NCBI RefSeq assembly: GCF_016757735.1
Contig: NZ_CP068439.1
Location: forward strand, 2,630,001 to 2,694,000
Direction of reading: 5' to 3'
DNA length: 64,000 nt
From: Aequorivita iocasae
GTDB lineage: Bacteria > Bacteroidota > Bacteroidia > Flavobacteriales > Flavobacteriaceae
In this document: one piece after another, positions 1-64,000 of the stretch
How positions within the stretch are numbered: the stretch's first letter is position 1
How the letters are laid out: every line of letters starts with the position of its first letter
Notes under the pieces: generated by a model
The model's database searches: none
What the model was told of the DNA's origin: nothing
What the model saw: the letters and a program-made list of their open reading frames with translations, nothing else
Program-made: the position numbers and the translations under genes

Positions 1-2
1 TA

Positions 3-125
3 CTTGTTTTGCACCCACAAAATTCTGAAGTTGAATTAAACTTAACCTTTTTGCCAAAGGGAATTTACTTAATAACCCTGAGTGCAAATGAAGCTAAAAA
101 GACGATTAATATTATTAAAGAATAA
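3..125 (+). CDS. C-terminal end of a T9SS-secreted protein (partial)
   Basis: Only the last 40 codons are in the window; the frame is open from base 3 to a TAA at 123-125. The peptide ends in a pattern typical of type A T9SS sorting domains: a beta strand, then LPKGIYLITL, then a short hairpin and the lysine-rich end KKTINIIKE. Such domains carry secreted proteins through the type IX outer-membrane translocon and are then cleaved. What the secreted protein does cannot be told from this piece. PorQ and PorX of the same system lie further along the window. Confidence 0.75.
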   Translation, partial: LVLHPQNSEVELNLTFLPKGIYLITLSANEAKKTINIIKE

Positions 126-142
126 TAATTTGAAGTAATGTT

Positions 143-178
143 AAAAAAAAGCTGCCAATAAGTGGCAGCTTTTTTTTT
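143..178. terminator. Bidirectional intrinsic terminator
   Basis: A 7-bp stem, GCTGCCA (151-157) with TGGCAGC (163-169) and a 5-nt loop, is flanked by an A run on the left and a T run on the right. It can therefore stop transcription both from the T9SS client and from the converging ZIP gene. The 100 bases between it and the ZIP stop codon hold nothing else I can see. Confidence 0.85.
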
Positions 179-279
179 AACATTCTGAAAAAAAGTTATT
201 TATACCAATAATCCGGAGTTAAAACATTCAGAAAATTAAATGTGTTCGTATTTTTTCAGCAATAATAGAAAGATTTACT

Positions 280-951
280 TTATAATAAATACGCTATAAG
301 TACTGCCACAACTACAGCTGTCATTTTGGTAAGATTAAATTTGTGATTTTTTGAACTTTCAAAAAGTATCGTGGTTGAAACATGAAGAAAGATACCAATT
401 ACAACTGCAGTTATTTCAGTTTCATATAAATGAACAATATCGTAGTTTTTAGAAATAAAATTTCCCAGGGGGGTCATCAATGCAAAAAAGAATAAAAATA
501 ATAATGTTGTGGACCTACGATAGCCGGCTGTTATGAAAAAGAAAGAAAGAATAATTGCTACCGGAATTTTATGGATGATAATTGCGATCATCAGATTATT
601 TTCTTCCGAAATTGGAAAACCTTCTATAAACGCATGAATACTGAGGCTTATAAATAAGATCCAAGGAAAATGCTTGTTTTCGGAATGTAGATGCACGTGC
701 CCATGTTCTGCCCCTTTGGAGAAGAATTCAAGGAATATTTGCAATAAAATTCCTATCATTATGAAAACACCAATGTTTTTTGATGGTGTTTCAAAAACCT
801 CTGGCAATAATTCAAATACAGTAATTGATAAAAGGAAAGCTCCACTAAAAGCAAGAAAAACTTCCATATTCCTCAATTCTCTTTTCTTAAGAAATAATGC
901 AATTACATAACCAAATGCAACTGAAAGGAAAAGCAATAAATAATTCATCAA
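280..951 (-). CDS. ZIP family divalent metal transporter
   Basis: 223-residue integral membrane protein of the ZIP family, which imports zinc or other divalent metals into the cytoplasm. Visible features are about seven to eight hydrophobic segments, a His-rich loop at residues 83-94 (HGHVHLHSENKH), the HAFIEG motif at 106-111 and HKIP at 127-130; the last two form the metal path in this family. The start is ATG at 951. It overlaps the stop of the upstream methyltransferase gene by 4 bases (ATGA), so the two are probably co-transcribed and translationally coupled. Metal specificity cannot be assigned. Confidence 0.85.
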   Translation of the reverse strand: MMNYLLLFLSVAFGYVIALFLKKRELRNMEVFLAFSGAFLLSITVFELLPEVFETPSKNIGVFIMIGILLQIFLEFFSKGAEHGHVHLHSENKHFPWILFISLSIHAFIEGFPISEENNLMIAIIIHKIPVAIILSFFFITAGYRRSTTLLFLFFFALMTPLGNFISKNYDIVHLYETEITAVVIGIFLHVSTTILFESSKNHKFNLTKMTAVVVAVLIAYLL

Positions 952-1679
952 TTAAAAATTAATATTAGGCGTTCGGAACTCTTTTTGTCAAATTTATTTA
1001 AATGATAATCACCAAATGTATGCTTAAGTTCAATAGCAGCTTCTTCAAAATATTCTTGAAAATCTGTTAAAGTCAATGCCTTTACGCGTTCGGTGAAGAG
1101 ATAATCCTCGCCTTTGTCAGAGAATCTTATTTTTTTTACGATATATCCATCTTCTAAATATTTTTCAATATGAAATAGGATGTCGCCCACTTTTTTCTTT
1201 TCACTGGCAACCAAATTTTTAATTGCCAATTCCACATTCAGAAAATCAATTACACCACAGCCATTGGGGTTTAACTCAGCTTTTATGGACTTAATGGTAC
1301 GTAGATTGTCTACTTCGTTTTCGAAATATCCAAAACTGGTAAAAAGATTAAAAACCGCATCAAATTTTTTCGGATAGGGTAAGCACATATCGTGGACTTC
1401 AAAGTGAAGGCCCGGTTTTTCATATTGTTTTGCGTGCTGAATGCTTTCTCTGGAAAGATCTACGCCCGTAACATCAAAACCTTGCTTATACAGATATTTT
1501 GCATGGCGCCCTTTGCCACAGGCCAAATCCAAGATAGAATCTGCTGGTTTCAAGTTTAAAAATTCGGTAAGCTGGTTCATAAAAAGTGCCGCTTCCCTGT
1601 GGTTTCGGTCTTTGTAAAGTATGTGGTAATAAGGAGTGTTGAACCACGAAGCGTACCAGTTGTCTTTTTCTTTTTGCAT
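948..1679 (-). CDS. Class I SAM-dependent methyltransferase
   Basis: 243 residues with a Rossmann-type SAM-binding core: motif I DLACGKG at about residues 51-57, followed by an acidic strand end (GVDLS) that would hold the ribose of SAM. The middle of the protein has the usual alternating strand/helix pattern. The substrate is unknown; small-molecule or protein methylation are both possible. It is first in a two-gene unit with the ZIP transporter. Divergent from the THUMP methyltransferase, with 58 bases between the two start codons. Confidence 0.8.
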   Translation of the reverse strand: MQKEKDNWYASWFNTPYYHILYKDRNHREAALFMNQLTEFLNLKPADSILDLACGKGRHAKYLYKQGFDVTGVDLSRESIQHAKQYEKPGLHFEVHDMCLPYPKKFDAVFNLFTSFGYFENEVDNLRTIKSIKAELNPNGCGVIDFLNVELAIKNLVASEKKKVGDILFHIEKYLEDGYIVKKIRFSDKGEDYLFTERVKALTLTDFQEYFEEAAIELKHTFGDYHLNKFDKKSSERLILIFN

Positions 1680-1708
1680 AGTTATCGTTTCGCCCTGCTA
1701 AAATACTG

Positions 1709-1716
1709 TATTTTTG
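1709..1716 (+). promoter_or_regulatory. -7 element of the THUMP methyltransferase gene
   Basis: TATTTTTG is an exact match to the Bacteroidota TAnnTTTG -7 consensus. The expected transcription start is near 1722, about 16 bases before the ATG at 1738. This favours that ATG over the TTG at 1714, which lies inside the promoter. Confidence 0.6.
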
Positions 1717-1737
1717 CAGGAAATCTGTTTAATTATT

Positions 1738-2895
1738 ATGACAAAGAATTTTAAAATGGTTGCCAAGACCCTTTTTGGGATGGAAGAACTGCTGGCACAG
1801 GAACTTCGCCAATTGGGCGCTTCTTCTATTGAGATTGGTACGCGAAACGTTTCCTTTGAAGGCGATACTGGATTTATGTACAAAGCAAATCTTTGCTGCC
1901 GCACGGCCATTAAAATATTGAAACCGATTACAGCCTTCAATATTTTTACTGAGGAAGATCTATATAAAAAGATTTATGAGATGCCGTGGGAAAACTTTAT
2001 GGACGTGAAAGGTACTCTTGCCGTAAACGCAACTGTTTTTTCCGATGTTTTCACACATTCGCAATACATTGCCCTTAAAACGAAAGATGCTATTGTAGAC
2101 AGATTTAGAGATAGGGAAGGGGTACGGCCTGATGTAGATTTAGACCACCCTACGCTTCGTATAAATATTCATATTGACAGAAATATTTGTACCGTTTCCT
2201 TAGACAGTTCGGGGGAATCACTACATAAACGTGGTTATAAAGTTGAAAGTACATTGGCACCCATAAATGAGGTGCTGGCAGCAGGTGTGCTTATGCTTTC
2301 GGGCTGGCAAGGGCAGTGCGATTTTCTGGATCCCATGTGTGGGGGAGGAACAATCCTTACGGAAGCGGCAATGATAGCTTGCAACATTCCCCCAAACTTA
2401 AACCGTGAAGAATTCGGTTTTGAGACTTGGCCAGATTTTGATGTAGATCTTTACGAAAAGATTGAAGAAGCCGCATTAAAAAAGGTTCGGGATTTTCCGC
2501 ATAAAATTTATGGATTTGACACAGATCCAGTGGCTATAAAAAAGGCAAAGGAAAACATAAAAAGCGCAAACCTTCAGGATTTTATTGATGTAAAGCAACA
2601 GGATTTCTTTGAAAGTGAAAAGGAAAATGATAAACCGCTTTATATCGTTTTCAATCCACCGTATGATGAGCGTATTTCCGTGAAGGATGTGGAAACATTT
2701 TACAGTTCTATTGGTAACACTTTAAAACGTGGTTATCCTGGTACACAGGCTTGGATGATTACTTCAAATATGGAGGCTTTGAAATTTGTGGGGCTTCGAC
2801 CTTCAAAAAAGATAAAGCTTTTTAATGGAAAGTTAGAATCTAAACTTGTACGTTATGAAATGTATGAGGGCAGTAGGAAGGCAAGTAAACAGTGA
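1738..2895 (+). CDS. THUMP-domain class I RNA methyltransferase (RlmL/RlmK-like)
   Basis: 385 residues. An N-terminal ferredoxin-like/THUMP RNA-binding part (about 1-155) is followed by a Rossmann methyltransferase with SAM motif DPMCGGGT from residue 198 and the catalytic NPPY motif from residue 306. NPPY marks N6-adenine or N2-guanine methylation; relatives such as E. coli RlmL modify 23S rRNA guanines. The start is placed at ATG 1738 because an upstream TTG lies in the promoter and because family members begin close to this point. Target nucleotide is inferred from the family only. Confidence 0.85.
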   Translation: MTKNFKMVAKTLFGMEELLAQELRQLGASSIEIGTRNVSFEGDTGFMYKANLCCRTAIKILKPITAFNIFTEEDLYKKIYEMPWENFMDVKGTLAVNATVFSDVFTHSQYIALKTKDAIVDRFRDREGVRPDVDLDHPTLRINIHIDRNICTVSLDSSGESLHKRGYKVESTLAPINEVLAAGVLMLSGWQGQCDFLDPMCGGGTILTEAAMIACNIPPNLNREEFGFETWPDFDVDLYEKIEEAALKKVRDFPHKIYGFDTDPVAIKKAKENIKSANLQDFIDVKQQDFFESEKENDKPLYIVFNPPYDERISVKDVETFYSSIGNTLKRGYPGTQAWMITSNMEALKFVGLRPSKKIKLFNGKLESKLVRYEMYEGSRKASKQ

Positions 2896-2939
2896 GCATT
2901 TGACAATTAGCAGTGATAAAAACTATTAATAGGTTTCTG

Positions 2940-3674
2940 CTATTCTGATTTTTCTTGGGAAACCTCTTTCTTTTTGAAGATAGGAATTAAATATGAAACT
3001 GAATATACATAACCTACCCCAAACTCACTATAATCATACGTTCTGTTGAAACCGGGAATATATAGGTTAGCAAAATTATCTGGTTCGGTTTCTGAGATTT
3101 TTCTTTTTAGTTGAACATTTATGGACAGGTAAAGATTGTTTACTATTTCAGTTTTAATTCCCAAAATAAATTCAGCCCAATGCGCGTTCAAACCACTGAA
3201 TTCCTGGGGGTCATTAATAGTTTCCGCAGGAAAGGCGGGATTATCCGTATAGATTCTATAACTCAGTAATTCTTGTTTAAAGGTTGAGAAACCGTACCGT
3301 AAACCAAGTGTGATTGCATTTTCCATTCCCAACCAATTTTCATATGCATTGTAATCAAAACCTATTTTGGCGTAGCTTCCATTGGTTTTTGACGAAACGT
3401 AAGGCTCTACCCAATCTTTCGATTCGTTCCCCAATTCCACAGCGGCATAAAACTTTTTGGTCACCCTGAAATCGCCCATCACTTCAAAACCGGAATAGCC
3501 GTCTTCAATTAAAGTTCGCAACGGTTTTGCAAGATCTGCACCCACACGAATGCCATACTTTTCAATTTTCGGAACCGTGTCAGTTGCATTTTCTTTATTG
3601 TTTTGCGCCACGCTTGCGTGCGTACCGCAAAAAATACTAATGCAGCACAGTAATATGGGCGCTATTTTCATCAT
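2940..3674 (-). CDS. DUF6048-type outer membrane protein
   Basis: 244 residues with a cleavable signal peptide (MMKIAPILLCCISIFCG, cleavage after about HASVAQ) and a strand-rich body. Strands such as KFYAAVELGN and YAKIGFDYN suggest an outer-membrane beta-barrel. It resembles the DUF6048 family of flavobacteria, whose function is unknown. Its start overlaps the end of the DUF6452-like lipoprotein gene by 38 bases, which indicates translational coupling; both lie downstream of rlmD. The family name is from memory; the envelope location is read from the sequence. Confidence 0.65.
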   Translation of the reverse strand: MMKIAPILLCCISIFCGTHASVAQNNKENATDTVPKIEKYGIRVGADLAKPLRTLIEDGYSGFEVMGDFRVTKKFYAAVELGNESKDWVEPYVSSKTNGSYAKIGFDYNAYENWLGMENAITLGLRYGFSTFKQELLSYRIYTDNPAFPAETINDPQEFSGLNAHWAEFILGIKTEIVNNLYLSINVQLKRKISETEPDNFANLYIPGFNRTYDYSEFGVGYVYSVSYLIPIFKKKEVSQEKSE

Positions 3675-4134
3675 TAACGGTATCTCTTAGTAGTATAATT
3701 TCCTGAATCCAATTCTCGGCTCCTTCTTCTTCTAAATTTTTATCCAAATTAAAATATTCACTTTTGTAACCACAGGCGCGGGTAACATATAAATTGCGGC
3801 GTTGGTAAACGAACCTTACTTTATCAAAATTCTTAATGGTATCGCTTCCTGAAACAATGCTTCTTTTAAAAAGATAGTTAGTGGTGTCGGAATTTGTGTT
3901 CAGGGGGATTGCTATAGAATCTGTGTTTGCAAGCTTTACAACCTCAACAGAGTCAATATTATTTGTAATTACCGATAGCAAATTAACTTTCTTTGCATTG
4001 GCAGGATTTGTTATATCTTTAAAATTGATGATTAAATTTGGCGTAGTTGCGGTATCTGGTGGGCAAATATCATCTTTTGTACAGCCTTTAAAGGTGAAGA
4101 TTATAAGTATGGATGCAATTATTTTTTTGATCAT
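3637..4134 (-). CDS. DUF6452-type lipoprotein
   Basis: 165 residues beginning with a lipoprotein signal ending in TFKGC, so the mature protein is lipid-anchored at Cys17. The rest is predicted soluble and beta-rich (repeated short strands such as NLIINFKDI and KVRFVYQRRNLYV). It matches the pattern of DUF6452, which I recall as the usual partner of DUF6048 downstream of rlmD in Flavobacteriaceae. Only 2 bases separate it from the rlmD stop codon. Together with the DUF6048 protein it may form an envelope pair; no function is known. Confidence 0.65.
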   Translation of the reverse strand: MIKKIIASILIIFTFKGCTKDDICPPDTATTPNLIINFKDITNPANAKKVNLLSVITNNIDSVEVVKLANTDSIAIPLNTNSDTTNYLFKRSIVSGSDTIKNFDKVRFVYQRRNLYVTRACGYKSEYFNLDKNLEEEGAENWIQEIILLRDTVNDENSAHITVLH

Positions 4135-4136
4135 GT

Positions 4137-5552
4137 TTATGATTCTCGTTTTTTCAAAAGTACAACATTTTCTACGTGATGGGTCTGTGGAAACATATCT
4201 ACAGGCTGTACTTTCAAAACCTTATAATTTGAATCCAAAAGCGCCAAATCACGCGCTTGGGTTGCGCTATTGCAACTTACGTAAACAATTTTAGGAGCGC
4301 CCAAGTTCAGTAATTGCGAAACCACATCAGCATGCATCCCGTCGCGGGGCGGATCGGTGATAACAACATCCGGTTTCCCGTGGGTATTGATAAATTCCTC
4401 ATTAAAAACTTTTTTCATGTCGCCCACGTAGAATTCAACGTTTTGAATATTGTTTAATTGCGCGTTTTCTTTGGCAGCTTCAATAGCATCGGGGACTGCC
4501 TCAACACCAATCACCTTTTTGGCTTTTTTGGCGACGAATTGAGCAATTGTTCCCGTTCCCGTATAAAGATCGTAAACCAGTTCCTTACCACTTAACTCGG
4601 CAAAATTACGGGTTATTTTATAAAGCTCGTAGGCTTGTTCGCTGTTCGTTTGGTAAAAGGATTTGGCGTTTATTTTAAATTTCAAACCTTCCATTTCCTC
4701 AAAAATATGGTCTCTTCCGGAGAAAAGTTTAATATCTTGATCATATAGCGTATCATTCCCTTTTGAATTGATTACATATAACAGGGAAGTAATCTGTGGA
4801 AATTCTTTTGCAACAGCGCTTAAAAGTAAATTTCTGTTTTCTTCATCTTCGTGAAAGAACTGGACCAAAACCATTATTTCGCCCGTCGAAGAAGTACGTA
4901 TCATCAGTGTTCTTAAAAAACCTTCCTGATTTCGAGTGTTAAAAAAAGAAAGATTTAATTTTTCGGCTTTGGCTTTTATAAAATCGCGGATGGCGTTACT
5001 TGGATCGGCTTGGAGATAACAGATATCGAGATCCAGAATCTTATCCCACATTCCAGGAATATGAAATCCCAAAGCATTTCGGTTTTCAATAACTTTATCG
5101 CTTTTAATCTGTTCCAAAGTCAGCCATTTGTTATCGCTAAAGGAAAACTCCATCTTGTTGCGATAGAAATATTGATTTTCGGAACCCAGAATAGGTTTAA
5201 TTTCCGGTAATTCTACTTTGCCGATACGCTTTAAATTTTGTTCAATTTCTTTTTGCTTAAAAAAAAGTTGGTGCTCATAGCCCATATTTTGCCATTTGCA
5301 ACCCCCGCAGGTTCCGAAATGTGGACAAACAGGCTCGACTCTTTTCTCGGAATATTTTGTAATCGTAATTGCAGAGCCTTCATAATATGCTTTTCGCTTT
5401 TTATGGGTCTGTACAATAACGGTATCGCCGGGTACAGCGTTGTCAATAAAAACTACTTTTCCATCCGGGGCCTTTGCCACGGCTTTTCCTTTTGCTCCCG
5501 CATCAATTACCTCAATATTTTCAAAAAGTACTCTGTTGTTTCGTCTTCCCAT
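4137..5552 (-). CDS. rlmD: 23S rRNA (uracil-1939 C5)-methyltransferase RlmD
   Basis: 471 residues. A TRAM RNA-binding domain (about 8-65) precedes an iron-sulphur cluster region with Cys76, Cys82, Cys85 and probably Cys178, then a SAM-binding core (DLYTGTGT), DPPRDGMH and the nucleophile loop with Cys427 (YVSCNSATQ). This is the full RumA/RlmD architecture, which makes m5U in 23S rRNA using SAM. Some Bacteroidota paralogues modify other uridines, so the exact site is inferred. First gene of an operon with two envelope proteins of unknown function. Confidence 0.9.
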   Translation of the reverse strand: MGRRNNRVLFENIEVIDAGAKGKAVAKAPDGKVVFIDNAVPGDTVIVQTHKKRKAYYEGSAITITKYSEKRVEPVCPHFGTCGGCKWQNMGYEHQLFFKQKEIEQNLKRIGKVELPEIKPILGSENQYFYRNKMEFSFSDNKWLTLEQIKSDKVIENRNALGFHIPGMWDKILDLDICYLQADPSNAIRDFIKAKAEKLNLSFFNTRNQEGFLRTLMIRTSSTGEIMVLVQFFHEDEENRNLLLSAVAKEFPQITSLLYVINSKGNDTLYDQDIKLFSGRDHIFEEMEGLKFKINAKSFYQTNSEQAYELYKITRNFAELSGKELVYDLYTGTGTIAQFVAKKAKKVIGVEAVPDAIEAAKENAQLNNIQNVEFYVGDMKKVFNEEFINTHGKPDVVITDPPRDGMHADVVSQLLNLGAPKIVYVSCNSATQARDLALLDSNYKVLKVQPVDMFPQTHHVENVVLLKKRES

Positions 5553-5588
5553 AGGCGCAAAAATAGTATAAATGGAACTTTTAAAACC

Positions 5589-5604
5589 TTTTGAAGCTTC
5601 AAAA
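5589..5604. promoter_or_regulatory. 16-bp perfect palindrome between rlmD and rocD
   Basis: TTTTGAAGCTTCAAAA is a perfect palindrome located 37 bases upstream of the rlmD start and 95 bases upstream of rocD. Its place between divergent genes suggests an operator, but no regulator can be named. Confidence 0.35.
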
Positions 5605-5621
5605 AATGTGGGATTATTTTA

Positions 5622-5642
5622 GTAATTTGCACCCCTAGGGTG
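5622..5642 (+). promoter_or_regulatory. Probable rocD promoter with overlapping dyad
   Basis: TAATTTG (5623-5629) is a one-base-short version of the TAnnTTTG -7 element. It is followed directly by the dyad CACCC-CTA-GGGTG (5630-5642), which would cover the transcription start. The dyad could be an operator or a 5' stem in the leader. Confidence 0.4.
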
Positions 5643-5698
5643 ATTTCTCTCCATTAAGTAGGAATCAAAACTTTTTTACTTCAAATTTTTACAATTTT

Positions 5699-6940
5699 AT
5701 GTCAGTCTTAGAGCAAACAGCTTCACAAAAAGCTATCGATTTAGAAAACAAATACGGAGCCCATAACTATCACCCATTGCCAGTAGTCTTGAGCAGGGGA
5801 GAGGGTGTGTATGTTTGGGATGTGGAAGGTAAGAAATACTACGATTTTCTTTCGGCCTATTCTGCGGTTAACCAAGGACATTGCCACCCAAAAATTGTGG
5901 GTGCAATGACTGAACAGGCAAAAAAGTTGACGCTTACTTCACGTGCATTTTATAATGATATGCTTGGAAAGTATGAAAAATTTGCCTGTGAGTTTTTTAA
6001 TTTCGATAAGTTACTTCCAATGAATACGGGTGCCGAAGCAGTGGAAACTGCCTTGAAAATATGTAGAAAATGGGCTTATGAAAAAAAAGGCATTGATGAA
6101 AATGAAGCAGAAATAGTAGTTTGCGAAAATAATTTTCACGGAAGGACTACCACCATTATTTCTTTTAGTAACGATCCTGTGGCACGTAAAAATTTTGGGC
6201 CCTATACCAAAGGTTTCATAAAAATAGAATACGACAATCTTGAGCAACTTGAGAAGCATTTGGAAAGCAATAAAAATATCGCAGGTTTCCTTGTAGAGCC
6301 CATTCAGGGGGAGGCTGGAGTTTACGTACCTTCGGAAGGCTATTTAAGCAAAGCAAAGGCCTTGTGCGAAAAACATAATGTGCTTTTTATTGCCGATGAA
6401 GTACAGACAGGTATTGCCCGTACCGGTAAATTACTTGCTGTTGACCACGAAAACGTTAAGCCCAATCTCTTAATTTTGGGTAAAGCCTTGAGTGGCGGCG
6501 CTTATCCGGTTTCTGCGGTTCTTGCCAATGATGATGTGATGAATGTAATAAAACCTGGAAATCACGGTTCCACTTTTGGTGGAAACCCTGTGGCGGCTGC
6601 CGTTGCAATAGCTGCACTAAGTGTAGTTAAAGATGAAAAACTTGCCGAAAATGCTGAAAATCTTGGACAGATATTCCGAAACGAACTGAATATGTATATT
6701 GAAAAAAGCAATATTGCAAAATTGGTTCGTGGAAAAGGCTTGCTGAACGCTATTTTAATAAATGATTCTGAAGACAGCGATACTGCCTGGAATATTTGTT
6801 TAAAGCTGCGTGACAATGGTTTGCTTGCAAAACCTACCCACGGTAACATCATTCGTTTTGCACCTCCTTTAGTAATGAACGAGACACAGTTGCGGGAATG
6901 TGTTTCTATCATAATTGAAACGTTAAAGACCTTTGAGTAA
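5699..6940 (+). CDS. rocD: Ornithine--oxo-acid aminotransferase
   Basis: 413 residues, class III PLP-dependent aminotransferase. It moves the delta-amino group of ornithine to 2-oxoglutarate, giving glutamate semialdehyde, which links arginine/ornithine breakdown to proline and glutamate. The PLP-binding Lys262 lies in [10 protein letters not shown], preceded by the acid DEVQTG that contacts the PLP ring nitrogen. N-terminal [13 protein letters not shown] is characteristic of OAT rather than acetylornithine aminotransferase. Single-gene unit with its own promoter and terminator. The proline dehydrogenase at 46810 acts in the connected pathway. Confidence 0.92.
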
Positions 6941-6964
6941 CTTTTTGCTAAGAAAATTTTAAAT

Positions 6965-6992
6965 AAAAAAGCGGCCCAAAGGCCGCTTTTTT
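6965..6992. terminator. Bidirectional terminator after rocD
   Basis: GCGGCC (6971-6976) pairs with GGCCGC (6981-6986) around a CAAA loop, with A and T tracts on either side. It serves rocD and the converging CCC-motif gene. Confidence 0.9.
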
Positions 6993-7005
6993 ATTGTGTT
7001 GATGG

Positions 7006-7326
7006 CTACATACCGTATTCTTTCATAAGCTCTTCATTCATATTCATAATACCTTCCATTCCCAAAGTGGAAAAGAGGTAGATTACATATACCAAATAAA
7101 TTGCACTGAGAATAATTCCAATAATGGAAAGTATTTTTCCAGTTTTAACATTTTGATAGCCTGTATAAATTTCTGGATTGGCCATATAGACTTTAGTGGC
7201 TTTGCCGGCCATTACAATAGCAACAATTCCAAAAATAAGACCTAGTCCATAACAACAACAGGTTACAATAGAAATAATTCCAAAGACGAGAATTAAGGTT
7301 GCGTTGGGTAGTTTTTGTTGTTCCAT
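7006..7326 (-). CDS. CCC-motif small membrane protein
   Basis: 106 residues from the ATG at 7326 (MEQQKLPNATLIL). I prefer this start to an in-frame ATG at 7386 because the 20 extra residues are not protein-like and the remaining start gives a clean cytoplasmic N-terminus. There are two hydrophobic segments with the striking triplet CCC followed by YGLG in the first, and a second membrane helix near residues 66-89. Proteins of this type are common in Flavobacteriaceae, often beside a DUF2752 gene as here. Function unknown. Confidence 0.7.
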   Translation of the reverse strand: MEQQKLPNATLILVFGIISIVTCCCYGLGLIFGIVAIVMAGKATKVYMANPEIYTGYQNVKTGKILSIIGIILSAIYLVYVIYLFSTLGMEGIMNMNEELMKEYGM

Positions 7327-7390
7327 GTTTTCCAATAATTTAGATGTGAATTTAAATGTAGCAAAAAAATTAAAACTGTTTTTCAATAAG

Positions 7391-7687
7391 TTACATAAAA
7401 TGGCTCATTTTGATGAAATAACTTATTATCATCACAAGGGCATTCAGAAGTATAAGTCCAATTTTTAAATGATAATCAAATTTAAATTTCACAAAAAAAT
7501 TAAACAAAATTACAGCCAGCAGCAGAAAAATAGTATAAATGGCTGGATATATTTTAAAGGCCGCCTCAAACTGACCGGAAAAAAGAAGGGCTGTCGCACG
7601 TTGCATGCCACAGCCCAAACATTCTATACCGAAGATTTTCTTGTTTATACAAGGAATCATATAATCTTCTATGCCCTTTAGGAACAT
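7391..7687 (-). CDS. DUF2752 family small membrane protein
   Basis: 98 residues. It carries the DUF2752 signature, here CLGCGMQRA near residues 23-31, followed by a long hydrophobic stretch with two membrane helices. ATG at 7687 and at 7660 are both possible; the second would start at MIPCINKK. It lies upstream of the CCC-motif gene on the same strand, so they are likely expressed together. The biochemical role of DUF2752 is unknown; the paired cysteines suggest metal or redox chemistry, which is inference. Confidence 0.7.
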   Translation of the reverse strand: MFLKGIEDYMIPCINKKIFGIECLGCGMQRATALLFSGQFEAAFKIYPAIYTIFLLLAVILFNFFVKFKFDYHLKIGLILLNALVMIISYFIKMSHFM

Positions 7688-7699
7688 ACAGATTATGAT

Positions 7700-9628
7700 T
7701 TACTTATTATGAACGATGGCTTTATAATCAATAGCAATGTCATCTGCAGTCATTAGTTTTACCAAGTACACACCATCACTTAAATTACCCGTATAAAAAC
7801 TGTACTTATTGTTTGCGCCCAGATTTGATTCGGAAATTACAAGTTTTCCATTCATATCATAGACAGATGCAGACTTTATAATATAACCTTCCGGGTTGTT
7901 GATTTCAAGTTGTTGAACTGGATTATTTTGAAATAGAGTCACATTGTCCAAAACAATTTTTTTAGTCTCCAATTCAGTTTCAGGAACATCGCGAATTACG
8001 TTTGCATTACGGAAAACAATAAAAAACCTGTTTTCATATCTGCCAGCAGGTAGATTTAATGTTGCACTACGGCCTCCGGTTATTTGCTGATAGTTATTTT
8101 CTACACGATCAAACAGATAGGCGTGTTCATAAGGCTTTTTAATTTCTTCAACTGCCTTAATATCAACTTTGCTCTGATTTTTTATTTTAAAAGCGATAGG
8201 AACTTGTTTTGATTGCTCATATTTAATACCATTAATAACATAAGGCTTGCGATTATTATCGTCACCGATTGGGAAATAAGCATCAGTCTGTAAATCTTGT
8301 GCGCTCAAGCCGTCCAATCCGCGATCGTAACCATCGGTAGCCTGGTCATAAAAGGCTATAACCATATCTCTGGTTACGGCTTCGTCAAAGATTGACCAAA
8401 TGCGGATGCTTGGGGTACGATAGTCCGGTCTTGCAGTAGTAGGATCGGTGCGGTTTAAATCTTCATTTTCGGAAGTCTGGTCAGCAGAACTCCCCTCGGG
8501 TCTTTGAAATACAGAACCGGCGGTATCTTCTTTATAAAATACTCTGTATGAGTTTTTTATTTCAACATTTCCAGTTGCATTACCTACAAACATTATTCCT
8601 TGGCCTATAGGAGCGAAACGTTTGTTGTCGTCACTATTGGTACTAGATCCAGCTCCTCCTGTGGTCCCTCCAGCGGCAGTATAATAATAAAATGGTGCCG
8701 CTGAGTATGTTCCTAAATTATCTAAATCATAAGGGTCATTATCAGTATCTTCAGGACCCACGGTATAAACACCATAACCGAAAGGCTTTTGTGAGTAATA
8801 GTGTGAAGCTACGGTACGGTCTTCATCATAATACCAAAATGTTGAAAGTTCATTATTATCAGGTAAGTCATAAAATAACTTATTTAAATCCATTGCGGAT
8901 GGATAAGGATTTCCACTCAGTGTCATCTGAGGAACCCCTGCAACAGGTGCGGCTACGGGAATGGAAAAATTTCCATTATTGGGTCTTCCTCTAAATTCAT
9001 AAACTTGGTCTCCCCCTGGAGCACTTAGCCCAACGCCTTTCATAGTAAAGCCAAAACCGGGAGGCGCATTGTTTCCACTATTCATGCGTATATAATGTCC
9101 TTCGGCCTCAGTTCCGGGTTGAGGATGCGTATAAAGCCAACGGGTAGATACAGTTATGGGCGTAGTAGTGTCCAGACCATCACGTCCCGTTGTTATATTA
9201 ACCTTACTAGCGCCAGTTAAACTACTAGCATTGGGTTCATATAAAAAATTAACACCAAAACTTCTATTGCCTGTAGGATTTGGTGAACCAATGTTTCCTG
9301 GATTTCCAATTGGCGAGCACCAATAATAATAAGCCCAGGCATTGGTTTCAGGTGTATTTTGTTGCACTGAAAGTTGACCGTCTCCACTGTTGTTAGAAGT
9401 AGTTCCGCCTTGTATTAACTGTCCATTATTTCGCAAATAAATACTGGCCTCGGTATCGTTAGCAGTTCCGTTTCTTGTTAAATTCACATAATCAGTAACA
9501 TAGAGAACTTCATCATTTACATACACATAGCTATCTGTGCCAGAATTGGTATTAGGCTTCACGGATAACTGCGCAAAAGCACCAGCAGTAGTTAATAGTA
9601 AACTTGAAAAGAGTAGTAGGTTTTTCAT
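7700..9628 (-). CDS. Large T9SS-secreted protein with type A sorting domain
   Basis: 642 residues from the ATG at 9628 (MKNLLLFSSLLLTTAGAFAQ, a clear signal peptide). An ATG at 9664 would put 12 charged residues before the signal and is rejected. The body is rich in N, G, D and S with beta-strand patterns and no recognised catalytic motif. The last 80 residues are a T9SS type A sorting domain: LFQNNPVQQLEINNPEG, IKSASVYDMNGKLV, then LSDGVYLVKLMTADDIAIDYKA. It is therefore exported by the type IX system and probably attached to the surface or released. Likely role, such as adhesin or gliding-surface protein, is a guess. Confidence 0.85.
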   Translation of the reverse strand: MKNLLLFSSLLLTTAGAFAQLSVKPNTNSGTDSYVYVNDEVLYVTDYVNLTRNGTANDTEASIYLRNNGQLIQGGTTSNNSGDGQLSVQQNTPETNAWAYYYWCSPIGNPGNIGSPNPTGNRSFGVNFLYEPNASSLTGASKVNITTGRDGLDTTTPITVSTRWLYTHPQPGTEAEGHYIRMNSGNNAPPGFGFTMKGVGLSAPGGDQVYEFRGRPNNGNFSIPVAAPVAGVPQMTLSGNPYPSAMDLNKLFYDLPDNNELSTFWYYDEDRTVASHYYSQKPFGYGVYTVGPEDTDNDPYDLDNLGTYSAAPFYYYTAAGGTTGGAGSSTNSDDNKRFAPIGQGIMFVGNATGNVEIKNSYRVFYKEDTAGSVFQRPEGSSADQTSENEDLNRTDPTTARPDYRTPSIRIWSIFDEAVTRDMVIAFYDQATDGYDRGLDGLSAQDLQTDAYFPIGDDNNRKPYVINGIKYEQSKQVPIAFKIKNQSKVDIKAVEEIKKPYEHAYLFDRVENNYQQITGGRSATLNLPAGRYENRFFIVFRNANVIRDVPETELETKKIVLDNVTLFQNNPVQQLEINNPEGYIIKSASVYDMNGKLVISESNLGANNKYSFYTGNLSDGVYLVKLMTADDIAIDYKAIVHNK

Positions 9629-9808
9629 ATTTTTACGGTTTTTAAAAGCTTTGATGTGGGGCAAAAAAGCCTTTTTTCACGGTTTAAATTTAAAAATAAT
9701 ATTTAATATATTGAGATGTTTGCCCTAAAATACGTAAAATTTTAGTTTAGAGGTATTTATGGGCATTAAATAGTGCGTTTTTTTTTAAAAGAGTTTATAA
9801 TATTTCAT

Positions 9809-10354
9809 ATGAAAATTGGTGATAAAGTTTCTGTTTTGGATGATGCCATTTCTGGCGTTGTTACTGGTGTGAAAGGGAATGAGGTAGCTATTCTGACCAC
9901 CGATGGCTTTGAACTGGTTTTTTTAAAAAATGAACTTATTGTTGTGGACGGTTCGTTATCAAAACGCGAACTTGCGCAGATGGACGTGGAGGCTATAATT
10001 TCAGAAAAACAACAAAAAAAGCCTGGAAAAACCCAGCGCATCAAGTCCAAAGAACGCAACTTACCGCCTATGGAGGTAGATTTGCACATAAACCAGTTGG
10101 TGCCAAAAACCCGCGGATTGGATAATTATGAAATGTTGACTATTCAGTTAGACACCGCAAAAAGGCAATTGGATTTTGCCATTTCAAAACGCATTCAAAA
10201 AGTTGTCTTCATTCATGGGGTAGGCGAAGGTGTACTTAGGACAGAACTGGAATATCTCTTTAACCGTTACGAAAACATAAAGTTTTATGATGCAGACTAT
10301 AAAAAGTACGGTCGTGGAGCAACTGAAGTTTACATTTTTCAGAATGTGAAATAG
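9809..10354 (+). CDS. Smr/MutS2-type endonuclease domain protein
   Basis: 181 residues from the ATG at 9809 (MKIGDKVSVLDD); the upstream ATG at 9773 would add 12 residues of doubtful value. The N-terminus is a small beta-domain (about 1-60), then a basic linker with KKPGKTQRIKSKER, then an Smr domain: VDLHINQL, VVFIHGVGEGVLRTEL and YGRGATEVYIF. Smr domains nick or bind nucleic acids; flavobacterial DUF2027-Smr proteins of this shape have no assigned substrate. Single gene. Confidence 0.8.
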   Translation: MKIGDKVSVLDDAISGVVTGVKGNEVAILTTDGFELVFLKNELIVVDGSLSKRELAQMDVEAIISEKQQKKPGKTQRIKSKERNLPPMEVDLHINQLVPKTRGLDNYEMLTIQLDTAKRQLDFAISKRIQKVVFIHGVGEGVLRTELEYLFNRYENIKFYDADYKKYGRGATEVYIFQNVK

Positions 10355-10416
10355 TGAAAGAAAATTAACTTATATTTCTTTTTGATCTATTCTTGCTAAA
10401 AACTAAGGTTTGCAGA

Positions 10417-11304
10417 TTAGAATTCTGGCGTGGTGGTTTTGTTTACTGTTTTTATATTTAGAAGCATTCCCATATCCAATGTTTCTTGGGTAATGGTTTC
10501 GTCCCCACTTACCAACACTACATTTTTCAGAACAATTTCCGCACTTTTGGAAATGGTATATGTGTGCTCACGATACAGGTTTACTTGATAGTCTATTGCT
10601 ATTTCAGGGTTAAGATAATCTGCACCTGCTGTAGTGTCTGTAACGTCGTTTCTGGGATCAAGATCCATGTTTTTATCTTCGTCACGGGTTAGGATGCCAT
10701 CACCATCATCATCAGGGTCTAAATAATTGGGGATTCCATCGCCATCAGTGTCTAATGGACTAGTTAAGGGATTGTTGTCGCCATCAGCGTTTTCAATATC
10801 AAGTTCAAGTGCCGTGGGTACGTTGTCGCCATCATCGTCTACATCATATAAATCTGGTATGCCGTCTCCATCAGTATCACCGTCAAATTCATCATCTGCA
10901 TCCACGCCATCGTTATCGTCAAAATCAAAAACTGTTGTAAATTCTGCAGTACCATCGGTAGCAACGTAGTTTGCGGTAACATTTGGGGAAGTAGGGGGCA
11001 CACTTTGGCAGAAATAATCATCGGTCAGATCGCCATCGTAGGTTCTATAGTTTACAAAGTTAGCAGTCCCATTTAAGGTATAGGATGCCGTGCCCTGTGC
11101 TCTGTATAAACTATCGGTAACACCCAATTTAAGCGAGAGGCTTTCCCGTGCCTCAGGATTTATTTTATAGAAAACATAGTCTCCAAGCTCGCCACACACT
11201 TCCAATGAGGCATCGTCAAAATTGAAGGTTGTTATAATAATATCGCCGTCATCACAGCTTGTGAAAATAAAGGAGGCAACCAAAATCAGGAAAATCTTTT
11301 TCAT
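10417..11304 (-). CDS. Lipoprotein with thrombospondin type 3-like calcium repeats
   Basis: 295 residues from the ATG at 11304. The signal peptide ends in FIFTSC, so the protein is lipidated, and the next residues (DDGD) are acidic, as in Bacteroidota surface-export signals. The middle carries consecutive DxDxDG repeats (DGDTDGDGIPDLYD, DTDGDGIPNYLD, DDDGDGILTRDED), which bind calcium in thrombospondin type 3 modules. The C-terminal part is strand-rich. A cell-surface structural role is likely. An upstream in-frame ATG at 11370 is rejected because it would bury the lipobox. Confidence 0.75.
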   Translation of the reverse strand: MKKIFLILVASFIFTSCDDGDIIITTFNFDDASLEVCGELGDYVFYKINPEARESLSLKLGVTDSLYRAQGTASYTLNGTANFVNYRTYDGDLTDDYFCQSVPPTSPNVTANYVATDGTAEFTTVFDFDDNDGVDADDEFDGDTDGDGIPDLYDVDDDGDNVPTALELDIENADGDNNPLTSPLDTDGDGIPNYLDPDDDGDGILTRDEDKNMDLDPRNDVTDTTAGADYLNPEIAIDYQVNLYREHTYTISKSAEIVLKNVVLVSGDETITQETLDMGMLLNIKTVNKTTTPEF

Positions 11305-11385
11305 CGTAAATTTAAAAGTCATCGTCGGTTTACAAAGTAACGCAATTCTTTTTAACTGAAATGCCGACAAAACTGTTTTAATATG

Positions 11386-11393
11386 TATTTTTG
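11386..11393 (+). promoter_or_regulatory. -7 element of the cysteine desulfurase gene
   Basis: TATTTTTG matches TAnnTTTG exactly. It gives a leader of roughly 65 bases before ATG 11466, unusually long for this window. Confidence 0.55.
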
Positions 11394-11465
11394 CGAACCG
11401 AAATAGAGGAAGAGCCCTGCTTCAAATAAAACTCGGCACTTGCCGGTTTTTATAAAAAATAACCA

Positions 11466-12620
11466 ATGAAGAAAGTATATTTTGATAGCGCAGCAACTAC
11501 CCAATTGCGCGACGATGTTATTACCTGCATTACAGAGGTTTTAAAAACTGAATACGGAAACCCTTCATCTACACACTCTTACGGTAGATCATCAAAATCA
11601 TTGCTTGAAAATGCCCGCAAGGAAATCGCAAAGCTTTTAAATGTTTCTGCAAGCGAAATTATATTTACATCTGGTGGGACGGAAGCCGATAATTTAATTC
11701 TTTGCAGTGCCGTACGCGACCTTGGTGTAAGGCGCATCATTTCCAGCAGGATTGAGCATCATGCGGTTTTGCATACATTGGAATGGTTAAAGGATGAATA
11801 CAATATCCAGCTTGAGTTTGTAAAATTGGACAAATGCGGGCATGTTGATTATGCTCATTTGGAAAATCTTTTAGCAGCTTCTTCAGAAAAAAACTTGGTA
11901 AGTTTGATGCACGTTAATAATGAGGTGGGAAACCTTTTGGATTTGAAGAAGGTTTCACATCTGTGTAAAGAATACAAAGCTCTTTTTCATAGTGATACGG
12001 TACAATCCGTTGGGCATTTTGAACTTGATTTTAAGGAAATACCAATTGATTTTGCCGCCGCCGCTGCGCATAAATTTCATGGGCCTAAGGGAGCTGGCTT
12101 TGCTTTTGTTAGGAAAAATTCTGGGTTGCGTTCACTCATACATGGAGGCGAACAGGAACGCGGTCTGCGTGCAGGTACAGAAGCTGTGTATGCCATCGCA
12201 GGCATGGCGGAGGCGCTAAAACTATCATACCATAAACTCGAAAAGGAGCGAAATTACATCATGGGCTTGAAAGATTATTTTAAGCAAGAGCTTTCAAAAA
12301 ATATTCCTGGGGTAAAATTTAACGGAAGTTGTGACGATAATGAGCGCAGCACCTATACACTTCTAAATGTGTGTTTGCCCATTTCCACAGAAAAGGCAAT
12401 GTTATTATTGTTTCAACTGGACTTAAAAGGAATAGCCTGCAGCAAAGGAAGCGCTTGCCAAAGCGGGGCAGAAGGTGGTTCGCACGTTTTGAATGAAATT
12501 CTTTCCGAAGAGGATTTGAGCAAACCTTCCATTCGATTTTCTTTTTCCAGCTTCAATAAAAAAGAAGAGGTAGATTATGTGGTTGATGTTTTAAAGGAAT
12601 TTATCTCCGAAGGAATCTAA
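11466..12620 (+). CDS. Cysteine desulfurase (NifS/IscS-like)
   Basis: 384 residues, class V PLP aminotransferase fold. Lys203 in AHKFHGPKG forms the PLP aldimine and Cys331 in SKGSACQSG is the persulfide-forming nucleophile. The enzyme takes sulfur from L-cysteine, giving alanine, for Fe-S clusters or tRNA thiolation. No isc or suf genes are adjacent, so a dedicated Fe-S operon role is not supported; a housekeeping IscS-type role in tRNA modification is plausible. Converges with the TonB-dependent receptor gene with 32 bases between stop codons. Confidence 0.9.
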   Translation: MKKVYFDSAATTQLRDDVITCITEVLKTEYGNPSSTHSYGRSSKSLLENARKEIAKLLNVSASEIIFTSGGTEADNLILCSAVRDLGVRRIISSRIEHHAVLHTLEWLKDEYNIQLEFVKLDKCGHVDYAHLENLLAASSEKNLVSLMHVNNEVGNLLDLKKVSHLCKEYKALFHSDTVQSVGHFELDFKEIPIDFAAAAAHKFHGPKGAGFAFVRKNSGLRSLIHGGEQERGLRAGTEAVYAIAGMAEALKLSYHKLEKERNYIMGLKDYFKQELSKNIPGVKFNGSCDDNERSTYTLLNVCLPISTEKAMLLLFQLDLKGIACSKGSACQSGAEGGSHVLNEILSEEDLSKPSIRFSFSSFNKKEEVDYVVDVLKEFISEGI

Positions 12621-12652
12621 TCCAAAAGAGAAAATTGTCATTCAATATCTGC

Positions 12653-15118
12653 CTAAAATTTTGCCGTAAGCCTTACGTTAAAAACACGTGGTGTTAAGTA
12701 ATTCGGGATTGAGTATTGAACTTTGGTGTAAACATCTCTTACGAATGTGTTTGTGATAGAGTTTTGCACATCAAAGATGTTGAATATTTCTGCACCGATT
12801 GAAAATTCCTTAAAAGGTTTTAGCCAACCACTTTCCCTAAGTTTTGTATCGTCAACAATAACGTAGCTTACGCCAAGATCTGCACGTTTATAATCTGGCA
12901 GCCTAACTTGGTAGTCGTAAGGGTCTGCATAACTTGGTGAACCACCGGGAAGCCCCGTATTATAAGTAAGGTTTAAGTACATTTTAAGCGATGGAATTAC
13001 TTTTACATAATCCTGGAACAGCATCCCAAACTTCAAACGTTGGTCTGTTGGCCGAAAAATATACCCGCGATCGTTAATATTTTCCTCGGTTTTTAAATAT
13101 CCAAAACTTAACCAGCTTTCCGTTCCGGGCACAAACTCCCCGGCCAAGCGCAAATCAAGTCCGTAAGCGTATGCTACTGCACTGTTATTGGCGCGATAGC
13201 GAATGCGAACATTTTCCAAGGTGTATGGGTTCACATCGGTTAGATGCTTGTAATAAATCTCAGAATTGAGCCTAAAGGCACGGTCCCACATTTTAAAGCT
13301 GTAATCATTGCCGAATACAATATGAATGGATTTCTGCGCTTCCACACCTGGGCGAACGGTTCCGGTAGAATCCCGTAATTCTCTATAAAATGGAGGTTGA
13401 TGATACACTCCGCCCGATAGGCGGAAAAGCATGTCCATTTCCCAATCCGGTTTTAAAGCAACTTGGGCCCGAGGACTAAAAACGGTTTGTGTGGTACTTG
13501 TTATATCCTTACCACTAACGGTCCAATTATGTGCACGAACACCCGCATTTAGCCAAAGTTCGCTATTGCCAAGACTGGTTTTTCTGCTCCATTGAGCATA
13601 GCCCGATATTCTATCTATTTGGGTATCGTTTTGTGCACGAACGTTGGTATATGGTACAATTGGAGATGTATCTGCTGCATACGGTTGATCGTTCGGTGGA
13701 AATATAGGCGGACGGATGGAAAACCCTGCCGAGTCAATAATTTCATATTCCTGAACCCGATCGCGAATGTCTTCGTGAGTGTACTTTATGCCGTACTCGA
13801 TATTGTTTTCATCTAATGAAAGATTTCCTTTGTGCTCTACGTTAAGAATCAATGCGTCCAAATCATTCCGTGCGTGGGTAAGTTGGCTCCCAATGCCGCG
13901 CGTAAATTCTACCGTGCCCAAATCTTCGCTTCCAATTTCAGTATTTACTTCTCCCAATCGATATTCCGCAAGAATATCATAATATTCCTGTTCTGTAGTT
14001 TGGTAAAGCGAACCAATAAATTTTGCAGTGTAATTATCTGAAACTACCCAAGTAGATTTTAATGCGCCGAAGTAGGTATTGTATCGATCTTCTTCCCGGC
14101 CTTCATAAAAAACTAGCAGCGCGATAGGATCTGTAATCGTTCCAAAGTTTGTTTGCCTTGTTAAGGGTCTGTAATTGTATTCGTTTAGCGACACATTGCC
14201 CAAAAAGCTTAATTCAAATTTATTGGTGAATTTATAGGTAAGATAAGTCTGTGCATCTGCAAATTTAGGTCTGTAGTTTGTTTCGGTTTCCTTTGCGTTG
14301 ACCAATAAACTGTTATCGCGATAACGAATTCCGAGAATTCCAGAAAGTCGCCCATTTTTTGAAATTCCTTCAACGGAACCACTTGCGCCCAAAAGGCTCA
14401 AATCTACCGATGCGCCAAAATCAACAGGCCGACGGTAGGTTATATCCAAAACCGAGGAAAGTTTGTCGCCATATTTGGCCTGAAACCCTCCAGCGGAAAA
14501 TTCCACATTACTTGTAAGCTCGCTGTTTACGAAGCTTAAACCTTCCTGTTGCCCGCTTCTTATAAGAAAAGGACGATAAACTTCAATCTCGTTTACGTAA
14601 ACAAGGTTTTCATCATAGTTCCCGCCGCGAACGGCATATTGTGTGCTCAGTTCATCGTTGCCGTTAACGCCTGGGAGCGATTTCAGAAGATTTTCTACTC
14701 CAGCATTGGCGCCAACCATTTTTCGTATTACTTCTGGTGAAATGGTGGTAACACCTTCCACGCGTTTGTTTTCACGACCCGAAATAACGACTTCGGGAAT
14801 TTGTTCTACATCAATTTTTAATACTGGATTCAATTCGTAATCCTCATTTGGACTTAAATTAAAACGAAGCTTGGCATTTTTATGACCAACGTGGGAAAAA
14901 ATAACAACCACCTCTTGGTCTGAGGGAATTTCCAAAAGATAATAACCATTTAAATCGGAAATAGTTCCCTGGTCTTCATATGTTACGTTTACACCGGCAA
15001 GCGGTGTGTTATTTTCATCCAGAATGACTCCTCGTACGGTTGCCTTTTGGGCAAATACAACGGTTGCGAAAAAAAAGAAAAGGAGTGTAAGCGGTAGTTT
15101 AATTGTTTTCAAAAGCAA
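12653..15118 (-). CDS. TonB-dependent receptor with carboxypeptidase-like domain
   Basis: 821 residues. Signal peptide (cleavage after VVFAQ), then a CarboxypepD regulatory-like beta-sandwich (about 25-110, TVRGVILDENNTPLAGVNV), a plug domain (about 125-225, with SLPGVNGNDELSTQYAVRGG) and a large outer-membrane barrel ending in RLTAKF. These receptors import large ligands using TonB energy; there is no SusD partner here, so polysaccharide uptake is not indicated. It lies 3 bases downstream of the M23 peptidase gene, so the two are co-transcribed. Ligand unknown. Confidence 0.88.
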   Translation of the reverse strand: MLLKTIKLPLTLLFFFFATVVFAQKATVRGVILDENNTPLAGVNVTYEDQGTISDLNGYYLLEIPSDQEVVVIFSHVGHKNAKLRFNLSPNEDYELNPVLKIDVEQIPEVVISGRENKRVEGVTTISPEVIRKMVGANAGVENLLKSLPGVNGNDELSTQYAVRGGNYDENLVYVNEIEVYRPFLIRSGQQEGLSFVNSELTSNVEFSAGGFQAKYGDKLSSVLDITYRRPVDFGASVDLSLLGASGSVEGISKNGRLSGILGIRYRDNSLLVNAKETETNYRPKFADAQTYLTYKFTNKFELSFLGNVSLNEYNYRPLTRQTNFGTITDPIALLVFYEGREEDRYNTYFGALKSTWVVSDNYTAKFIGSLYQTTEQEYYDILAEYRLGEVNTEIGSEDLGTVEFTRGIGSQLTHARNDLDALILNVEHKGNLSLDENNIEYGIKYTHEDIRDRVQEYEIIDSAGFSIRPPIFPPNDQPYAADTSPIVPYTNVRAQNDTQIDRISGYAQWSRKTSLGNSELWLNAGVRAHNWTVSGKDITSTTQTVFSPRAQVALKPDWEMDMLFRLSGGVYHQPPFYRELRDSTGTVRPGVEAQKSIHIVFGNDYSFKMWDRAFRLNSEIYYKHLTDVNPYTLENVRIRYRANNSAVAYAYGLDLRLAGEFVPGTESWLSFGYLKTEENINDRGYIFRPTDQRLKFGMLFQDYVKVIPSLKMYLNLTYNTGLPGGSPSYADPYDYQVRLPDYKRADLGVSYVIVDDTKLRESGWLKPFKEFSIGAEIFNIFDVQNSITNTFVRDVYTKVQYSIPNYLTPRVFNVRLTAKF

Positions 15119-15121
15119 GGG

Positions 15122-16813
15122 TTAGGGTTGTTTTCTGAAAAATTTTGCTTCAAATGTAGCACTATTTCCCACATTATCTATTACAATAACTTTCAAATTA
15201 TTTTCTGTTTCTAGATTTACGTTATCATTGAAATTATAAGTTAGAACGTCTTTTTTGTAATCATATTCCATCAAAATGAATTTTTCATTGATAGTAGCCC
15301 GATAGGAACTAATTCCGCTAAGATCGTCCGTAATTTTTAGCTGTAGAAAATTTTGGTTGCTGATCCATTTTCCATCTGAAAAATTTACGGGTTTTATAGT
15401 GGGTGCATTTGTGTCTGAAGCAATAGTATAGCTTCCAAAGGTGCGTGTTTTGGCGGTAAGCTTATCCCCATTTCGGGTGGTGGAAGTATAGTAGGGCTGT
15501 CCGCGATAGTTAAGCCTTCCTATATAAAGCTTATCGCGGTCAGCTTCATTGTATGATGAAATATCGGCCGTAATTGAAATATTGCTGTGGATTGGAATTA
15601 AATCTTCGTGAAATTTCAGAACGTCACCTTCGTCTTTAATATTCAAATAAGTGTCTTCATATAAGCTATTTGCCGGAATGTAAATACTCCATTTGCCTTT
15701 TGTGATTGATGTTGCATGGTCTGCATAAATGAAATCATCGGTTTTCTCAATGTTTTTAGGCTCTAAAATTTCAAGCTTTGCACCTTCAATAGGTACTGAA
15801 ATATACATACGATTGCCATTAAAATCATTGACCTCAATAGTGTAAATGGATTGAAGGCTATCTTGAACTGTTATGTATCCATTTTCGTCTTCCTCTATAA
15901 TTATGCTCAGCGGATTGTTGGTTTCGCGGAAGAGCTTTTGTACCATACTTTTGTTGGTTTCATAATAATTATAATCTGTATACCGGTTTAAATATCGCGT
16001 TTCCGAAAAGGAAAATTTATCAAAAAGCACCTTAAATTTTTCGGTTCCGTTAAAACGGGTCTCAATGCTATATGCGCCATTTTTATTTGAAGCGCCATCT
16101 TGCTGGTCATAGGTAGTAATTCCGAAGCCAATCTTCCCAAAAGCCTTAATGTCCTCTGTTTTGTAATTGCCGTCCTTTTGTTTTATCATCCGCAATTTGG
16201 TGCGGTTTTGACCTTGGTTAACGTGTGCATCTTCCCCAATGGGATAAGCGAATATTGCGCTTACAATAGGTTTTTTTGAATCTGGAATTTCTATACCAAA
16301 GAGCAATGGGTTCATGGGGCGTTGTGAAGAATCCCTGATTTCGAAATGAAGGTGTGGGCCGCCGCTACCGCCGGTATTGCCAGTGTAAGCGATTAGATCT
16401 CCTTTTTTTACGGGTAACAAGCTTTGATCAGGAAAGAGTTCTAGTTCAAACGTTTCTTTGTTATACTGGGTATCTTTCACATACTTTTCAATATCGCCGG
16501 CAAAGCTCCGCAAATGTCCATAAACAGTGGTGTACCCATTGGGGTGAAGAATATAGAGCGCTTTTCCGTAACCGTAATGCTGCACATTTATTCGGCTCAC
16601 GTAACCATCTGCTGGGGCATATACCGGCAGCCCTTCACGTTGTTCGGTTTTAAGGTCTAGACCACTGTGGAAATGGTTGGCGCGCATTTCGCCAAAATTT
16701 CCGGCTAGGACTAAATTTATGTCCAAAGGGTTGGAAAAATAATCTGTAGGAATACCGTTCTGTCCGTAAGCAACCGCGCCAAAAAGCAGTAGCATTGATA
16801 AAATTTTCTTCAT
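15122..16813 (-). CDS. M23 family metallopeptidase
   Basis: 563 residues with a signal peptide (cleavage after VAYGQ). The LytM/M23 zinc site is at the N-terminal side: NHFHSGLDLK (ligands H and D) and GPHLHFEIRD (HxH). M23 enzymes cut peptidoglycan peptide bridges. The 350-residue C-terminal extension is beta-rich and ends in a region like an Ig or bacterial surface module; its role is unknown. First gene of a two-gene unit with the TonB receptor, so cell-wall remodelling may be tied to receptor assembly, though this is inference. Confidence 0.85.
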   Translation of the reverse strand: MKKILSMLLLFGAVAYGQNGIPTDYFSNPLDINLVLAGNFGEMRANHFHSGLDLKTEQREGLPVYAPADGYVSRINVQHYGYGKALYILHPNGYTTVYGHLRSFAGDIEKYVKDTQYNKETFELELFPDQSLLPVKKGDLIAYTGNTGGSGGPHLHFEIRDSSQRPMNPLLFGIEIPDSKKPIVSAIFAYPIGEDAHVNQGQNRTKLRMIKQKDGNYKTEDIKAFGKIGFGITTYDQQDGASNKNGAYSIETRFNGTEKFKVLFDKFSFSETRYLNRYTDYNYYETNKSMVQKLFRETNNPLSIIIEEDENGYITVQDSLQSIYTIEVNDFNGNRMYISVPIEGAKLEILEPKNIEKTDDFIYADHATSITKGKWSIYIPANSLYEDTYLNIKDEGDVLKFHEDLIPIHSNISITADISSYNEADRDKLYIGRLNYRGQPYYTSTTRNGDKLTAKTRTFGSYTIASDTNAPTIKPVNFSDGKWISNQNFLQLKITDDLSGISSYRATINEKFILMEYDYKKDVLTYNFNDNVNLETENNLKVIVIDNVGNSATFEAKFFRKQP

Positions 16814-16928
16814 AGTGTAAAAATAAGAATACGCTATAATTAAAAGGGGAGAGAATTGGTTTATTGTATCTATTTTTCAATAATACAAAAAATAATGGAA
16901 AACTGTTTGCTTATTAACGATGGTATGC

Positions 16929-16936
16929 TAACTTTG
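16929..16936 (+). promoter_or_regulatory. -7 element of the coiled-coil-zapA unit
   Basis: TAACTTTG is an exact TAnnTTTG match 28 bases before the ATG at 16964. Confidence 0.55.
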
Positions 16937-16963
16937 TGAAAGAAGTATTGAACACAGATTTTA

Positions 16964-17254
16964 ATGAGTAATCTTTCTGAAATAGTTGATTCTCTTGAAA
17001 ATAGAATTGGCGAGCTGCTCAAAAGGCACGAAAAATTAAACAAGGCCAATGTAGCGCTAGAAGAAGAACTCAAAATTTTACAGTCTAAACAGCAACAATT
17101 TGAAGAAGAAATTGAAACTTGGACCGAAAAATGTAACTCATTAAAAATGGCAAATTCAATGCTCGGCAGCGACCAGCATAAACGAGAAACTAAACTCAAG
17201 ATAAACGCTCTCATTCGGGAAATTGACCTTTGCATAAGCCAGCTTTCCGAATAA
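16964..17254 (+). CDS. Small coiled-coil protein upstream of zapA
   Basis: 96 residues, nearly all predicted coiled coil (heptads in LEEELKILQSKQQQFEEEIE), no signal or membrane segment. Ten bases separate it from zapA, so they are in one unit. Its size, structure and neighbour suggest a cell-division accessory protein similar in shape to ZapB, but I see no sequence signature that proves this. Small proteins of this kind in front of zapA are common in flavobacteria. Confidence 0.7.
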   Translation: MSNLSEIVDSLENRIGELLKRHEKLNKANVALEEELKILQSKQQQFEEEIETWTEKCNSLKMANSMLGSDQHKRETKLKINALIREIDLCISQLSE

Positions 17255-17264
17255 AAATATAACA

Positions 17265-17555
17265 ATGGCCGAACCATTAAAAATAAAACTATCAATTGCA
17301 GACAGGGTTTATCCCTTGACCATTAATCCTTCACAGGAAGAGGGGTTGCGGTTGGCAAGCAAAAAGATAGAAGAAATGATTAAGAAGTTCGAGCAAAGTT
17401 ATGCCGTACGCGATAAACAGGATGTGTTAGCCATGTGCGCCCTCCAGTTTGCAGCCCAGGTAGAGCAAAAGCAAATTGATAATTCAAGAGATACGCAGGA
17501 AACAGAAACAAGGCTAAAGGCTTTGGACCGTTTGCTGCAGGAGCAATTATCATAA
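17265..17555 (+). CDS. zapA: Cell division protein ZapA
   Basis: 96 residues. N-terminal beta-hairpin domain (KIKLSIADRVYPLTI), then SQEEGLRLASKKIEEMIKKF and a C-terminal helix, which is the ZapA layout. ZapA bundles FtsZ filaments at the division ring in the cytoplasm. It lies directly upstream of a predicted 6S RNA; the zapA-6S RNA order is also seen in proteobacteria. Confidence 0.85.
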   Translation: MAEPLKIKLSIADRVYPLTINPSQEEGLRLASKKIEEMIKKFEQSYAVRDKQDVLAMCALQFAAQVEQKQIDNSRDTQETETRLKALDRLLQEQLS

Positions 17556-17581
17556 CGTTCTTTAAATTAAATAAGGTTACT

Positions 17582-17751
17582 GCCTACATTAATACTAATT
17601 TTTGGTAAACTCAACAGGAATTCTTTAAAAAGGGTGAGTTGAAGTTGTAAAAGCGAGCCGTCTTTGAGCGGATACTTGACCAGCTTGTTAGCCCTAAACA
17701 TTCATTTTAAGGAGTTTATTCAAAATAAATATATTGATGTAGGCTTTTTTT
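17582..17751 (+). ncRNA. ssrS: Probable 6S RNA (SsrS)
   Basis: This 217-base gap between zapA and rny has no ORF but a clear RNA fold. GCCTACATTAAT (17582-17593) pairs with ATTGATGTAGGC (17733-17744), with one G-U pair, and is followed by seven T bases, forming the closing stem and terminator of a rod-like RNA of about 165 nt. A second stem, AACTCA (17608-17613) with TGAGTT (17635-17640), is visible inside. Size, terminal helix and position after zapA match 6S RNA, which binds RNA polymerase holoenzyme. Central-bubble identity is not proved by eye. Confidence 0.7.
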
Positions 17752-17772
17752 ATACATATAATTCAACTAAAA

Positions 17773-19335
17773 ATGGACATCATAACTATTGTAATTAGCG
17801 CCATAGTTGGTATTGCGATTGGTTTTTTTATTGCAAAAATACTCGAGCGCAATAACGCCTCCCAACTTATAATAAGAGCAAAAAAGAGCGCATCCTCAAT
17901 ACTGAAAGAGGCAAAATCAGAAGCCGAAACCATAAAAAAGGATAAAATTCTTCAGGCTAAAGAGAAGTTTTTGGAACTGAAGTCAGAGCACGAAAAAGTA
18001 ATCCTTAACCGTGATAAAAAGATTTCAGAAGCAGAAAAAAGAACACGCGATAAAGAATCACAAGCTTCCAGCGAACTTGCAAAATTGAAAAAATTAAATG
18101 CTGAGCTTGAAGAAAAAAAGACCGATTATGACGAGAGAATTTCCTTACTCGACAAAAAGCAGAGCGAAGTAGAAAAGCTTCACCGAAGTCAAGTGGAACA
18201 GTTGGAGGTAATTAGCAGTCTTTCTGCTGAAGATGCAAAGGCGCAACTGATGGAAAGCTTGAAAGACGAAGCCAAGACGCAGGCAATGGCATATGTTCAA
18301 TCTTCCATGGAAGAAGCAAAAATGACTGCCCAGCAAGAGGCCAAAAAAATTATAATCAATACCATTCAGCGTATAGGAACGGAAGAAGCAGTGGAAAACT
18401 GTGTATCTGTGTTCAATCTTGAAAGCGATGATGTAAAAGGTAGAATTATTGGACGTGAAGGTAGAAACATCCGCGCCATTGAAGCTGCCACGGGCGTGGA
18501 GATTATTGTTGACGATACACCAGAGGCTATCATTCTTTCCTGTTTTGATTCCGTGAGAAGGGAAATTGCGCGATTATCACTTCACAAATTGGTTACCGAT
18601 GGGCGTATTCACCCGGCACGTATTGAAGAGGTGGTTCAAAAAACCACCAAACAAATTGAAGAGGAGATTATTGAAGTGGGAAAAAGAACCGTTATCGATT
18701 TGGGAATACACGGTCTGCACCCCGAACTTATAAAAGCCGTGGGACGTATGAAATATCGATCTTCTTACGGTCAAAATCTTTTGCACCACTCGCGCGAAGT
18801 GGCAAGACTTTGTGGTGTAATGGCTGCGGAGCTTGGACTGAACGCCAAATTGGCAAAACGGGCTGGATTGTTGCACGATATTGGAAAAGTTCCTGAAACG
18901 GAAACTGAAATGCCACACGCACTTTTAGGAATGCAATGGGCCGAAAAGTATGGAGAAAAACCAGAGGTTTGCAATGCAATTGGAGCCCACCACGATGAAA
19001 TTGAAATGACCGGATTGCTCTCTCCAATTGTTCAAGTTTGCGATGCTATCAGCGGTGCAAGACCGGGTGCAAGACGCCAAGTGCTGGATAGTTATATTCA
19101 GCGGTTGAAAGATTTGGAAGATATTGCTTTCGGATTTGGTGGCGTAAATAAAGCATATGCAATCCAAGCAGGGCGAGAGCTTCGTGTAATGGTTGAAAGT
19201 GAAAAAGTGAGTGATGAAAAGGCAGCCCAGCTTTCTTTTGAAATTTCACAAAAAATCCAAACAGACCTGACCTATCCTGGACAGGTGAAAGTCACTGTTA
19301 TTCGCGAAACACGTGCTGTGAACATTGCAAAATAA
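17773..19335 (+). CDS. rny: Ribonuclease Y
   Basis: 520 residues. N-terminal membrane helix (about 4-24), a long coiled coil (30-200), a KH RNA-binding domain ([19 protein letters not shown]) and an HD phosphohydrolase domain ([19 protein letters not shown]). RNase Y is a membrane-attached endonuclease starting mRNA decay. All domains are complete. It follows the 6S RNA and is closed by its own terminator. Confidence 0.95.
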
Positions 19336-19351
19336 GACCAAGTATAGAAAT

Positions 19352-19381
19352 AAAAAAAAGCTCCAAATGGAGCTTTTTTTA
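19352..19381. terminator. Terminator after rny
   Basis: AGCTCC (19359-19364) with GGAGCT (19369-19374), AAAT loop, flanked by A and T runs; usable from both sides, as the aldo/keto reductase gene converges here. Confidence 0.88.
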
Positions 19382-19404
19382 TTTCTATTATTCAGGAAAT
19401 TAGA

Positions 19405-20412
19405 TTATTTAAAAACATTCTTTACAGTATCAATACCTTTTTTGATACTTTCAACAATAGGAGAATTTTCATCATAAATATCTTCATAACCCTTACTAGG
19501 TTCCTCAAAAAAATTTCCTGTTATAAATCGATAATGCTCGTCCAATTTGGCAATTGCCTTCATATCTGAATCTTCTAGTTCTATAGAGGCCGCTTTAAAA
19601 TTTTCCTCTATGTGCTCCTTACTGGTTGATTTGGGGATTGCAGCGTTCCCGCGATGCGCATGCCAACTTATCAGAATTTGTCCGGCAGAGGCATTGTGTT
19701 TTCTTGCAATTTCTTTAATTGTTTTTATTTCCAAAAGATTGGGTTCGTCTTTTCCTTTCATGGCATCAGATCGATCTCCAGAACCCAAGGGGGAATAGGC
19801 GGTAATATGTATGTTTTCTGATTTGCAATATTTTAAAAGATCATCCTGTTGAAGCAGGGGATGAAGCTCCACTTGGTTCATTTCAGGCTTAATGGTCGCT
19901 TGGGCGATCAGATCTTTTAATTTTATATCACTGAAGTTGGAAACCCCAATGTGGCGTGCAAGGCCATCTTTCTTAGCTTTCTCCATCTGTTTCCAAGTTT
20001 CAATTATTGGCGCTTCCTCAGGAGTTAAGTAATCCTCAGGTTTTTTAGGAAATTCAACGCCATGTCTAAAAGCTACTGGCCAATGGATTAAAAATAAATC
20101 TAAATAATCGAGTTTAAGTTTCTTAAGGGATTCTTCCAAAGCGGGTCTTACCTGTCCTTCGGCATGCGAATCGTTCCAGAGTTTTGAGGTGATGAAAATG
20201 TCTTCACGAAATATTTCACCTTCGTCGAATATTTCAGAGAGCGCTTCACCTATCTCCTCTTCATTGCCGTAGGCGGCTGCGGTATCTATATGGCGGTACC
20301 CTGCGTGAATTGCATCTTTCACCGCCTTTTTAACTTTGCTGCCAGTGGATTTCCATGTTCCCAGCCCTATAGCGTGCATTTTATCTCCGTTGCTAAATTC
20401 TAATGTTTTCAT
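19405..20412 (-). CDS. Aldo/keto reductase
   Basis: 335 residues with a TIM-barrel NADPH-dependent reductase pattern: HIDTAAAYGNEEEIG (catalytic Asp and Tyr), ITSKLW (Lys), LFLIHWPV (His) and IGVSNFS. These reduce carbonyls to alcohols. The C-terminal segment (YDENSPIVESIKKGIDTVKNVFK) extends beyond a minimal family member. Substrate cannot be assigned. Single gene. Confidence 0.9.
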   Translation of the reverse strand: MKTLEFSNGDKMHAIGLGTWKSTGSKVKKAVKDAIHAGYRHIDTAAAYGNEEEIGEALSEIFDEGEIFREDIFITSKLWNDSHAEGQVRPALEESLKKLKLDYLDLFLIHWPVAFRHGVEFPKKPEDYLTPEEAPIIETWKQMEKAKKDGLARHIGVSNFSDIKLKDLIAQATIKPEMNQVELHPLLQQDDLLKYCKSENIHITAYSPLGSGDRSDAMKGKDEPNLLEIKTIKEIARKHNASAGQILISWHAHRGNAAIPKSTSKEHIEENFKAASIELEDSDMKAIAKLDEHYRFITGNFFEEPSKGYEDIYDENSPIVESIKKGIDTVKNVFK

Positions 20413-20534
20413 TTTTTGTTTGATTTAGTTTTTCTTTTCAAAATACAAAAGGACAGTTGTAATTTGAAAGATTTGGGAAAGTTTAGGTTTTTTTTAACCA
20501 AGGCGAAACTTTAACCCATTGTTTTGTGCCTTAA

Positions 20535-20551
20535 TGAAGTGTTGCACTTCA
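20535..20551 (-). terminator. Hairpin downstream of xerD
   Basis: TGAAGTG (20535-20541) and CACTTCA (20545-20551) form a perfect 7-bp stem with a TTG loop, ending 2 bases from the xerD stop. There is no T tract on the minus strand, so it is a weak or processing hairpin rather than a classic terminator. Confidence 0.4.
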
Positions 20552-20553
20552 AC

Positions 20554-21450
20554 TTATTTTCTTGGATGGTACCGATTGATGATTTCTGTCAAATGCGTTC
20601 GGTCTATATGGGTATATATTTCAGTAGTGGTAATGCTTTCATGGCCCAGCATTTCTTGTATGGCACGAAGATCGGCACCATTTTCTAGAAGATGCGTGGC
20701 AAAAGAATGCCGAAAGGTATGCGGGCTTATCGTTTTCCGGATTCCTGCTTTTTCAGCCAAACGTTTTACAATAGTGAATATCATGGCGCGGGTCAACGGT
20801 CTGCCATGCTGGTTTAGGAAAAGCGTATCCTTGGCGGCGGCATCAATTTCTTGATGTACCCTTACTTCCTTTCTATAAATAGTGATATATTTTTCGGTCG
20901 TTGTACCAATGGGAACTAAACGCTGCTTATCGCCTTTTCCCGTTACTTTAATAAATCCTTCATCAAAAAACAGATCGGAAATCTTTAGGTTGGTAAGCTC
21001 TGAAACGCGTAGGCCACAGCCATAAAGAGTTTCAAGAATTGCGCGGTTACGCTCGCCATGTTTGTTGCTTAAATCTATGGCATTTATAAGGGCGTCAATT
21101 TCATCAACAGCCAATGTATCCGGAAGCTTTCTTCCCAGTTTTGGGGATTCAATGAGTTCCAAAGGATTTGTTTTTCGATAATCTTCAAAGATTAGGTAAT
21201 TAAAAAATCCTTTCAAACCAGAAATAAGCCTGCTTTGGGAGCGTGGGTTTACTTTTTTTGCGATCTCATAAATAAATTGCTGTAACGTTTCTTCAGAAAT
21301 AAAAACTGGGGAGGTGTTTACTTGATTGGTTTCCAACCACTGTATCAGTTTTTTTACATCCAGCGAATAATTTATAATGGAATTTTCAGAAAGCCCACGT
21401 TCCAAACGCAAGTAGTTTTGATAATCCTTTAAACTCTGTTGCCACTTCAT
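20554..21450 (-). CDS. xerD: Tyrosine recombinase XerD
   Basis: 298 residues. N-terminal SAM-like core-binding domain (about 1-95) and a catalytic domain with the full set Arg148, Lys172, His244, Arg247, His270 and the nucleophile Tyr279. Length and spacing fit the housekeeping XerD that resolves chromosome dimers at dif with a partner XerC. No phage or integron genes are nearby, so it is not a mobile-element integrase. Divergent from a cluster of porin-like genes. Confidence 0.9.
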   Translation of the reverse strand: MKWQQSLKDYQNYLRLERGLSENSIINYSLDVKKLIQWLETNQVNTSPVFISEETLQQFIYEIAKKVNPRSQSRLISGLKGFFNYLIFEDYRKTNPLELIESPKLGRKLPDTLAVDEIDALINAIDLSNKHGERNRAILETLYGCGLRVSELTNLKISDLFFDEGFIKVTGKGDKQRLVPIGTTTEKYITIYRKEVRVHQEIDAAAKDTLFLNQHGRPLTRAMIFTIVKRLAEKAGIRKTISPHTFRHSFATHLLENGADLRAIQEMLGHESITTTEIYTHIDRTHLTEIINRYHPRK

Positions 21451-21520
21451 ACTGCTATATTACCACTAAAAACAATAGTTAACAAAAAACTAAATGTATT
21501 TTAGGGCATAAGATTAAAGG

Positions 21521-21528
21521 TATCTTTG
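21521..21528 (+). promoter_or_regulatory. -7 element of porin-like gene 1
   Basis: TATCTTTG, exact TAnnTTTG, 31 bases before the ATG at 21560. Confidence 0.6.
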
Positions 21529-21559
21529 TGTTTTAATAAAAACTTTAAAATCCAAATTT

Positions 21560-22105
21560 ATGAGAAATTTAATTGTAGCAGTTATTACATTATTTATTGG
21601 AACCACAACTTTTTCACAGGAAATTGACTTAGGGATTAAAGCCGGGGCCAACTTTGCAAATATCACGGATGCTTCAGGACTATCCAATAAAACTGGTTTT
21701 CAGGCAGGTATTTTTGCAGGGATAAAGTTTACCGATAAAGTGGGTATTCAAGCTGATTTGCTCTACTCCCAGCAAGGAGCTGAATTTGATGCTGGTGAAT
21801 TTGACCTAACATATGTGAATGTGCCTGTGGTACTTAAATACTATTTAGTGCAAGGCCTAAACATTCAAGCGGGGCCGCAGTTTGGTTTTATTGTTGATGA
21901 TGAAATAAAAACAGTATTTGGTGATATTGAAGAATCAATAGAGGCCGAAAAAACGGATGTTTCTGGAATAGTAGGGGCAGGGTATGATTTTCCTTTTGGG
22001 GTGCGTTTGGATGCTCGCTACAATTTTGGATTGACCAAAGTTGTTGATGGTAGCGACAGTAAAAACAGTGTTTTCTCTGTGGCATTGGGGTATTCGTTTC
22101 TTTAA
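21560..22105 (+). CDS. Porin-like outer membrane beta-barrel protein, copy 1
   Basis: 181 residues: signal peptide (cleaved after TTTFSQ), then beta strands of an eight-stranded barrel (IDLGIKAGANFANI, KVGIQADLLYSQQGAEF, LDARYNFGL) and a C-terminal aromatic strand SVALGYSFL, the signal for barrel insertion by the BAM complex. It is first of four similar genes in a row between xerD and aroQ. Identity to the next two copies is moderate. Ligand or channel function unknown. Confidence 0.8.
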   Translation: MRNLIVAVITLFIGTTTFSQEIDLGIKAGANFANITDASGLSNKTGFQAGIFAGIKFTDKVGIQADLLYSQQGAEFDAGEFDLTYVNVPVVLKYYLVQGLNIQAGPQFGFIVDDEIKTVFGDIEESIEAEKTDVSGIVGAGYDFPFGVRLDARYNFGLTKVVDGSDSKNSVFSVALGYSFL

Positions 22106-22136
22106 AAAAAAATATTTTAAAATTTAGAAAATTTAA

Positions 22137-22160
22137 GCCACCTATTTAGGTGGCTTTTTT
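22137..22160 (+). terminator. Terminator after porin-like gene 1
   Basis: GCCACCT (22137-22143) with AGGTGGC (22148-22154) and six T bases. Confidence 0.88.
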
Positions 22161-22212
22161 AGTATATTTTTTTATTAAAAAAATATATTGAATCAATTAA
22201 GTGATTTTTTTT

Positions 22213-22220
22213 TATCTTCG
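22213..22220 (+). promoter_or_regulatory. -7 element of porin-like gene 2
   Basis: TATCTTCG, one mismatch to TAnnTTTG, 34 bases before the ATG at 22255. It shares TATCTT with the elements of copies 1 and 3. Confidence 0.45.
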
Positions 22221-22254
22221 ACTTTATTAACTAACATTTTAAAACAATTTAATT

Positions 22255-22842
22255 ATGAAAAAAATTTTACTTTTTACAGCATTTGCAATTTTTGCATTTG
22301 TGAACTCACATGCGCAAGGAGAGTTTAGAATTGGTTTTAAAGCCGGTGTTAACGTTGCTTCAATAGGAGGGGATGATACGTTCGGAATTGGCAGCTTCGG
22401 TTCACGGACTGGATTTCACGTTGGTGCTCTTGTAGAAATACCAATAAATGAAAAATTTTCCGTTCAACCAGAACTTTTGTATTCAGCAAAAGGTAGTAAT
22501 TATGATTTTTCTTCTGGGGATACCGATATTAAATTAGACTATATCGATGTGCCAATTTTAGCTAAATATCATATAATACAGGGGTTAAGCGCTGAATTAG
22601 GTCCAGTAATTGGAGTTTTGGTCAAAGCCGATGCTGATAATGGGGATGAAACTGAAGATATTAAGGAATTTTATAAATCAACAGATATTGGTATTGGTAT
22701 TGGAGCCTCTTATAGACTTCCAATGGGAGTTTTCTTTAGTTTGCGTTACAACAAAGGATTGACCGACATAAATGACAATCCTGATACGAATGCAAAAAAC
22801 CAAAACAACGTGTTCCAGGTTTCTGCTGGCTACTCGTTCTAA
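22255..22842 (+). CDS. Porin-like outer membrane beta-barrel protein, copy 2
   Basis: 195 residues, signal peptide cut after NSHAQ, then strands closely matching copy 3 (RIGFKAGVNVASIGGD, EKFSVQPELLYSAKG, KLDYIDVPILAKYHIIQGLS) and a C-terminal FQVSAGYSF barrel strand. A predicted eight-stranded outer-membrane barrel. It has its own promoter and terminator, so the copies are separate transcription units. Compared with copy 1 it has a longer extracellular loop near residues 120-140 (KADADNGDETEDIKEFYK). Function unknown. Confidence 0.8.
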   Translation: MKKILLFTAFAIFAFVNSHAQGEFRIGFKAGVNVASIGGDDTFGIGSFGSRTGFHVGALVEIPINEKFSVQPELLYSAKGSNYDFSSGDTDIKLDYIDVPILAKYHIIQGLSAELGPVIGVLVKADADNGDETEDIKEFYKSTDIGIGIGASYRLPMGVFFSLRYNKGLTDINDNPDTNAKNQNNVFQVSAGYSF

Positions 22843-22863
22843 ATTTCGAATTTTCCATTTTAA

Positions 22864-22892
22864 AAAGCAGGGCAAGGTTCCTGCTTTTTTTA
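22864..22892 (+). terminator. Terminator after porin-like gene 2
   Basis: AGCAGG (22866-22871) with CCTGCT (22880-22885), followed by a run of seven T bases. Confidence 0.8.
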
Positions 22893-22929
22893 TTTATGGT
22901 CTGTTTTGTTTGTTTTTTTAAATTTCAGC

Positions 22930-22937
22930 TATCTTTA
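22930..22937 (+). promoter_or_regulatory. -7 element of porin-like gene 3
   Basis: TATCTTTA, one mismatch to TAnnTTTG, 27 bases before the ATG at 22965. Same TATCTT core as copies 1 and 2. Confidence 0.45.
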
Positions 22938-22964
22938 ATGAGATAACCTTTAAAATCTTTAATT

Positions 22965-23612
22965 ATGAAAAAACTCTTACTTTTTGTGGCAATTGCCGTA
23001 ATGACTATTAGCAATGCCCAATCCCAGGAATTGCGGATAGGTGCAAAGGCTGGTGTGAATTTCGCCTCGGTAGGCGGGGACTTTACAGATAATTATGATG
23101 GGCGTACAAGCTTTCACATAGGTGGTTTGGTTGAAATTCCCATTTCCGAAAAATTTTCCATTCAACCTGAACTTTTATATTCCGGACAAGGTGCAAAATC
23201 TGAATATGATAACAGTTTTGGAGATAGTTTGGTAATCGGGAAGGAAAAATTAAAATTGGATTATATAAATATTCCCATTATGGCGAAATATTATATTATT
23301 GAAGGTTTGAGTGTGGAGGCGGGCCCACAATTTGGAATTTTAGTTTCTGCAAAAAATGAATACGAGGAGTCCGGCTTTAGAGGAGATATATCCGGGGAGG
23401 AAGATGTAAAGGATTTTTATAATACGTTAGATATTGGCTTTGGATTGGGTACATCTTATCGATTGAACAACGGGGTATTTTTCAGTGCCCGCTATGTGAT
23501 TGGTCTAACAGATATTACTGATGATGGCGATGTCGATTTTGGATCTTTTGATATTGATGGTTATAAACAGCGCAATGGCCTATTGCAACTTTCAGCGGGA
23601 TTCTCTTTTTAG
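22965..23612 (+). CDS. Porin-like outer membrane beta-barrel protein, copy 3
   Basis: 215 residues, signal peptide cut after NAQSQ, barrel strands RIGAKAGVNFASVGGDF, EKFSIQPELLYSGQGA, KLDYINIPIMAKYYIIEGLS and C-terminal LQLSAGFSF. Very close in layout to copy 2, with extended loops around residues 70-90 and 125-145. These loops are the most variable parts between copies, as expected for surface-exposed regions. It is probably the product of tandem duplication with copy 2. Function unknown. Confidence 0.8.
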   Translation: MKKLLLFVAIAVMTISNAQSQELRIGAKAGVNFASVGGDFTDNYDGRTSFHIGGLVEIPISEKFSIQPELLYSGQGAKSEYDNSFGDSLVIGKEKLKLDYINIPIMAKYYIIEGLSVEAGPQFGILVSAKNEYEESGFRGDISGEEDVKDFYNTLDIGFGLGTSYRLNNGVFFSARYVIGLTDITDDGDVDFGSFDIDGYKQRNGLLQLSAGFSF

Positions 23613-23633
23613 ATTAGAATCATATCGATATAT

Positions 23634-23664
23634 AAAAGCAGGATCTATATTCCTGCTTTTTTTA
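23634..23664 (+). terminator. Terminator after porin-like gene 3
   Basis: AAAAGCAGGA (23634-23643) with TCCTGCTTTT (23651-23660) and further T bases. The AGCAGG stem is the same as after copy 2, which supports duplication of the whole unit. Confidence 0.88.
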
Positions 23665-23670
23665 TTTTGA

Positions 23671-23678
23671 TATATTTG
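23671..23678 (+). promoter_or_regulatory. -7 element of porin-like gene 4
   Basis: TATATTTG, exact TAnnTTTG, 19 bases before the ATG at 23697. The position supports that ATG over the upstream in-frame start at 23667, which lies before the promoter. Confidence 0.6.
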
Positions 23679-23696
23679 CGACCCATAAACCACACT

Positions 23697-24284
23697 ATGA
23701 AACTAAACCTACTTTTTATTCTATTCTTTATTTACTCAACCGCATTAATCGCCCAGACAAAAAAGTTTGAGGTAGGTCCTGTAATTGCCGTAGAGTTCCC
23801 ATTTGCAACCAATGGCAATGATACTGATTTGGAATATGACTATTCCGTAAGACCTTCCGTAGGTGCAGCATTTAAAATTTCTTTTTCTGAAAAATTAAAA
23901 CTGCAACCCGAACTGACTTTTCAGCTTCGGGAAGTAAAAGTGTATAGAAAAGGTAGTGATAATGCTTTACTGCGAAATTCTCCTGTATATATTGTAATTC
24001 CCGTATATGCAAATTATGCAATCAATGAAAAGTTTAGTTTGCTTTTTGGACCACGACTTGGGGTTGACCTTACATTTAGTGCTAGCTATAGTACAGGCTC
24101 AAACGGCACGTATAGCGAAACAACAGGTGAGAGTCCTGAGTTTGCTGGTGTGTTTGGGTTTCAATACACAACTCCCATCAATTTGTTCCTAAACGTAAAA
24201 GGAGTGTATGCTTTTACGAATCCCGATTATTCCGATGATATAAATGAAGGGGCAATAATGATAGGTGCCGGGTGGTTTTTTTAA
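23697..24284 (+). CDS. Porin-like outer membrane beta-barrel protein, copy 4 (divergent)
   Basis: 195 residues from ATG 23697 (MKLNLLFILFFIYSTALIAQ signal peptide). Barrel strands such as KLKLQPELTFQLREVKVY and KFSLLFGPRLGVDL and a C-terminal GAGWFF. It shares the EKLKLQPEL region with copies 2 and 3 but is the most divergent member, lacking their GVNxAS start. Last of the four genes before aroQ. Function unknown; the shared signature supports common descent. Confidence 0.75.
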   Translation: MKLNLLFILFFIYSTALIAQTKKFEVGPVIAVEFPFATNGNDTDLEYDYSVRPSVGAAFKISFSEKLKLQPELTFQLREVKVYRKGSDNALLRNSPVYIVIPVYANYAINEKFSLLFGPRLGVDLTFSASYSTGSNGTYSETTGESPEFAGVFGFQYTTPINLFLNVKGVYAFTNPDYSDDINEGAIMIGAGWFF

Positions 24285-24313
24285 GTCTTACCAAAACTCT
24301 TTGTTTAAAGCGC

Positions 24314-24321
24314 TATATTTG
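24314..24321 (+). promoter_or_regulatory. -7 element of aroQ
   Basis: TATATTTG, exact TAnnTTTG, 36 bases before the aroQ ATG. Confidence 0.6.
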
Positions 24322-24357
24322 AAATGGTAAGTTTCTTTCTTTAAAAAAAAATAATAA

Positions 24358-24774
24358 ATGAAAATCGTCATAATAAACGGCCCAAACCTAAACCTGCTCG
24401 GTAAACGCGAGAACGATATTTACGGCAACGAAACGTTCAATGATTTTTTTGAAAAGCTACAGAAAAGATATGCAAACCAAGAAATCTCTTATTTTCAATC
24501 CAACATTGAAGGGGAATTGATTGATAAAATACAGGAAGTAGGTTATACGTACGACGGTATTATTCTAAATGCCGCTGCCTATACGCATACATCCGTAGGA
24601 GTTGCCGATGCCGTGAAGGCGATAACCACGCCCGTTGTGGAAGTACATATATCCAATACTTTTTCAAGGGAAGATTTTAGGCATAAAAGTTATATCTCCC
24701 CAAATGCCAAAGGTGTAATAGTAGGTTTCGGGTTACAGAGTTATGAATTGGCTTTACAGAGTTTTATGAAATAG
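24358..24774 (+). CDS. aroQ: Type II 3-dehydroquinate dehydratase
   Basis: 138 residues, the normal length. NGPNLNLLGKREND at 7-20 carries catalytic Arg17, Tyr22 lies in DIYG, NAAAYTHTS is the substrate loop and EVHISN holds the catalytic His. It converts 3-dehydroquinate to 3-dehydroshikimate in aromatic amino-acid synthesis. The preceding pathway enzyme, aroB, is at 45668 in this window. In many flavobacteria xerD and aroQ are directly divergent neighbours; here four barrel genes sit between them. Confidence 0.93.
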   Translation: MKIVIINGPNLNLLGKRENDIYGNETFNDFFEKLQKRYANQEISYFQSNIEGELIDKIQEVGYTYDGIILNAAAYTHTSVGVADAVKAITTPVVEVHISNTFSREDFRHKSYISPNAKGVIVGFGLQSYELALQSFMK

Positions 24775-24868
24775 TATTGAGTACTTAGAATTGAGTAGTG
24801 AGAATAAAAAAACCGCAATATTGCGGTTTTTTATTTTAAATCACGATAGAGTCTCAATACTCAATACT
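24773..24868. terminator. Bidirectional terminator inside an 11-bp inverted repeat (aroQ/lpdA)
   Basis: The core hairpin AACCGCAA (24811-24818) with TTGCGGTT (24821-24828) has A and T runs and stops both aroQ and lpdA. It is framed by a perfect inverted repeat, AGTATTGAGTA (24773-24783) and TACTCAATACT (24858-24868), and both arms are followed by degenerate copies of TTGAGTA. Confidence 0.85.
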
Positions 24869-24873
24869 CAAAT

Positions 24874-26250
24874 CTATAAGTGAATCACTTCACCATAGGC
24901 ATCCGCAACAGCTTCCATTACCGCTTCGCTCATCGTTGGGTGTGGGTGGATTGCTTTTAGCACTTCGTGGCCCGTTGTTTCCAGTTTTCTTCCCAAAACA
25001 GCCTCAGCGATCATATCGGTAACGCCGGCGCCAATCATGTGGCAGCCTAACCATTCCCCGTATTTGGCATCAAAAATCACTTTTACAAAACCGTCCTTTT
25101 CACCAGAGGCGCTTGCTTTCCCACTTGCGCTGAAAGGAAATTTTCCAACCTTCAGCTCGTACCCAGCATCCTTGGCTTGTTTTTCGGTCATACCAACGCT
25201 TGCAATTTCTGGCGAAGCATAGGTACAACCTGGAATATTTCCGTAATTAATAGGCTCTACGTGAAGGCCTGCAATTTTTTCAACACAGGTAATGCCTTCT
25301 GCCGAGGCCACGTGGGCGAGGGCAGGACCGGGCACAACATCGCCAATGGCGTAATAACCGGGAATGTTGGTTTGGTACCAATCATTAACCATTATTTTTC
25401 CTTTATCGGTAACGATACCAACATCTTCAAGCCCAATATTTTCAAGGTTTGAAGCAATTCCTACTGCCGAAAGAACGATTTCAGCTTCCAGGGTTTCTTC
25501 CCCTTTGGAGGTTTTTACGGTAGCTTTTACCAGCTTTCCCGAGGTATCCAATTTCTCTACGGAAGAATTCGTCATTACTTTTATTCCCGCTTTTTTGAAA
25601 GAACGCTCAAATTGTTTTGAAACGTCTTCATCTTCCAGCGGAACTAGATTTGGCAAAAACTCAACAATTGTTACTTCGGTTCCCATAGAATTGTAGAAAT
25701 GGGCAAACTCAACGCCTATGGCGCCACTGCCCACAACAATCATACTTTTGGGTTGTTTCTTTAGTGTCATTGCCTCACGATAACCAATTACCTTTTTGCC
25801 GTCCTGTTTTAGATTTGGCAATTCGCGTGATCGGGCTCCGGTGGCAATGATTATATGGTCTGCGGAATATTCCTTTCCATCCACGTCAACTTTTTTTCCG
25901 GGTTTTATTTTTCCAAAGCCGTTTATAACTTCAATTTTGTTTTTTTTCATTAAAAACTGAACGCCTTTGCTCATACCTTCGGCAACACCACGGCTTCTTT
26001 CAATTACTTTTCCGAAATCTTTATCAAACTCCTTTACGGTAAGTCCGTAACTGTCTGCGTGTTTTAGATACTCAAAAACTTGGGCACTTTTTAAAAGTGC
26101 TTTGGTGGGAATACAGCCCCAATTTAAACAAACGCCTCCAAGGCTTTCCTTTTCAACAATGGCGGTCTTTAAACCTAATTGTGAAGCCCGTATGGCTGTT
26201 ACATATCCGCCGGGGCCGCTTCCTAAAACTATTACGTCGTATTTACTCAT
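24874..26250 (-). CDS. lpdA: Dihydrolipoyl dehydrogenase
   Basis: 458 residues. FAD-binding GSGPGG (10-15), redox disulfide Cys41-Cys46 in GGVCLNWGCIPTK, NAD-binding GSGAIGVEF and the C-terminal HPHPTMSEA with the catalytic His of the partner subunit. It is the E3 component that reoxidises dihydrolipoamide in 2-oxoacid dehydrogenases or glycine cleavage. No E1/E2 genes are adjacent, so the complex it serves cannot be told from context. Confidence 0.93.
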   Translation of the reverse strand: MSKYDVIVLGSGPGGYVTAIRASQLGLKTAIVEKESLGGVCLNWGCIPTKALLKSAQVFEYLKHADSYGLTVKEFDKDFGKVIERSRGVAEGMSKGVQFLMKKNKIEVINGFGKIKPGKKVDVDGKEYSADHIIIATGARSRELPNLKQDGKKVIGYREAMTLKKQPKSMIVVGSGAIGVEFAHFYNSMGTEVTIVEFLPNLVPLEDEDVSKQFERSFKKAGIKVMTNSSVEKLDTSGKLVKATVKTSKGEETLEAEIVLSAVGIASNLENIGLEDVGIVTDKGKIMVNDWYQTNIPGYYAIGDVVPGPALAHVASAEGITCVEKIAGLHVEPINYGNIPGCTYASPEIASVGMTEKQAKDAGYELKVGKFPFSASGKASASGEKDGFVKVIFDAKYGEWLGCHMIGAGVTDMIAEAVLGRKLETTGHEVLKAIHPHPTMSEAVMEAVADAYGEVIHL

Positions 26251-26538
26251 TATGTAATTTTAAGTGTATTTCTTTTGAAGCAACGAATTTACGAAATACC
26301 AAGGGAATTACTCAATTCATATTTCCTATTTCCAAATAAATTTTCTGGGCTAAGGATGAGTAAAAATCTCCAACCGTAATCAAAGTAGTGCTTTACAGGA
26401 AGTTTAAACATAATATTAAAGCTTACATTTATTTTTTTGATGAAAATTTGCAAAGCCCTATGTGAATGTCGTACATTTAAAATTTGATAGTCAAGTCTCT
26501 CCACTATCAAGTCAAATTTCAAACCTTCGAAATTTGTA

Positions 26539-26604
26539 TGCCGACTGTAAGCCGACTGTAAGCCGACTCTATGCCGATTCTATGCCGTCTTCATGCCGAC
26601 TATA
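26539..26604. repeat. Six-unit 11-bp tandem repeat (minisatellite)
   Basis: Six consecutive 11-bp units share the core GCCGACTnTA: TGCCGACTGTA, AGCCGACTGTA, AGCCGACTCTA, TGCCGATTCTA, TGCCGTCTTCA and TGCCGACTATA. Units one to three are nearly identical and four to six drift. Eleven is not a multiple of three and no gene crosses it, so it is non-coding. It is more GC-rich than its surroundings. Unit number may vary between strains. Confidence 0.85.
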
Positions 26605-26682
26605 CCCCATAGATACTTCACTGCTGCTCCCTAATCAAGCCTATAAATCTCTCTTTATAATAGAGTCTTAAAGCGCCAGGTC

Positions 26683-26916
26683 GATGAATGGCCACACGAG
26701 TTTCTGCTTTCCCAAGTTTTAGAAAAGTTTATGGATAGAAGGATTGCCAATAAAAATTGGATAAACGCTATCAATCGGAGTGGGGTCGTGATGGACAGAA
26801 AAAAGGCCAAATTAGAGAAAATCGATCTTTCAAACATTATAAAAACATCAAAATCCAAAAGTTTAAATTTATGGAATTTGATGTTTTATTTATTAGCTAA
26901 GGAAAGCTTGAGCTAA
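26683..26916 (+). CDS. Doubtful small ORF or gene remnant
   Basis: 77 codons from ATG 26683 (MNGHTSFLLSQVLEKFMDRR) to TAG/TAA-type stop at 26914-26916. The composition is protein-like (lysine-rich, alternating charge), but no domain, signal peptide, promoter or conserved neighbour supports it. It may be the tail of a decayed gene. I cannot assign any function. Confidence 0.25.
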   Translation, partial: DEWPHEFLLSQVLEKFMDRRIANKNWINAINRSGVVMDRKKAKLEKIDLSNIIKTSKSKSLNLWNLMFYLLAKESLS

Positions 26917-26926
26917 AACTAATATA

Positions 26927-27331
26927 TTATTTCTTATTAAACCCTAATGAAAGAGAATTTACACAATACCGTTGTCCCGTTTCCGTAGGCCCATCATTAA
27001 AGATATGTCCTAAATGGCTGCCACAGTTGGAGCAGAGAATTTCGGTACGCATCATGCCATGTGATGTATCTTTCACATATTCTACAGCACCTTCTATAGA
27101 ATCGTCAAAAGACGGCCATCCACAACTGCTTTCAAACTTGCTTTCGCTTGTAAAAAGCGGCGTGTGGCAAGCTCCGCAGACATAGGTGCCGTTTTCAAAA
27201 TGCAGGTTATACTCCCCAGTGCGTGGAAATTCTGTTCCCTTTTCACGAAGAATGTGGTACCTTTTTTCGCCCAGTTGCTCGCGCCATTCGGCTTCAGATT
27301 TTGTTACGGGGTATTTATTTGGATTCTCCAT
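26927..27331 (-). CDS. msrB: Cytoplasmic peptide-methionine (R)-S-oxide reductase
   Basis: 134 residues, complete MsrB. Zinc is held by Cys52, Cys55, Cys100 and Cys103; the catalytic Cys123 is in QRYCVNS. Cys70 in SSCGWPSF sits where resolving cysteines occur in some MsrBs. The protein reduces methionine-R-sulfoxide in proteins, using thioredoxin. No signal peptide, so it acts in the cytoplasm. Its start lies inside the end of the upstream msrB paralogue (17-base overlap). Confidence 0.92.
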   Translation of the reverse strand: MENPNKYPVTKSEAEWREQLGEKRYHILREKGTEFPRTGEYNLHFENGTYVCGACHTPLFTSESKFESSCGWPSFDDSIEGAVEYVKDTSHGMMRTEILCSNCGSHLGHIFNDGPTETGQRYCVNSLSLGFNKK

Positions 27332-27809
27332 TGTCGGGAATAAAATTTAGTGCCACACCATTTATACAGTGTCTTTTACCTGTGGTTTCTTCAGGGCCAT
27401 CGTCAAAAACATGCCCTAGGTGCCCGCCACAAACGGCGCAATGTTCCTCGGTGCGGGTATAGCCCAATTTATTATCTGTTGAATAGGCAACGTTTCCTTC
27501 AATGGCCCGGTCAAAACTGGGCCAACCTGTGCCGCTGTCAAACTTGTGTTCGCTTTCAAAAACAGGTGTTCCACAGCCTGCACAAACGTATGTGCCCTTT
27601 TTATGATTGTCATTTAATTCACTTGAAAAAGCACGTTCCGTACCTTCGTGGCGCAAAACCCTATATTCTTCCGGTGAAAGCTGGGCTTTCCATTCGGCAT
27701 CGGTTTTGTTTACGGTAAAGGTTTCTTTTTCGGGAGTCTTGCCTTTTTGTGCAGGGGAATTGCAGCTAAAAAACAATAGACTGATACATAATAGACTGAA
27801 TGACTTCAT
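27315..27809 (-). CDS. msrB: Lipoprotein-form peptide-methionine (R)-S-oxide reductase
   Basis: 164 residues: a lipoprotein signal ending in LLFFSC (Cys16), a short linker, then an MsrB domain with zinc cysteines 76, 79, 124 and 127 and catalytic Cys148 in KRHCINGVAL. Thr replaces the extra cysteine found in the neighbouring copy (SGTGWPSF), so recycling must differ. It would repair methionine sulfoxide in envelope proteins. First gene of a two-gene unit with the cytoplasmic msrB; together they cover both compartments. Confidence 0.9.
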   Translation of the reverse strand: MKSFSLLCISLLFFSCNSPAQKGKTPEKETFTVNKTDAEWKAQLSPEEYRVLRHEGTERAFSSELNDNHKKGTYVCAGCGTPVFESEHKFDSGTGWPSFDRAIEGNVAYSTDNKLGYTRTEEHCAVCGGHLGHVFDDGPEETTGKRHCINGVALNFIPDNGESK

Positions 27810-27898
27810 AGATATAAAATTGATTTTTAAGAAATGTTTAGATATGCAACTTTGTCTTTGGAAACAATGAATACTTACAGTTTACAAAGACTTTGATA

Positions 27899-28435
27899 CT
27901 AAAGTTCTATTTTTTCAATTTGTGAGCCATCGGTTTGCATTACTTCCAAAAGATCGTCCATTGAAGGATTTGTTTTTGCAAATTCTGCAGGCACCACGGC
28001 TATTCTAAATATTTGATTTGTGGTGGGATCGGGATTGTCTCCAATATTAGTAAGATCGAAATTTCCTTCAATAGTAAACTGGATGTCAACAAATGTATGA
28101 TTGAAGTTATATTGGTACACATCACCAGTATCATCAAGGTAAAAAACGCTTTGCGGAAGCTGTGTCCATATATCAGCCGTTTCGCCATTTCCAATATCGC
28201 CACGTCCTTCATATCTATAAGCTAAGACTACATCACTTTCAAAAACTTCAAAAGGAAATTGAATAAATGATGTTTCATAAATATTCTCGGAAGGAATATA
28301 ATTAAAATCAACATTTGCTTCAAAAACCTGAGCATACACCAAACCACCCGGTTCACCCGGAGGTCCTGGGTCACCTTCGCAGGAAGTAAATAAAATGGTT
28401 GATGAAAGGGCCAAAAAAAGAAGTATGTTTTTCAT
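27899..28435 (-). CDS. Lipoprotein with short collagen-like segment
   Basis: 178 residues. Lipobox ILFTSC (Cys19), then EGDPGPPGEPGG, a short run of Gly-X-Y triplets as in bacterial collagen-like proteins, then a beta-rich domain of about 145 residues with no recognised motif. The triplet run is too short to form a stable triple helix and may be a flexible stalk holding the domain off the membrane. Proteins of this layout are frequent in flavobacteria. Function unknown. Confidence 0.7.
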   Translation of the reverse strand: MKNILLFLALSSTILFTSCEGDPGPPGEPGGLVYAQVFEANVDFNYIPSENIYETSFIQFPFEVFESDVVLAYRYEGRGDIGNGETADIWTQLPQSVFYLDDTGDVYQYNFNHTFVDIQFTIEGNFDLTNIGDNPDPTTNQIFRIAVVPAEFAKTNPSMDDLLEVMQTDGSQIEKIEL

Positions 28436-28658
28436 AATAAGTAATTTTAAAGATTATAGGTTTAGGCTGTTCAAAAGTCGTTCCAACTTTTAAAAGGCTA
28501 TAAATTTAAAGGCTTCCAGAACACTTCACTATTAAGAAAACATTAAAGTTTAGAAAATTTTGGAATAATAGTTGAAAAATTAATTTTACAATAATTTTAA
28601 TACCATACTACAATTTATATTCCTAGTTTTAACGTTAAATCAAAACCATCATCGCTAT

Positions 28659-29477
28659 ATGAAAGTTTTAAAATCATTATCCATATTATTTTTGGGAACA
28701 CTAGTTGTAGCCTGTAGCACCAATCCTTTTACGGGAAAACAAACTTTGGCTTTAGTTCCCAATTCACAGATTTTACCAATGGCGTTTCAACAATATCAGG
28801 AATTTTTGACTGAGCATAAAGTTGTGACCAATACCGCTAATGCCCGAATGGTGAAAAATGTAGGGCAAAAAATTGCCGCCGCAGCAGAAAGATATCTAAA
28901 TGCAAACGGTTACGCAGGTTATTTATCAGATTATCGTTGGGAGTATAACTTAATTGATAGTCCCGAAGTGAATGCTTGGTGTATGCCTGGCGGAAAAATT
29001 GTAGTATACACAGGCATATTGCCAATAACCAAAGATGAAGCAGGATTAGCTGCAGTAATGGGCCACGAGGTTGCCCATGCCCTTGCCAACCATGGACAGC
29101 AACGTATGAGTGCTGGACAATTGCAACAATTGGGTGCGGTAGCCGGAAACATAGCTTTGGCAAATAACCCAGAAAATGCTCAAATTTTTAATACCGCTTA
29201 TGGATTGGGCTCAAATCTGGGAGTAATGTTGCCTTTTAGTAGAAGCCACGAAACAGAGGCCGACCATATTGGATTAATTTTGATGGCCATAGCCGGATAC
29301 GAACCAAGCGTTGCTGCAGAACTATGGCAGCGTATGCAGGCACAGGAGCAAGGAACACCGCCAGAATTTTTAAGTACTCACCCATCCAGCAGTACAAGAA
29401 TTCAGAACATCCAAGCTTGGGTGCCAGAAGCAAAGGCAGAGGCAAGAAAATTTGGTGTTACTTCTTTTAAAAGATAA
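28659..29477 (+). CDS. M48 family metallopeptidase lipoprotein
   Basis: 272 residues. Lipoprotein signal ending in LVVACS (Cys19), then a peptidase M48 domain with the zinc motif HEVAH at 136-140 and the third ligand in HETEADHIG. This is the BepA/LoiP type: periplasmic zinc peptidases on the outer membrane that check or degrade misassembled barrel proteins. Single gene with its own terminator; no promoter consensus was seen in the 220 bases upstream. Confidence 0.88.
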   Translation: MKVLKSLSILFLGTLVVACSTNPFTGKQTLALVPNSQILPMAFQQYQEFLTEHKVVTNTANARMVKNVGQKIAAAAERYLNANGYAGYLSDYRWEYNLIDSPEVNAWCMPGGKIVVYTGILPITKDEAGLAAVMGHEVAHALANHGQQRMSAGQLQQLGAVAGNIALANNPENAQIFNTAYGLGSNLGVMLPFSRSHETEADHIGLILMAIAGYEPSVAAELWQRMQAQEQGTPPEFLSTHPSSSTRIQNIQAWVPEAKAEARKFGVTSFKR

Positions 29478-29496
29478 ATTTGGATACATAAATTTT

Positions 29497-29523
29497 AAAA
29501 TCCCGCTCCACGCGGGATTTTTT
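29497..29523 (+). terminator. Terminator after M48 peptidase
   Basis: ATCCCGC (29500-29506) pairs with GCGGGAT (29512-29518), then a T run. Confidence 0.88.
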
Positions 29524-29557
29524 ATTAGATTAGTGGCGTCAAAAATTTAAAAATAAG

Positions 29558-30877
29558 ATGCCCAACTTACCCAAAGGAAGTAAAAGACTGCTAAACGCCT
29601 GGGCTTTTTATGATTGGGCAAATTCTGTTTATAGTCTTGTAATCGCCTCGGCTATCTTTCCCATTTTTTATCAAACGCTTTTTAAATCAGCGGGAGTTAG
29701 CACGGTCTCTATTTTTGGAGGAGCGATCAGGAGTACACCGCTAATCAGTTATACTACCGCTGCAGCCTTTTTAGTAGTTGCAATTATTTCACCGCTGCTT
29801 TCAGGTATTGCCGATTATGTTGGGAACAAAAAGAATTTTATGAAGTTCTTCTGTTATCTGGGCGCTATTTCCTGCATGGGGCTTTACTTTTTCAGTATTG
29901 AGAGCATTCATATTAGTCTTCTTTTTTATTTTGGTGGATTGATTGGTTTTTGGGGAAGTCTCGTTTTCTATAATTCGTATCTTCCGGATGTTGCCTTTCC
30001 CGAACAGCAGGACAGGGTAAGTGCACGTGGCTATTCATTAGGATATATAGGAAGTGTTGTACTGCTGCTTTTCAATTTGGGAATGGTCATGTTTCCTGAA
30101 GCTTTCGGTTTTGGGGAAGGGGGAGAAGCAAGTATGAAAGCGATGCGCTGGTCTTTTGTTACCGTAGGGGTTTGGTGGATTCTATTTAGCCAATATTCCT
30201 TTTATTTTCTTCCGAAGGGAAACAAAAGCGGAAAACGAGTTAGTACAAAAATACTTTTGAACGGTTTTAAGGAATTGAAAAGCGTTTATGGCTCGCTTTC
30301 CGAAAACATCCAACTTAAAAGATATTTGGCTGCGTTCTTTGTGTACAGTATGGCCGTACAAACTGTGATGCTTGTGGCTACTTACTTTGGTGAACAGGAA
30401 ATTGCTTGGGGCGCTGACAATGCAAAGACAATGGGATTAATTATAAGTATTCTAATTATTCAATTGGTGGCGGTGGGTGGTGCAATTTTAACTTCCAGAG
30501 CATCAGAGAAATTTGGCAATATTCCGGTACTTGTTGTTATCAATATTATTTGGGTAGGTATTTGCGTGGTGGCATTTTTCATCCAAGAGCCGCTTGAATT
30601 TTATATTACGGCAGGAGTGGTTGGCTTGGTTATGGGTGGAATACAGTCCCTTTCTAGATCTACCTACTCAAAATTCTTGCCCGAAACGAAAGACACTACT
30701 TCCTATTTTAGCTTTTACGATGTTGCGGAAAAAATAGGGATTGTTATAGGAATGCTTATTTATGGATTTATTGACCAGATAACAGGAAGTATGCGCAATT
30801 CAATATTATTTTTGGTTCTATTTTTTATGGCTGGGGTATTTTTACTATTAAGAGTGCCAAGAAATAAAAACCATTAA
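29558..30877 (+). CDS. MFS transporter, UMF1 type
   Basis: 439 residues with about twelve membrane helices. The N-terminus (LNAWAFYDWANSVYSLVIASAIFPIFYQ) is the signature of the UMF1/Atg22-like branch of the major facilitator superfamily, and the central loop near residue 215-235 is cytoplasmic and basic. The yeast relative exports amino acids from the vacuole; bacterial substrates are unknown. Stand-alone gene. Confidence 0.85.
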   Translation: MPNLPKGSKRLLNAWAFYDWANSVYSLVIASAIFPIFYQTLFKSAGVSTVSIFGGAIRSTPLISYTTAAAFLVVAIISPLLSGIADYVGNKKNFMKFFCYLGAISCMGLYFFSIESIHISLLFYFGGLIGFWGSLVFYNSYLPDVAFPEQQDRVSARGYSLGYIGSVVLLLFNLGMVMFPEAFGFGEGGEASMKAMRWSFVTVGVWWILFSQYSFYFLPKGNKSGKRVSTKILLNGFKELKSVYGSLSENIQLKRYLAAFFVYSMAVQTVMLVATYFGEQEIAWGADNAKTMGLIISILIIQLVAVGGAILTSRASEKFGNIPVLVVINIIWVGICVVAFFIQEPLEFYITAGVVGLVMGGIQSLSRSTYSKFLPETKDTTSYFSFYDVAEKIGIVIGMLIYGFIDQITGSMRNSILFLVLFFMAGVFLLLRVPRNKNH

Positions 30878-30889
30878 ACAATTTTTGTT

Positions 30890-30897
30890 TAAGTTTG
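30890..30897 (+). promoter_or_regulatory. -7 element of the DUF6252 lipoprotein gene
   Basis: TAAGTTTG, exact TAnnTTTG, 28 bases before the ATG at 30925. The upstream in-frame start at 30895 is inside the promoter and is rejected. Confidence 0.6.
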
Positions 30898-30924
30898 CGT
30901 TTATTACCTACAAACTACTTATTT

Positions 30925-32319
30925 ATGAAGAAAATGTATTTATTGAAGGGAATGCTATTGGTTTTTTTGGCATTTCAATTTTTTTCCTGTGAAAACGAGC
31001 CCCTCACAGGCGAATTTGTACAAGAAGAGCAAAACGATGCTGAAGAAGGCCAGTTTAGAGCGCAGATTGAAGGTCAGCAATTTATTGCAAATACAGTATC
31101 AGCAACCCTTACCACCGATAATGAACTTGTTATAACAGGCACTAAACCGGGAGGGGAAAGTATTGTTCTTACGATAGCAAATGCAGCTGTAGGTAGCTTC
31201 AATTTAACTTTAGGCGGTACCAATGAAAATAGCGGCAGCTATTTTGATGGATCGGCAAACGTGCTTCCCTATATTTCGGCAGATGCATTGGGCGGTTACG
31301 GCCTTATGAATATTACGGAACTTGACGCCAGTACTAATACCATTACGGGAACTTTTAGTTTTGTAGGCTTTCGCATAAAAGTAGATGGCGATGGAAACCC
31401 CATACTCGATGGAAACGGTGATCCTATTTTGGAAAATATTGAAATTTCCAACGGAGCTTTCAATGGTATAGAATACGTAATAGACGACACTGGCGGAGGT
31501 GGCGGCACAGGCAACCCTAATGATGAATTTTTTGCAAAAGTTGATGGCGTTGATTTTATTGCTGATACAATTACGGTTACCGAACCGATGGTGAGTGAAG
31601 TACACATGATAAAAATTGAAGCGAAATCACAACTTGGTGAAATGATGCGCATAGATGTACCGCGTTCATTGGGCGTGGGAACCTTTGATATGGTTAACAT
31701 CTCAGACGGAACAAAATTGATAGCACTTTACAATGCAGGCGGAGGTGCCGAAAACCTTACTTCAAATCCTGGGACTATAACAATTTCAGAATTTGATTTG
31801 GAGGCTGGAATTCTAAAGGCGTCCTTTTCATTTACCGGTACAGATCCATTAAATCAACTTCCGGATGTTGTAGATGTTACAGAGGGAAGTTTTACAGTGT
31901 ACTTTGAGGGCGTCCCGGGAGCAAATAATATGTTTACGGCAAACGTGGACGGAACGGGCTATACCCCAGACAATATTGAAATTACAACCTCAGTGGTAAA
32001 TCAATATCCACGCATTACCATTACAACTACTATCGGTGATAAAAAAATGGAATTAACCTTTCCGGCGACTGTTACTGAAGATACTTTTGAAATGGGCACA
32101 GAAGTAATTGACGGGGATGAAATAGTAGCAACATACACACCATTGGTGGGAACTTCAATAACCTATGTGTCTAATCCTGGTATAATTACAATTACAAATT
32201 ATGATATTGCTAATGGTATTATTGAAGGAATTTTTAACTTTACCGCAATAGATGCAACCGGTCAAGATCCTACTGTTTATCAAATAACTGGCGGATCTTT
32301 CTTAGTGGTTCTTCCATAA
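30925..32319 (+). CDS. Lipoprotein with three tandem DUF6252-like domains
   Basis: 464 residues from ATG 30925. The signal ends in LAFQFFSC, then an acidic linker. Three repeats of about 130-140 residues follow, opening with FRAQIEGQQFIANT, FFAKVDGVDFIADT and MFTANVDGTGYTPDN, each then having an IxIxA strand, a GxFxL/M turn and a G(T/I)ITI strand. The pattern matches the DUF6252 family of small Bacteroidota lipoproteins, here triplicated by internal duplication. A glycine-rich stretch (GGGGGTGNPND) joins repeats one and two. Function unknown; surface or periplasmic adhesion-like role is a guess. Confidence 0.75.
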   Translation: MKKMYLLKGMLLVFLAFQFFSCENEPLTGEFVQEEQNDAEEGQFRAQIEGQQFIANTVSATLTTDNELVITGTKPGGESIVLTIANAAVGSFNLTLGGTNENSGSYFDGSANVLPYISADALGGYGLMNITELDASTNTITGTFSFVGFRIKVDGDGNPILDGNGDPILENIEISNGAFNGIEYVIDDTGGGGGTGNPNDEFFAKVDGVDFIADTITVTEPMVSEVHMIKIEAKSQLGEMMRIDVPRSLGVGTFDMVNISDGTKLIALYNAGGGAENLTSNPGTITISEFDLEAGILKASFSFTGTDPLNQLPDVVDVTEGSFTVYFEGVPGANNMFTANVDGTGYTPDNIEITTSVVNQYPRITITTTIGDKKMELTFPATVTEDTFEMGTEVIDGDEIVATYTPLVGTSITYVSNPGIITITNYDIANGIIEGIFNFTAIDATGQDPTVYQITGGSFLVVLP

Positions 32320-32340
32320 GAGTAGAAATTTATACAAATA

Positions 32341-32377
32341 AAAAGCCGTTTTTGGAATTCCAAAAACGGCTTTTCAT
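32341..32377. terminator. Long hairpin terminator
   Basis: AAAAGCCGTTTTTGG (32341-32355) and CCAAAAACGGCTTTT (32360-32374) form a perfect 15-bp stem with an AATT loop; symmetric A/T ends serve the lipoprotein gene and the converging DUF2807 gene. Confidence 0.92.
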
Positions 32378-32392
32378 TTTTCTAACAATTTG

Positions 32393-33121
32393 TTACAGGG
32401 ATTTTACCTTTCCAGAACCTATTACTTTTACGTCGTTTGAACTTGGATTGCCCAAATAATAGATGGTGCCTGAACCTTGTATTCTTGCTTTCAAACTGCT
32501 CTTGGCAAAAACCGTGACATCTCCCGACCCAGAAAGATAAATTTGTGCATTTTCAGCTACAAGTTCCTTGCCTGAAAAATTTCCGCTGCCGGTTGTTTTA
32601 ACCTCCATATCTTTTACTCTTCCTGAAACCTGAATTTCACCTGAACCGTGCACCTTTGCATCCATTGCATTTGATTCTACTTTCACATTTATTGAACCAG
32701 AACCCAGTAAATTTAGTGAGAGCGCGTTTCCTTCCAGCACATCATTACTTTCAACCACGCCCGAACCTCGCATCGATATTTCAGAAATATCTTCAAATGG
32801 AATGGTAATCTTAATTTTTTTAAAATTATGTAAGGTAACATTGTTGACCATGGAAATGGTAAGAGTTTCCCCATCAGATTTCACAACAATCTTGTCCTGT
32901 ACATTCGCTTGGGCTGTAACTTCTATATTGCCTTCAGTTCCTTTTTCTAGATAAACATCCATAGGCCCCGAGACCTGGATGATATTATAGGGTTCGGTCT
33001 TAACTGTTTTTGTTATTACATTTTCTTTTTTATTGTTGAGATTTCGGTTTTGGGCTGAAAACTCAATATTTGCTGATAAAAATACCGTCAGTGCAATAAA
33101 AATTTTAAATAATGGTGTCAT
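32393..33121 (-). CDS. Head GIN domain (DUF2807) protein
   Basis: 242 residues from ATG 33121 (MTPLFKIFIALTVFLSANIEFSAQ signal); the upstream ATG at 33169 is rejected as it would break the signal peptide. The mature part is a right-handed beta-helix: repeated LxLxGSGxIxV turns, for example LNLLGSGSINVKV, AKVHGSGEIQVSG and VKTTGSGNFSG. This is the DUF2807 or head-GIN fold seen in autotransporter-like adhesins and in Bacteroidota. Probably secreted or envelope-associated. Function unknown. Confidence 0.85.
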   Translation of the reverse strand: MTPLFKIFIALTVFLSANIEFSAQNRNLNNKKENVITKTVKTEPYNIIQVSGPMDVYLEKGTEGNIEVTAQANVQDKIVVKSDGETLTISMVNNVTLHNFKKIKITIPFEDISEISMRGSGVVESNDVLEGNALSLNLLGSGSINVKVESNAMDAKVHGSGEIQVSGRVKDMEVKTTGSGNFSGKELVAENAQIYLSGSGDVTVFAKSSLKARIQGSGTIYYLGNPSSNDVKVIGSGKVKSL

Positions 33122-33300
33122 AATTATATAATTAAATTGGTTACTTAATATAAAAGACTTCCTTTTCACCCGAATGTTACACTTCAGAATAAAATAGAAT
33201 TATAGATGGCATAACTCTTGAAATACAAAAAAGAGAACCTTTGATACAGTTGAAAATCAGAGGTATTTTAATAAGAAAATCTTAAATATTAATCAATAAT

Positions 33301-33332
33301 ACATTGTGCTCATTACATTTGTGACACAATGT
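33301..33332 (+). promoter_or_regulatory. lon promoter flanked by an inverted repeat
   Basis: The -7 element TACATTTG (33314-33321) lies between ACATTGTG (33301-33308) and CACAATGT (33325-33332), a perfect 8-bp inverted repeat with a 16-base spacer. It would place one half-site between the two promoter elements and the other at the transcription start, as expected of an operator. No regulator can be named. Confidence 0.55.
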
Positions 33333-33345
33333 CCTAAATATATAT

Positions 33346-35796
33346 ATGGCCCATTCAAAACTTACATCATTAGACAAGTTGTCATTTCAAGATTTAAAGG
33401 AAGACGCAGAGTTTATCCCTCTCATGTCTGCAGAAGATGAAGATGCAATGCACAAGGAAGATCTTCCGGAAATACTGCCCATTTTGCCCTTGCGAAATAC
33501 AGTATTATTTCCGGGTGTTGTGATTCCAATTACTGCGGGACGTGACAAATCCATAAAGCTTATTAACGAAACCAATAAAGGAAACAAGGTAATAGGTGTA
33601 GTTTCCCAAAAAGACGAAAACGAGGAAGAGCCAGGCATTGCAGATATCAATACCATAGGTACGGTAGCACAAATACTTCGTGTTTTAAAAATGCCCGACG
33701 GCAATACTACAGTAATCATTCAAGGAAAAAAACGTTTTGAGGTTGCTGAAATTCTCACGACAAGCCCATATATGACGGCAACCATTACTGAAGTTGCCGA
33801 AGCCCGACCTGAAAAAGAAAGTGAAGAGTTTAAAGCTATAATAGACTCCATAAAGGAAATGGCCTTAAAGATTATTAAGGAAAGCCCAAATATTCCCTCG
33901 GAAGCTGCTTTTGCAATAAAAAATATTGAAAGCTCTAGTTTTCTAGTGAATTTCGTTTCTTCAAATTTGAACATCGCTGTTGAAGAAAAGCAAACACTTC
34001 TGGAAATAAACAATTTGAAAGATCGTGCACTGGAAACGCTTCGGTATATGAATATGGAGATTCAAAAGCTTTCACTTCGAAATGACATTCAATCCAAGGT
34101 TCAAAGTGATATTAACCAGCAGCAACGCGAATATTTTCTTCAGCAACAAATGAAGACCATTCAAGAGGAACTAGGAGGATCTTCTATGGAGGAAGAAATA
34201 GAGGAGATGCGCGAACGTGCCACCAAAAAGAAGTGGGGCAAGGATGTAGAAAAACATTTTCAGAAAGAGCTTTCAAAAATGCAGCGCATGAATCCACAGG
34301 TTGCAGAATTCAGTATCCAAAGAAATTATTTGGATTTGCTGTTAGATCTTCCGTGGAACAAATACAGTAAGGATAAATTTGATTTAAAGCGCGCGCGAAA
34401 AATTTTGGACCGCGATCATTATGGACTCGATGATGTTAAAAAACGGATCATAGAATATTTGGCTGTCCTGAAACTTCGAAATGATATGAAATCACCCATA
34501 CTTTGTCTGTATGGCCCTCCCGGAGTTGGAAAAACCTCTTTAGGAAAATCCATCGCGGAAGCCCTGGGCAGAAAATATGTGAGGATGAGTTTGGGTGGAC
34601 TTCGCGATGAAGCTGAAATAAGAGGACACAGAAAAACCTATATAGGCGCCATGCCAGGACGCATTATACAAAGCATAAAAAAAGCGGAAACAAGCAATCC
34701 TGTTTTTGTTTTGGATGAGATTGACAAAATTTCAGCAAGCAACCAGGGAGATCCTTCCTCGGCAATGCTAGAAGTACTTGACCCAGAGCAAAACAATGCC
34801 TTTTATGATAACTTTTTGGAGTTGGGTTACGACCTTTCCAAAGTAATGTTCATCGCTACTTCAAACAGTTTGAGCACCATTCAGCCGGCATTGCGCGACC
34901 GCATGGAAATTATAAATGTTACGGGTTACACTATTGAGGAAAAGGTAGAAATTGCAAAACGCCACTTACTTCCGAAGCAATTAAAGGAGCACGGAATGGA
35001 TAGTGAGGCTTTGAAAATTGGAAAACCGCAGTTAGAGAAAATAGTCGAAGGCTATACGCGTGAAAGCGGGGTTCGTGGTCTGGAAAAGCAAATTGCCAAA
35101 ATGGTTCGTTACGCAGCAATGAAAATTGCAATGGAAGAAGAATACGAAGTTAAAGTAACCAATGATATAATCATCGAGGTGTTGGGCGCTCCCAAATTAG
35201 AACGTAACAAATATGAAAATAATGATGTGGCTGGTGTAGTAACCGGACTTGCATGGACTAAAGTTGGCGGAGATATCCTTTTTATTGAATCAACACTTTC
35301 CAAAGGAAAAGGAACATTGAATATGACTGGAAACCTTGGTAAGGTAATGAAGGAATCTGCCACTATCGCTTTGGAATATATTAAATCCAATGCTGAAAAG
35401 TTGGGTATTAATCCAGATATTTTTGACAGTTATAACGTTCACATTCACGTGCCTGAAGGCGCAACACCCAAAGATGGGCCAAGTGCAGGAATAACGATGC
35501 TTACTTCATTAGTATCTCTTTTTACACAAAGAAAAGTGAAAAAATCCATCGCTATGACCGGTGAGATTACACTTCGAGGAAAAGTACTGCCCGTGGGAGG
35601 AATAAAGGAAAAGATTCTTGCTGCAAAACGAGCACGTATTAAGGAAATTCTACTTTGTGAAGACAACAAGAGCGATATAGATGAGATAAAACCTGAATAT
35701 TTAAAAGGACTGACTTTCCATTATGTAAAAGATATGAGTGATGTATTGGAATTAGCGCTGACCAAAGAAAAGGTCAAGAATGCTAAAAAACTTTAA
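33346..35796 (+). CDS. lon: ATP-dependent protease Lon
   Basis: 816 residues, full-length LonA. N-terminal substrate domain (about 43-240), AAA+ module with Walker A GPPGVGKT at 390-397 and VLDEIDK, and a C-terminal serine-lysine protease with Ser713 in PKDGPSAG and Lys756 in GGIKEK. It degrades misfolded and some regulatory proteins in the cytoplasm. Single gene behind a promoter that carries a dyad, so stress-type regulation is plausible. Confidence 0.95.
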
Positions 35797-35811
35797 ACCG
35801 TATCCAGAATA

Positions 35812-35856
35812 GATGATTAATGTATATTTGTTATCAGCGACTATGCATTAATCATC
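35812..35856. promoter_or_regulatory. 11-bp inverted repeat enclosing a TAnnTTTG element downstream of lon
   Basis: GATGATTAATG (35812-35822) and CATTAATCATC (35846-35856) are perfect inverted repeats 23 bases apart. The spacer holds TATATTTG (35823-35830). No T run follows, so it is not a standard terminator; it may be an operator for porQ or a weak lon terminator. A second, weaker element TATACTTG (35887-35894) is nearer the porQ start. Confidence 0.5.
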
Positions 35857-35929
35857 AATCATTTCTTTCCTTTGTAAAAATAAATTATACTTGCATTCGT
35901 TTAGTTTTTAGTTACGGTAACTCACGTCT

Positions 35930-36949
35930 ATGACCCAAAAGGTTTTCTTAGTTGTTTCCTTATTAATATCTCAGCTTTTGGCGGCTCAGATAGGAGGTAG
36001 GGCAACTTATCAATTTTTAAACCTAGTAAATAGCCCACGGATGGCTGCGTTAGGGGGAAAAGTAGTAACAAACTATGATTATGACCCCACCCAGCCTTTG
36101 TTAAATCCAGCCAGTATTAATCCAGCAATGGATAACCAACTTTCTTTGAACTACACAAATTATATTGGTGATGTAAATTATGGTACTGCCACCTATGCTT
36201 ATCTATGGGATAGAAGAACACAGGTATTGCACGCTGGAGTTACTTATGTGAATTATGGGAAGTTTGATGGGTATGATGAACTTGGAAACCCGACGAATAG
36301 TTTCAGTGGTGGGGAAGTAGCACTTTCCTTGGGTCATGCCCGAAACATTGCTTTTACAAATTTCCACGTAGGTGTAAATGTGAAACTGATTTCTTCAACT
36401 TTGGAAAATTATTCTTCTTTTGGAGGAGCACTGGATATTGGCCTTATGTACGTTTACGAAGATTGGGACCTTCATATTACAGGAGTTGCAAGAAATCTTG
36501 GAACACAGTTTACGCCCTATCACGAAGAATATGAGCCCCTTCCTTTCGAACTTATTTTTGGAATTTCTCAGACCCTTCAGAATGTGCCTATTCGCTGGCA
36601 CTTCACTATGGAAAATATGCAGCAATGGAATATAGCATTTTCTAATCCTTCCAGAGAAGAAACCGACTTGGAGGGAAATACCCAAAAGGAAAACATTAAT
36701 TTTATCGATAATGCTTTTCGGCATATGATTGCGGGTATTGAAGTTTTTCCCGAAAGCGGGTTCAATATTCGTTTGGGATATAATTTTAGAAGAGGTGAAG
36801 AATTGCGAATAGCAGAAAAGCGTGCATTTGCAGGGTTAAGTGCAGGATTCGCAATTAAATTGAATAAATTGAGATTGAGCTATTCCTATTCAAAATATAG
36901 TACCGCAGCTTCCTCAAGCTTTTTCGGACTAAATATAGACTTACAGTAA
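35930..36949 (+). CDS. porQ: Type IX secretion system protein PorQ
   Basis: 339 residues. Signal peptide (cleaved near LLAAQ) and a barrel-like body with the PorQ start GGRATYQFLNLVNSPRMAALGG, then NPASINPAMDNQLSLNYTNYIGD. PorQ is an outer-membrane protein of the PorV/FadL-like group. With PorV and PorU it acts in the attachment part of the type IX system. Its stop overlaps the cmk start by one base (TAATG), so the two are translationally coupled. porQ next to cmk is a usual flavobacterial order. Confidence 0.88.
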   Translation: MTQKVFLVVSLLISQLLAAQIGGRATYQFLNLVNSPRMAALGGKVVTNYDYDPTQPLLNPASINPAMDNQLSLNYTNYIGDVNYGTATYAYLWDRRTQVLHAGVTYVNYGKFDGYDELGNPTNSFSGGEVALSLGHARNIAFTNFHVGVNVKLISSTLENYSSFGGALDIGLMYVYEDWDLHITGVARNLGTQFTPYHEEYEPLPFELIFGISQTLQNVPIRWHFTMENMQQWNIAFSNPSREETDLEGNTQKENINFIDNAFRHMIAGIEVFPESGFNIRLGYNFRRGEELRIAEKRAFAGLSAGFAIKLNKLRLSYSYSKYSTAASSSFFGLNIDLQ

Positions 36950-37644
36950 TGCAAAAAATTACTATTGCCATAGACGGATACTCCTCTACCGGAAAAAGTA
37001 CGGTTGCCAAACAATTGGCAGATCATCTAGGCTATGTTTATGTTGATAGTGGGGCTATGTACCGGGCAGTAACGCTATATGCCATGCAAAAAGGTATTAT
37101 CTCAAAAAAGCATTTTGATGTTGAAAAACTAAAAAAGTCGCTTTCCGAAATTCATTTAAAATTTCACAAAGAAGCAGCTTGGAACAAGGCACATATCTTT
37201 TTGAACGGAAAGGACGTAGAAGACAAAATAAGGAACCTTGAGGTTTCAGAATTTGTAAGTCCGATAGCAACAATCCATGAAGTACGTGCAAAGTTGGTTG
37301 CCCAACAGCAACAAATGGGTTTGGAAAAAGGTGTGGTAATGGATGGAAGAGATATTGGCACCGTAGTATTTCCGCGTGCGGAATTAAAAATTTTCATGAA
37401 TGCTTCTGCTGAAGAGCGCGCGCAAAGAAGATACAAAGAGCTTTTGGCACGAGGCGAAAAAATTCATTTAGACGAGGTTTTGAAGAATATTCAGGAGCGC
37501 GACCATATAGATACTACAAGAGCTGACTCTCCATTGCTACAGGCCAAAGATGCCATAGTGATTGATAATTCTGAAATGAATCTGCAAGATCAGTTCCACA
37601 CTGTACTTCAGCTTGCTAAAGACCGAATTGCGGGTCGCATATAA
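36949..37644 (+). CDS. cmk: (d)CMP kinase
   Basis: 231 residues, full length. P-loop GYSSTGKST at about 9-17, DSGAMYRA for substrate binding, DGRDIGTVVFP in the centre and RAQRRYKEL in the lid. It phosphorylates CMP and dCMP with ATP. The gene starts one base inside the porQ stop codon; this link with a secretion gene is positional, not functional. Confidence 0.93.
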   Translation: MQKITIAIDGYSSTGKSTVAKQLADHLGYVYVDSGAMYRAVTLYAMQKGIISKKHFDVEKLKKSLSEIHLKFHKEAAWNKAHIFLNGKDVEDKIRNLEVSEFVSPIATIHEVRAKLVAQQQQMGLEKGVVMDGRDIGTVVFPRAELKIFMNASAEERAQRRYKELLARGEKIHLDEVLKNIQERDHIDTTRADSPLLQAKDAIVIDNSEMNLQDQFHTVLQLAKDRIAGRI

Positions 37645-37699
37645 TTTCTTTATATTTCTAGAATCTTTTTTATTAAGCTATAATTCAAACTGATATACA

Positions 37700-38125
37700 A
37701 TGGCTTCATTTTTTCAGGAATTTAAAAATTTCGCCATAAAAGGCAATATGATTGATATGGCGGTAGGTATTGTTATTGGCACCGCCTTCAATAATGTAAT
37801 AAGCACAATCGTAAAAAAAATAGTAATGCCCCCGCTGTCATTGCTTACCGATGGAGTAAATCTTGCCAACAAAAAATACGTTCTGCGCCCTGCAAGCGGC
37901 ACATCAGAAGAAATTGCTATTGGTTATGGGGAACTGATGGAAGTATTGATTGACTTTTTCATCATTGCATTTACCATATTTGTCGTCATTAAGTCTATCA
38001 ATCGCTTCAAGAAAAAAGCGGAAGACCCTAAGGATAAATCTGTTGAAACGCCCAAAGACATCCAACTTCTTTCAAATATCAAAAAATTGATGGAAGAACA
38101 GAATGCTTTACTTAAAAAAAAGTAA
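37700..38125 (+). CDS. mscL: Large-conductance mechanosensitive channel
   Basis: 141 residues. N-terminal amphipathic helix (FFQEFKNFAIKGN), TM1 (MIDMAVGIVIGTAFNNVISTIVKKIVMPPLS) and TM2 (LIDFFIIAFTIFVVIKSI) with a soluble C-terminal helix bundle. MscL is a pentameric inner-membrane channel that opens under strong osmotic downshock. Length and all motifs are normal. Single gene between cmk and the hybrid kinase. Confidence 0.93.
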   Translation: MASFFQEFKNFAIKGNMIDMAVGIVIGTAFNNVISTIVKKIVMPPLSLLTDGVNLANKKYVLRPASGTSEEIAIGYGELMEVLIDFFIIAFTIFVVIKSINRFKKKAEDPKDKSVETPKDIQLLSNIKKLMEEQNALLKKK

Positions 38126-38179
38126 GAAATTTCTAAATAAAATTAGAGAAAAAGAAAAGGAGAACAAATACATTTAGTA

Positions 38180-40234
38180 ATGCGTAAAATCAAATTTTCA
38201 AAATATTCCCATGAATATAAATTTGGCTTGCTATCGCTATTGATATTTTTGATTCTTTCTACTTTATGCGTTCTTACATATTACTGGACCCTTCAGGATC
38301 AAAAGGAGGATAAGCTTAAACAACTGGAGGTTCTTGGAAGTTTGACCTATCGGGATTTTGAAAAAATAGTGCACCACAACATTAATTCGTTGGAAGATTT
38401 GGCTGGAAGGATTATGGAAAGCAATGGGGCATTTGCAAAATATCTACAGTCAGACACTGAAAGGATAATTCGCCAAAATCAAGGAATAAAGTTTATTGAA
38501 TTTATAAATGAGAGCGGAATTATAACTTTTATAAACCCTCTGGAACCGAATAGAAAAGCCTTAAACTATGACATAAAGTCTCATTTTCGATATTCTGATT
38601 GGATTGCAGTTTCAAGAGATACCCTAACAAATATTACTCCTTGGATAACCCTTACCCAATCGGGAAAGGCATTTTTGGTTGATGTACCTATTTATTATGA
38701 TGAAAAATTCAAAGGCACAATTTCAGCCGGAATGGATTTTAAACCCGAATTTGATAATTTAAGTTCCAAACAGAATCTTTACAGTATTTTGATTAAAGAT
38801 GAAAAGGGAAATATTTTTTACAGCTACAACAATCCATCTCCAGAAATTTTTGAATCGGCCCAAATCTTTTCAAAGACCTTAAGTCCGCTTTCCAATAACA
38901 TTTCCGGGAGCTGGAAGTTTGAATTTATGTTTGATTCCAAGGATGAATTAAAAGCCACATCCTTGCAAAACAAAATATTGGCTCTCGGTATTTTTTTATC
39001 GTTTACCATCGGACTATTAGCCTATTTTTTTCTTATGGCCAAACAGCAATATATTCGTTATAAGTTGATAAACAGAAAATTAAACACACTAAACGAAGAT
39101 TTAAGAAAAGAGCGAATTAGAGCAGAAGATGCTTCAAGGGCGAAAACACAATTTCTGTCCAATATGAGCCATGAAATTAGGACACCTTTAAGTGCAATTT
39201 TGAGTATTTCTGAAATATTAGAAGGGAAAGAACTTTCATCCAGTGAAAAGGAATTTCTGAAATTAATGCAAAATTCCTCAAAAACGCTTTTAAATCTTGT
39301 GAATAACATTCTTCACATAGATAAAATAGAAGCCGGAAAGATGGAGCTTTCCAGAGAACTTTTCAATCCGTTCCTAACGCTTAAAAAGATTGTTGAAATC
39401 TACGCTCCAACCGCTACAATGAAAGGAATTGAACTTATCACCAATTTTGATAGTGTAAAAAATCCCAAAAATGTTATGGGAGATCTCTCACGCACGGAAC
39501 AGATTTTTACCAATCTCATTAACAATGCGACAAAGTTTACTGAAAAAGGAAAAATTGAAATTTTATATGAAGAAATATCATTGGAGGGTAAGCTAAAACT
39601 TATTTTTATCGTAACTGATACCGGTATTGGGATTGAACCTTCAAAAATGCCACAACTTTTTGAACGATTCACGCAATTGGATTTCGGAATTACAAAAAAG
39701 CACCAAGGCAGTGGTCTAGGATTAGCGATTACTAAAACACTTACTGAAATGATGGGTGGAACACTGGAAGTGAAGAGCAAATTGGGTGAAGGGTCAACTT
39801 TTACGGTATCTCTACAATTTCCAATAGCGGAACACCAAGAAGAAATTATTAAAACAAGAAGTTATAGAGACTTAAGCTATTTAAAAGTTTTAGTGGTTGA
39901 CGATAATGTATTAAACCAAAAAATTCTGGTCAAAATACTTTCCAAAAATAACATAGAACCCGATGTATCAAAAGATGGTGACGATGCCTTATTGAAATGT
40001 GCATCAAAGCATTATGACCTTATTTTTATGGATGTGCATATGCCCGGAAAAGATGGATTTGAAGTGGTAAAACACTTACGAAAAATGGACAATACGGCGG
40101 TTATTCTGGGCTTTTCTGCAGATGTTACGAAAGAAGCAATAGAACGCGGCATTAAAGCTGGCATGAACGATTACCTCACAAAGCCGATAGAACAGGAAGC
40201 CCTATTTGCCACGTTGAATAAATACTTTTCCTAA
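38180..40234 (+). CDS. Hybrid sensor histidine kinase/response regulator
   Basis: 684 residues. TM1 (about 14-36), a 230-residue periplasmic sensor of CHASE-like type, TM2 (about 264-287), a HisKA domain with phosphoaccepting His331 in SNMSHEIRTPL, an HATPase (NLINNATKF, DTGIGI, GSGLGLAI) and a receiver domain with Asp618 in IFMDVHMPGKDGFE. It senses an unknown external signal. No DNA-binding partner is adjacent. The stop overlaps the stop of the converging small lipoprotein gene. Confidence 0.9.
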   Translation: MRKIKFSKYSHEYKFGLLSLLIFLILSTLCVLTYYWTLQDQKEDKLKQLEVLGSLTYRDFEKIVHHNINSLEDLAGRIMESNGAFAKYLQSDTERIIRQNQGIKFIEFINESGIITFINPLEPNRKALNYDIKSHFRYSDWIAVSRDTLTNITPWITLTQSGKAFLVDVPIYYDEKFKGTISAGMDFKPEFDNLSSKQNLYSILIKDEKGNIFYSYNNPSPEIFESAQIFSKTLSPLSNNISGSWKFEFMFDSKDELKATSLQNKILALGIFLSFTIGLLAYFFLMAKQQYIRYKLINRKLNTLNEDLRKERIRAEDASRAKTQFLSNMSHEIRTPLSAILSISEILEGKELSSSEKEFLKLMQNSSKTLLNLVNNILHIDKIEAGKMELSRELFNPFLTLKKIVEIYAPTATMKGIELITNFDSVKNPKNVMGDLSRTEQIFTNLINNATKFTEKGKIEILYEEISLEGKLKLIFIVTDTGIGIEPSKMPQLFERFTQLDFGITKKHQGSGLGLAITKTLTEMMGGTLEVKSKLGEGSTFTVSLQFPIAEHQEEIIKTRSYRDLSYLKVLVVDDNVLNQKILVKILSKNNIEPDVSKDGDDALLKCASKHYDLIFMDVHMPGKDGFEVVKHLRKMDNTAVILGFSADVTKEAIERGIKAGMNDYLTKPIEQEALFATLNKYFS

Positions 40235-40602
40235 ATTGATTTCTTAGCTGTAGCCCTGCTCTTTTTAGTTTTGCCTACTTCACTGAACTCAAAGGTGTAA
40301 CTGTCTTTATCAGTAGTTAAAATTTTAATGTGAATGGCTTTCTTTTCAGCCTGGTTTTTCGGGTTTATTTTTTTTAAAACGTACTCACAATCGTTTATCC
40401 AATGAATGGATGAAGAATCTTTTTTCCCTTGAAAATAATCAATCTCTATAGAATCATTCCGCACTATGGTGGTTTTGAATACTTCAGTGCCGGAAAGGGC
40501 TTCAAATTCAAATGTTCCCGTTTTAAAATCCGCACAATTCCGCTCAGATTCATAACAACCTATTAATAGAAAAAGAGTGCATAAAGCTAAAAAAAATCGC
40601 AT
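40231..40602 (-). CDS. Small lipoprotein of unknown function
   Basis: 123 residues: signal ending in LFLLIGC (Cys16), then a compact, charged beta-rich domain (NCADFKTGTFEFEAL, VRNDSIEIDYF, CEYVLKKI). Homologues in flavobacteria are, as I recall, often mislabelled DNA topoisomerase IV; nothing here supports that. Two conserved-looking Cys remain in the mature domain and may pair. The stop codon overlaps that of the hybrid kinase on the other strand. Confidence 0.65.
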   Translation of the reverse strand: MRFFLALCTLFLLIGCYESERNCADFKTGTFEFEALSGTEVFKTTIVRNDSIEIDYFQGKKDSSSIHWINDCEYVLKKINPKNQAEKKAIHIKILTTDKDSYTFEFSEVGKTKKSRATAKKSI

Positions 40603-40646
40603 ATTTATTTTTTTTTGCGAATTTCCGAAAAAAATACTGAAACTAT

Positions 40647-41063
40647 TCAGTTTTGGTATGTATTAAAAGTTCCGTCTTTATAAAATATTACAATCCGTTC
40701 AATTTCCTTTTTATTTTCATTGAAATTTGCAGCTTTAGGCTTATCAGTAACGTACGCTTCGGAAAATAAACTAGGAGGTTCCTTTTCTATCGTTTGTTTG
40801 TTTTCTATAACAGTTTTCGCATCATTCTTTTCAGAAAGAGTAGGGAAGCTTCCCTTTCCAAAAAGCAACCAATCCATATCTACTTCTGGAAATTTTTGAC
40901 AAAGTTTCATCACAAATTCCAGGCTTGGTTTATTTCTACCCGACAATAAATGTGAAATAGTGGAGCGATTAAAATCTATTTCCTCGGCAAATGCCGCTGC
41001 CGATAAATTGAAATATTCCAATATTTTTTCAAGTCTTTTTGTAAAATCAGATGTGTTTACCAT
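40647..41063 (-). CDS. XRE-family transcriptional regulator
   Basis: 138 residues. N-terminal helix-turn-helix of the XRE type (FAEEIDFNRSTISHLLSGRNKPSLEFVMKL, about 24-53), then a less ordered linker and a C-terminal segment ending ERIVIFYKDGTFNTYQN. It is divergent from the M14 peptidase gene. Two of five related 16-bp dyads lie at its own promoter and start codon, and three upstream of the M14 gene, so it is likely an autoregulated repressor controlling both; this is inference. It would act on DNA in the cytoplasm. Confidence 0.8.
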   Translation of the reverse strand: MVNTSDFTKRLEKILEYFNLSAAAFAEEIDFNRSTISHLLSGRNKPSLEFVMKLCQKFPEVDMDWLLFGKGSFPTLSEKNDAKTVIENKQTIEKEPPSLFSEAYVTDKPKAANFNENKKEIERIVIFYKDGTFNTYQN

Positions 41064-41070
41064 TGTAACG
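41055..41070 (-). promoter_or_regulatory. Putative operator 1 (over the XRE start codon)
   Basis: GTTTAC-CATT-GTAACG, one complete half-site and a partial one, with the same GTTTAC-N4-GTAAAC geometry as the others; covers the XRE gene start codon. Confidence 0.4.
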
Positions 41071-41089
41071 AACTAGCCAGTATAATAAG

Positions 41090-41105
41090 GTTTACAAATG
41101 TAAAA
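41090..41105 (-). promoter_or_regulatory. Putative operator 2 with the XRE gene -7 element
   Basis: GTTTAC-AAAT-GTAAAA. Its complement holds TACATTTG (41095-41102), an exact TAnnTTTG -7 element for the XRE gene, about 32 bases from its start codon. A bound protein would block this promoter. Confidence 0.6.
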
Positions 41106-41266
41106 CATTTCTTTAACGCATCATAATTATTGATGATAAAACAATTTAATCATTAAACTTTATATTTATATATACTATGTTAAAATACTGAAAATAAATA
41201 AACTAAACTGTTTCATCGGCAACATTAATATTTTGAGCTGTATTCAACACTAAAAAACAAAATTAT

Positions 41267-41282
41267 GGTTACAATTGTAATC
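41267..41282 (+). promoter_or_regulatory. Putative operator 3
   Basis: GGTTAC-AATT-GTAATC; the same geometry with one changed base in each half-site. It is 35 bases from operator 4, the same distance as between operators 1 and 2. Confidence 0.4.
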
Positions 41283-41301
41283 GAATACCCTTATTTATTT
41301 T

Positions 41302-41317
41302 GTTTACGTTTGTAAAC
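41302..41317 (+). promoter_or_regulatory. Putative operator 4 with a -7 element of the M14 gene
   Basis: GTTTAC-GTTT-GTAAAC, a perfect dyad. It contains TACGTTTG (41305-41312), an exact TAnnTTTG -7 element. Confidence 0.6.
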
Positions 41318-41325
41318 AAGGCATT

Positions 41326-41341
41326 GTTTAACTTTGTAAAC
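41326..41341 (+). promoter_or_regulatory. Putative operator 5 with a second -7 element of the M14 gene
   Basis: GTTTAA-CTTT-GTAAAC, 12 bases before the M14 start codon. It contains TAACTTTG (41329-41336), also an exact -7 match, but so close to the start that the transcript would have almost no leader. Confidence 0.5.
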
Positions 41342-41353
41342 TAATCAAATGGT

Positions 41354-42520
41354 ATGGAAATAGAGCATTGGTACTCCAACAATTTTGAGACGCATTTAAG
41401 GGGCAGATATATTGCTATGAAGCATATTTATCCATTATTGGATTTGTATAAAACATGCTATGAGATTTCCGTTTCAGGAGTTTCTGAAATGGGACAGGAT
41501 ATTCCAATAATCAAAGTCGGGAACGGAAATAAAATTGTTTTAGGGTGGTCACAAATGCATGGCAATGAATCCACAACGACCAAGGCTCTTTTTGATTTTT
41601 TACGATTTATTCATCAAAAAGACAATTTCCAATCTGAAATTGAAAGTTTTTTAAGCACATATTCTTTTTTCATACTGCCAATGCTGAATCCGGACGGAGC
41701 AAAGCTTTACACGCGTGAAAATGCAAATGGAGTGGATTTGAACCGGGATGCCCAGGAACTTTCGCAAAAGGAGAGCCAAATTCTTCGAAATGTTTTTGAA
41801 AAAATAAAGCCCTCCCTTTGTCTTAATCTTCACGATCAACGGTCTATATATGGTTTTAAAAACGGAAAGCCAGCTGTTGTTTCATTTTTATCTCCAGCAG
41901 CTGACAAAAAAAGAACCTTAACTCCCTCTCGGAAATTAGCTATGGAATATATAGTGAAAATGAACCATTTGCTGCAGTATTATATACCTGGGCAGGTTGG
42001 CAGATATGACGATAGTTTTAATGAGGCCTGTGTAGGCGACACTTTTCAGAAAGCGGGCGTGCCTACCATTTTATTTGAGGCCGGTCACTGCGATACAGAT
42101 TATCAGCGTGAAAAAACACGGAAGTATATTTTTTATTCCCTGCTCTCATTGTTTAATATACTTGAAACTGATAAGGAAATCATTAATCACAAAACTTATT
42201 TTCAAATCCCTGAAAATCTTAAAAATTATAACGATTTCATTTTGAGAAATGTAAAGTTGGAATCTGAAAAGAAGTTTATATCTGTGGCAATTCAATATCG
42301 AGAGATTTTGAAAAACGAAACCATTGTATTTGAGCCTTTTATTGATGAAATTGGAGATTTGAAGACTAAATTTGCCTATATCGAAAGAAACGCGCAAGGA
42401 GCTGAAATTTTAACAAATTCACAACAAAATTTAACAGTCGGTGAAAATATTTCAGAAATAATTGATAAAAATGATAAATCAGTGGTTTTTTTTCAAAAAA
42501 TAAATTCTATGATAGCTTAA
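41354..42520 (+). CDS. M14 family zinc carboxypeptidase
   Basis: 388 residues. The zinc site is His69 and Glu72 in MHGNES with His160 in LNLHDQRS; NPDG at 112-115 and DLNRD at 128-132 bind substrate; Glu242 in LFEAGH is the general base. There is no signal peptide, so it would act in the cytoplasm on peptides; the residues after 270 form an extra beta-domain. Divergent from an XRE gene whose likely operators cover this promoter. Substrate unknown; a role in peptide recycling is possible. Confidence 0.88.
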   Translation: MEIEHWYSNNFETHLRGRYIAMKHIYPLLDLYKTCYEISVSGVSEMGQDIPIIKVGNGNKIVLGWSQMHGNESTTTKALFDFLRFIHQKDNFQSEIESFLSTYSFFILPMLNPDGAKLYTRENANGVDLNRDAQELSQKESQILRNVFEKIKPSLCLNLHDQRSIYGFKNGKPAVVSFLSPAADKKRTLTPSRKLAMEYIVKMNHLLQYYIPGQVGRYDDSFNEACVGDTFQKAGVPTILFEAGHCDTDYQREKTRKYIFYSLLSLFNILETDKEIINHKTYFQIPENLKNYNDFILRNVKLESEKKFISVAIQYREILKNETIVFEPFIDEIGDLKTKFAYIERNAQGAEILTNSQQNLTVGENISEIIDKNDKSVVFFQKINSMIA

Positions 42521-42527
42521 AACTTCA

Positions 42528-42535
42528 TAGTTTTG
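42528..42535 (+). promoter_or_regulatory. -7 element of the Lrp gene
   Basis: TAGTTTTG, exact TAnnTTTG, 18 bases before ATG 42553 and only 8 bases after the M14 stop codon. Confidence 0.55.
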
Positions 42536-42552
42536 CAAAAAAATAAATATAT

Positions 42553-43032
42553 ATGCCAAAGTTTAAATTAGACGATGTAGATCACAAAATTCTTGATCTT
42601 TTAATTGATAATACAAGAATCCCCTTTACCGATATAGCAAAGAAATTGGAAATTTCTGCCGGTACCGTACATGTTAGGGTGAAAAAAATGGAAGAAGCAG
42701 GTATTATTACCGGATCATCCCTCCAGGTAGATTACAAAAAACTGGGTTATTCTTTTATTGCTTATGTAGGAGTTTTTATCTTCAAAACATCCCAAACACA
42801 ATTTGTTTTAGAGCGCATTAGTGAAATTCCATTTGTAACGGTAGCTCACGTAACTACAGGCAAATTCAATATCTTTTGTAAGATTAGAGCTCGTGACACT
42901 GCACACGCTAAGGATGTAATTTATCAAATTGATGACATAGAAGGGGTAAGCCGCACAGAAACCATGATTTCTATGGAAGAAAGTATTAACGACAAAAAAA
43001 GATTGCTCCATTCAATTTTTAATGAAATATAA
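42553..43032 (+). CDS. Lrp/AsnC-family transcriptional regulator
   Basis: 159 residues. N-terminal winged helix-turn-helix (DHKILDLLIDNTRIPFTDIAKKLEISAGTVHVRVKKME) and a C-terminal RAM ligand-binding domain (AYVGVFIFKTS, VTTGKFNIFCKIRARD). Lrp/AsnC proteins sense amino acids and form octamers. In this window ornithine, proline and alanine catabolic genes are possible targets, but no operator sequence ties them to it. Likely its own transcription unit. Confidence 0.9.
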   Translation: MPKFKLDDVDHKILDLLIDNTRIPFTDIAKKLEISAGTVHVRVKKMEEAGIITGSSLQVDYKKLGYSFIAYVGVFIFKTSQTQFVLERISEIPFVTVAHVTTGKFNIFCKIRARDTAHAKDVIYQIDDIEGVSRTETMISMEESINDKKRLLHSIFNEI

Positions 43033-43051
43033 TTTCAAAATTTAATTTATT

Positions 43052-43086
43052 AAAAAACCTTTGCCAACTGGCAAAGGTTTTTTTTA
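43052..43086 (+). terminator. Terminator after the Lrp gene
   Basis: ACCTTTGCCA (43057-43066) with TGGCAAAGGT (43069-43078), then a T run. Confidence 0.9.
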
Positions 43087-43102
43087 TCTTTAAAATAAAA
43101 CT

Positions 43103-43618
43103 ATGAGAGGTAGTGAAATTGATGCTTCAGAATACAATTCCTATTATCAGGGCTATGTAGACTTTGTAAATAACTTGCGTTTGCTTGATGCTTTTGAAAG
43201 GGGACTGGAAAATACTCAAGCCTTTTTTGCCAGTTTACCACAAGCAAAGCTACATTATCGCTATGCAGAAAATAAATGGACACCAAAAGATATTTTACAG
43301 CATATTATAGATACGGAAAGAGTTTTTGCATATAGAGCGCTCTACTTTTCAAGAGCCAATAATGCGAATTTGAAAGGCTTTGATGAAAATGAATTTGCCC
43401 AAAATACAGTTGCCAATACAAGAAGCATCGATGATCTTTTACAGGAATATACTGCGGTGCGCAACGCTAGCATCTGCCTTTTCAGAAGCTTTGACAAAGA
43501 GCGATTAAAACTTATTGGAACGGCAAATAACAGCATTATGTCTGTTGCAGCTGCGGGATTTATCATTTGTGGTCACGAAATTCACCATCAAATCATTATT
43601 AAAGAACGCTATCTCTAA
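43103..43618 (+). CDS. DinB family protein
   Basis: 171 residues, four-helix DinB/YfiT-like fold. Metal ligands are likely in DILQHIIDTERVF and GHEIHHQIIIKERYL. Such enzymes use a divalent metal and are often thiol-dependent transferases or hydrolases; substrate unknown. The stop codon is followed directly by the ATG of the YihY gene, so they form an operon. Confidence 0.85.
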   Translation: MRGSEIDASEYNSYYQGYVDFVNNLRLLDAFERGLENTQAFFASLPQAKLHYRYAENKWTPKDILQHIIDTERVFAYRALYFSRANNANLKGFDENEFAQNTVANTRSIDDLLQEYTAVRNASICLFRSFDKERLKLIGTANNSIMSVAAAGFIICGHEIHHQIIIKERYL

Positions 43619-44575
43619 ATGAAGGTTTTTAAGCTATTAAAGGACACTTATCTTAGTTGGGACAAAAATGATCCTTGGGCAAAGAGTGCTGTTATTGCTT
43701 ATTACGCCTTGTTTTCATTGCCATCCCTATTGATAATAACTGTTTATTTTGCTGGTGTGTTTTTTGGAAGGGAAGCGGTTGAAGGCAGGATAACAAAGGA
43801 GATTGCTGGATTAATAGGTCAAGAAAGTGCACAATTGATTCAAACAATGATTGTTAACTCCGCACTTTCTGACAACTCGGTACTCTTTATAATTTTTGGG
43901 ATAGGAATGCTCATTTTTGGAGCGACAGGTGTTTTTTTTCAGCTTCAGAAAGCATTAAATGATATTTGGAGCGTTCGTGCAAAAAAGAATACCCTGCTAG
44001 ATACCTTAAAGCGCAGGTTGATTTCCTTCGGAATGGTCCTCGCAATTGGTTTGTTGCTGTTAATATCATTGGTAATAAGTACTGCAATAAATGCTTTAAG
44101 TGATTTAATTGGAAATTATTATACAGACCTTTCCTCACAAATAATTCAAATTGTAAATTTTATATTTTCACAAATAATAATTACGGCGTTATTTGCCACA
44201 ATTTTCACCTTACTGCCAGATGTAAAAATAAAATGGCGTACCAACCTTATTGGTGCTTTTATGACGGCCTTATTGTTTTTAGCAGGTAAATATTTAATCG
44301 GGTTTTATTTTTCTGCCTCCGACCCCGCCTCAGTTTATGGCGCCGCGGGAAGCTTGGTACTGATCCTTCTATGGGTATATTATACTTGTTTAATTCTTTT
44401 TTTTGGGGCTGAGTTTACAGTGAATTGGGCTCTCCTACGAAATATTACCATTGAGCCCACGAGCAACGCCACATTATCTTACGAACTTGAAATGCAGAAA
44501 CTTCGCGAATACAAGCGAAAAGTAGAGGAGGATAAAAAAAAGGCCGAGACCTTGAAAAATAACACTTCGTCTTAG
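43619..44575 (+). CDS. YihY/BrkB-family membrane protein
   Basis: 318 residues with about six membrane helices (for example SVLFIIFGIGMLIFGATGVFFQL and LLALGLLLLISLVISTAI-like segments) and a basic C-terminal tail (YKRKVEEDKKKAETLK). The family was once called RNase BN in error; its role is unknown. No base separates it from the DinB gene. Confidence 0.82.
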   Translation: MKVFKLLKDTYLSWDKNDPWAKSAVIAYYALFSLPSLLIITVYFAGVFFGREAVEGRITKEIAGLIGQESAQLIQTMIVNSALSDNSVLFIIFGIGMLIFGATGVFFQLQKALNDIWSVRAKKNTLLDTLKRRLISFGMVLAIGLLLLISLVISTAINALSDLIGNYYTDLSSQIIQIVNFIFSQIIITALFATIFTLLPDVKIKWRTNLIGAFMTALLFLAGKYLIGFYFSASDPASVYGAAGSLVLILLWVYYTCLILFFGAEFTVNWALLRNITIEPTSNATLSYELEMQKLREYKRKVEEDKKKAETLKNNTSS

Positions 44576-44683
44576 CACTTCTTAACAAAGATTAGTAAAA
44601 GATTAATATCAGAAAATTGATAGGTGAGACCCTGCTTAGTATCTTCACGTAGAATTAATTGTTTAACCAAAAAGAAAAGAAAC

Positions 44684-45232
44684 ATGAATAAGAGAATTGC
44701 AATTTTAGCTACTGACGGATTTGAAGAATCTGAATTGAAATCGCCTAAAGAAGCGATGGAAAAAGAAGGTTTTACCGTAGAAATAATTAGTGAAAAAGAA
44801 GGAAAGATAAAAGGTTGGGCAGACGGAAACTGGAGTAATGAATATACCGTTGACAAAACCATTGCAAACGCAACCGCATCTGATTATAACGCTTTGGTTC
44901 TTCCGGGCGGTGTAATAAACCCAGATAAACTTCGAAGAAATGATGATGCATTGAAATTTGTAAAATATTTCTTTGAACAAAAGAAACCGGTCGCTGCAAT
45001 ATGCCACGGCCCACAAACTTTAATCTCGGCTGGTGTAGTGGAAGGTAGAAAAATGACTTCCTTTAGCTCCATTAAAGATGACTTAATCAATGCCGGTGCA
45101 AACTGGGTTGATGAAGAGGTTGTGGTTGATGAGGGTTTTGTAACAAGTAGAAACCCCGATGATTTGCCTGCATTCAATTCAAAATTGATTGAGGAAATCA
45201 AGGAAGGAAAACACGAACTTCAACATGCATAA
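44684..45232 (+). CDS. DJ-1/PfpI family protein (type 1 glutamine amidotransferase-like)
   Basis: 182 residues from ATG 44684 (MNKRIAILATDGFEESEL). An in-frame start at 44624 would add 20 residues not seen in the family. The nucleophile Cys107 is in AAICHGPQ with His108 next to it and Glu15 stabilises it, giving the PfpI/YhbO type. Proposed activities include protease, deglycase and general stress protection; which applies is not certain. Single gene. Confidence 0.9.
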   Translation: MNKRIAILATDGFEESELKSPKEAMEKEGFTVEIISEKEGKIKGWADGNWSNEYTVDKTIANATASDYNALVLPGGVINPDKLRRNDDALKFVKYFFEQKKPVAAICHGPQTLISAGVVEGRKMTSFSSIKDDLINAGANWVDEEVVVDEGFVTSRNPDDLPAFNSKLIEEIKEGKHELQHA

Positions 45233-45256
45233 AGCGAGTTAAGTTTAAGAAATAAA

Positions 45257-45285
45257 AAAGAGGCTTTAAAAGCCTCTTTTTTTAT
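45257..45285. terminator. Terminator after the DJ-1 family gene
   Basis: AGAGGCTT (45259-45266) pairs with AAGCCTCT (45270-45277) with A and T tails; works both ways. Confidence 0.85.
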
Positions 45286-45296
45286 GCAGGAAAGAA

Positions 45297-45590
45297 TTAT
45301 TCTTCTTCATCCATTTTCTTCTTGTCCGGTATTTCACTTATTGGCTCATTAAAATCAGCATCATCATAATCGTCCTCATCAAAATTGGCCATGGTTATTT
45401 CCAGGCGTGAGCTTACTTTAACTAAATATATGGTATCATCCGTTTTTACCTCTACTGCTTCAACGGTCTCGTTTTTAGCATTTTTAAAAGTTATTACGTG
45501 GTCATCATCATATCCATCCGGATATTTTTCCACTAACAGTGAAAGTATTTCAGGAGTTAACTTTCTATAATCTACAATAATTCGCTTCAT
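45297..45590 (-). CDS. Small conserved acidic protein
   Basis: 97 residues, very acidic C-terminus (ANFDEDDYDDADFNEPISE). Begins MKRIIVDYRKLTPEILSLLVEKYPDGYDDDHVITF. No domain known to me; related flavobacterial proteins are sometimes called DNA primase, as far as I remember, which nothing here supports. It lies 77 bases downstream of aroB and may be co-transcribed with it. Function unknown. Confidence 0.7.
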   Translation of the reverse strand: MKRIIVDYRKLTPEILSLLVEKYPDGYDDDHVITFKNAKNETVEAVEVKTDDTIYLVKVSSRLEITMANFDEDDYDDADFNEPISEIPDKKKMDEEE

Positions 45591-45667
45591 TTAATATTCA
45601 ATCTTATGGTTTGTGGTTATAAAACTATTCAAAAATTGAAGAGATAAAAATTTTTTCAATAAAATTT

Positions 45668-46741
45668 TCAGAAATTTTTATAATACTCAAAAGCACTGTA
45701 AATGAGCGAATTACTCACCTCGCAATCAATTTTGTACTGCCCAATGTCTTCCAAAAGAACAAATAAGACTTTGCCGTTTCTGTTTTTTTTGTCAAAAACC
45801 AAGAATTTTATCACAGCTTCAATATCACTTTTGGAAAAGTTCTGCCTTGGAAAGTAGCTTAAGATAGTTCGAGTAACATCATCTAATGTTTTTTTTGGAA
45901 ACCCTAAACTTTCCGTAGAAATGTGGGTGGCTAAAATGATACCTATCGCCACTGCTTCTCCGTGGAGCAGTTCGGGCTTCTGGTCACTTTCCAAAAAATA
46001 GGATTCAATGGCGTGCCCCAAGGTGTGCCCATAATTAAGGGTTTTGCGAAGATTTTTTTCCAAAGGGTCTTTGGTTACTATTTCTTTTTTTATATCAACA
46101 GATTCGCGAATTAGTTTTTCAAATTCTACTTCATCTAAAACATTTACGCCCTTTATTCGCTCCCAATATTTTTTACTGTGGATAAGCCCGTGTTTCAGCA
46201 TTTCGGCGAGACCAGAAGTTAAATGTGCTTTTGGCAATGTTTTTAGGAATTCAGTATCGATGAGGACCATTTCTGGCAGTGTAATTACGCCTATTTGGTT
46301 TTTTATGGAGCCTAGATCAACCCCGTTTTTTCCGCCAACAGAGGCATCAACCATTGCCAATAGGGAGGTGGGTATATTTATGAACCGAAGTCCACGTTTA
46401 AAGGTGGATGCAACAAAACCGCCCAAATCGGTAACAACGCCTCCGCCTAAATTAATGATTATACTGTTGCGGTCGGCGCCTTTTTCTGAAAGTGTGTTCC
46501 ACACGTTCATGCAGGTGAAAATATTTTTAAAAGCTTCACCTGCAGATATTGTTAAAACCTCAAGTTTAAACTCAATGCATAGCTTTTCAAGAAAATATTC
46601 TGAGCAGTACCGTTTTGTATTTTCGTCTGTTAATATAAATATTTTAGAATCTTTCTGTTCGTACAAATAGTTTGACAATACTTTCCAGCCTAAGCTGCTA
46701 TAATAAACCAATCCTTTTTCTTTTAGTGAATTTTCCATCAA
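45668..46741 (-). CDS. aroB: 3-dehydroquinate synthase
   Basis: 357 residues. NAD-binding GGGVVTDLGGF, DASVGGKNGVDLG, and metal ligands in EMLKHGL, HTLGHAIE and LLHGEAVAIG. It makes 3-dehydroquinate from DAHP in the shikimate pathway; the next enzyme, aroQ, is at 24358. ATG at 46741 and at 46738 both fit. The divergent proline dehydrogenase begins 68 bases away. Confidence 0.92.
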   Translation of the reverse strand: MMENSLKEKGLVYYSSLGWKVLSNYLYEQKDSKIFILTDENTKRYCSEYFLEKLCIEFKLEVLTISAGEAFKNIFTCMNVWNTLSEKGADRNSIIINLGGGVVTDLGGFVASTFKRGLRFINIPTSLLAMVDASVGGKNGVDLGSIKNQIGVITLPEMVLIDTEFLKTLPKAHLTSGLAEMLKHGLIHSKKYWERIKGVNVLDEVEFEKLIRESVDIKKEIVTKDPLEKNLRKTLNYGHTLGHAIESYFLESDQKPELLHGEAVAIGIILATHISTESLGFPKKTLDDVTRTILSYFPRQNFSKSDIEAVIKFLVFDKKNRNGKVLFVLLEDIGQYKIDCEVSNSLIYSAFEYYKNF

Positions 46742-46781
46742 TTAGTTGATTGTTCTCATATATCCAGAAGCCAAATCTAAC

Positions 46782-46789
46782 TATATTTG
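46782..46789 (+). promoter_or_regulatory. -7 element of the proline dehydrogenase gene
   Basis: TATATTTG, exact TAnnTTTG, 20 bases before the ATG at 46810; supports that start over the ATG at 46750. Confidence 0.6.
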
Positions 46790-46809
46790 CACACTTTATT
46801 ATAAATTTT

Positions 46810-47982
46810 ATGATCGCAAATTCCCTTTTCGATAATACTGAAACCGCATTTAGATTAAAGAGCGATTCTGAACTGGAAAGAGCATATTTTCTTTTTAAAA
46901 TGATTTCAAAAGAACCGTTGGTAAAAATTGGCACGGCAGTTACAAAATTTGCACTCAATGTAAATCTTCCGGTTGAAGGCCTAATAAGATCTACGGTGTT
47001 TGACCATTTTTGTGGCGGGGTAAGTGAAACGGACTGTATGTCTACCGTGGATAAGCTGTCTGACGTGGGAGTCTGTTCGGTTTTGGATTATTCTGTGGAA
47101 GGAAAAGAGGAAGATGCACAATTTGATGCCACGGCAAACAAAGTTATAGAGCTCACGCAATTTGCAAAAAACAAAAAGGCGATGCCTTTTTCGGTTTTTA
47201 AACCCACAGGTTTTGGGCGTTTCAAGATTTTACAAAAAGTTACCGAAAAGCAGCCTTTGACCGAAGAGGAGAAACTTGAGTGGGAAAAATTGGAAGCGCG
47301 ATATGACCGTGTAGCAAAAGTAGCGCACGATTGTAATATTAGTTTGTTGATTGATGGAGAGGAATCATGGATGCAGGATGCCGCAGATGATCTTTGTGAA
47401 CGGATGATGGAAAAATATAACAAGGAACGCCCAATAGTTTTCAACACATTGCAATGTTATCGCTGGGACCGTTTGGATTATTTGAAAAAACTTCACGGTA
47501 GGGCCAAAAACAAAGGGTACAAACTTGGGTTCAAAATTGTCCGTGGCGCCTATATGGAAAAGGAAAATGAACGTGCTGCCGAGAAAGGCTATAAATCTCC
47601 AATTTGCGAGAGCAAAATGGCTACTGACGCTAATTTTAATGAAATTTTAAAGTATATCCTGGATAATTTGAATGATATTGAACTTTTCGTGGGTACCCAT
47701 AACGAATTGAGCACTTATTTAGCAATGGATTTAATGGAGGCGAAAAATATTTCAAAAAGTGACAACCGCATTTGGTTTGGACAACTTTTTGGAATGAGTG
47801 ACCACATTACTTTTAATTTGGGAGCAGAAGGGTATAACGTTACTAAATATATTCCTTTCGGACCGGTAAAAGACGTGATGCCTTATTTAATTCGTCGTGC
47901 GGAAGAAAACACTTCTGTGGCTGGGCAAACAAGTAGAGAGCTTACCCTTCTTAAAAAAGAAAAAATACGTAGAAAATTGTAA
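46810..47982 (+). CDS. Proline dehydrogenase
   Basis: 390 residues from ATG 46810 (MIANSLFDNTETAF). FAD-dependent TIM-barrel enzyme: DYSVEGKEED, the long FKIVRGAYMEKENERA strand-helix and FVGTHNELS are diagnostic. It oxidises proline to pyrroline-5-carboxylate; here it is a single-function protein, not fused to P5C dehydrogenase as in PutA. Ornithine aminotransferase (5699) feeds the same intermediate. Confidence 0.9.
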   Translation: MIANSLFDNTETAFRLKSDSELERAYFLFKMISKEPLVKIGTAVTKFALNVNLPVEGLIRSTVFDHFCGGVSETDCMSTVDKLSDVGVCSVLDYSVEGKEEDAQFDATANKVIELTQFAKNKKAMPFSVFKPTGFGRFKILQKVTEKQPLTEEEKLEWEKLEARYDRVAKVAHDCNISLLIDGEESWMQDAADDLCERMMEKYNKERPIVFNTLQCYRWDRLDYLKKLHGRAKNKGYKLGFKIVRGAYMEKENERAAEKGYKSPICESKMATDANFNEILKYILDNLNDIELFVGTHNELSTYLAMDLMEAKNISKSDNRIWFGQLFGMSDHITFNLGAEGYNVTKYIPFGPVKDVMPYLIRRAEENTSVAGQTSRELTLLKKEKIRRKL

Positions 47983-47992
47983 TTTAATTTTT

Positions 47993-48373
47993 TTAGTGGT
48001 TGGAAGTCACCTGCGCCTCTAATACTGTGGCTAACTTTTCACAATTTTCAACAGTTATTTTTATATTATTTTTGGAAATTTCTCCTTCTATTACGTAGTG
48101 CCTACAGGAATCAAGATCGGTTTTGCTTTCTGAAAAGAGAACATCGCCATCTTCCAAAAGAAAAGAAACCACTGAAGTATCCATTTTGTTTTCACGCAGC
48201 ACATTTAAAGTGCTTTCAGAGAAAGCGCGCTCTTTTAAACGTATATTCTTAAGTGTTCTGGATTCTGGGCCATAGGCGCAGGAAGTTTTTTTTCCGCTGA
48301 GAACAAAAAATAAAAATACGATTCCAATTATGAAACCGCCAGAAAAATAAGCCAATCGGTATGCTAACTTCAT
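47993..48373 (-). CDS. DUF4258-like membrane-anchored protein
   Basis: 126 residues: one N-terminal membrane helix (about 8-26, YFSGGFIIGIVFLFFVLSG), then a soluble, charged domain with CAYGPESRT, SCRHYVIEG and NCEKLATVLEA. I recall DUF4258 proteins in this genomic position in flavobacteria but cannot confirm the assignment. The three cysteines may pair outside the cytoplasm. Located just downstream of alanine dehydrogenase; converges with proline dehydrogenase. Function unknown. Confidence 0.6.
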   Translation of the reverse strand: MKLAYRLAYFSGGFIIGIVFLFFVLSGKKTSCAYGPESRTLKNIRLKERAFSESTLNVLRENKMDTSVVSFLLEDGDVLFSESKTDLDSCRHYVIEGEISKNNIKITVENCEKLATVLEAQVTSNH

Positions 48374-48426
48374 TAAGTTTTGTTTTGGTATTTTGGGCCT
48401 GCCCCTTTATGTATTTCCTAATCGTA

Positions 48427-49626
48427 TTAGAAAATTAACAGATTGATATCGCTATAAGACATATTGAACCAATCTGCACAAGCTTTATTTGTCAATATTC
48501 CGCGGTAAAAGTACAAACCATTTTTTAAACCATTGTCAAAGCGGATGGCATTTTCCAATCCACCGCTTTCTGCAATTTCTAGAATATAGGGGGTAAATAT
48601 ATTACTTATGGAAATAGAAGCCGTTTTTGGATAACGTGCAGGAATATTCGGGACCCCATAGTGTATTACTTCGTGCTTAATGTAGGTGGGGTTGTCGTGG
48701 CTTGTCATTTCAGTAGTTTCAAAACAGCCGCCCATATCTACGCAAACATCTATCACCACAGCGCCTTTTTTCATATTGCGCACCATTTCCTCCGTAACAA
48801 TAATGGGCGCACGATTTTGACCACGAACTGCACCAATTGCCACGTCACATCGCAAAAGTGCTTTCATTAAATTTTTTGGCTGTATAGTTGAAGTATATAA
48901 AATCCGACCTACATTGGTCTGAATTGATCTAAGTTTTGTGATGGAACTATCAAAAACCTTAACATTTGCACCCAATCCCAACGCCGATCGTACAGCAAAT
49001 TCACCTACGGTCCCCGCTCCAATAACTACGACTTCAATAGGAGGGACCCCGCTAATATTGCCGAAAAGAAGCCCATTTCCTTTTTTTGCGTTTACCATAA
49101 GTTCCGCTGCAATAAGAACTGATGCGGTACCTGCAATTTCACTCAATGCTTTAACGGCGGGATAGCTGTGGTCCTCATCTTTTATAAATTCAAACGCTAA
49201 GGCAGTTATTTTCTTTTTTGCAAGGGCGTCAAAGTAAGATTTCTGTCTCGTCTTTAATTGCAGGGCAGAAATTAATACTGTTTTGGGCTTCATTAAATCC
49301 AATTCTTCAAGGGTAGGGGGCTCTACTTTGAGAACCATGGGGCACCCGAACACTTTTTTTGTGTCGTTGGTAAGCTGTGCTCCGGCTTCCGAATAGTCTT
49401 TGTCTGAAAATCCGGCTTCATTGCCTGCTCCATTTTCAATGAGGACACGGTGTCCGTTGTTGACTATGGCGTTGACAGCGTCTGGAGTTAGGCAAATACG
49501 TTTTTCTTGAAAATAAGCTTCCTTTGGTATGCCAATAAAGAGCTCGCCTTTTTGTTTGGAAACTTCAAGGGTTTCTTCTTGGGGAAGCAATTGTGCTCTT
49601 GTGAAGGGTGATTTTGGCTTTGACAT
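48427..49626 (-). CDS. ald: Alanine dehydrogenase
   Basis: 399 residues. N-terminal substrate domain (IGIPKEAYFQEKRICLTP, MVLKVEPP with the substrate lysine) and NAD-binding domain with GAGTVGEFAVRSALGLGANVKVFD. Oxidative deamination of L-alanine to pyruvate and ammonia. It is longer than Bacillus-type Ald by about 25 residues, mainly at the N-terminus, and resembles the flavobacterial branch close to transhydrogenase alpha subunit; some uncertainty on substrate remains. Confidence 0.82.
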   Translation of the reverse strand: MSKPKSPFTRAQLLPQEETLEVSKQKGELFIGIPKEAYFQEKRICLTPDAVNAIVNNGHRVLIENGAGNEAGFSDKDYSEAGAQLTNDTKKVFGCPMVLKVEPPTLEELDLMKPKTVLISALQLKTRQKSYFDALAKKKITALAFEFIKDEDHSYPAVKALSEIAGTASVLIAAELMVNAKKGNGLLFGNISGVPPIEVVVIGAGTVGEFAVRSALGLGANVKVFDSSITKLRSIQTNVGRILYTSTIQPKNLMKALLRCDVAIGAVRGQNRAPIIVTEEMVRNMKKGAVVIDVCVDMGGCFETTEMTSHDNPTYIKHEVIHYGVPNIPARYPKTASISISNIFTPYILEIAESGGLENAIRFDNGLKNGLYFYRGILTNKACADWFNMSYSDINLLIF

Positions 49627-49680
49627 GGTACGAACTTGGCAGTTTTAATTTACGGAATTTTCACAATTTTGAAAAGTTAA

Positions 49681-50217
49681 TTATCGAAAGAGATCTTTTA
49701 TCTGCTGCCAAAAAGATCGTTTGTGCAAAAGTTCTTCCTCAAATGATTTCAAATCGTCCTGTCTCATTTGGCTAAAAAGCTTTGCTCTTATTAAATAAAC
49801 AAAAGGAATAACAACCATCATTATCGGAATTACATATATAATTTCAACTTCATCAACACTGCCAAAATTTTGTTTTAGGATATTAAACAATTGAAAAACA
49901 TACATGGATAAAGGCACAAGAATGATCCAATGCCACCAGTGCTTACAGGTAAAAAACCAAATTAAAAGTAAAAGCACAGGAATGATTTTGCCTGTTAAAA
50001 ACCATGCATATTGATAAAGGGAAGGGAATTTAGTGGTAAATGTAAAAAAAGAAGTTTCCCAAACTTGTGTATCGCTTGGGAAACTTTCATACGCATAATA
50101 TATAAATGGGGTGCATGCCATTATAAAAACAACAATGCCGCCCTGTATTAAGCTTTTTTTATCCGGCTGGCGGAACGGTAACCGTCCTCGCATCGATTTG
50201 TTGTGGGGTTTGTTCAT
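49681..50217 (-). CDS. Integral membrane protein, cassette copy 1
   Basis: 178 residues with three to four membrane helices and an invariant CKHWW motif near the centre, DEVEI, PFVYLIRAKL and a cytoplasmic end FEEELLHKRSFWQQIKDLF. It is paralogous to the protein at 50659-51171. The start ATG (50217) lies inside the upstream lipoprotein gene, giving a 59-nt overlap in a different frame; a second ATG at 50193 is also inside the overlap. No known family recognised. Confidence 0.75.
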   Translation of the reverse strand: MNKPHNKSMRGRLPFRQPDKKSLIQGGIVVFIMACTPFIYYAYESFPSDTQVWETSFFTFTTKFPSLYQYAWFLTGKIIPVLLLLIWFFTCKHWWHWIILVPLSMYVFQLFNILKQNFGSVDEVEIIYVIPIMMVVIPFVYLIRAKLFSQMRQDDLKSFEEELLHKRSFWQQIKDLFR

Positions 50218-50299
50218 CCTGGATTCCTTCTGGGGTACAAGAAGCGAATAATCCTACTGCAAAAATTGCGGCTACAATAATAACTTTAAAGTTTTTCAT
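50159..50299 (-). CDS. 46-residue lipoprotein, cassette copy 1
   Basis: A short gene below usual ORF cut-offs. It encodes a clean lipoprotein signal (MKNFKVIIVAAIFAVGLFAS then Cys21) and a 25-residue mature part, CTPEGIQDEQTPQQIDAR..., with no domain. Reality is supported by a near-identical second copy at 51113-51253 with the same length, the same 18-nt leader and the same 59-nt overlap with its partner. The last 19 codons overlap the membrane protein gene. Likely a lipid-anchored partner of that protein. Confidence 0.8.
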   Translation of the reverse strand: MKNFKVIIVAAIFAVGLFASCTPEGIQDEQTPQQIDARTVTVPPAG

Positions 50300-50658
50300 A
50301 ATAATAAGTTTTTGTGAGGTTAATATGGGTCAAACTTACAATCAAAAAACTTAAGCATACTAATTATGTTAATTGTATCTTTACAGGTTATAATGCAATT
50401 AAATCCTTTGAAATTCATTCAAAAATTCAATTTAATGTTAATTTTTAACATTTACTGCAACCCTGCTTATAGTTGTTAATTCACCGGCAATGTTTTATTT
50501 GTTTTATTTCGCTTTTAGTTAGTTTTAATTTTTTTTCTTTTTAACTCCATGCTAAAGCTATAATTGTAATGTAGGTATTCTTTATACTAGATGTTAAAAT
50601 GATAATTATAAAGTACCAAGGTACGTATAAATTTTGAAAATTTAGCGGGGGTCAAAAA
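50300..50658. other. 359-bp interval between the two cassette copies
   Basis: Apart from the copy 1 promoter at its left end, it holds no ORF. GTACC-AA-GGTAC (50613-50624) and AAATTTT-G-AAAATTT (50629-50643) are short palindromes just past the end of copy 2 on the minus strand; neither has a T run, so at most weak terminators. The rest is AT-rich. Confidence 0.5.
50307..50338 (-). promoter_or_regulatory. Promoter and conserved leader, cassette copy 1
   Basis: On the minus strand, TAAGTTTG (50331-50338) is an exact -7 element. The leader carries AGTTTTTGTGAGGTTAAT on the plus strand (50307-50324), identical to the same-position block of copy 2 and 8 bases from each start codon. Confidence 0.65.
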
Positions 50659-51171
50659 TCAGAAAAGATCTTTTATCTGCTTCCATATAGAATTTTTAGA
50701 ACCTAGTTCCTCTTCGAAACTTCGTAAATCCTTTCCTATTAATTTATTCGAAAGCTGAGCTTTTATAAGATAAACAAACGGAACTATAACTAACATTATA
50801 GGAAAGAGCCACCATATTTCAACTTCATCGGTAATACCCACGTCATCATTAATAACGCTGAATAGCTGAAAGGCAAACATGCCTATTGGGATAAGAATCA
50901 CGTGGTACCACCAATGCTTACAGGTAATAAACCAAATAACCAACAGTAGGAGGGGAACAAACTTCCCCATCATTGTCCATGCAGATACTTTTACTTCTTG
51001 GTACCAATTTGCTTGGTATGTAAATAAAAAAGTTTCCCACGTTTTTGTTTGTGGGAAACTTTCATAACTGTAAAAAATATACGGTGATGCTGCTATAATA
51101 AGCGCTATAATACTACCCGTTGCTAGGTATGATGATTTTACTTTTTTCAATTTGTTGGGGTGCTTGTTCAT
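50659..51171 (-). CDS. Integral membrane protein, cassette copy 2
   Basis: 170 residues from ATG 51171 (MNKHPNKLKK). Three to four membrane helices, with the same landmarks as copy 1: YESFP, CKHWW, DEVEI, PIMLVIVPFVYLIKAQL and LRSFEEEL..QIKDLF. The ATG at 51201 proposed by a longest-ORF rule would start inside the lipobox of the lipoprotein; the homologous start in copy 1 (MNKP) supports 51171. No other ATG exists until deep in the protein, so the overlap with the lipoprotein gene is well supported. Family unknown. Confidence 0.78.
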   Translation of the reverse strand: MNKHPNKLKKVKSSYLATGSIIALIIAASPYIFYSYESFPQTKTWETFLFTYQANWYQEVKVSAWTMMGKFVPLLLLVIWFITCKHWWYHVILIPIGMFAFQLFSVINDDVGITDEVEIWWLFPIMLVIVPFVYLIKAQLSNKLIGKDLRSFEEELGSKNSIWKQIKDLF

Positions 51172-51253
51172 CTTGGATGCTTTCTGGGGTGCAAGAAGCA
51201 AAGATTCCTAATGAAAAAATTGCCGCGATAAAAAGTACTTTTAGAGTTTTCAT
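51113..51253 (-). CDS. 46-residue lipoprotein, cassette copy 2
   Basis: MKTLKVLFIAAIFSLGIFAS then Cys21, mature CTPESIQDEQAPQQIEKSK... ending in IIIPSNG. Same length (46) and pattern as copy 1; the mature Q/D/E-rich start CTPExIQDEQxPQQI is shared. The last 59 nt overlap the membrane protein gene in another frame. No domain known. Too short for standard ORF tracks. Confidence 0.8.
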   Translation of the reverse strand: MKTLKVLFIAAIFSLGIFASCTPESIQDEQAPQQIEKSKIIIPSNG

Positions 51254-51260
51254 AATTAAT

Positions 51261-51293
51261 AGTTTTTGTGAGGTTAATAACACTTCAAACCTA
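51261..51293 (-). promoter_or_regulatory. Promoter and conserved leader, cassette copy 2
   Basis: Minus-strand TAGGTTTG (51286-51293) is an exact -7 element; the plus-strand block AGTTTTTGTGAGGTTAAT (51261-51278) equals that of copy 1. Confidence 0.65.
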
Positions 51294-51438
51294 GTATGAA
51301 AAAAGAAAAGTTTTTTAATTATTTTTAGTATATATTTATAAATTTTTTTGACAATAAATTCCCATCTCTATAATTTTTGCGATTTGGGGCAAACAACTAA
51401 AAAGTGATTTATAAAATATAGTATTTCACGCTGCAATT

Positions 51439-51852
51439 TTATTTCACCGGCAAAAATTTTAAAGTTCTACTTCCGTTATTATTAATTTTGATATTAATTT
51501 TATTAGCATCTTCAGGCAAAAGGCGATCAATTTTTTCGGGCCATTCAATAAAAATATAGGCTCCGCTATATAAATAATCCTCTAGGCCAATATCAAAAGC
51601 TTCAGCAATATCTTTTATCCTGTAAAAATCAAAGTGGTAAATAGCGCCCTTGGGGGTTTCATATTCGTTAACTATTGAAAAGGAGGGACTGCTTGAGGTT
51701 TCAATAACTCCCAGTTGTTTAACAAGCTCTTTTATTAAAGTTGTTTTGCCCACACCCATATCGCCATAAAAAAGAAATACATTTGAGGCTGAATTTTTTA
51801 AAAGTTGTTCAGCTATTTCGCCAATATCATTTTGGATATATGTAAATTCCAT
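51439..51852 (-). CDS. tsaE: tRNA threonylcarbamoyladenosine biosynthesis ATPase TsaE
   Basis: 137 residues. P-loop GDMGVGKTT at 30-38, Thr/Ser-rich switch SSSPSFSIVNEYETPKG and HFDFYRI, then FIEWPEKI. TsaE works with TsaB and TsaD to form t6A at position 37 of ANN-decoding tRNAs. Usual length; lies downstream of porX on the same strand. Confidence 0.92.
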   Translation of the reverse strand: MEFTYIQNDIGEIAEQLLKNSASNVFLFYGDMGVGKTTLIKELVKQLGVIETSSSPSFSIVNEYETPKGAIYHFDFYRIKDIAEAFDIGLEDYLYSGAYIFIEWPEKIDRLLPEDANKINIKINNNGSRTLKFLPVK

Positions 51853-51946
51853 AGTTAAAACGGGACGAATATAGATAATTTATCAATTAAAAGCGAAATT
51901 ATCTAGCAAATTGGTAATAATTCCTACACAGTTGTTTTAAAAAGAA

Positions 51947-53497
51947 TTACTTAGGGGTAAAAACCGAAAATGGAATAATCATCTCTTCCAGCGACACGCC
52001 ACCGTGCTGATAGGTGTTTCTATAGTAACTTACATAGTGGTTATAATTATTGGGGTAGGCAAAGAAATAGTCGCCTTTTGCAAAAATGAAAGAACTGCTC
52101 ATATTTATAGTGGGCAAATAAATTGTCTTCGGATCTTTTGCCGCCAAAACCTCTTTATCTTCATATGTTAAGCTTTTGCCGGTTTTATACCGTAGATTAA
52201 GACTTGTATTTTTATCACCAATCACTTTTGAAGGGTTTTTTACATTGATTGTTCCGTGGTCTGTAGTAATTATCAGTTTGAAGCCGAGACGTGCGGCCTG
52301 TTGTATAATTTCTAGTAGCGGGGAATTTCTAAACCAACTTTGTGTAAGCGAACGGTATGATTTGTCATTTGAGGCCAATTCCTTAATAACCTCCATTTCG
52401 GTTTTGGAATGTGAAAGCATATCAACAAAATTATAGACAACCACAGTTAAGTCTTCATCCTTATGGCTTTTAAAGTTTTCCACTAGTTTTTTACCTTGCT
52501 TCAAACTTGAGATTTTATGATAGCTCCAGTTTAAATTTAGGCCCAAGCGTTTCAATTGTGCGGTTAAAAACTCTTCCTCTTTCATGTTTTTTCCGCCTTC
52601 ATCCGTGTCGTTTAACCATAAATCTGGATGCAATTTCTCCATTTCGCTTGGCATAAGGCCAGAAAAAATGGCATTTCGAGCGTATTGAGTAGCAGTGGGA
52701 AGGATGCTGCAAAAAAGTTCTTCGGAAGTCTTTTTATAAATATTTGCAACCGTGGGCTCAAAGGCCTTCCATTGGTCTACCCTTAAATTATCTACAACTA
52801 CAAGTAAAGTAGGAACACCCTGCTTCAGTTGAGGCTGAATTTTGTCTTTGAATAGCGTGTGCGACATGGTAGGCGCCTCGCTCGGGTCCTCAAACCATTT
52901 CGGATAATTTTTATCGATAAACTTACAGAATTGACTGTTGGCCTCTGTTTTTTGGGATTCCAAAATTTCAAACATTCCTGAATCCTCAATGTTTTCCAAC
53001 TCCAGTTCCCAATAAACCAATTTTGTGTAAAGGTCTTTCCATTCCTCAAAACTATTCACCATAGAAAGGTCCATGGCAATTTTCCGGAATTCCTGTTGGT
53101 AATTTGAGGTAGTCTTTTCAGAAACAAGCCTACTGTGGTCCAGATTTTTCTTTAAGCTCAAAAGAATCTGGTTCGGGTTTACGGGCTTTATAAGATAGTC
53201 GGCAATTTTGGAACCGATGGCTTCTTCCATTATATATTCTTCTTCGCTTTTGGTAATCATTACCACAGGAATGGAGGCTTGCTGCTCCTTGATTTCCGAA
53301 AGTGTTTCAAGCCCTGTGAGGCCCGGCATATTTTCATCCAAAAAAACAATGTCAAAATTTTCTTTTTTTATTTCTTCAAGTGCTTCCGTACCGCTCTGTG
53401 CCGTCGTTACCTTGTAATTTTTGTTTTCAAGGAATAGAATGTGTGGTTTTAGCAAATCTATCTCGTCATCTACCCATAGTACTTTTATGTCGCTCAT
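51947..53497 (-). CDS. porX: PorX: response regulator with PglZ-type phosphatase domain
   Basis: 516 residues. Receiver domain (1-120) with Asp10, Asp11, phosphoaccepting Asp54 in VFLDENMPG and Thr/Lys in MITK and YLIKPVNP; then a helical linker and a PglZ alkaline-phosphatase-like domain with the metal motifs VVVDNLRVDQWKAF and IITTDHGTINV. PorX is the regulator of the type IX secretion system, working with kinase PorY. The linked PorQ and T9SS client genes lie elsewhere in the window. Full length. Confidence 0.9.
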   Translation of the reverse strand: MSDIKVLWVDDEIDLLKPHILFLENKNYKVTTAQSGTEALEEIKKENFDIVFLDENMPGLTGLETLSEIKEQQASIPVVMITKSEEEYIMEEAIGSKIADYLIKPVNPNQILLSLKKNLDHSRLVSEKTTSNYQQEFRKIAMDLSMVNSFEEWKDLYTKLVYWELELENIEDSGMFEILESQKTEANSQFCKFIDKNYPKWFEDPSEAPTMSHTLFKDKIQPQLKQGVPTLLVVVDNLRVDQWKAFEPTVANIYKKTSEELFCSILPTATQYARNAIFSGLMPSEMEKLHPDLWLNDTDEGGKNMKEEEFLTAQLKRLGLNLNWSYHKISSLKQGKKLVENFKSHKDEDLTVVVYNFVDMLSHSKTEMEVIKELASNDKSYRSLTQSWFRNSPLLEIIQQAARLGFKLIITTDHGTINVKNPSKVIGDKNTSLNLRYKTGKSLTYEDKEVLAAKDPKTIYLPTINMSSSFIFAKGDYFFAYPNNYNHYVSYYRNTYQHGGVSLEEMIIPFSVFTPK

Positions 53498-53655
53498 ATA
53501 TGTATATTTGTCTTTGTACTCCGAAGCTTTGGCAAAGAAGTATCGTTAAATTAAATTTATATAATTCTACTTTATTATTGTCGCGAAGAATTCCTTCAAA
53601 AATAGCCTTGAATTATTTCAAAAAAACAGTGAATCTATTAATTTAAAGTTAAAAT

Positions 53656-54900
53656 TTGAAAACCCTCACAAAACATAAAATTATAAACGACCCCATCTAT
53701 GGTTTTATTACCATGCCCAGCAAATTGGTTTTTGATTTGATAGAGCATAAATATTTTCAAAGGTTGCGAAGAATTTCACAAATGGGTTTTTCATACATAG
53801 TATATCCGGGTGCGCACCACACACGCTTTCACCATGCACTGGGAGCAATGTTCTTGATGCAAAAGGCGGTTCAAGTACTTCAATCCAAAGGGGTTGCGAT
53901 TTCAATTAAGGAAGAGGAAGCACTTTATATTGCCATATTGCTTCACGATATTGGCCACGGGCCATTCTCCCATGCAATGGAAAATAGTATTGTGGAAAAC
54001 ATTAGTCACGAGCAAATCTCACTGCTTTTCATGGAGAACTTAAACCAGAAGTTTAACAAGCAATTAACGCTTGCCATTAAAATATTCAAGGACGAGCACC
54101 CGCGCAAATTTTTGCACCAGTTAGTTTCTGGGCAGTTGGATATGGACCGATTGGATTACCTAAAGCGCGACAGTTTTTACACAGGGGTCCCAGAAGGTAC
54201 TGTTAATGCACAGCGATTGGTGACAATGCTCAATGTAAAAGACGATAAATTGGTAGTAGAGGAGAAGGGAATTTATTCCGTTGAAAATTTCCTCGTAGCG
54301 CGAAGGTTAATGTATTGGCAGGTATATCTTCACAAAACGGGCATTGTGGCCGAGCAGCTTTTGGTTCGGGTCCTTAAACGTGCCAAACAACTTACCGCCC
54401 AAGGAGTCAATCTTCCTGCGAGCGATAACCTTACATTTTTTCTGAAAAATACCATAAACTTAAATGTCTTTTCGGATGAAGTTCTTGAAAAATTTTCAAG
54501 TTTAGACGACTACGATATTATCTCGGGAATGAAAATGTGGGCGGGCAACGATGATTTTGTTTTGGGCAATCTCTCAAGAATGCTTCTTAACCGCGATTTG
54601 TTAAAGGTGAAAGTGAAATCTGAGCCCTTTACCACCGCGAAGGTTAAGGAGAAAAGAAGCAAGCTTGAGAAAAAATATCACATTTCAGAAGACGAAGCAT
54701 CATTTTTCGTCTTTACGGGAAAGCTGGAAAACCAAGCCTACAGCATGGAAAAGGACACCATAAATCTCTTGAAGAAAAGCGGTAAAGTTATTGACGTGGC
54801 AAAGGCAAGCGATCAGTTGAATTTAGAGGCGCTGTCAAAATCTGTAGTGAAATACTATTTGTGCTATCCAAAAAACAATACAATCAGCCATCGGGGCTAA
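53656..54900 (+). CDS. HD-domain phosphohydrolase
   Basis: 414 residues. HD motifs HTRFHHALGAMFL and ILLHDIGHGPFSHAME, then the substrate region LVSGQLDMDRLDYLKRDSFYTG. It is similar to dNTP triphosphohydrolases and YdhJ-type proteins. Translation starts at TTG 53656 (MKTLTKHKIINDPIYGF): an in-frame TAA is two codons upstream and the next ATG (residue 20) would cut into the conserved IINDPIYGF region. Substrate not assignable. Confidence 0.85.
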   Translation: MKTLTKHKIINDPIYGFITMPSKLVFDLIEHKYFQRLRRISQMGFSYIVYPGAHHTRFHHALGAMFLMQKAVQVLQSKGVAISIKEEEALYIAILLHDIGHGPFSHAMENSIVENISHEQISLLFMENLNQKFNKQLTLAIKIFKDEHPRKFLHQLVSGQLDMDRLDYLKRDSFYTGVPEGTVNAQRLVTMLNVKDDKLVVEEKGIYSVENFLVARRLMYWQVYLHKTGIVAEQLLVRVLKRAKQLTAQGVNLPASDNLTFFLKNTINLNVFSDEVLEKFSSLDDYDIISGMKMWAGNDDFVLGNLSRMLLNRDLLKVKVKSEPFTTAKVKEKRSKLEKKYHISEDEASFFVFTGKLENQAYSMEKDTINLLKKSGKVIDVAKASDQLNLEALSKSVVKYYLCYPKNNTISHRG

Positions 54901-54911
54901 GCCCTTTTTTT
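54890..54911 (+). terminator. Compact terminator at the end of the HD gene
   Basis: GGGC-TAA-GCCC spans the HD gene stop codon and is followed by a T run from 54905. The 3-nt loop makes it a minimal hairpin. Confidence 0.45.
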
Positions 54912-54912
54912 C

Positions 54913-54920
54913 TATTTTTG
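54913..54920 (+). promoter_or_regulatory. -7 element of the lpx cluster
   Basis: TATTTTTG, exact TAnnTTTG, 101 bases before the lpxD start; the transcript would contain the short upstream ORF at 54926. Confidence 0.5.
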
Positions 54921-54925
54921 CAAGA

Positions 54926-55024
54926 ATGAAAACCAATGACCGACCTCTAATTCATTTAAAATATATTACTTTGCGGTTGCCTTTTATATGTACGTCGGTT
55001 AAAAAAAACCTTAATACCCCATGA
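54926..55024 (+). CDS. Possible 32-codon upstream ORF ahead of lpxD
   Basis: ATG 54926 opens [20 protein letters not shown]... and ends at TGA 55022-55024, which overlaps the lpxD ATG (ATGA). It is just after a -7 element. No known peptide family; it might couple translation into lpxD or be a chance ORF. Confidence 0.3.
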
Positions 55025-56046
55025 AATTTACAGCAGCCCAAATAGCAGGAATCCTAAACGGTACCGTTGAAGGCGATGAAGGTGTTGCGGTTTCAAAGCT
55101 CGCAAAGATTGAAGAGGGTAAAAAAGGGAGTCTCACTTTTTTGGCCAACCCAAAATACACTCATTATATATATTCTACCGAGGCTTCAATTACTATTGTA
55201 AATAATGATTTTGTTGCAGAGAATAAAATCAAAACAACTTTAATACGCGTTGAGAATGCCTACAAAGCTTTTTCACAGCTATTGGAATATTATAATCAAG
55301 TAAAAATGAACAAGACAGGCATAGAAAATCCTGTCTTTATTTCTGAAAGTGCCAAGTACGGTGATAATTTGTATTTAGGCGCTTTTTCATATGTTGGTGA
55401 AAATGTAAAAATTGGTGATAATGTAAAGATTTATCCAAATGTTTATATAGGTGATAATGTAACCATAGGCGACAAAACTATCTTGTTCACTGGCGCTAAA
55501 ATCTATTCCGAAACCGTAATTGGTAAATCCTGTGTAATAAACAGTGGTGTGGTGCTAGGAGCCGATGGATTTGGATTTACTCCCAATGAAAAAGGGGAAT
55601 ACAATAAAGTGCCCCAGACAGGCAACGTAATTATAGAGGACAATGTAGATGTGGGACCCGGTACAACCATAGATCGCGCAACTTTAGGATCTACGGTTAT
55701 AAAAAAAGGGGTGAAGCTCGATAACCAAATTCAGATAGCCCACAATGTAACGATTGGTGAAAACACCGTTATTGCCGCACAAACAGGAATTGCAGGATCT
55801 ACCAAAATTGGAAAAAACTGTATGATTGGAGGCCAAGTAGGTATTGCGGGCCATATCACTATTGGTGATAACGTAAAGATTCAGGCACAAAGCGGTATAG
55901 GCCGAAATGTTAAGGACAATGAGACCCTTCAAGGTTCGCCAGCTTTAAACTATGGCGATTTTAATAAAAGTTATGTATATTTTAAAAACCTTCCAAAAAT
56001 AATGGAGAGGTTCAACGTAGTTGAAAAAAAACTTGACAATGAGTGA
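55021..56046 (+). CDS. lpxD: UDP-3-O-(3-hydroxyacyl)glucosamine N-acyltransferase
   Basis: 341 residues. An N-terminal uridine-binding domain (1-100) and a left-handed beta-helix of hexapeptide repeats ([22 protein letters not shown]) with catalytic His241 in [11 protein letters not shown]. Adds the second acyl chain, to the 2-amino group, in lipid A synthesis. First gene of the lpxD-lpxC/fabZ-lpxA operon; its stop overlaps the lpxC start by 8 bases. Confidence 0.92.
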
Positions 56047-57445
56047 ATGTTTGGTAAAACAGCGAACCATAGCTAAAGAAATTTCCCTTACGGGAGTAGG
56101 TTTGCATACGGGCAAAGAAGTTACAATTACCTTCAAGCCCGCCCCCGAGAATCATGGATACACTTTCGTAAGAATTGATTTAGAGGGACACCCAGTAATT
56201 GAAGCAGATGCCAATTATGTTGTAAACACGCAGCGCGGTACAAATTTGGAAAAGCAGGGCGTTAAAATTCAAACTTCAGAGCATGTGCTTGCTGCCTTGG
56301 TTGGGCTGGAAATTGATAACTGTACCATGGAGCTTAATGCTTCGGAACCTCCAATTATGGACGGTTCCTCAAAGTTTTTTGTGGAGGCCCTTGAAAAAGC
56401 TGGAATTGTAGAGCAAAATAAAGCGCGGGAAGAATATGTGGTAAAAGAAGTTATTTCATACCTCGACGAAGAGACCGGAAGCGAGATAATAGTAATGCCC
56501 GCGGATGAATACCAGGTAACAACCATGGTAGATTTTGGTACTAAGGTATTGGGAACCCAAAACGCATCTCTAAAGCATATTTCAGATTTTAAGGATGAAA
56601 TTGCAAATGCGCGAACTTTCAGCTTTCTTCATGAAATTGAAATGCTTCTTGAGCACGGCTTAATAAAAGGTGGGGATTTAAACAATGCGATTGTTTATGT
56701 TGACAAAGAACTTTCACCAGCTACGATGGAAAAACTTCGTGTCGCTTTTGGAAAAGATTCCATTTCGGTAAAACCTAACGGAATTCTAGATAATTTAACA
56801 CTTCACTATCCAAACGAAGCCGCAAGGCATAAACTTTTGGATGTAGTGGGAGATTTGGCTTTGGTAGGTACGCGCATCCGAGGAAAAGTAATTGCAAACA
56901 AGCCAGGCCACTTTGTAAACACACAATTTGCCAAAAAACTTTCAAAAATCATAAAACTGGAAGCTCGAAATAACATTCCTAAATTCGACATCAATCAACC
57001 GCCTGTAAAAGATGTAAATCAGATTATGGCCATGCTTCCGCATAGACCTCCATTTTTGCTGGTTGATAAAATTATGGAAATGACAGAAACCAGCGTTGTT
57101 GGTTTAAAGAATGTAACAATGAATGAACCCTTCTTTGTAGGTCACTTTCCTGGAGCACCTGTAATGCCGGGGGTTTTGATTGTAGAAGCTATGGCACAGA
57201 CTGGAGGCATTCTTGCACTTAGCACGGTTCCAGATCCCGAAAATTATCTTACATATTTTATGAAAATAAACAATGTAAAATTTAAGCAACAGGTAAATCC
57301 GGGAGATACCCTTATATTTAAACTTGAATTAATGTCACCCATTCGCCGGGGAATAGTACATATGAGCGGTAACGCATATGCGAATGATAAACTGGTGACC
57401 GAGGCCGAATTGATGGCTCAAATGGTAAAAACAAAAAACTTATAA
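56039..57445 (+). CDS. lpxC-fabZ: Bifunctional LpxC deacetylase / FabZ dehydratase
   Basis: 468 residues from ATG 56039 ([23 protein letters not shown]); the start 18 bases further upstream is rejected because MSECLVKQR is the conserved beginning. LpxC part (1-305): zinc ligand HVLAAL, then [12 protein letters not shown]. FabZ part (about 320-468): [24 protein letters not shown] with catalytic His and EAMAQ with catalytic Glu. The fusion is the usual form in Bacteroidota. LpxC is the committed step of lipid A; FabZ dehydrates 3-hydroxyacyl-ACP. Stop is followed at once by lpxA. Confidence 0.94.
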
Positions 57446-58231
57446 ATGAACCAACCACTTGCATACGTCCATCCGGGCGCCAAAATAGCCAAAAATGTTG
57501 TGATTGAGCCTTTCACGACCATTCATAACAATGTTGTAATTGGAGAAGGAACTTGGATAGGCAGTAATGTGACTATTATGGAAGGTGCGCGCATCGGTAA
57601 AAATTGCAATATTTTTCCGGGAGCCGTAATCTCTGCCATTCCACAGGACTTAAAGTTTAAGGATGAAGACACAACGGTTGAGATAGGTGACGGAACTACA
57701 ATTCGTGAATACGTAACTATAAACCGCGGTACTATTGATCGCGGTAAAACAGTAGTGGGTAAAAACTGCTGGATTATGGCGTATTGCCATATTGCGCATG
57801 ATTGTATAGTGGGGGATAACTGTATTTTCAGCAACAACAGTACGCTTGCTGGGCATATAACTGTTGGAGACCATGTGGTTTTGGCAGGAATGACAGCCGT
57901 GCACCAATTTTGTATGATTGGCAATCATGCTTTTGTAACTGGGGGATCTTTGGTTAGAAAAGATGTGCCACCCTTTGTGAAAGCAGCGCGTGAACCGCTG
58001 AGTTATGTTGGCATCAATTCTATTGGGTTAAGAAGAAGAGGCTTCACTTCACAAAAAATTACCGAAATCCAAAATATTTACAGACTTCTGTATCAAAAAA
58101 ACTACAATACCACCCAGGCCACCGAAATCATCGAAGCCGAAATGGAGGCTACACCAGAACGCGATGAGATTCTTCAGTTTATAAAAAATTCCAAAAGAGG
58201 AATTATGAAGGGCTATTTCAATTCAAACTAA
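57446..58231 (+). CDS. lpxA: Acyl-ACP--UDP-N-acetylglucosamine O-acyltransferase
   Basis: 261 residues, hexapeptide beta-helix (IGEGTWIGSNVTIMEGARIGKNC) and a C-terminal helical part. Catalytic His in MAYCHIAHDCIVGDN. Transfers a 3-hydroxyacyl chain to UDP-GlcNAc, the first step of lipid A. Directly abuts lpxC-fabZ (no spacer), so tightly coupled. Confidence 0.94.
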   Translation: MNQPLAYVHPGAKIAKNVVIEPFTTIHNNVVIGEGTWIGSNVTIMEGARIGKNCNIFPGAVISAIPQDLKFKDEDTTVEIGDGTTIREYVTINRGTIDRGKTVVGKNCWIMAYCHIAHDCIVGDNCIFSNNSTLAGHITVGDHVVLAGMTAVHQFCMIGNHAFVTGGSLVRKDVPPFVKAAREPLSYVGINSIGLRRRGFTSQKITEIQNIYRLLYQKNYNTTQATEIIEAEMEATPERDEILQFIKNSKRGIMKGYFNSN

Positions 58232-58274
58232 ACCGATATTTCAAAATATTAATCATACTTATTTAAAGTTTACA

Positions 58275-58841
58275 ATGGCAACATCATCAGATATTAGAAA
58301 AGGACTATGCATCCGCTATAACAATGACATATATAAAATAATTGAATTCCTTCACGTAAAACCAGGAAAAGGTCCTGCTTTTGTGCGTACAAAACTAAAA
58401 AGTGTTACCACGGGGAAAGTGATTGATAACACTTTTTCCGCAGGCCATAGAATAGAGGATGTGCGTGTAGAAACACATAAGTTTCAATACCTCTACAATG
58501 AAGGAGACATGTATCATTTTATGAATACGGACGATTATTCCCAAATTCGTTTGATGAAAGATATTTTGGACACCCCAGAATTAATGAAGGAAGGCGAAAT
58601 AGTGACAGTGTTAATAAATACGGAAGACAATGCGCCCCTTTCTGTTGAAATGCCTGCCCATGTGGTGTTAGAGGTAATTTCGACCGAACCTGGCGTCAAA
58701 GGAAACACAGCCACAAACGCCACAAAACCTGCAATAGTTGAAACCGGAGCCGAAATTAACGTTCCGCTTTTCATAAATGAAGGTGATAAAATTAGAATTG
58801 ACACTGAAAAAGGGCAGTACCAAGAACGAATGAAAGAGTAA
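58275..58841 (+). CDS. efp: Elongation factor P
   Basis: 188 residues, normal length, three beta-barrel domains. The tip loop HVKPGKGPAF holds Lys32, which inserts toward the peptidyl-transfer centre, where EF-P relieves stalling at polyprolines. Arrangement after lpxA and before an LpxD-like gene is the same as in other Flavobacteriaceae, as far as I recall. No modification enzyme gene (epmA-type) nearby. Confidence 0.93.
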   Translation: MATSSDIRKGLCIRYNNDIYKIIEFLHVKPGKGPAFVRTKLKSVTTGKVIDNTFSAGHRIEDVRVETHKFQYLYNEGDMYHFMNTDDYSQIRLMKDILDTPELMKEGEIVTVLINTEDNAPLSVEMPAHVVLEVISTEPGVKGNTATNATKPAIVETGAEINVPLFINEGDKIRIDTEKGQYQERMKE

Positions 58842-58893
58842 AATACCTTATCTAAAATTATAACGTCCAAATTAAACCACAAACTATTAACCT

Positions 58894-59832
58894 TTGAAAT
58901 TCCCAACTCCCCAAACCCTCGAAAATATCGCAATCATAATTAGTTCAGATTATGTGGGTGAACCAACTTTTCCGGTGTTTGGGATGAATGAAATACATGT
59001 TGTTCAGCCAGGAGATATTGTTTTTGTGGATCATCCCAAATATTATGATAAAGCATTGCAGTCGCAGGCTACGGTAATTCTCATCAATAAAAAAGTAGAT
59101 TGCCCCGCGGGGAAAGCTTTATTGGTTTCTGATGACCCATTTCGTGATTTCAATAAACTTACACGATATTTTAAACCTTTCCGAAGTTCCACTAGTGCAA
59201 TTTCAGAATCTGCAGAAATAGGAGAGGGCACAATCATACAGCCAAATGTATTTGTGGGCAATAATGTAAAAATTGGAAGTAACTGCCTAATCCATTCCAA
59301 CGTATGTATTTACGACAACACGGTTATCGGCAATAATGTTACTATTCATGCAGGTACGGTTTTAGGCAGCGATGCATTTTATTATAAAAACCGCCCAGAA
59401 AAATTTGATAAGCTATTAAGCGGAGGTAATGTGGTGATTGAAGATAATGTAGATCTTGGCGCATTGTGTACTATTGATAAAGGCGTAACAGCTTCCACCA
59501 CCATTGGTGAAGGGTCTAAATTGGACAATCAAGTTCATGTGGGGCACGACACAATAATAGGCAAACGTTGTTTGATAGCCTCTCAGGTTGGAATTGCGGG
59601 ATGTGTTTTAATAGAAGATTTTGTGACTATTTGGGGGCAAGTGGGAATTACTAGCGGAATTACCATTGGTGAGAAAGCGGTTATATCTGCCCAAAGCGGG
59701 GTAAGCAAATCGTTGCCCGGTAACAAGGCATATTTTGGTACCCCGGCAGATGAGTTTAGAAAAAAGTATAAGGAATTGGCGTCAATTAGGCTTATTCCAG
59801 ACATTATAGAAAAATTGGACAAATTACCATGA
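58894..59832 (+). CDS. Second LpxD-like N-acyltransferase
   Basis: 312 residues. Start is TTG 58894 (MKFPTPQTLENIAIII): an in-frame TAA is two codons upstream and no ATG occurs before the conserved GMNEIHVVQPGDIVFVDHPK. N-terminal LpxD-type domain, then hexapeptide repeats (VKIGSNCLIHSNVCIYDNTVIG) with the candidate catalytic His218 in VHVGHDTIIGKRC. It is divergent from the lpxD at 55021. Its acceptor could be a lipid A variant or another sugar nucleotide. Overlaps the next gene by 4 bases (ATGA). Confidence 0.8.
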   Translation: MKFPTPQTLENIAIIISSDYVGEPTFPVFGMNEIHVVQPGDIVFVDHPKYYDKALQSQATVILINKKVDCPAGKALLVSDDPFRDFNKLTRYFKPFRSSTSAISESAEIGEGTIIQPNVFVGNNVKIGSNCLIHSNVCIYDNTVIGNNVTIHAGTVLGSDAFYYKNRPEKFDKLLSGGNVVIEDNVDLGALCTIDKGVTASTTIGEGSKLDNQVHVGHDTIIGKRCLIASQVGIAGCVLIEDFVTIWGQVGITSGITIGEKAVISAQSGVSKSLPGNKAYFGTPADEFRKKYKELASIRLIPDIIEKLDKLP

Positions 59833-60242
59833 GTAAAAAAGCAAAAGACGTAGTAAGGGATTTTTATAGATCAGATATTTTAAGGGACGAGACCGTAATG
59901 GAGCGTTTTTTCCACCCAGAATTGGTGCTTATCTGGAACAGTGCTAACGGTTTATCCATTATGCATTATGATGACATCGTTAATTTCTTCGGAGAAGTGA
60001 GAAGGTCTTACAACGATTTAAGATTAGAGGTGAGCCATTTGTTGGCTGATGACAATCATGTCACTATTCGATATAAATATTATATCAGAACCATGGAAAA
60101 TCCAGATGAAGAGCTGGGCATCGCACATTTCATTGCCATTTGGGAGGTAAAAGACGACAAGCTCTACCGTGGTTACCAAGTGAGCCAACCAGTTACCGAC
60201 AAAGACGATACCACCGAAAGTTACCATCGGGTTAAGGTATAA
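59829..60242 (+). CDS. NTF2/SnoaL-like fold protein
   Basis: 137 residues in the nuclear-transport-factor-2 fold: a helix with VVRDFYRSDIL, strand-rich body (HVTIRYKYYIRTME, AIWEVKDDKLYRGYQVSQ) and a pocket. Such folds bind or convert small ligands, but no catalytic residues can be named. Start overlaps the end of the LpxD-like gene (ATGA), so it is co-translated and may act in the same pathway. Confidence 0.75.
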   Translation: MSKKAKDVVRDFYRSDILRDETVMERFFHPELVLIWNSANGLSIMHYDDIVNFFGEVRRSYNDLRLEVSHLLADDNHVTIRYKYYIRTMENPDEELGIAHFIAIWEVKDDKLYRGYQVSQPVTDKDDTTESYHRVKV

Positions 60243-60270
60243 TATCTTTTAAAACCCCTGCCAAAAGCTG

Positions 60271-60278
60271 TATCTTTG
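60271..60278 (+). promoter_or_regulatory. -7 element of sucD
   Basis: TATCTTTG, exact TAnnTTTG, 75 bases before ATG 60353; the leader is long and AT-rich. Confidence 0.55.
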
Positions 60279-60352
60279 TGCCTAGTAATTAAATATTCGA
60301 AAACTTTTAATTTGAATAAAAAATAAAAATAAATAATTTCAAATAATTTAAA

Positions 60353-61225
60353 ATGAGCGTTTTAGTAAATAAAAATTCAAAAATAATTGTTCAAGGTTTC
60401 ACCGGAAGTGAAGGTACTTTTCACGCCGAACAAATGATTGAATACGGAACCAATGTAGTAGGAGGGGTTACCCCCGGAAAAGGTGGCCAAAAACATCTTG
60501 ACAAGCCTGTGTTCAATACGGTTTCAGAAGCTGTTGAAAAAACAGGTGCCGATACCACAATTATCTTTGTACCACCAGCATTTGCAGCAGACGCTATTAT
60601 GGAAGCCGCCGATGCAGGCATCAAGGTAATTATTACCATTACCGAAGGAATACCCGTAAAAGATATGATTACGGCTTCAAACTATATAAAAGACCGGGAT
60701 TGTCGTCTCATTGGTCCTAACTGCCCAGGCGTAATAACGCCCGGTGAAGCGAAAGTAGGCATTATGCCCGGTTTTGTTTTCAAAAAAGGAAAAGTGGGTA
60801 TCGTTTCAAAATCTGGAACACTTACGTATGAAGCTGCAGACCAAGTTGTAAAACAAGGCCTCGGTATTACAACCGCTATTGGAATTGGTGGTGATCCCAT
60901 CATTGGTACCACTACAAAGGAAGCTTTGGAAATGCTTATCAATGATTCTGAAAGTGAAGCTGTAGTAATGATTGGGGAAATTGGAGGCCAACTTGAAATT
61001 GACGCTGCCAATTGGTACAAGAACAGTGGTATCAAAAAACCAGTAATTGGCTTTATAGCTGGCGAAACTGCACCTGCTGGAAGAACAATGGGTCACGCCG
61101 GAGCAATTGTGGGCGGAAGTGATGATACAGCCCAGGCAAAGAAAAAAGTAATGCGCGAATGTGGCATCCACGTAGTGGATTCTCCTGCGGAAATTGGAAA
61201 GAAGGTAGCCGAGGTTTTAGGCTAG
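60353..61225 (+). CDS. sucD: Succinate--CoA ligase subunit alpha
   Basis: 290 residues. CoA-binding Rossmann domain (FTGSEGTFHAEQ), then LIGPNCPGVITPGEAKVGIMPG and the phosphohistidine His248 in MGHAGAIV. With SucB it turns succinyl-CoA into succinate while forming ATP or GTP, in the TCA cycle. SucB is not adjacent, so the subunits are encoded apart. Full length with its own promoter and terminator. Confidence 0.94.
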   Translation: MSVLVNKNSKIIVQGFTGSEGTFHAEQMIEYGTNVVGGVTPGKGGQKHLDKPVFNTVSEAVEKTGADTTIIFVPPAFAADAIMEAADAGIKVIITITEGIPVKDMITASNYIKDRDCRLIGPNCPGVITPGEAKVGIMPGFVFKKGKVGIVSKSGTLTYEAADQVVKQGLGITTAIGIGGDPIIGTTTKEALEMLINDSESEAVVMIGEIGGQLEIDAANWYKNSGIKKPVIGFIAGETAPAGRTMGHAGAIVGGSDDTAQAKKKVMRECGIHVVDSPAEIGKKVAEVLG

Positions 61226-61254
61226 TTTTTTTAAATCTTCAAAATAAGCTCTGC

Positions 61255-61276
61255 AAAATTCGCAGGGCTTTTTTTA
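61255..61276 (+). terminator. Terminator after sucD
   Basis: GCTCTGC pairs with GCAGGGC (one G-U pair) around a short A-rich loop, then TTTTTTT. Confidence 0.75.
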
Positions 61277-61298
61277 TGGAGAACCCGCAACCTTTTGT

Positions 61299-61306
61299 TA
61301 TATTTG
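61299..61306 (+). promoter_or_regulatory. -7 element of fabG
   Basis: TATATTTG, exact TAnnTTTG, 88 bases before ATG 61394. A short hairpin CCGC-CTTTT-GCGG (61312-61324) followed by TCTTTT lies just downstream in the leader and could act as a weak attenuator. Confidence 0.5.
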
Positions 61307-61393
61307 AATCCCCGCCTTTTGCGGTCTTTTAGTTCATAAATATATGGTCGAGCATGGTCAAGACTTTTTTAGTTTAAATCAAAATATTATTAT

Positions 61394-62140
61394 ATGAAAT
61401 TATTGGAAGGAAAAACAGCAATCATTACCGGCGGTAGCCGTGGAATTGGAAAAGGAATCGTTGAAACCTTCGCCCAGCACGGCGCCAATGTGGCCTTCAC
61501 CTATAGCTCCTCAGCTGAAGCGGCAAATGCGTTGGCTGATGAAATTTCAAAATCTGGTGTAAAGGCCAAGGCCTATAAAAGCGATGCGGCTTCCTATGAC
61601 GAGTCACAAAAACTGGCAGAAGAAGTTTTGAAAGATTTCGGAAGCATAGATATTCTCGTGAATAATGCCGGTATTACAAAGGACAATCTGTTAATGCGTA
61701 TTTCCGAAGAAGATTTTGATAAGGTAATTGAGGTGAATTTGAAATCGGTTTTCAATATGACGAAAGCTGTGCAACGCGCCATGTTAAAACAACGAAAGGG
61801 TTCCATTATCAATATGAGTTCCGTAGTTGGGGTAAAGGGAAATGCAGGGCAAACTAACTATGCGGCTTCAAAAGCAGGTATTATAGGTTTCACTAAATCT
61901 GTTGCTTTGGAGCTGGGTTCCCGAGACATCCGTTGCAACGCCATTGCTCCCGGTTTCATCGAAACTGAAATGACCGGAAAATTGGATGAAGCCATAGTAC
62001 AGGGTTGGCGCGATGCCATTCCGTTAAAGCGCGGCGGTTCTCCCGAAGATATTGCAAACGCGTGTGTTTTCCTTGCCAGCGACCTTTCAGCCTATGTTAC
62101 CGGGCAAGTGCTGAATGTTGATGGGGGAATGCTTACATAA
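61394..62140 (+). CDS. fabG: 3-oxoacyl-[acyl-carrier-protein] reductase
   Basis: 248 residues, classical short-chain dehydrogenase. TGGSRGIG cofactor motif (12-19), NNAG at about 90-93, active residues Ser143, Tyr156 and Lys160 and the helix N115. FabG reduces 3-oxoacyl-ACP with NADPH in fatty acid elongation; FabZ is in the LpxC fusion upstream. Length and all motifs are normal. A 78-base spacer with repeated TTTCAG/CTGAAA motifs separates it from the next gene. Confidence 0.93.
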   Translation: MKLLEGKTAIITGGSRGIGKGIVETFAQHGANVAFTYSSSAEAANALADEISKSGVKAKAYKSDAASYDESQKLAEEVLKDFGSIDILVNNAGITKDNLLMRISEEDFDKVIEVNLKSVFNMTKAVQRAMLKQRKGSIINMSSVVGVKGNAGQTNYAASKAGIIGFTKSVALELGSRDIRCNAIAPGFIETEMTGKLDEAIVQGWRDAIPLKRGGSPEDIANACVFLASDLSAYVTGQVLNVDGGMLT

Positions 62141-62218
62141 AAAAGTTTTCAGTTTTCAGTAGCAGTATGTAGTAATCTAAACCCTGAAACTAGAAACCTT
62201 AAACCTGAAACCACTTTA

Positions 62219-64000
62219 GTGACCACAGAAACCATACTTTATATAATCCTCGCCGGAGTAGTATCCATTGCTCTGGCGGTTTTTATGTATGGCTATAAGT
62301 CAAAGCAAAAGGGCTTGTTGACTTGGGTTTTTGGAATCCTTCGTTTTATTACGCTTTTCTCTATTTTGCTTTTGATCATTAATCCAAAATTTAAAAGTGA
62401 AACCTATACCATTGAAAAACCGAAACTTCCCGTGCTTATTGACAATTCAGCCTCGGTAGGGGAGTTGTACCAAACGGAGAATGTTTCGGAATTACTTCAA
62501 AAATTAAAGGAAAACGGTGATTTAAACGATAAGTTTGATGTTTCCTATTATACCTTCGGAAGTGATTTTCGCGAAAGCGATTCTATTTCCTTTAATGAAA
62601 AGAACACAAACATTTCCAAAGCACTTACTTCAACTAACGAGCTTTTCAAAAACCAAACGGCTCCAACAATAGTAATTACGGATGGAAACCCAACGCTGGG
62701 CAATGATTACGAATTTTCTTCAGCCACTTTCCAAAACGCTATTTATCCAGTAATTCTGGGAGATTCCATAAAATACACAGATCTAAAAATTGAGCAGCTT
62801 AACACAAACAGATATACTTTTTTAAAAAACCAATTTCCTGTTGAAGTCATTTTAACCTATAGTGGCGTAGGCCCCGTAAATTCTGAGTTTGTAGTTACCC
62901 AAGGAACTGTAGGCGTGTTTCGTACAAACGTTTCATTTTCTGAAAGTGAAACTTCAAAGACCTTAAACTTTACGCTTCCTTCAAATTTGGTGGGACTTCA
63001 AAAATATACCGCACAAATACTTCCACTTGCAGATGAAAAGAACAAAATCAACAACAGCAAGCAGTTTGCTGTTGAAGTGATAGATCAGGCCACCAATGTT
63101 TTAGTTGTAAGCAAAATAGTCCATCCAGATTTGGGCGCACTAAAAAAAGCAATAACTACTAACGAGCAACGTACGGTTTCATTTAAAAAACCTGCAGAAG
63201 CTGTTTCAGTTTTAAATGATTATCAATTAATAATTCTCTATCAACCCGATAGAAGTTTTGCTGCGGTATTTTCAGAAATGGAGAAACTGAAAAAAAACAG
63301 TTGGGTGATCTCTGGCCTGCAAACGGATTGGTATTTTCTCAATGGGGCGCAAGACAATTTTACTAAAGAAACATCCAATCAAAGCGAAGACATACAGGCG
63401 CAATTGAACAGCAATTACGGCACATTTGCCGTGGAAGATATTGGTTTCAACAATTTTCCACCATTGCACACAGAATTTGGCGCATTGACCATACCCGTTC
63501 CAAATGAAGTGCTGCTTGAGCAGACTGTAAGCGGCCTTACAAATGGAAATCCACTGCTTGCCACACTGGAAATAAACGGTAAACGAGATGCCATTTTGGA
63601 CGGGGAAGGCTTTTGGCGCTGGCGCGCACGCAGTTTTCTTGAAACGGAAAGCTTCCAAAGTTTTGATGATTTTATTGGAAATATAATTCAATATTTGGCC
63701 TCCAACAAACGCCGTACTAGACTGGAAGTGTCTTCGGAAACGTTTTATTACAACAACAAACCAATCAGGATTTCTGCCCAATATTTTGATAAAAACTATG
63801 TTTTTGATAACCGTGCATCACTAAATATTACATTAAAAAATAAGGATACCGAAAAGCAAACCGTGTTCCCTATGCTTTTGAGAAATAATTATTACGAAGT
63901 GGATCTCAATAGCCTTTCGGCAGGAGAATATAATTATACGGTTTCAGTTTCAAACGAGGCGGTTTCCAGCAGTGGCAGTTTCACTATTTTGGACTTTAAT
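62219..64000 (+). CDS. VWA-domain membrane protein (partial, runs off the window)
   Basis: 594 codons without a stop, from GTG 62219 (MTTETILYIILAGVVSIALAV). Two N-terminal membrane helices (about 5-23 and 38-55) and a von Willebrand factor A-like domain opening with DNSAS at 75-79, a MIDAS-type DxSxS motif, then VITDGNPTLGN. The layout resembles BatA-like or uncharacterised Bacteroidota membrane proteins with VWA and Ig-like modules. The antisense ORF of 169 codons across 63272-63781 is a shadow. The start is a GTG because the first ATG (residue 23) would remove the first helix. Confidence 0.8.
   Translation, partial: MTTETILYIILAGVVSIALAVFMYGYKSKQKGLLTWVFGILRFITLFSILLLIINPKFKSETYTIEKPKLPVLIDNSASVGELYQTENVSELLQKLKENGDLNDKFDVSYYTFGSDFRESDSISFNEKNTNISKALTSTNELFKNQTAPTIVITDGNPTLGNDYEFSSATFQNAIYPVILGDSIKYTDLKIEQLNTNRYTFLKNQFPVEVILTYSGVGPVNSEFVVTQGTVGVFRTNVSFSESETSKTLNFTLPSNLVGLQKYTAQILPLADEKNKINNSKQFAVEVIDQATNVLVVSKIVHPDLGALKKAITTNEQRTVSFKKPAEAVSVLNDYQLIILYQPDRSFAAVFSEMEKLKKNSWVISGLQTDWYFLNGAQDNFTKETSNQSEDIQAQLNSNYGTFAVEDIGFNNFPPLHTEFGALTIPVPNEVLLEQTVSGLTNGNPLLATLEINGKRDAILDGEGFWRWRARSFLETESFQSFDDFIGNIIQYLASNKRRTRLEVSSETFYYNNKPIRISAQYFDKNYVFDNRASLNITLKNKDTEKQTVFPMLLRNNYYEVDLNSLSAGEYNYTVSVSNEAVSSSGSFTILDFN

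Follow-up and report, generated by a model that had tools for sequence, protein, structure and literature searches.

On its minus strand, the window analyzed here, a stretch of 64,000 nucleotides from Aequorivita iocasae, carries two diverged cassettes, each composed of a TAnnTTTG site, an 18-nt leader, a 46-residue lipoprotein ORF and a membrane-protein ORF. Judged from its sequence, this gene pair looks like an undescribed peptide-signaling module. Peptide signaling is textbook knowledge in Gram-positive bacteria. The membrane partner is found in about two thirds of the sampled genomes of the family, and similar peptides are encoded directly ahead of TPR sensor kinases. These peptides are concrete candidate ligands for a class of sensors of which one studied member, FimS, is stated to have an unknown input (PMC11053733). 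A literature search, which had bioRxiv and most subscription journals outside its scope and in part covered best matches only, returned no description of the peptide/membrane pair; within the same limits, it also turned up no account of peptide ORFs that precede TPR kinases in flavobacteria.

The two cassettes, their surroundings and their spread

Both cassettes lie entirely on the minus strand. Cassette 1 opens with a promoter-like site (TAGGTTTG, 51286..51293) and the leader (ATTAACCTCACAAAAACT, 51261..51278), followed by a 46-aa peptide precursor (51113..51253) with the lipobox FASC and the C-terminal unit IEKSKIIIPSNG. The 170-aa four-helix membrane protein (50659..51171), which carries the TCKHWWYHVILIP motif, starts at an ATG inside the peptide ORF, and the two ORFs overlap by 59 nt (51113..51171). 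Cassette 2 repeats this order with the site TAAGTTTG (50331..50338), a leader identical to the first (50307..50324), a 46-aa precursor with the lipobox FASC and the unit IDARTVTVPPAG (50159..50299), a 178-aa four-helix protein (49681..50217) that again starts at an ATG inside the peptide ORF, and a 59-nt overlap (50159..50217). Both putative promoter sites match what we take to be the consensus of the Bacteroidota −7 element. Translation and coordinates confirm for both copies the layout that the initial annotation had described, down to the exact length of the overlap.

The two copies are 59% identical in their peptides and 47% in their membrane proteins. All 18 Aequorivita-clade loci in which a second copy aligned have the 59-nt overlap in that second cassette too, and the duplication is therefore old. 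A search of the window's genome, a single contig of 3.35 Mb, with the membrane protein gave two matches at E ≤ 0.001, both of them these cassettes. The peptide profile also ranks these two ORFs at the top (9.5e-20 and 2.6e-15, with the third match at 6.2e-6) of a noisy set of 49 matches at E ≤ 1 in that genome, many of which are chance hits to signal peptides.

One scan yielded 88 related loci, of which the best 80 were kept. The membrane family normally sits between tsaE-like and ald-like genes. In the window, the same-strand upstream neighbor is an ORF that we take to be TsaE-like (51439..51852, minus strand), with counterparts in 79 of the best 80 loci. It is preceded by a presumably PorX-like response regulator (51947..53497, minus strand), which recurs within the 3-kb flank in 69 of the best 80. 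Downstream lies an ORF presumed to be alanine dehydrogenase-like (48427..49626, minus strand; 79 of the best 80). The stop of the membrane gene and the start of ald are separated by a median of 59 nt in the 58 of 79 loci where this distance is below 500 nt, so the spacing suggests that peptide, membrane gene and ald may share one transcript.

Four loci (L164, L165, L166 and L260) hold, between the porX-like gene and tsaE, two-domain four-helix paralogues of about 340-430 aa, divergently oriented and in up to four tandem copies. Those of L164 lie near genes for a C39-peptidase ABC transporter, an HlyD-like and a CAAX protease-like protein (Pfam) and an HTH protein, an arrangement that L165 resembles by eye. 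The L164 transporter and HlyD queries had no tblastn match at 1e-3 anywhere in the window.

Of 79 peptide ORFs, 73 have a TAnnTTTG site within the preceding 110 nt, where mononucleotide shuffles predict 4.9. The leader core AACCTCAC is present in 19 of 79 loci, so the 18-nt leader is not a general feature.

The pairing of the two genes is tight. A loose detector places a small exported-type ORF upstream of the membrane gene in 79 of the best 80 of 88 loci. The same detector responds to 29 of 1600 dinucleotide shuffles and, among 78 regions upstream of tsaE, to 1. A strict lipobox detector recovers 49 of the same best 80 (6 of 1600 shuffles); the 31 it misses come mostly from a Cys-less clade and include the Cys-bearing L039 and L050. 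Its matches upstream of ald, in 13 of 79 loci, were rejected as false positives, 12 being fragments of the membrane gene and 1 another ORF. Co-occurrence of peptide and membrane genes, which had been put forward as a check, is therefore what 79 of the best 80 loci display.

The membrane gene is present in 275 of 397 sampled Flavobacteriaceae genomes and in 176 of 237 genera. A sample of the phylum gave 12 of 395; 11 of these are Flavobacteriaceae, and the remaining match, interrupted by two stops, is doubtful. Among the 80 loci, L070 comes from a MAG labelled Cytophagaceae.

Constraint on the peptide, its C-terminal unit and the overlap

Coding constraint was estimated from 20 Aequorivita-clade sequences, 19 of them distinct. 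Outside the overlap, the peptide frame has a pN/pS of 0.26, compared with 1.33 and 1.29 in the two wrong frames. Absence of constraint on this frame had been named beforehand as grounds for abandoning the claim, which survives this test. The ratio falls to 0.011 in codons 21-27, directly after the signal part, and is 0.44 in the signal part itself (codons 2-20). Inside the overlap it is 0.41 in the peptide frame and 0.55 in the membrane frame, two values that are not independent; by these ratios, both frames look constrained.

The short precursor begins with a basic-hydrophobic N-terminus, a predicted export-type signal, in 79 of the best 80 of 88 loci, and in the window peptides signal or lipobox sequence stands at the place of a double-glycine leader. 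A lipobox-type Cys is found in 51 of 79 peptides. The 28 peptides without it comprise 26 from the Gramella/Salinimicrobium/Salegentibacter clade, the divergent candidate of L043, and L070; at L060 the peptide reading frame is ambiguous. Judged by these 28 of 79 sequences, the lipobox Cys is dispensable. The label of lipoprotein given initially fits both window copies, which carry FASC, but does not extend to the 28 Cys-less relatives.

The C-terminal unit spans about 12 residues and reads roughly [IV][DE][KR]xx[IV]x[VI]P[ST][NHA]G. A P-x-x-G end closes 71 of 79 peptides and none of the 504 ORFs with at least 180 aa. In some precursors beside the membrane gene the unit is repeated: twice in L037 and L042, three times in L164, four times in L220, three times in L167 with a diverged first unit, and twice, spaced apart, in L078. 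Different synonymous codons encode 18 of 26 repeated residues in L164, 12 of 23 in L167, 5 of 14 in L078, 4 of 10 in L042, 1 of 11 in L037 and 2 of 28 in L220. The L164 value indicates that the peptide unit, not the DNA, is kept, and the spread across loci indicates a mixture of old repeats, maintained as protein, and recent ones. Whole peptide genes are also arrayed ahead of one membrane gene, two in L033, L034 and L040 and six in L107. Short precursors with an export-type signal and a persistent C-terminal unit, multiplied in some loci by repeats or gene arrays, are what a module of secreted peptide signal and cognate receptor would have.

The overlap is less constant than the pair. It is present in 62 of the best 80 of 88 loci, absent from 17 and ambiguous in 1. 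Its length is 59 nt in 40 loci when the most 3' ATG is taken; the start in L069 is TTG. In most cases the membrane start is created by two adjacent peptide codons when they are read in the neighboring frame (Asp-Glu in 34 of 62, Asn-Glu in 12 and Asn-Asp in 5). In the 17 gapped loci, which belong to Galbibacter, Maribacter, Arenibacter, Zobellia and others, 33-299 nt separate the genes. The two states follow clades, with about 5 changes on the tree versus 16.5 for shuffled labels, and the overlap is clade-specific. Persistence in homologous loci, on which the initial annotation had staked its claim, is thus nearly complete for the small ORF but not for the overlap. With gaps of this size in 17 of 80 loci and about five changes of state on the tree, the idea that the overlap itself is functional is left unsupported. 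The same goes for coupled translation, the example given: translational coupling has its usual stop-start geometry, unlike a start 59 nt ahead of the upstream stop, and in the 17 gapped loci the overlap is absent. A translationally coupled overlapping pair would keep its overlap; this pair does not have it there.

Membrane partners, paralogous pairs and TPR histidine kinases

The membrane protein is predicted to form four long helices, with a small hairpin separating helix 1 from helix 2 (pLDDT 72). A PDB fold search with the model gave no match at E ≤ 0.001, the best E being 1.2. Pfam and NCBIfam scans of the peptide/membrane pair gave nothing above cut-off, in keeping with the initial statement that no family was recognized. 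A recognizable output domain was found by these scans in the kinase-linked siblings L219 and L221 and not in the four-helix protein. The N-terminal helices of a LytS-like kinase (L137; G102:C1:1681612-1681785) match the four-helix profile weakly (E 4.6e-5), and a 342-aa frame resembles this match; since helix-rich segments match easily, these are kept as leads.

A paralogous pair in other genera combines a 40-aa peptide ending PPNG with a TSxNWWKYAIL four-helix protein. It adjoins a gene that we take to be mutS-like in 7 of 8 loci; the detector picked up the peptide in 5 of the 8, the exceptions being L215, L218 and L224. The membrane protein of this pair and the first family are homologous (hhalign 99.9%). 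The window's own genome holds a third pair, a peptide with IDKVKICPPGDRNCNGIPDNQED and a second membrane family, in the same overlapping layout (L168, 3484-4159; G000:C1:3233483 onwards). Here the lipoprotein is again small and overlapping, and the membrane family looks unrelated. This second family is rare (14 of 299 genomes) and is accompanied by a small exported-type ORF in 9 of the 9 loci examined, out of 15. Comparison with the first family gave no support for homology: as A3 it reached 1.7% in hhalign, and its 79% match to A4 falls within the first 68 columns, which are partly overlap-encoded. Neither Pfam nor NCBIfam gave a match above cut-off for the second family or its peptide, nor for the paralogues or any further peptide that was scanned.

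Peptide ORFs of this type also precede sensor kinases. Applied to 120 genomes, the peptide profile has a match at 1e-6 in 62, and matches at E ≤ 1e-6 lie directly upstream of TPR histidine kinases in L219, L221 and L256. The kinases of L219 and L221 have TPR and ATPase domains above the Pfam cut-off, and their next genes match response regulators at or just below cut-off; the L256 kinase was assigned by similarity. At the same 1e-6, the profile also matches ordinary lipoproteins of 200 aa (L258) and 119 aa (L222). A small exported-type ORF precedes 29 of the 30 closest kinase relatives, a count reached by loosening the detector after misses (25 of 30, then 26 of 30 with 4 of 600 shuffles, then 29 of 30) on a set that includes the locus of the query itself (L225) and one cut by a contig end (L242).

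Two further sets of kinases gave 19 of 20 versus 29 of 600 shuffles, and 12 of 17 (13 of 17 by the detector) versus 50 of 510, with the L293 candidate judged implausible and left uncounted and a reverse-strand rate of 5 of 37. These 37 segments were hand-picked and therefore are not a random sample, and the sets overlap the discovery set, L296 being L256 again. The small ORF was not found upstream of the TPR kinases of L276, L284, L286, L292 and L295 or of the tandem kinases of L257. In L257, five TPR-kinase-like ORFs stand in tandem (3561-13752), and no peptide ORF was found upstream of the first.

Repeats recur in the kinase-linked precursors, with five in L231, six in L232 and three in L238; synonymous codons differ at 17 of 51, 7 of 62 and 16 of 27 repeated residues, respectively. 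The L232 precursor (1090-1344), which lacks a lipobox and lies ahead of a TPR histidine kinase relative, contains six near-identical CDDCAHDSDDRE repeats. In L279 and L280, four tandem small peptide genes stand ahead of such a relative. A P-x-x-G end occurs in 6 of 32 kinase-linked peptides (individual ends are VPTNG, PPTNG and VPTRG); an acidic LY core is shared by 5 of 29 kinase-linked and 13 of 79 membrane-linked peptides and by 0 of 14 controls. The apparent homology of the two groups of peptides rests on these short motifs. Elsewhere in its genome, the window's organism has one TPR-kinase relative (L255), at whose 5' end a small lipoprotein ORF overlaps the kinase's longest reading frame.

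Possible roles and comparison with known systems

We read the cassette as coding for the precursor of a secreted peptide ligand together with a membrane partner dedicated to it, which most likely receives or reads the peptide, and would give this reading an even chance of being right. The short ORF would be exported through its signal sequence, usually as a lipoprotein, in a topology that would leave an acidic spacer and the C-terminal unit of about 12 residues exposed to the periplasm. Still on its anchor, or cut free by processing, this unit would contact the four-helix protein from the periplasm, and the protein would relay its state through its cytoplasmic tail; any output of such signaling would pass by this route. 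Copies 1 and 2 of the window would then be two diverged peptide/partner pairs. What speaks for the proposal is the gene pair itself with its coding constraint and spread, the repeated unit, the peptide-gene arrays, the similar ORFs ahead of TPR histidine kinases and the like layout of the second membrane family; export, processing, topology, binding and signaling belong to the proposal. Against it stand the want of an output domain or PDB fold match for the membrane protein and the slow change and vertical inheritance of the peptide, in which it is unlike many pheromones. For the link to sensors, the TPR kinases that lack such an ORF, the loosened detector, the overlap of the kinase sets with the discovery set, the shortness of the shared motifs and the profile's matches to ordinary lipoproteins also count against it.

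The loss of Cys from 28 of 79 peptides fits a membrane-tethered partner as well as it fits a released signal, and a tethered small subunit is the main rival. In that case the small lipoprotein would serve the membrane protein permanently, as a small subunit or a feedback regulator comparable to MgrB for PhoQ, and would never be a cell-to-cell signal. Tight pairing in often overlapping genes and inheritance at one locus agree with this, and a peptide that has lost its Cys may still be anchored in the membrane; yet repeated C-terminal units and as many as six peptide genes for one membrane gene are unexpected of a one-to-one subunit, and 17 of the best 80 of 88 loci lack the overlap. We consider it rather unlikely, although likelier than the other alternatives. 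A sentinel role in monitoring the envelope, in which the partner would sense failed lipoprotein sorting in the manner known for the lipoproteins RcsF and NlpE, would suit the lipobox-type Cys of 51 of 79 peptides and partners that are membrane proteins and TPR kinases. It leaves the repeated unit unexplained and has the 28 Cys-less peptides against it, and its probability is small.

A bacteriocin-like peptide to which the membrane protein confers immunity, or some form of toxin-antitoxin pair, would likewise join a small secreted-type peptide to a multi-helix partner, and the two-domain paralogues of L164, with L165 alike by eye, do lie near C39-peptidase ABC transporter, HlyD-like and CAAX-protease-like genes. 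However, the family is carried by 275 of 397 genomes, usually in one place and with a slow-changing peptide, and similar peptides precede sensor kinases. The C39 transporter of a class II bacteriocin is not found near the peptide gene in the window, where the L164 transporter and HlyD are without a tblastn match at 1e-3. The fixed, widespread location and the absence of these genes make this reading less likely, and we regard it as improbable. Least probable is a translated leader that tunes the membrane gene through its own translation, the peptide itself being irrelevant. Its leader position and 59-nt overlap suggest such a role, but amino-acid constraint outside the overlap (pN/pS 0.26), the lipobox, the conserved C-terminus, repeats with differing synonymous codons and gaps of up to 299 nt all speak against it.

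The ligand-precursor reading can be widened, more tentatively and with somewhat less than an even chance, to a peptide language shared across the Flavobacteriaceae. Exported and often lipid-anchored precursors, some with 2-6 units, would supply ligands to two classes of partner, TPR histidine kinases with periplasmic sensors and four-helix proteins without a kinase. Aequorivita would hold two diverged pairs near porX, and the input of Bacteroidota TPR kinases would be the peptide encoded just upstream.

Several known systems share part of this pattern. Entericidin-type lipoproteins (NCBIfam NF007487) fall in the same size class of small lipoproteins, and their similarity to a kinase-linked peptide is weak, limited to the signal peptide and below cut-off (E 0.13); we know of no four-helix partner for them. 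MgrB and SafA are small membrane regulators of sensor kinases. Regulators of this type are likewise very small membrane-targeted proteins paired with a sensor; the repeated C-terminal unit, the gene arrays, and the adjacency and overlap with the partner set the present system apart.

FimS, of the FimS/FimR system of Porphyromonas gingivalis, is described as a histidine kinase whose periplasmic sensor domain contains TPRs; its signal is there stated as unknown, and TPRs as able to bind peptides (PMC11053733). FimS shares the TPR histidine kinase with the kinase-linked loci; the partner in the window is not a kinase. The NCBIfam FimS model gives a partial match to the L221 kinase (8e-11), far below cut-off. 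In the window, the gene beside the peptide encodes a four-helix protein rather than a TPR kinase.

In Gram-positive bacteria, pheromone precursors of the cCF10, Phr and ComS class are lipoproteins or secreted pro-peptides, and the RRNPP receptors are TPR proteins. The present system resembles these in its short exported-type precursor, its conserved C-terminal unit and its location beside a putative receptor gene, and TPR domains occur in one of its candidate receptor classes. It differs in its Gram-negative host and in that one precursor can hold 2-6 units. An RRNPP system has a cytosolic TPR regulator and an imported peptide; here, the TPR domains are part of histidine kinases, the sibling TPR proteins carrying the ATPase domain of that class, and the partner in the window is a four-helix protein with neither TPR nor known effector domain.
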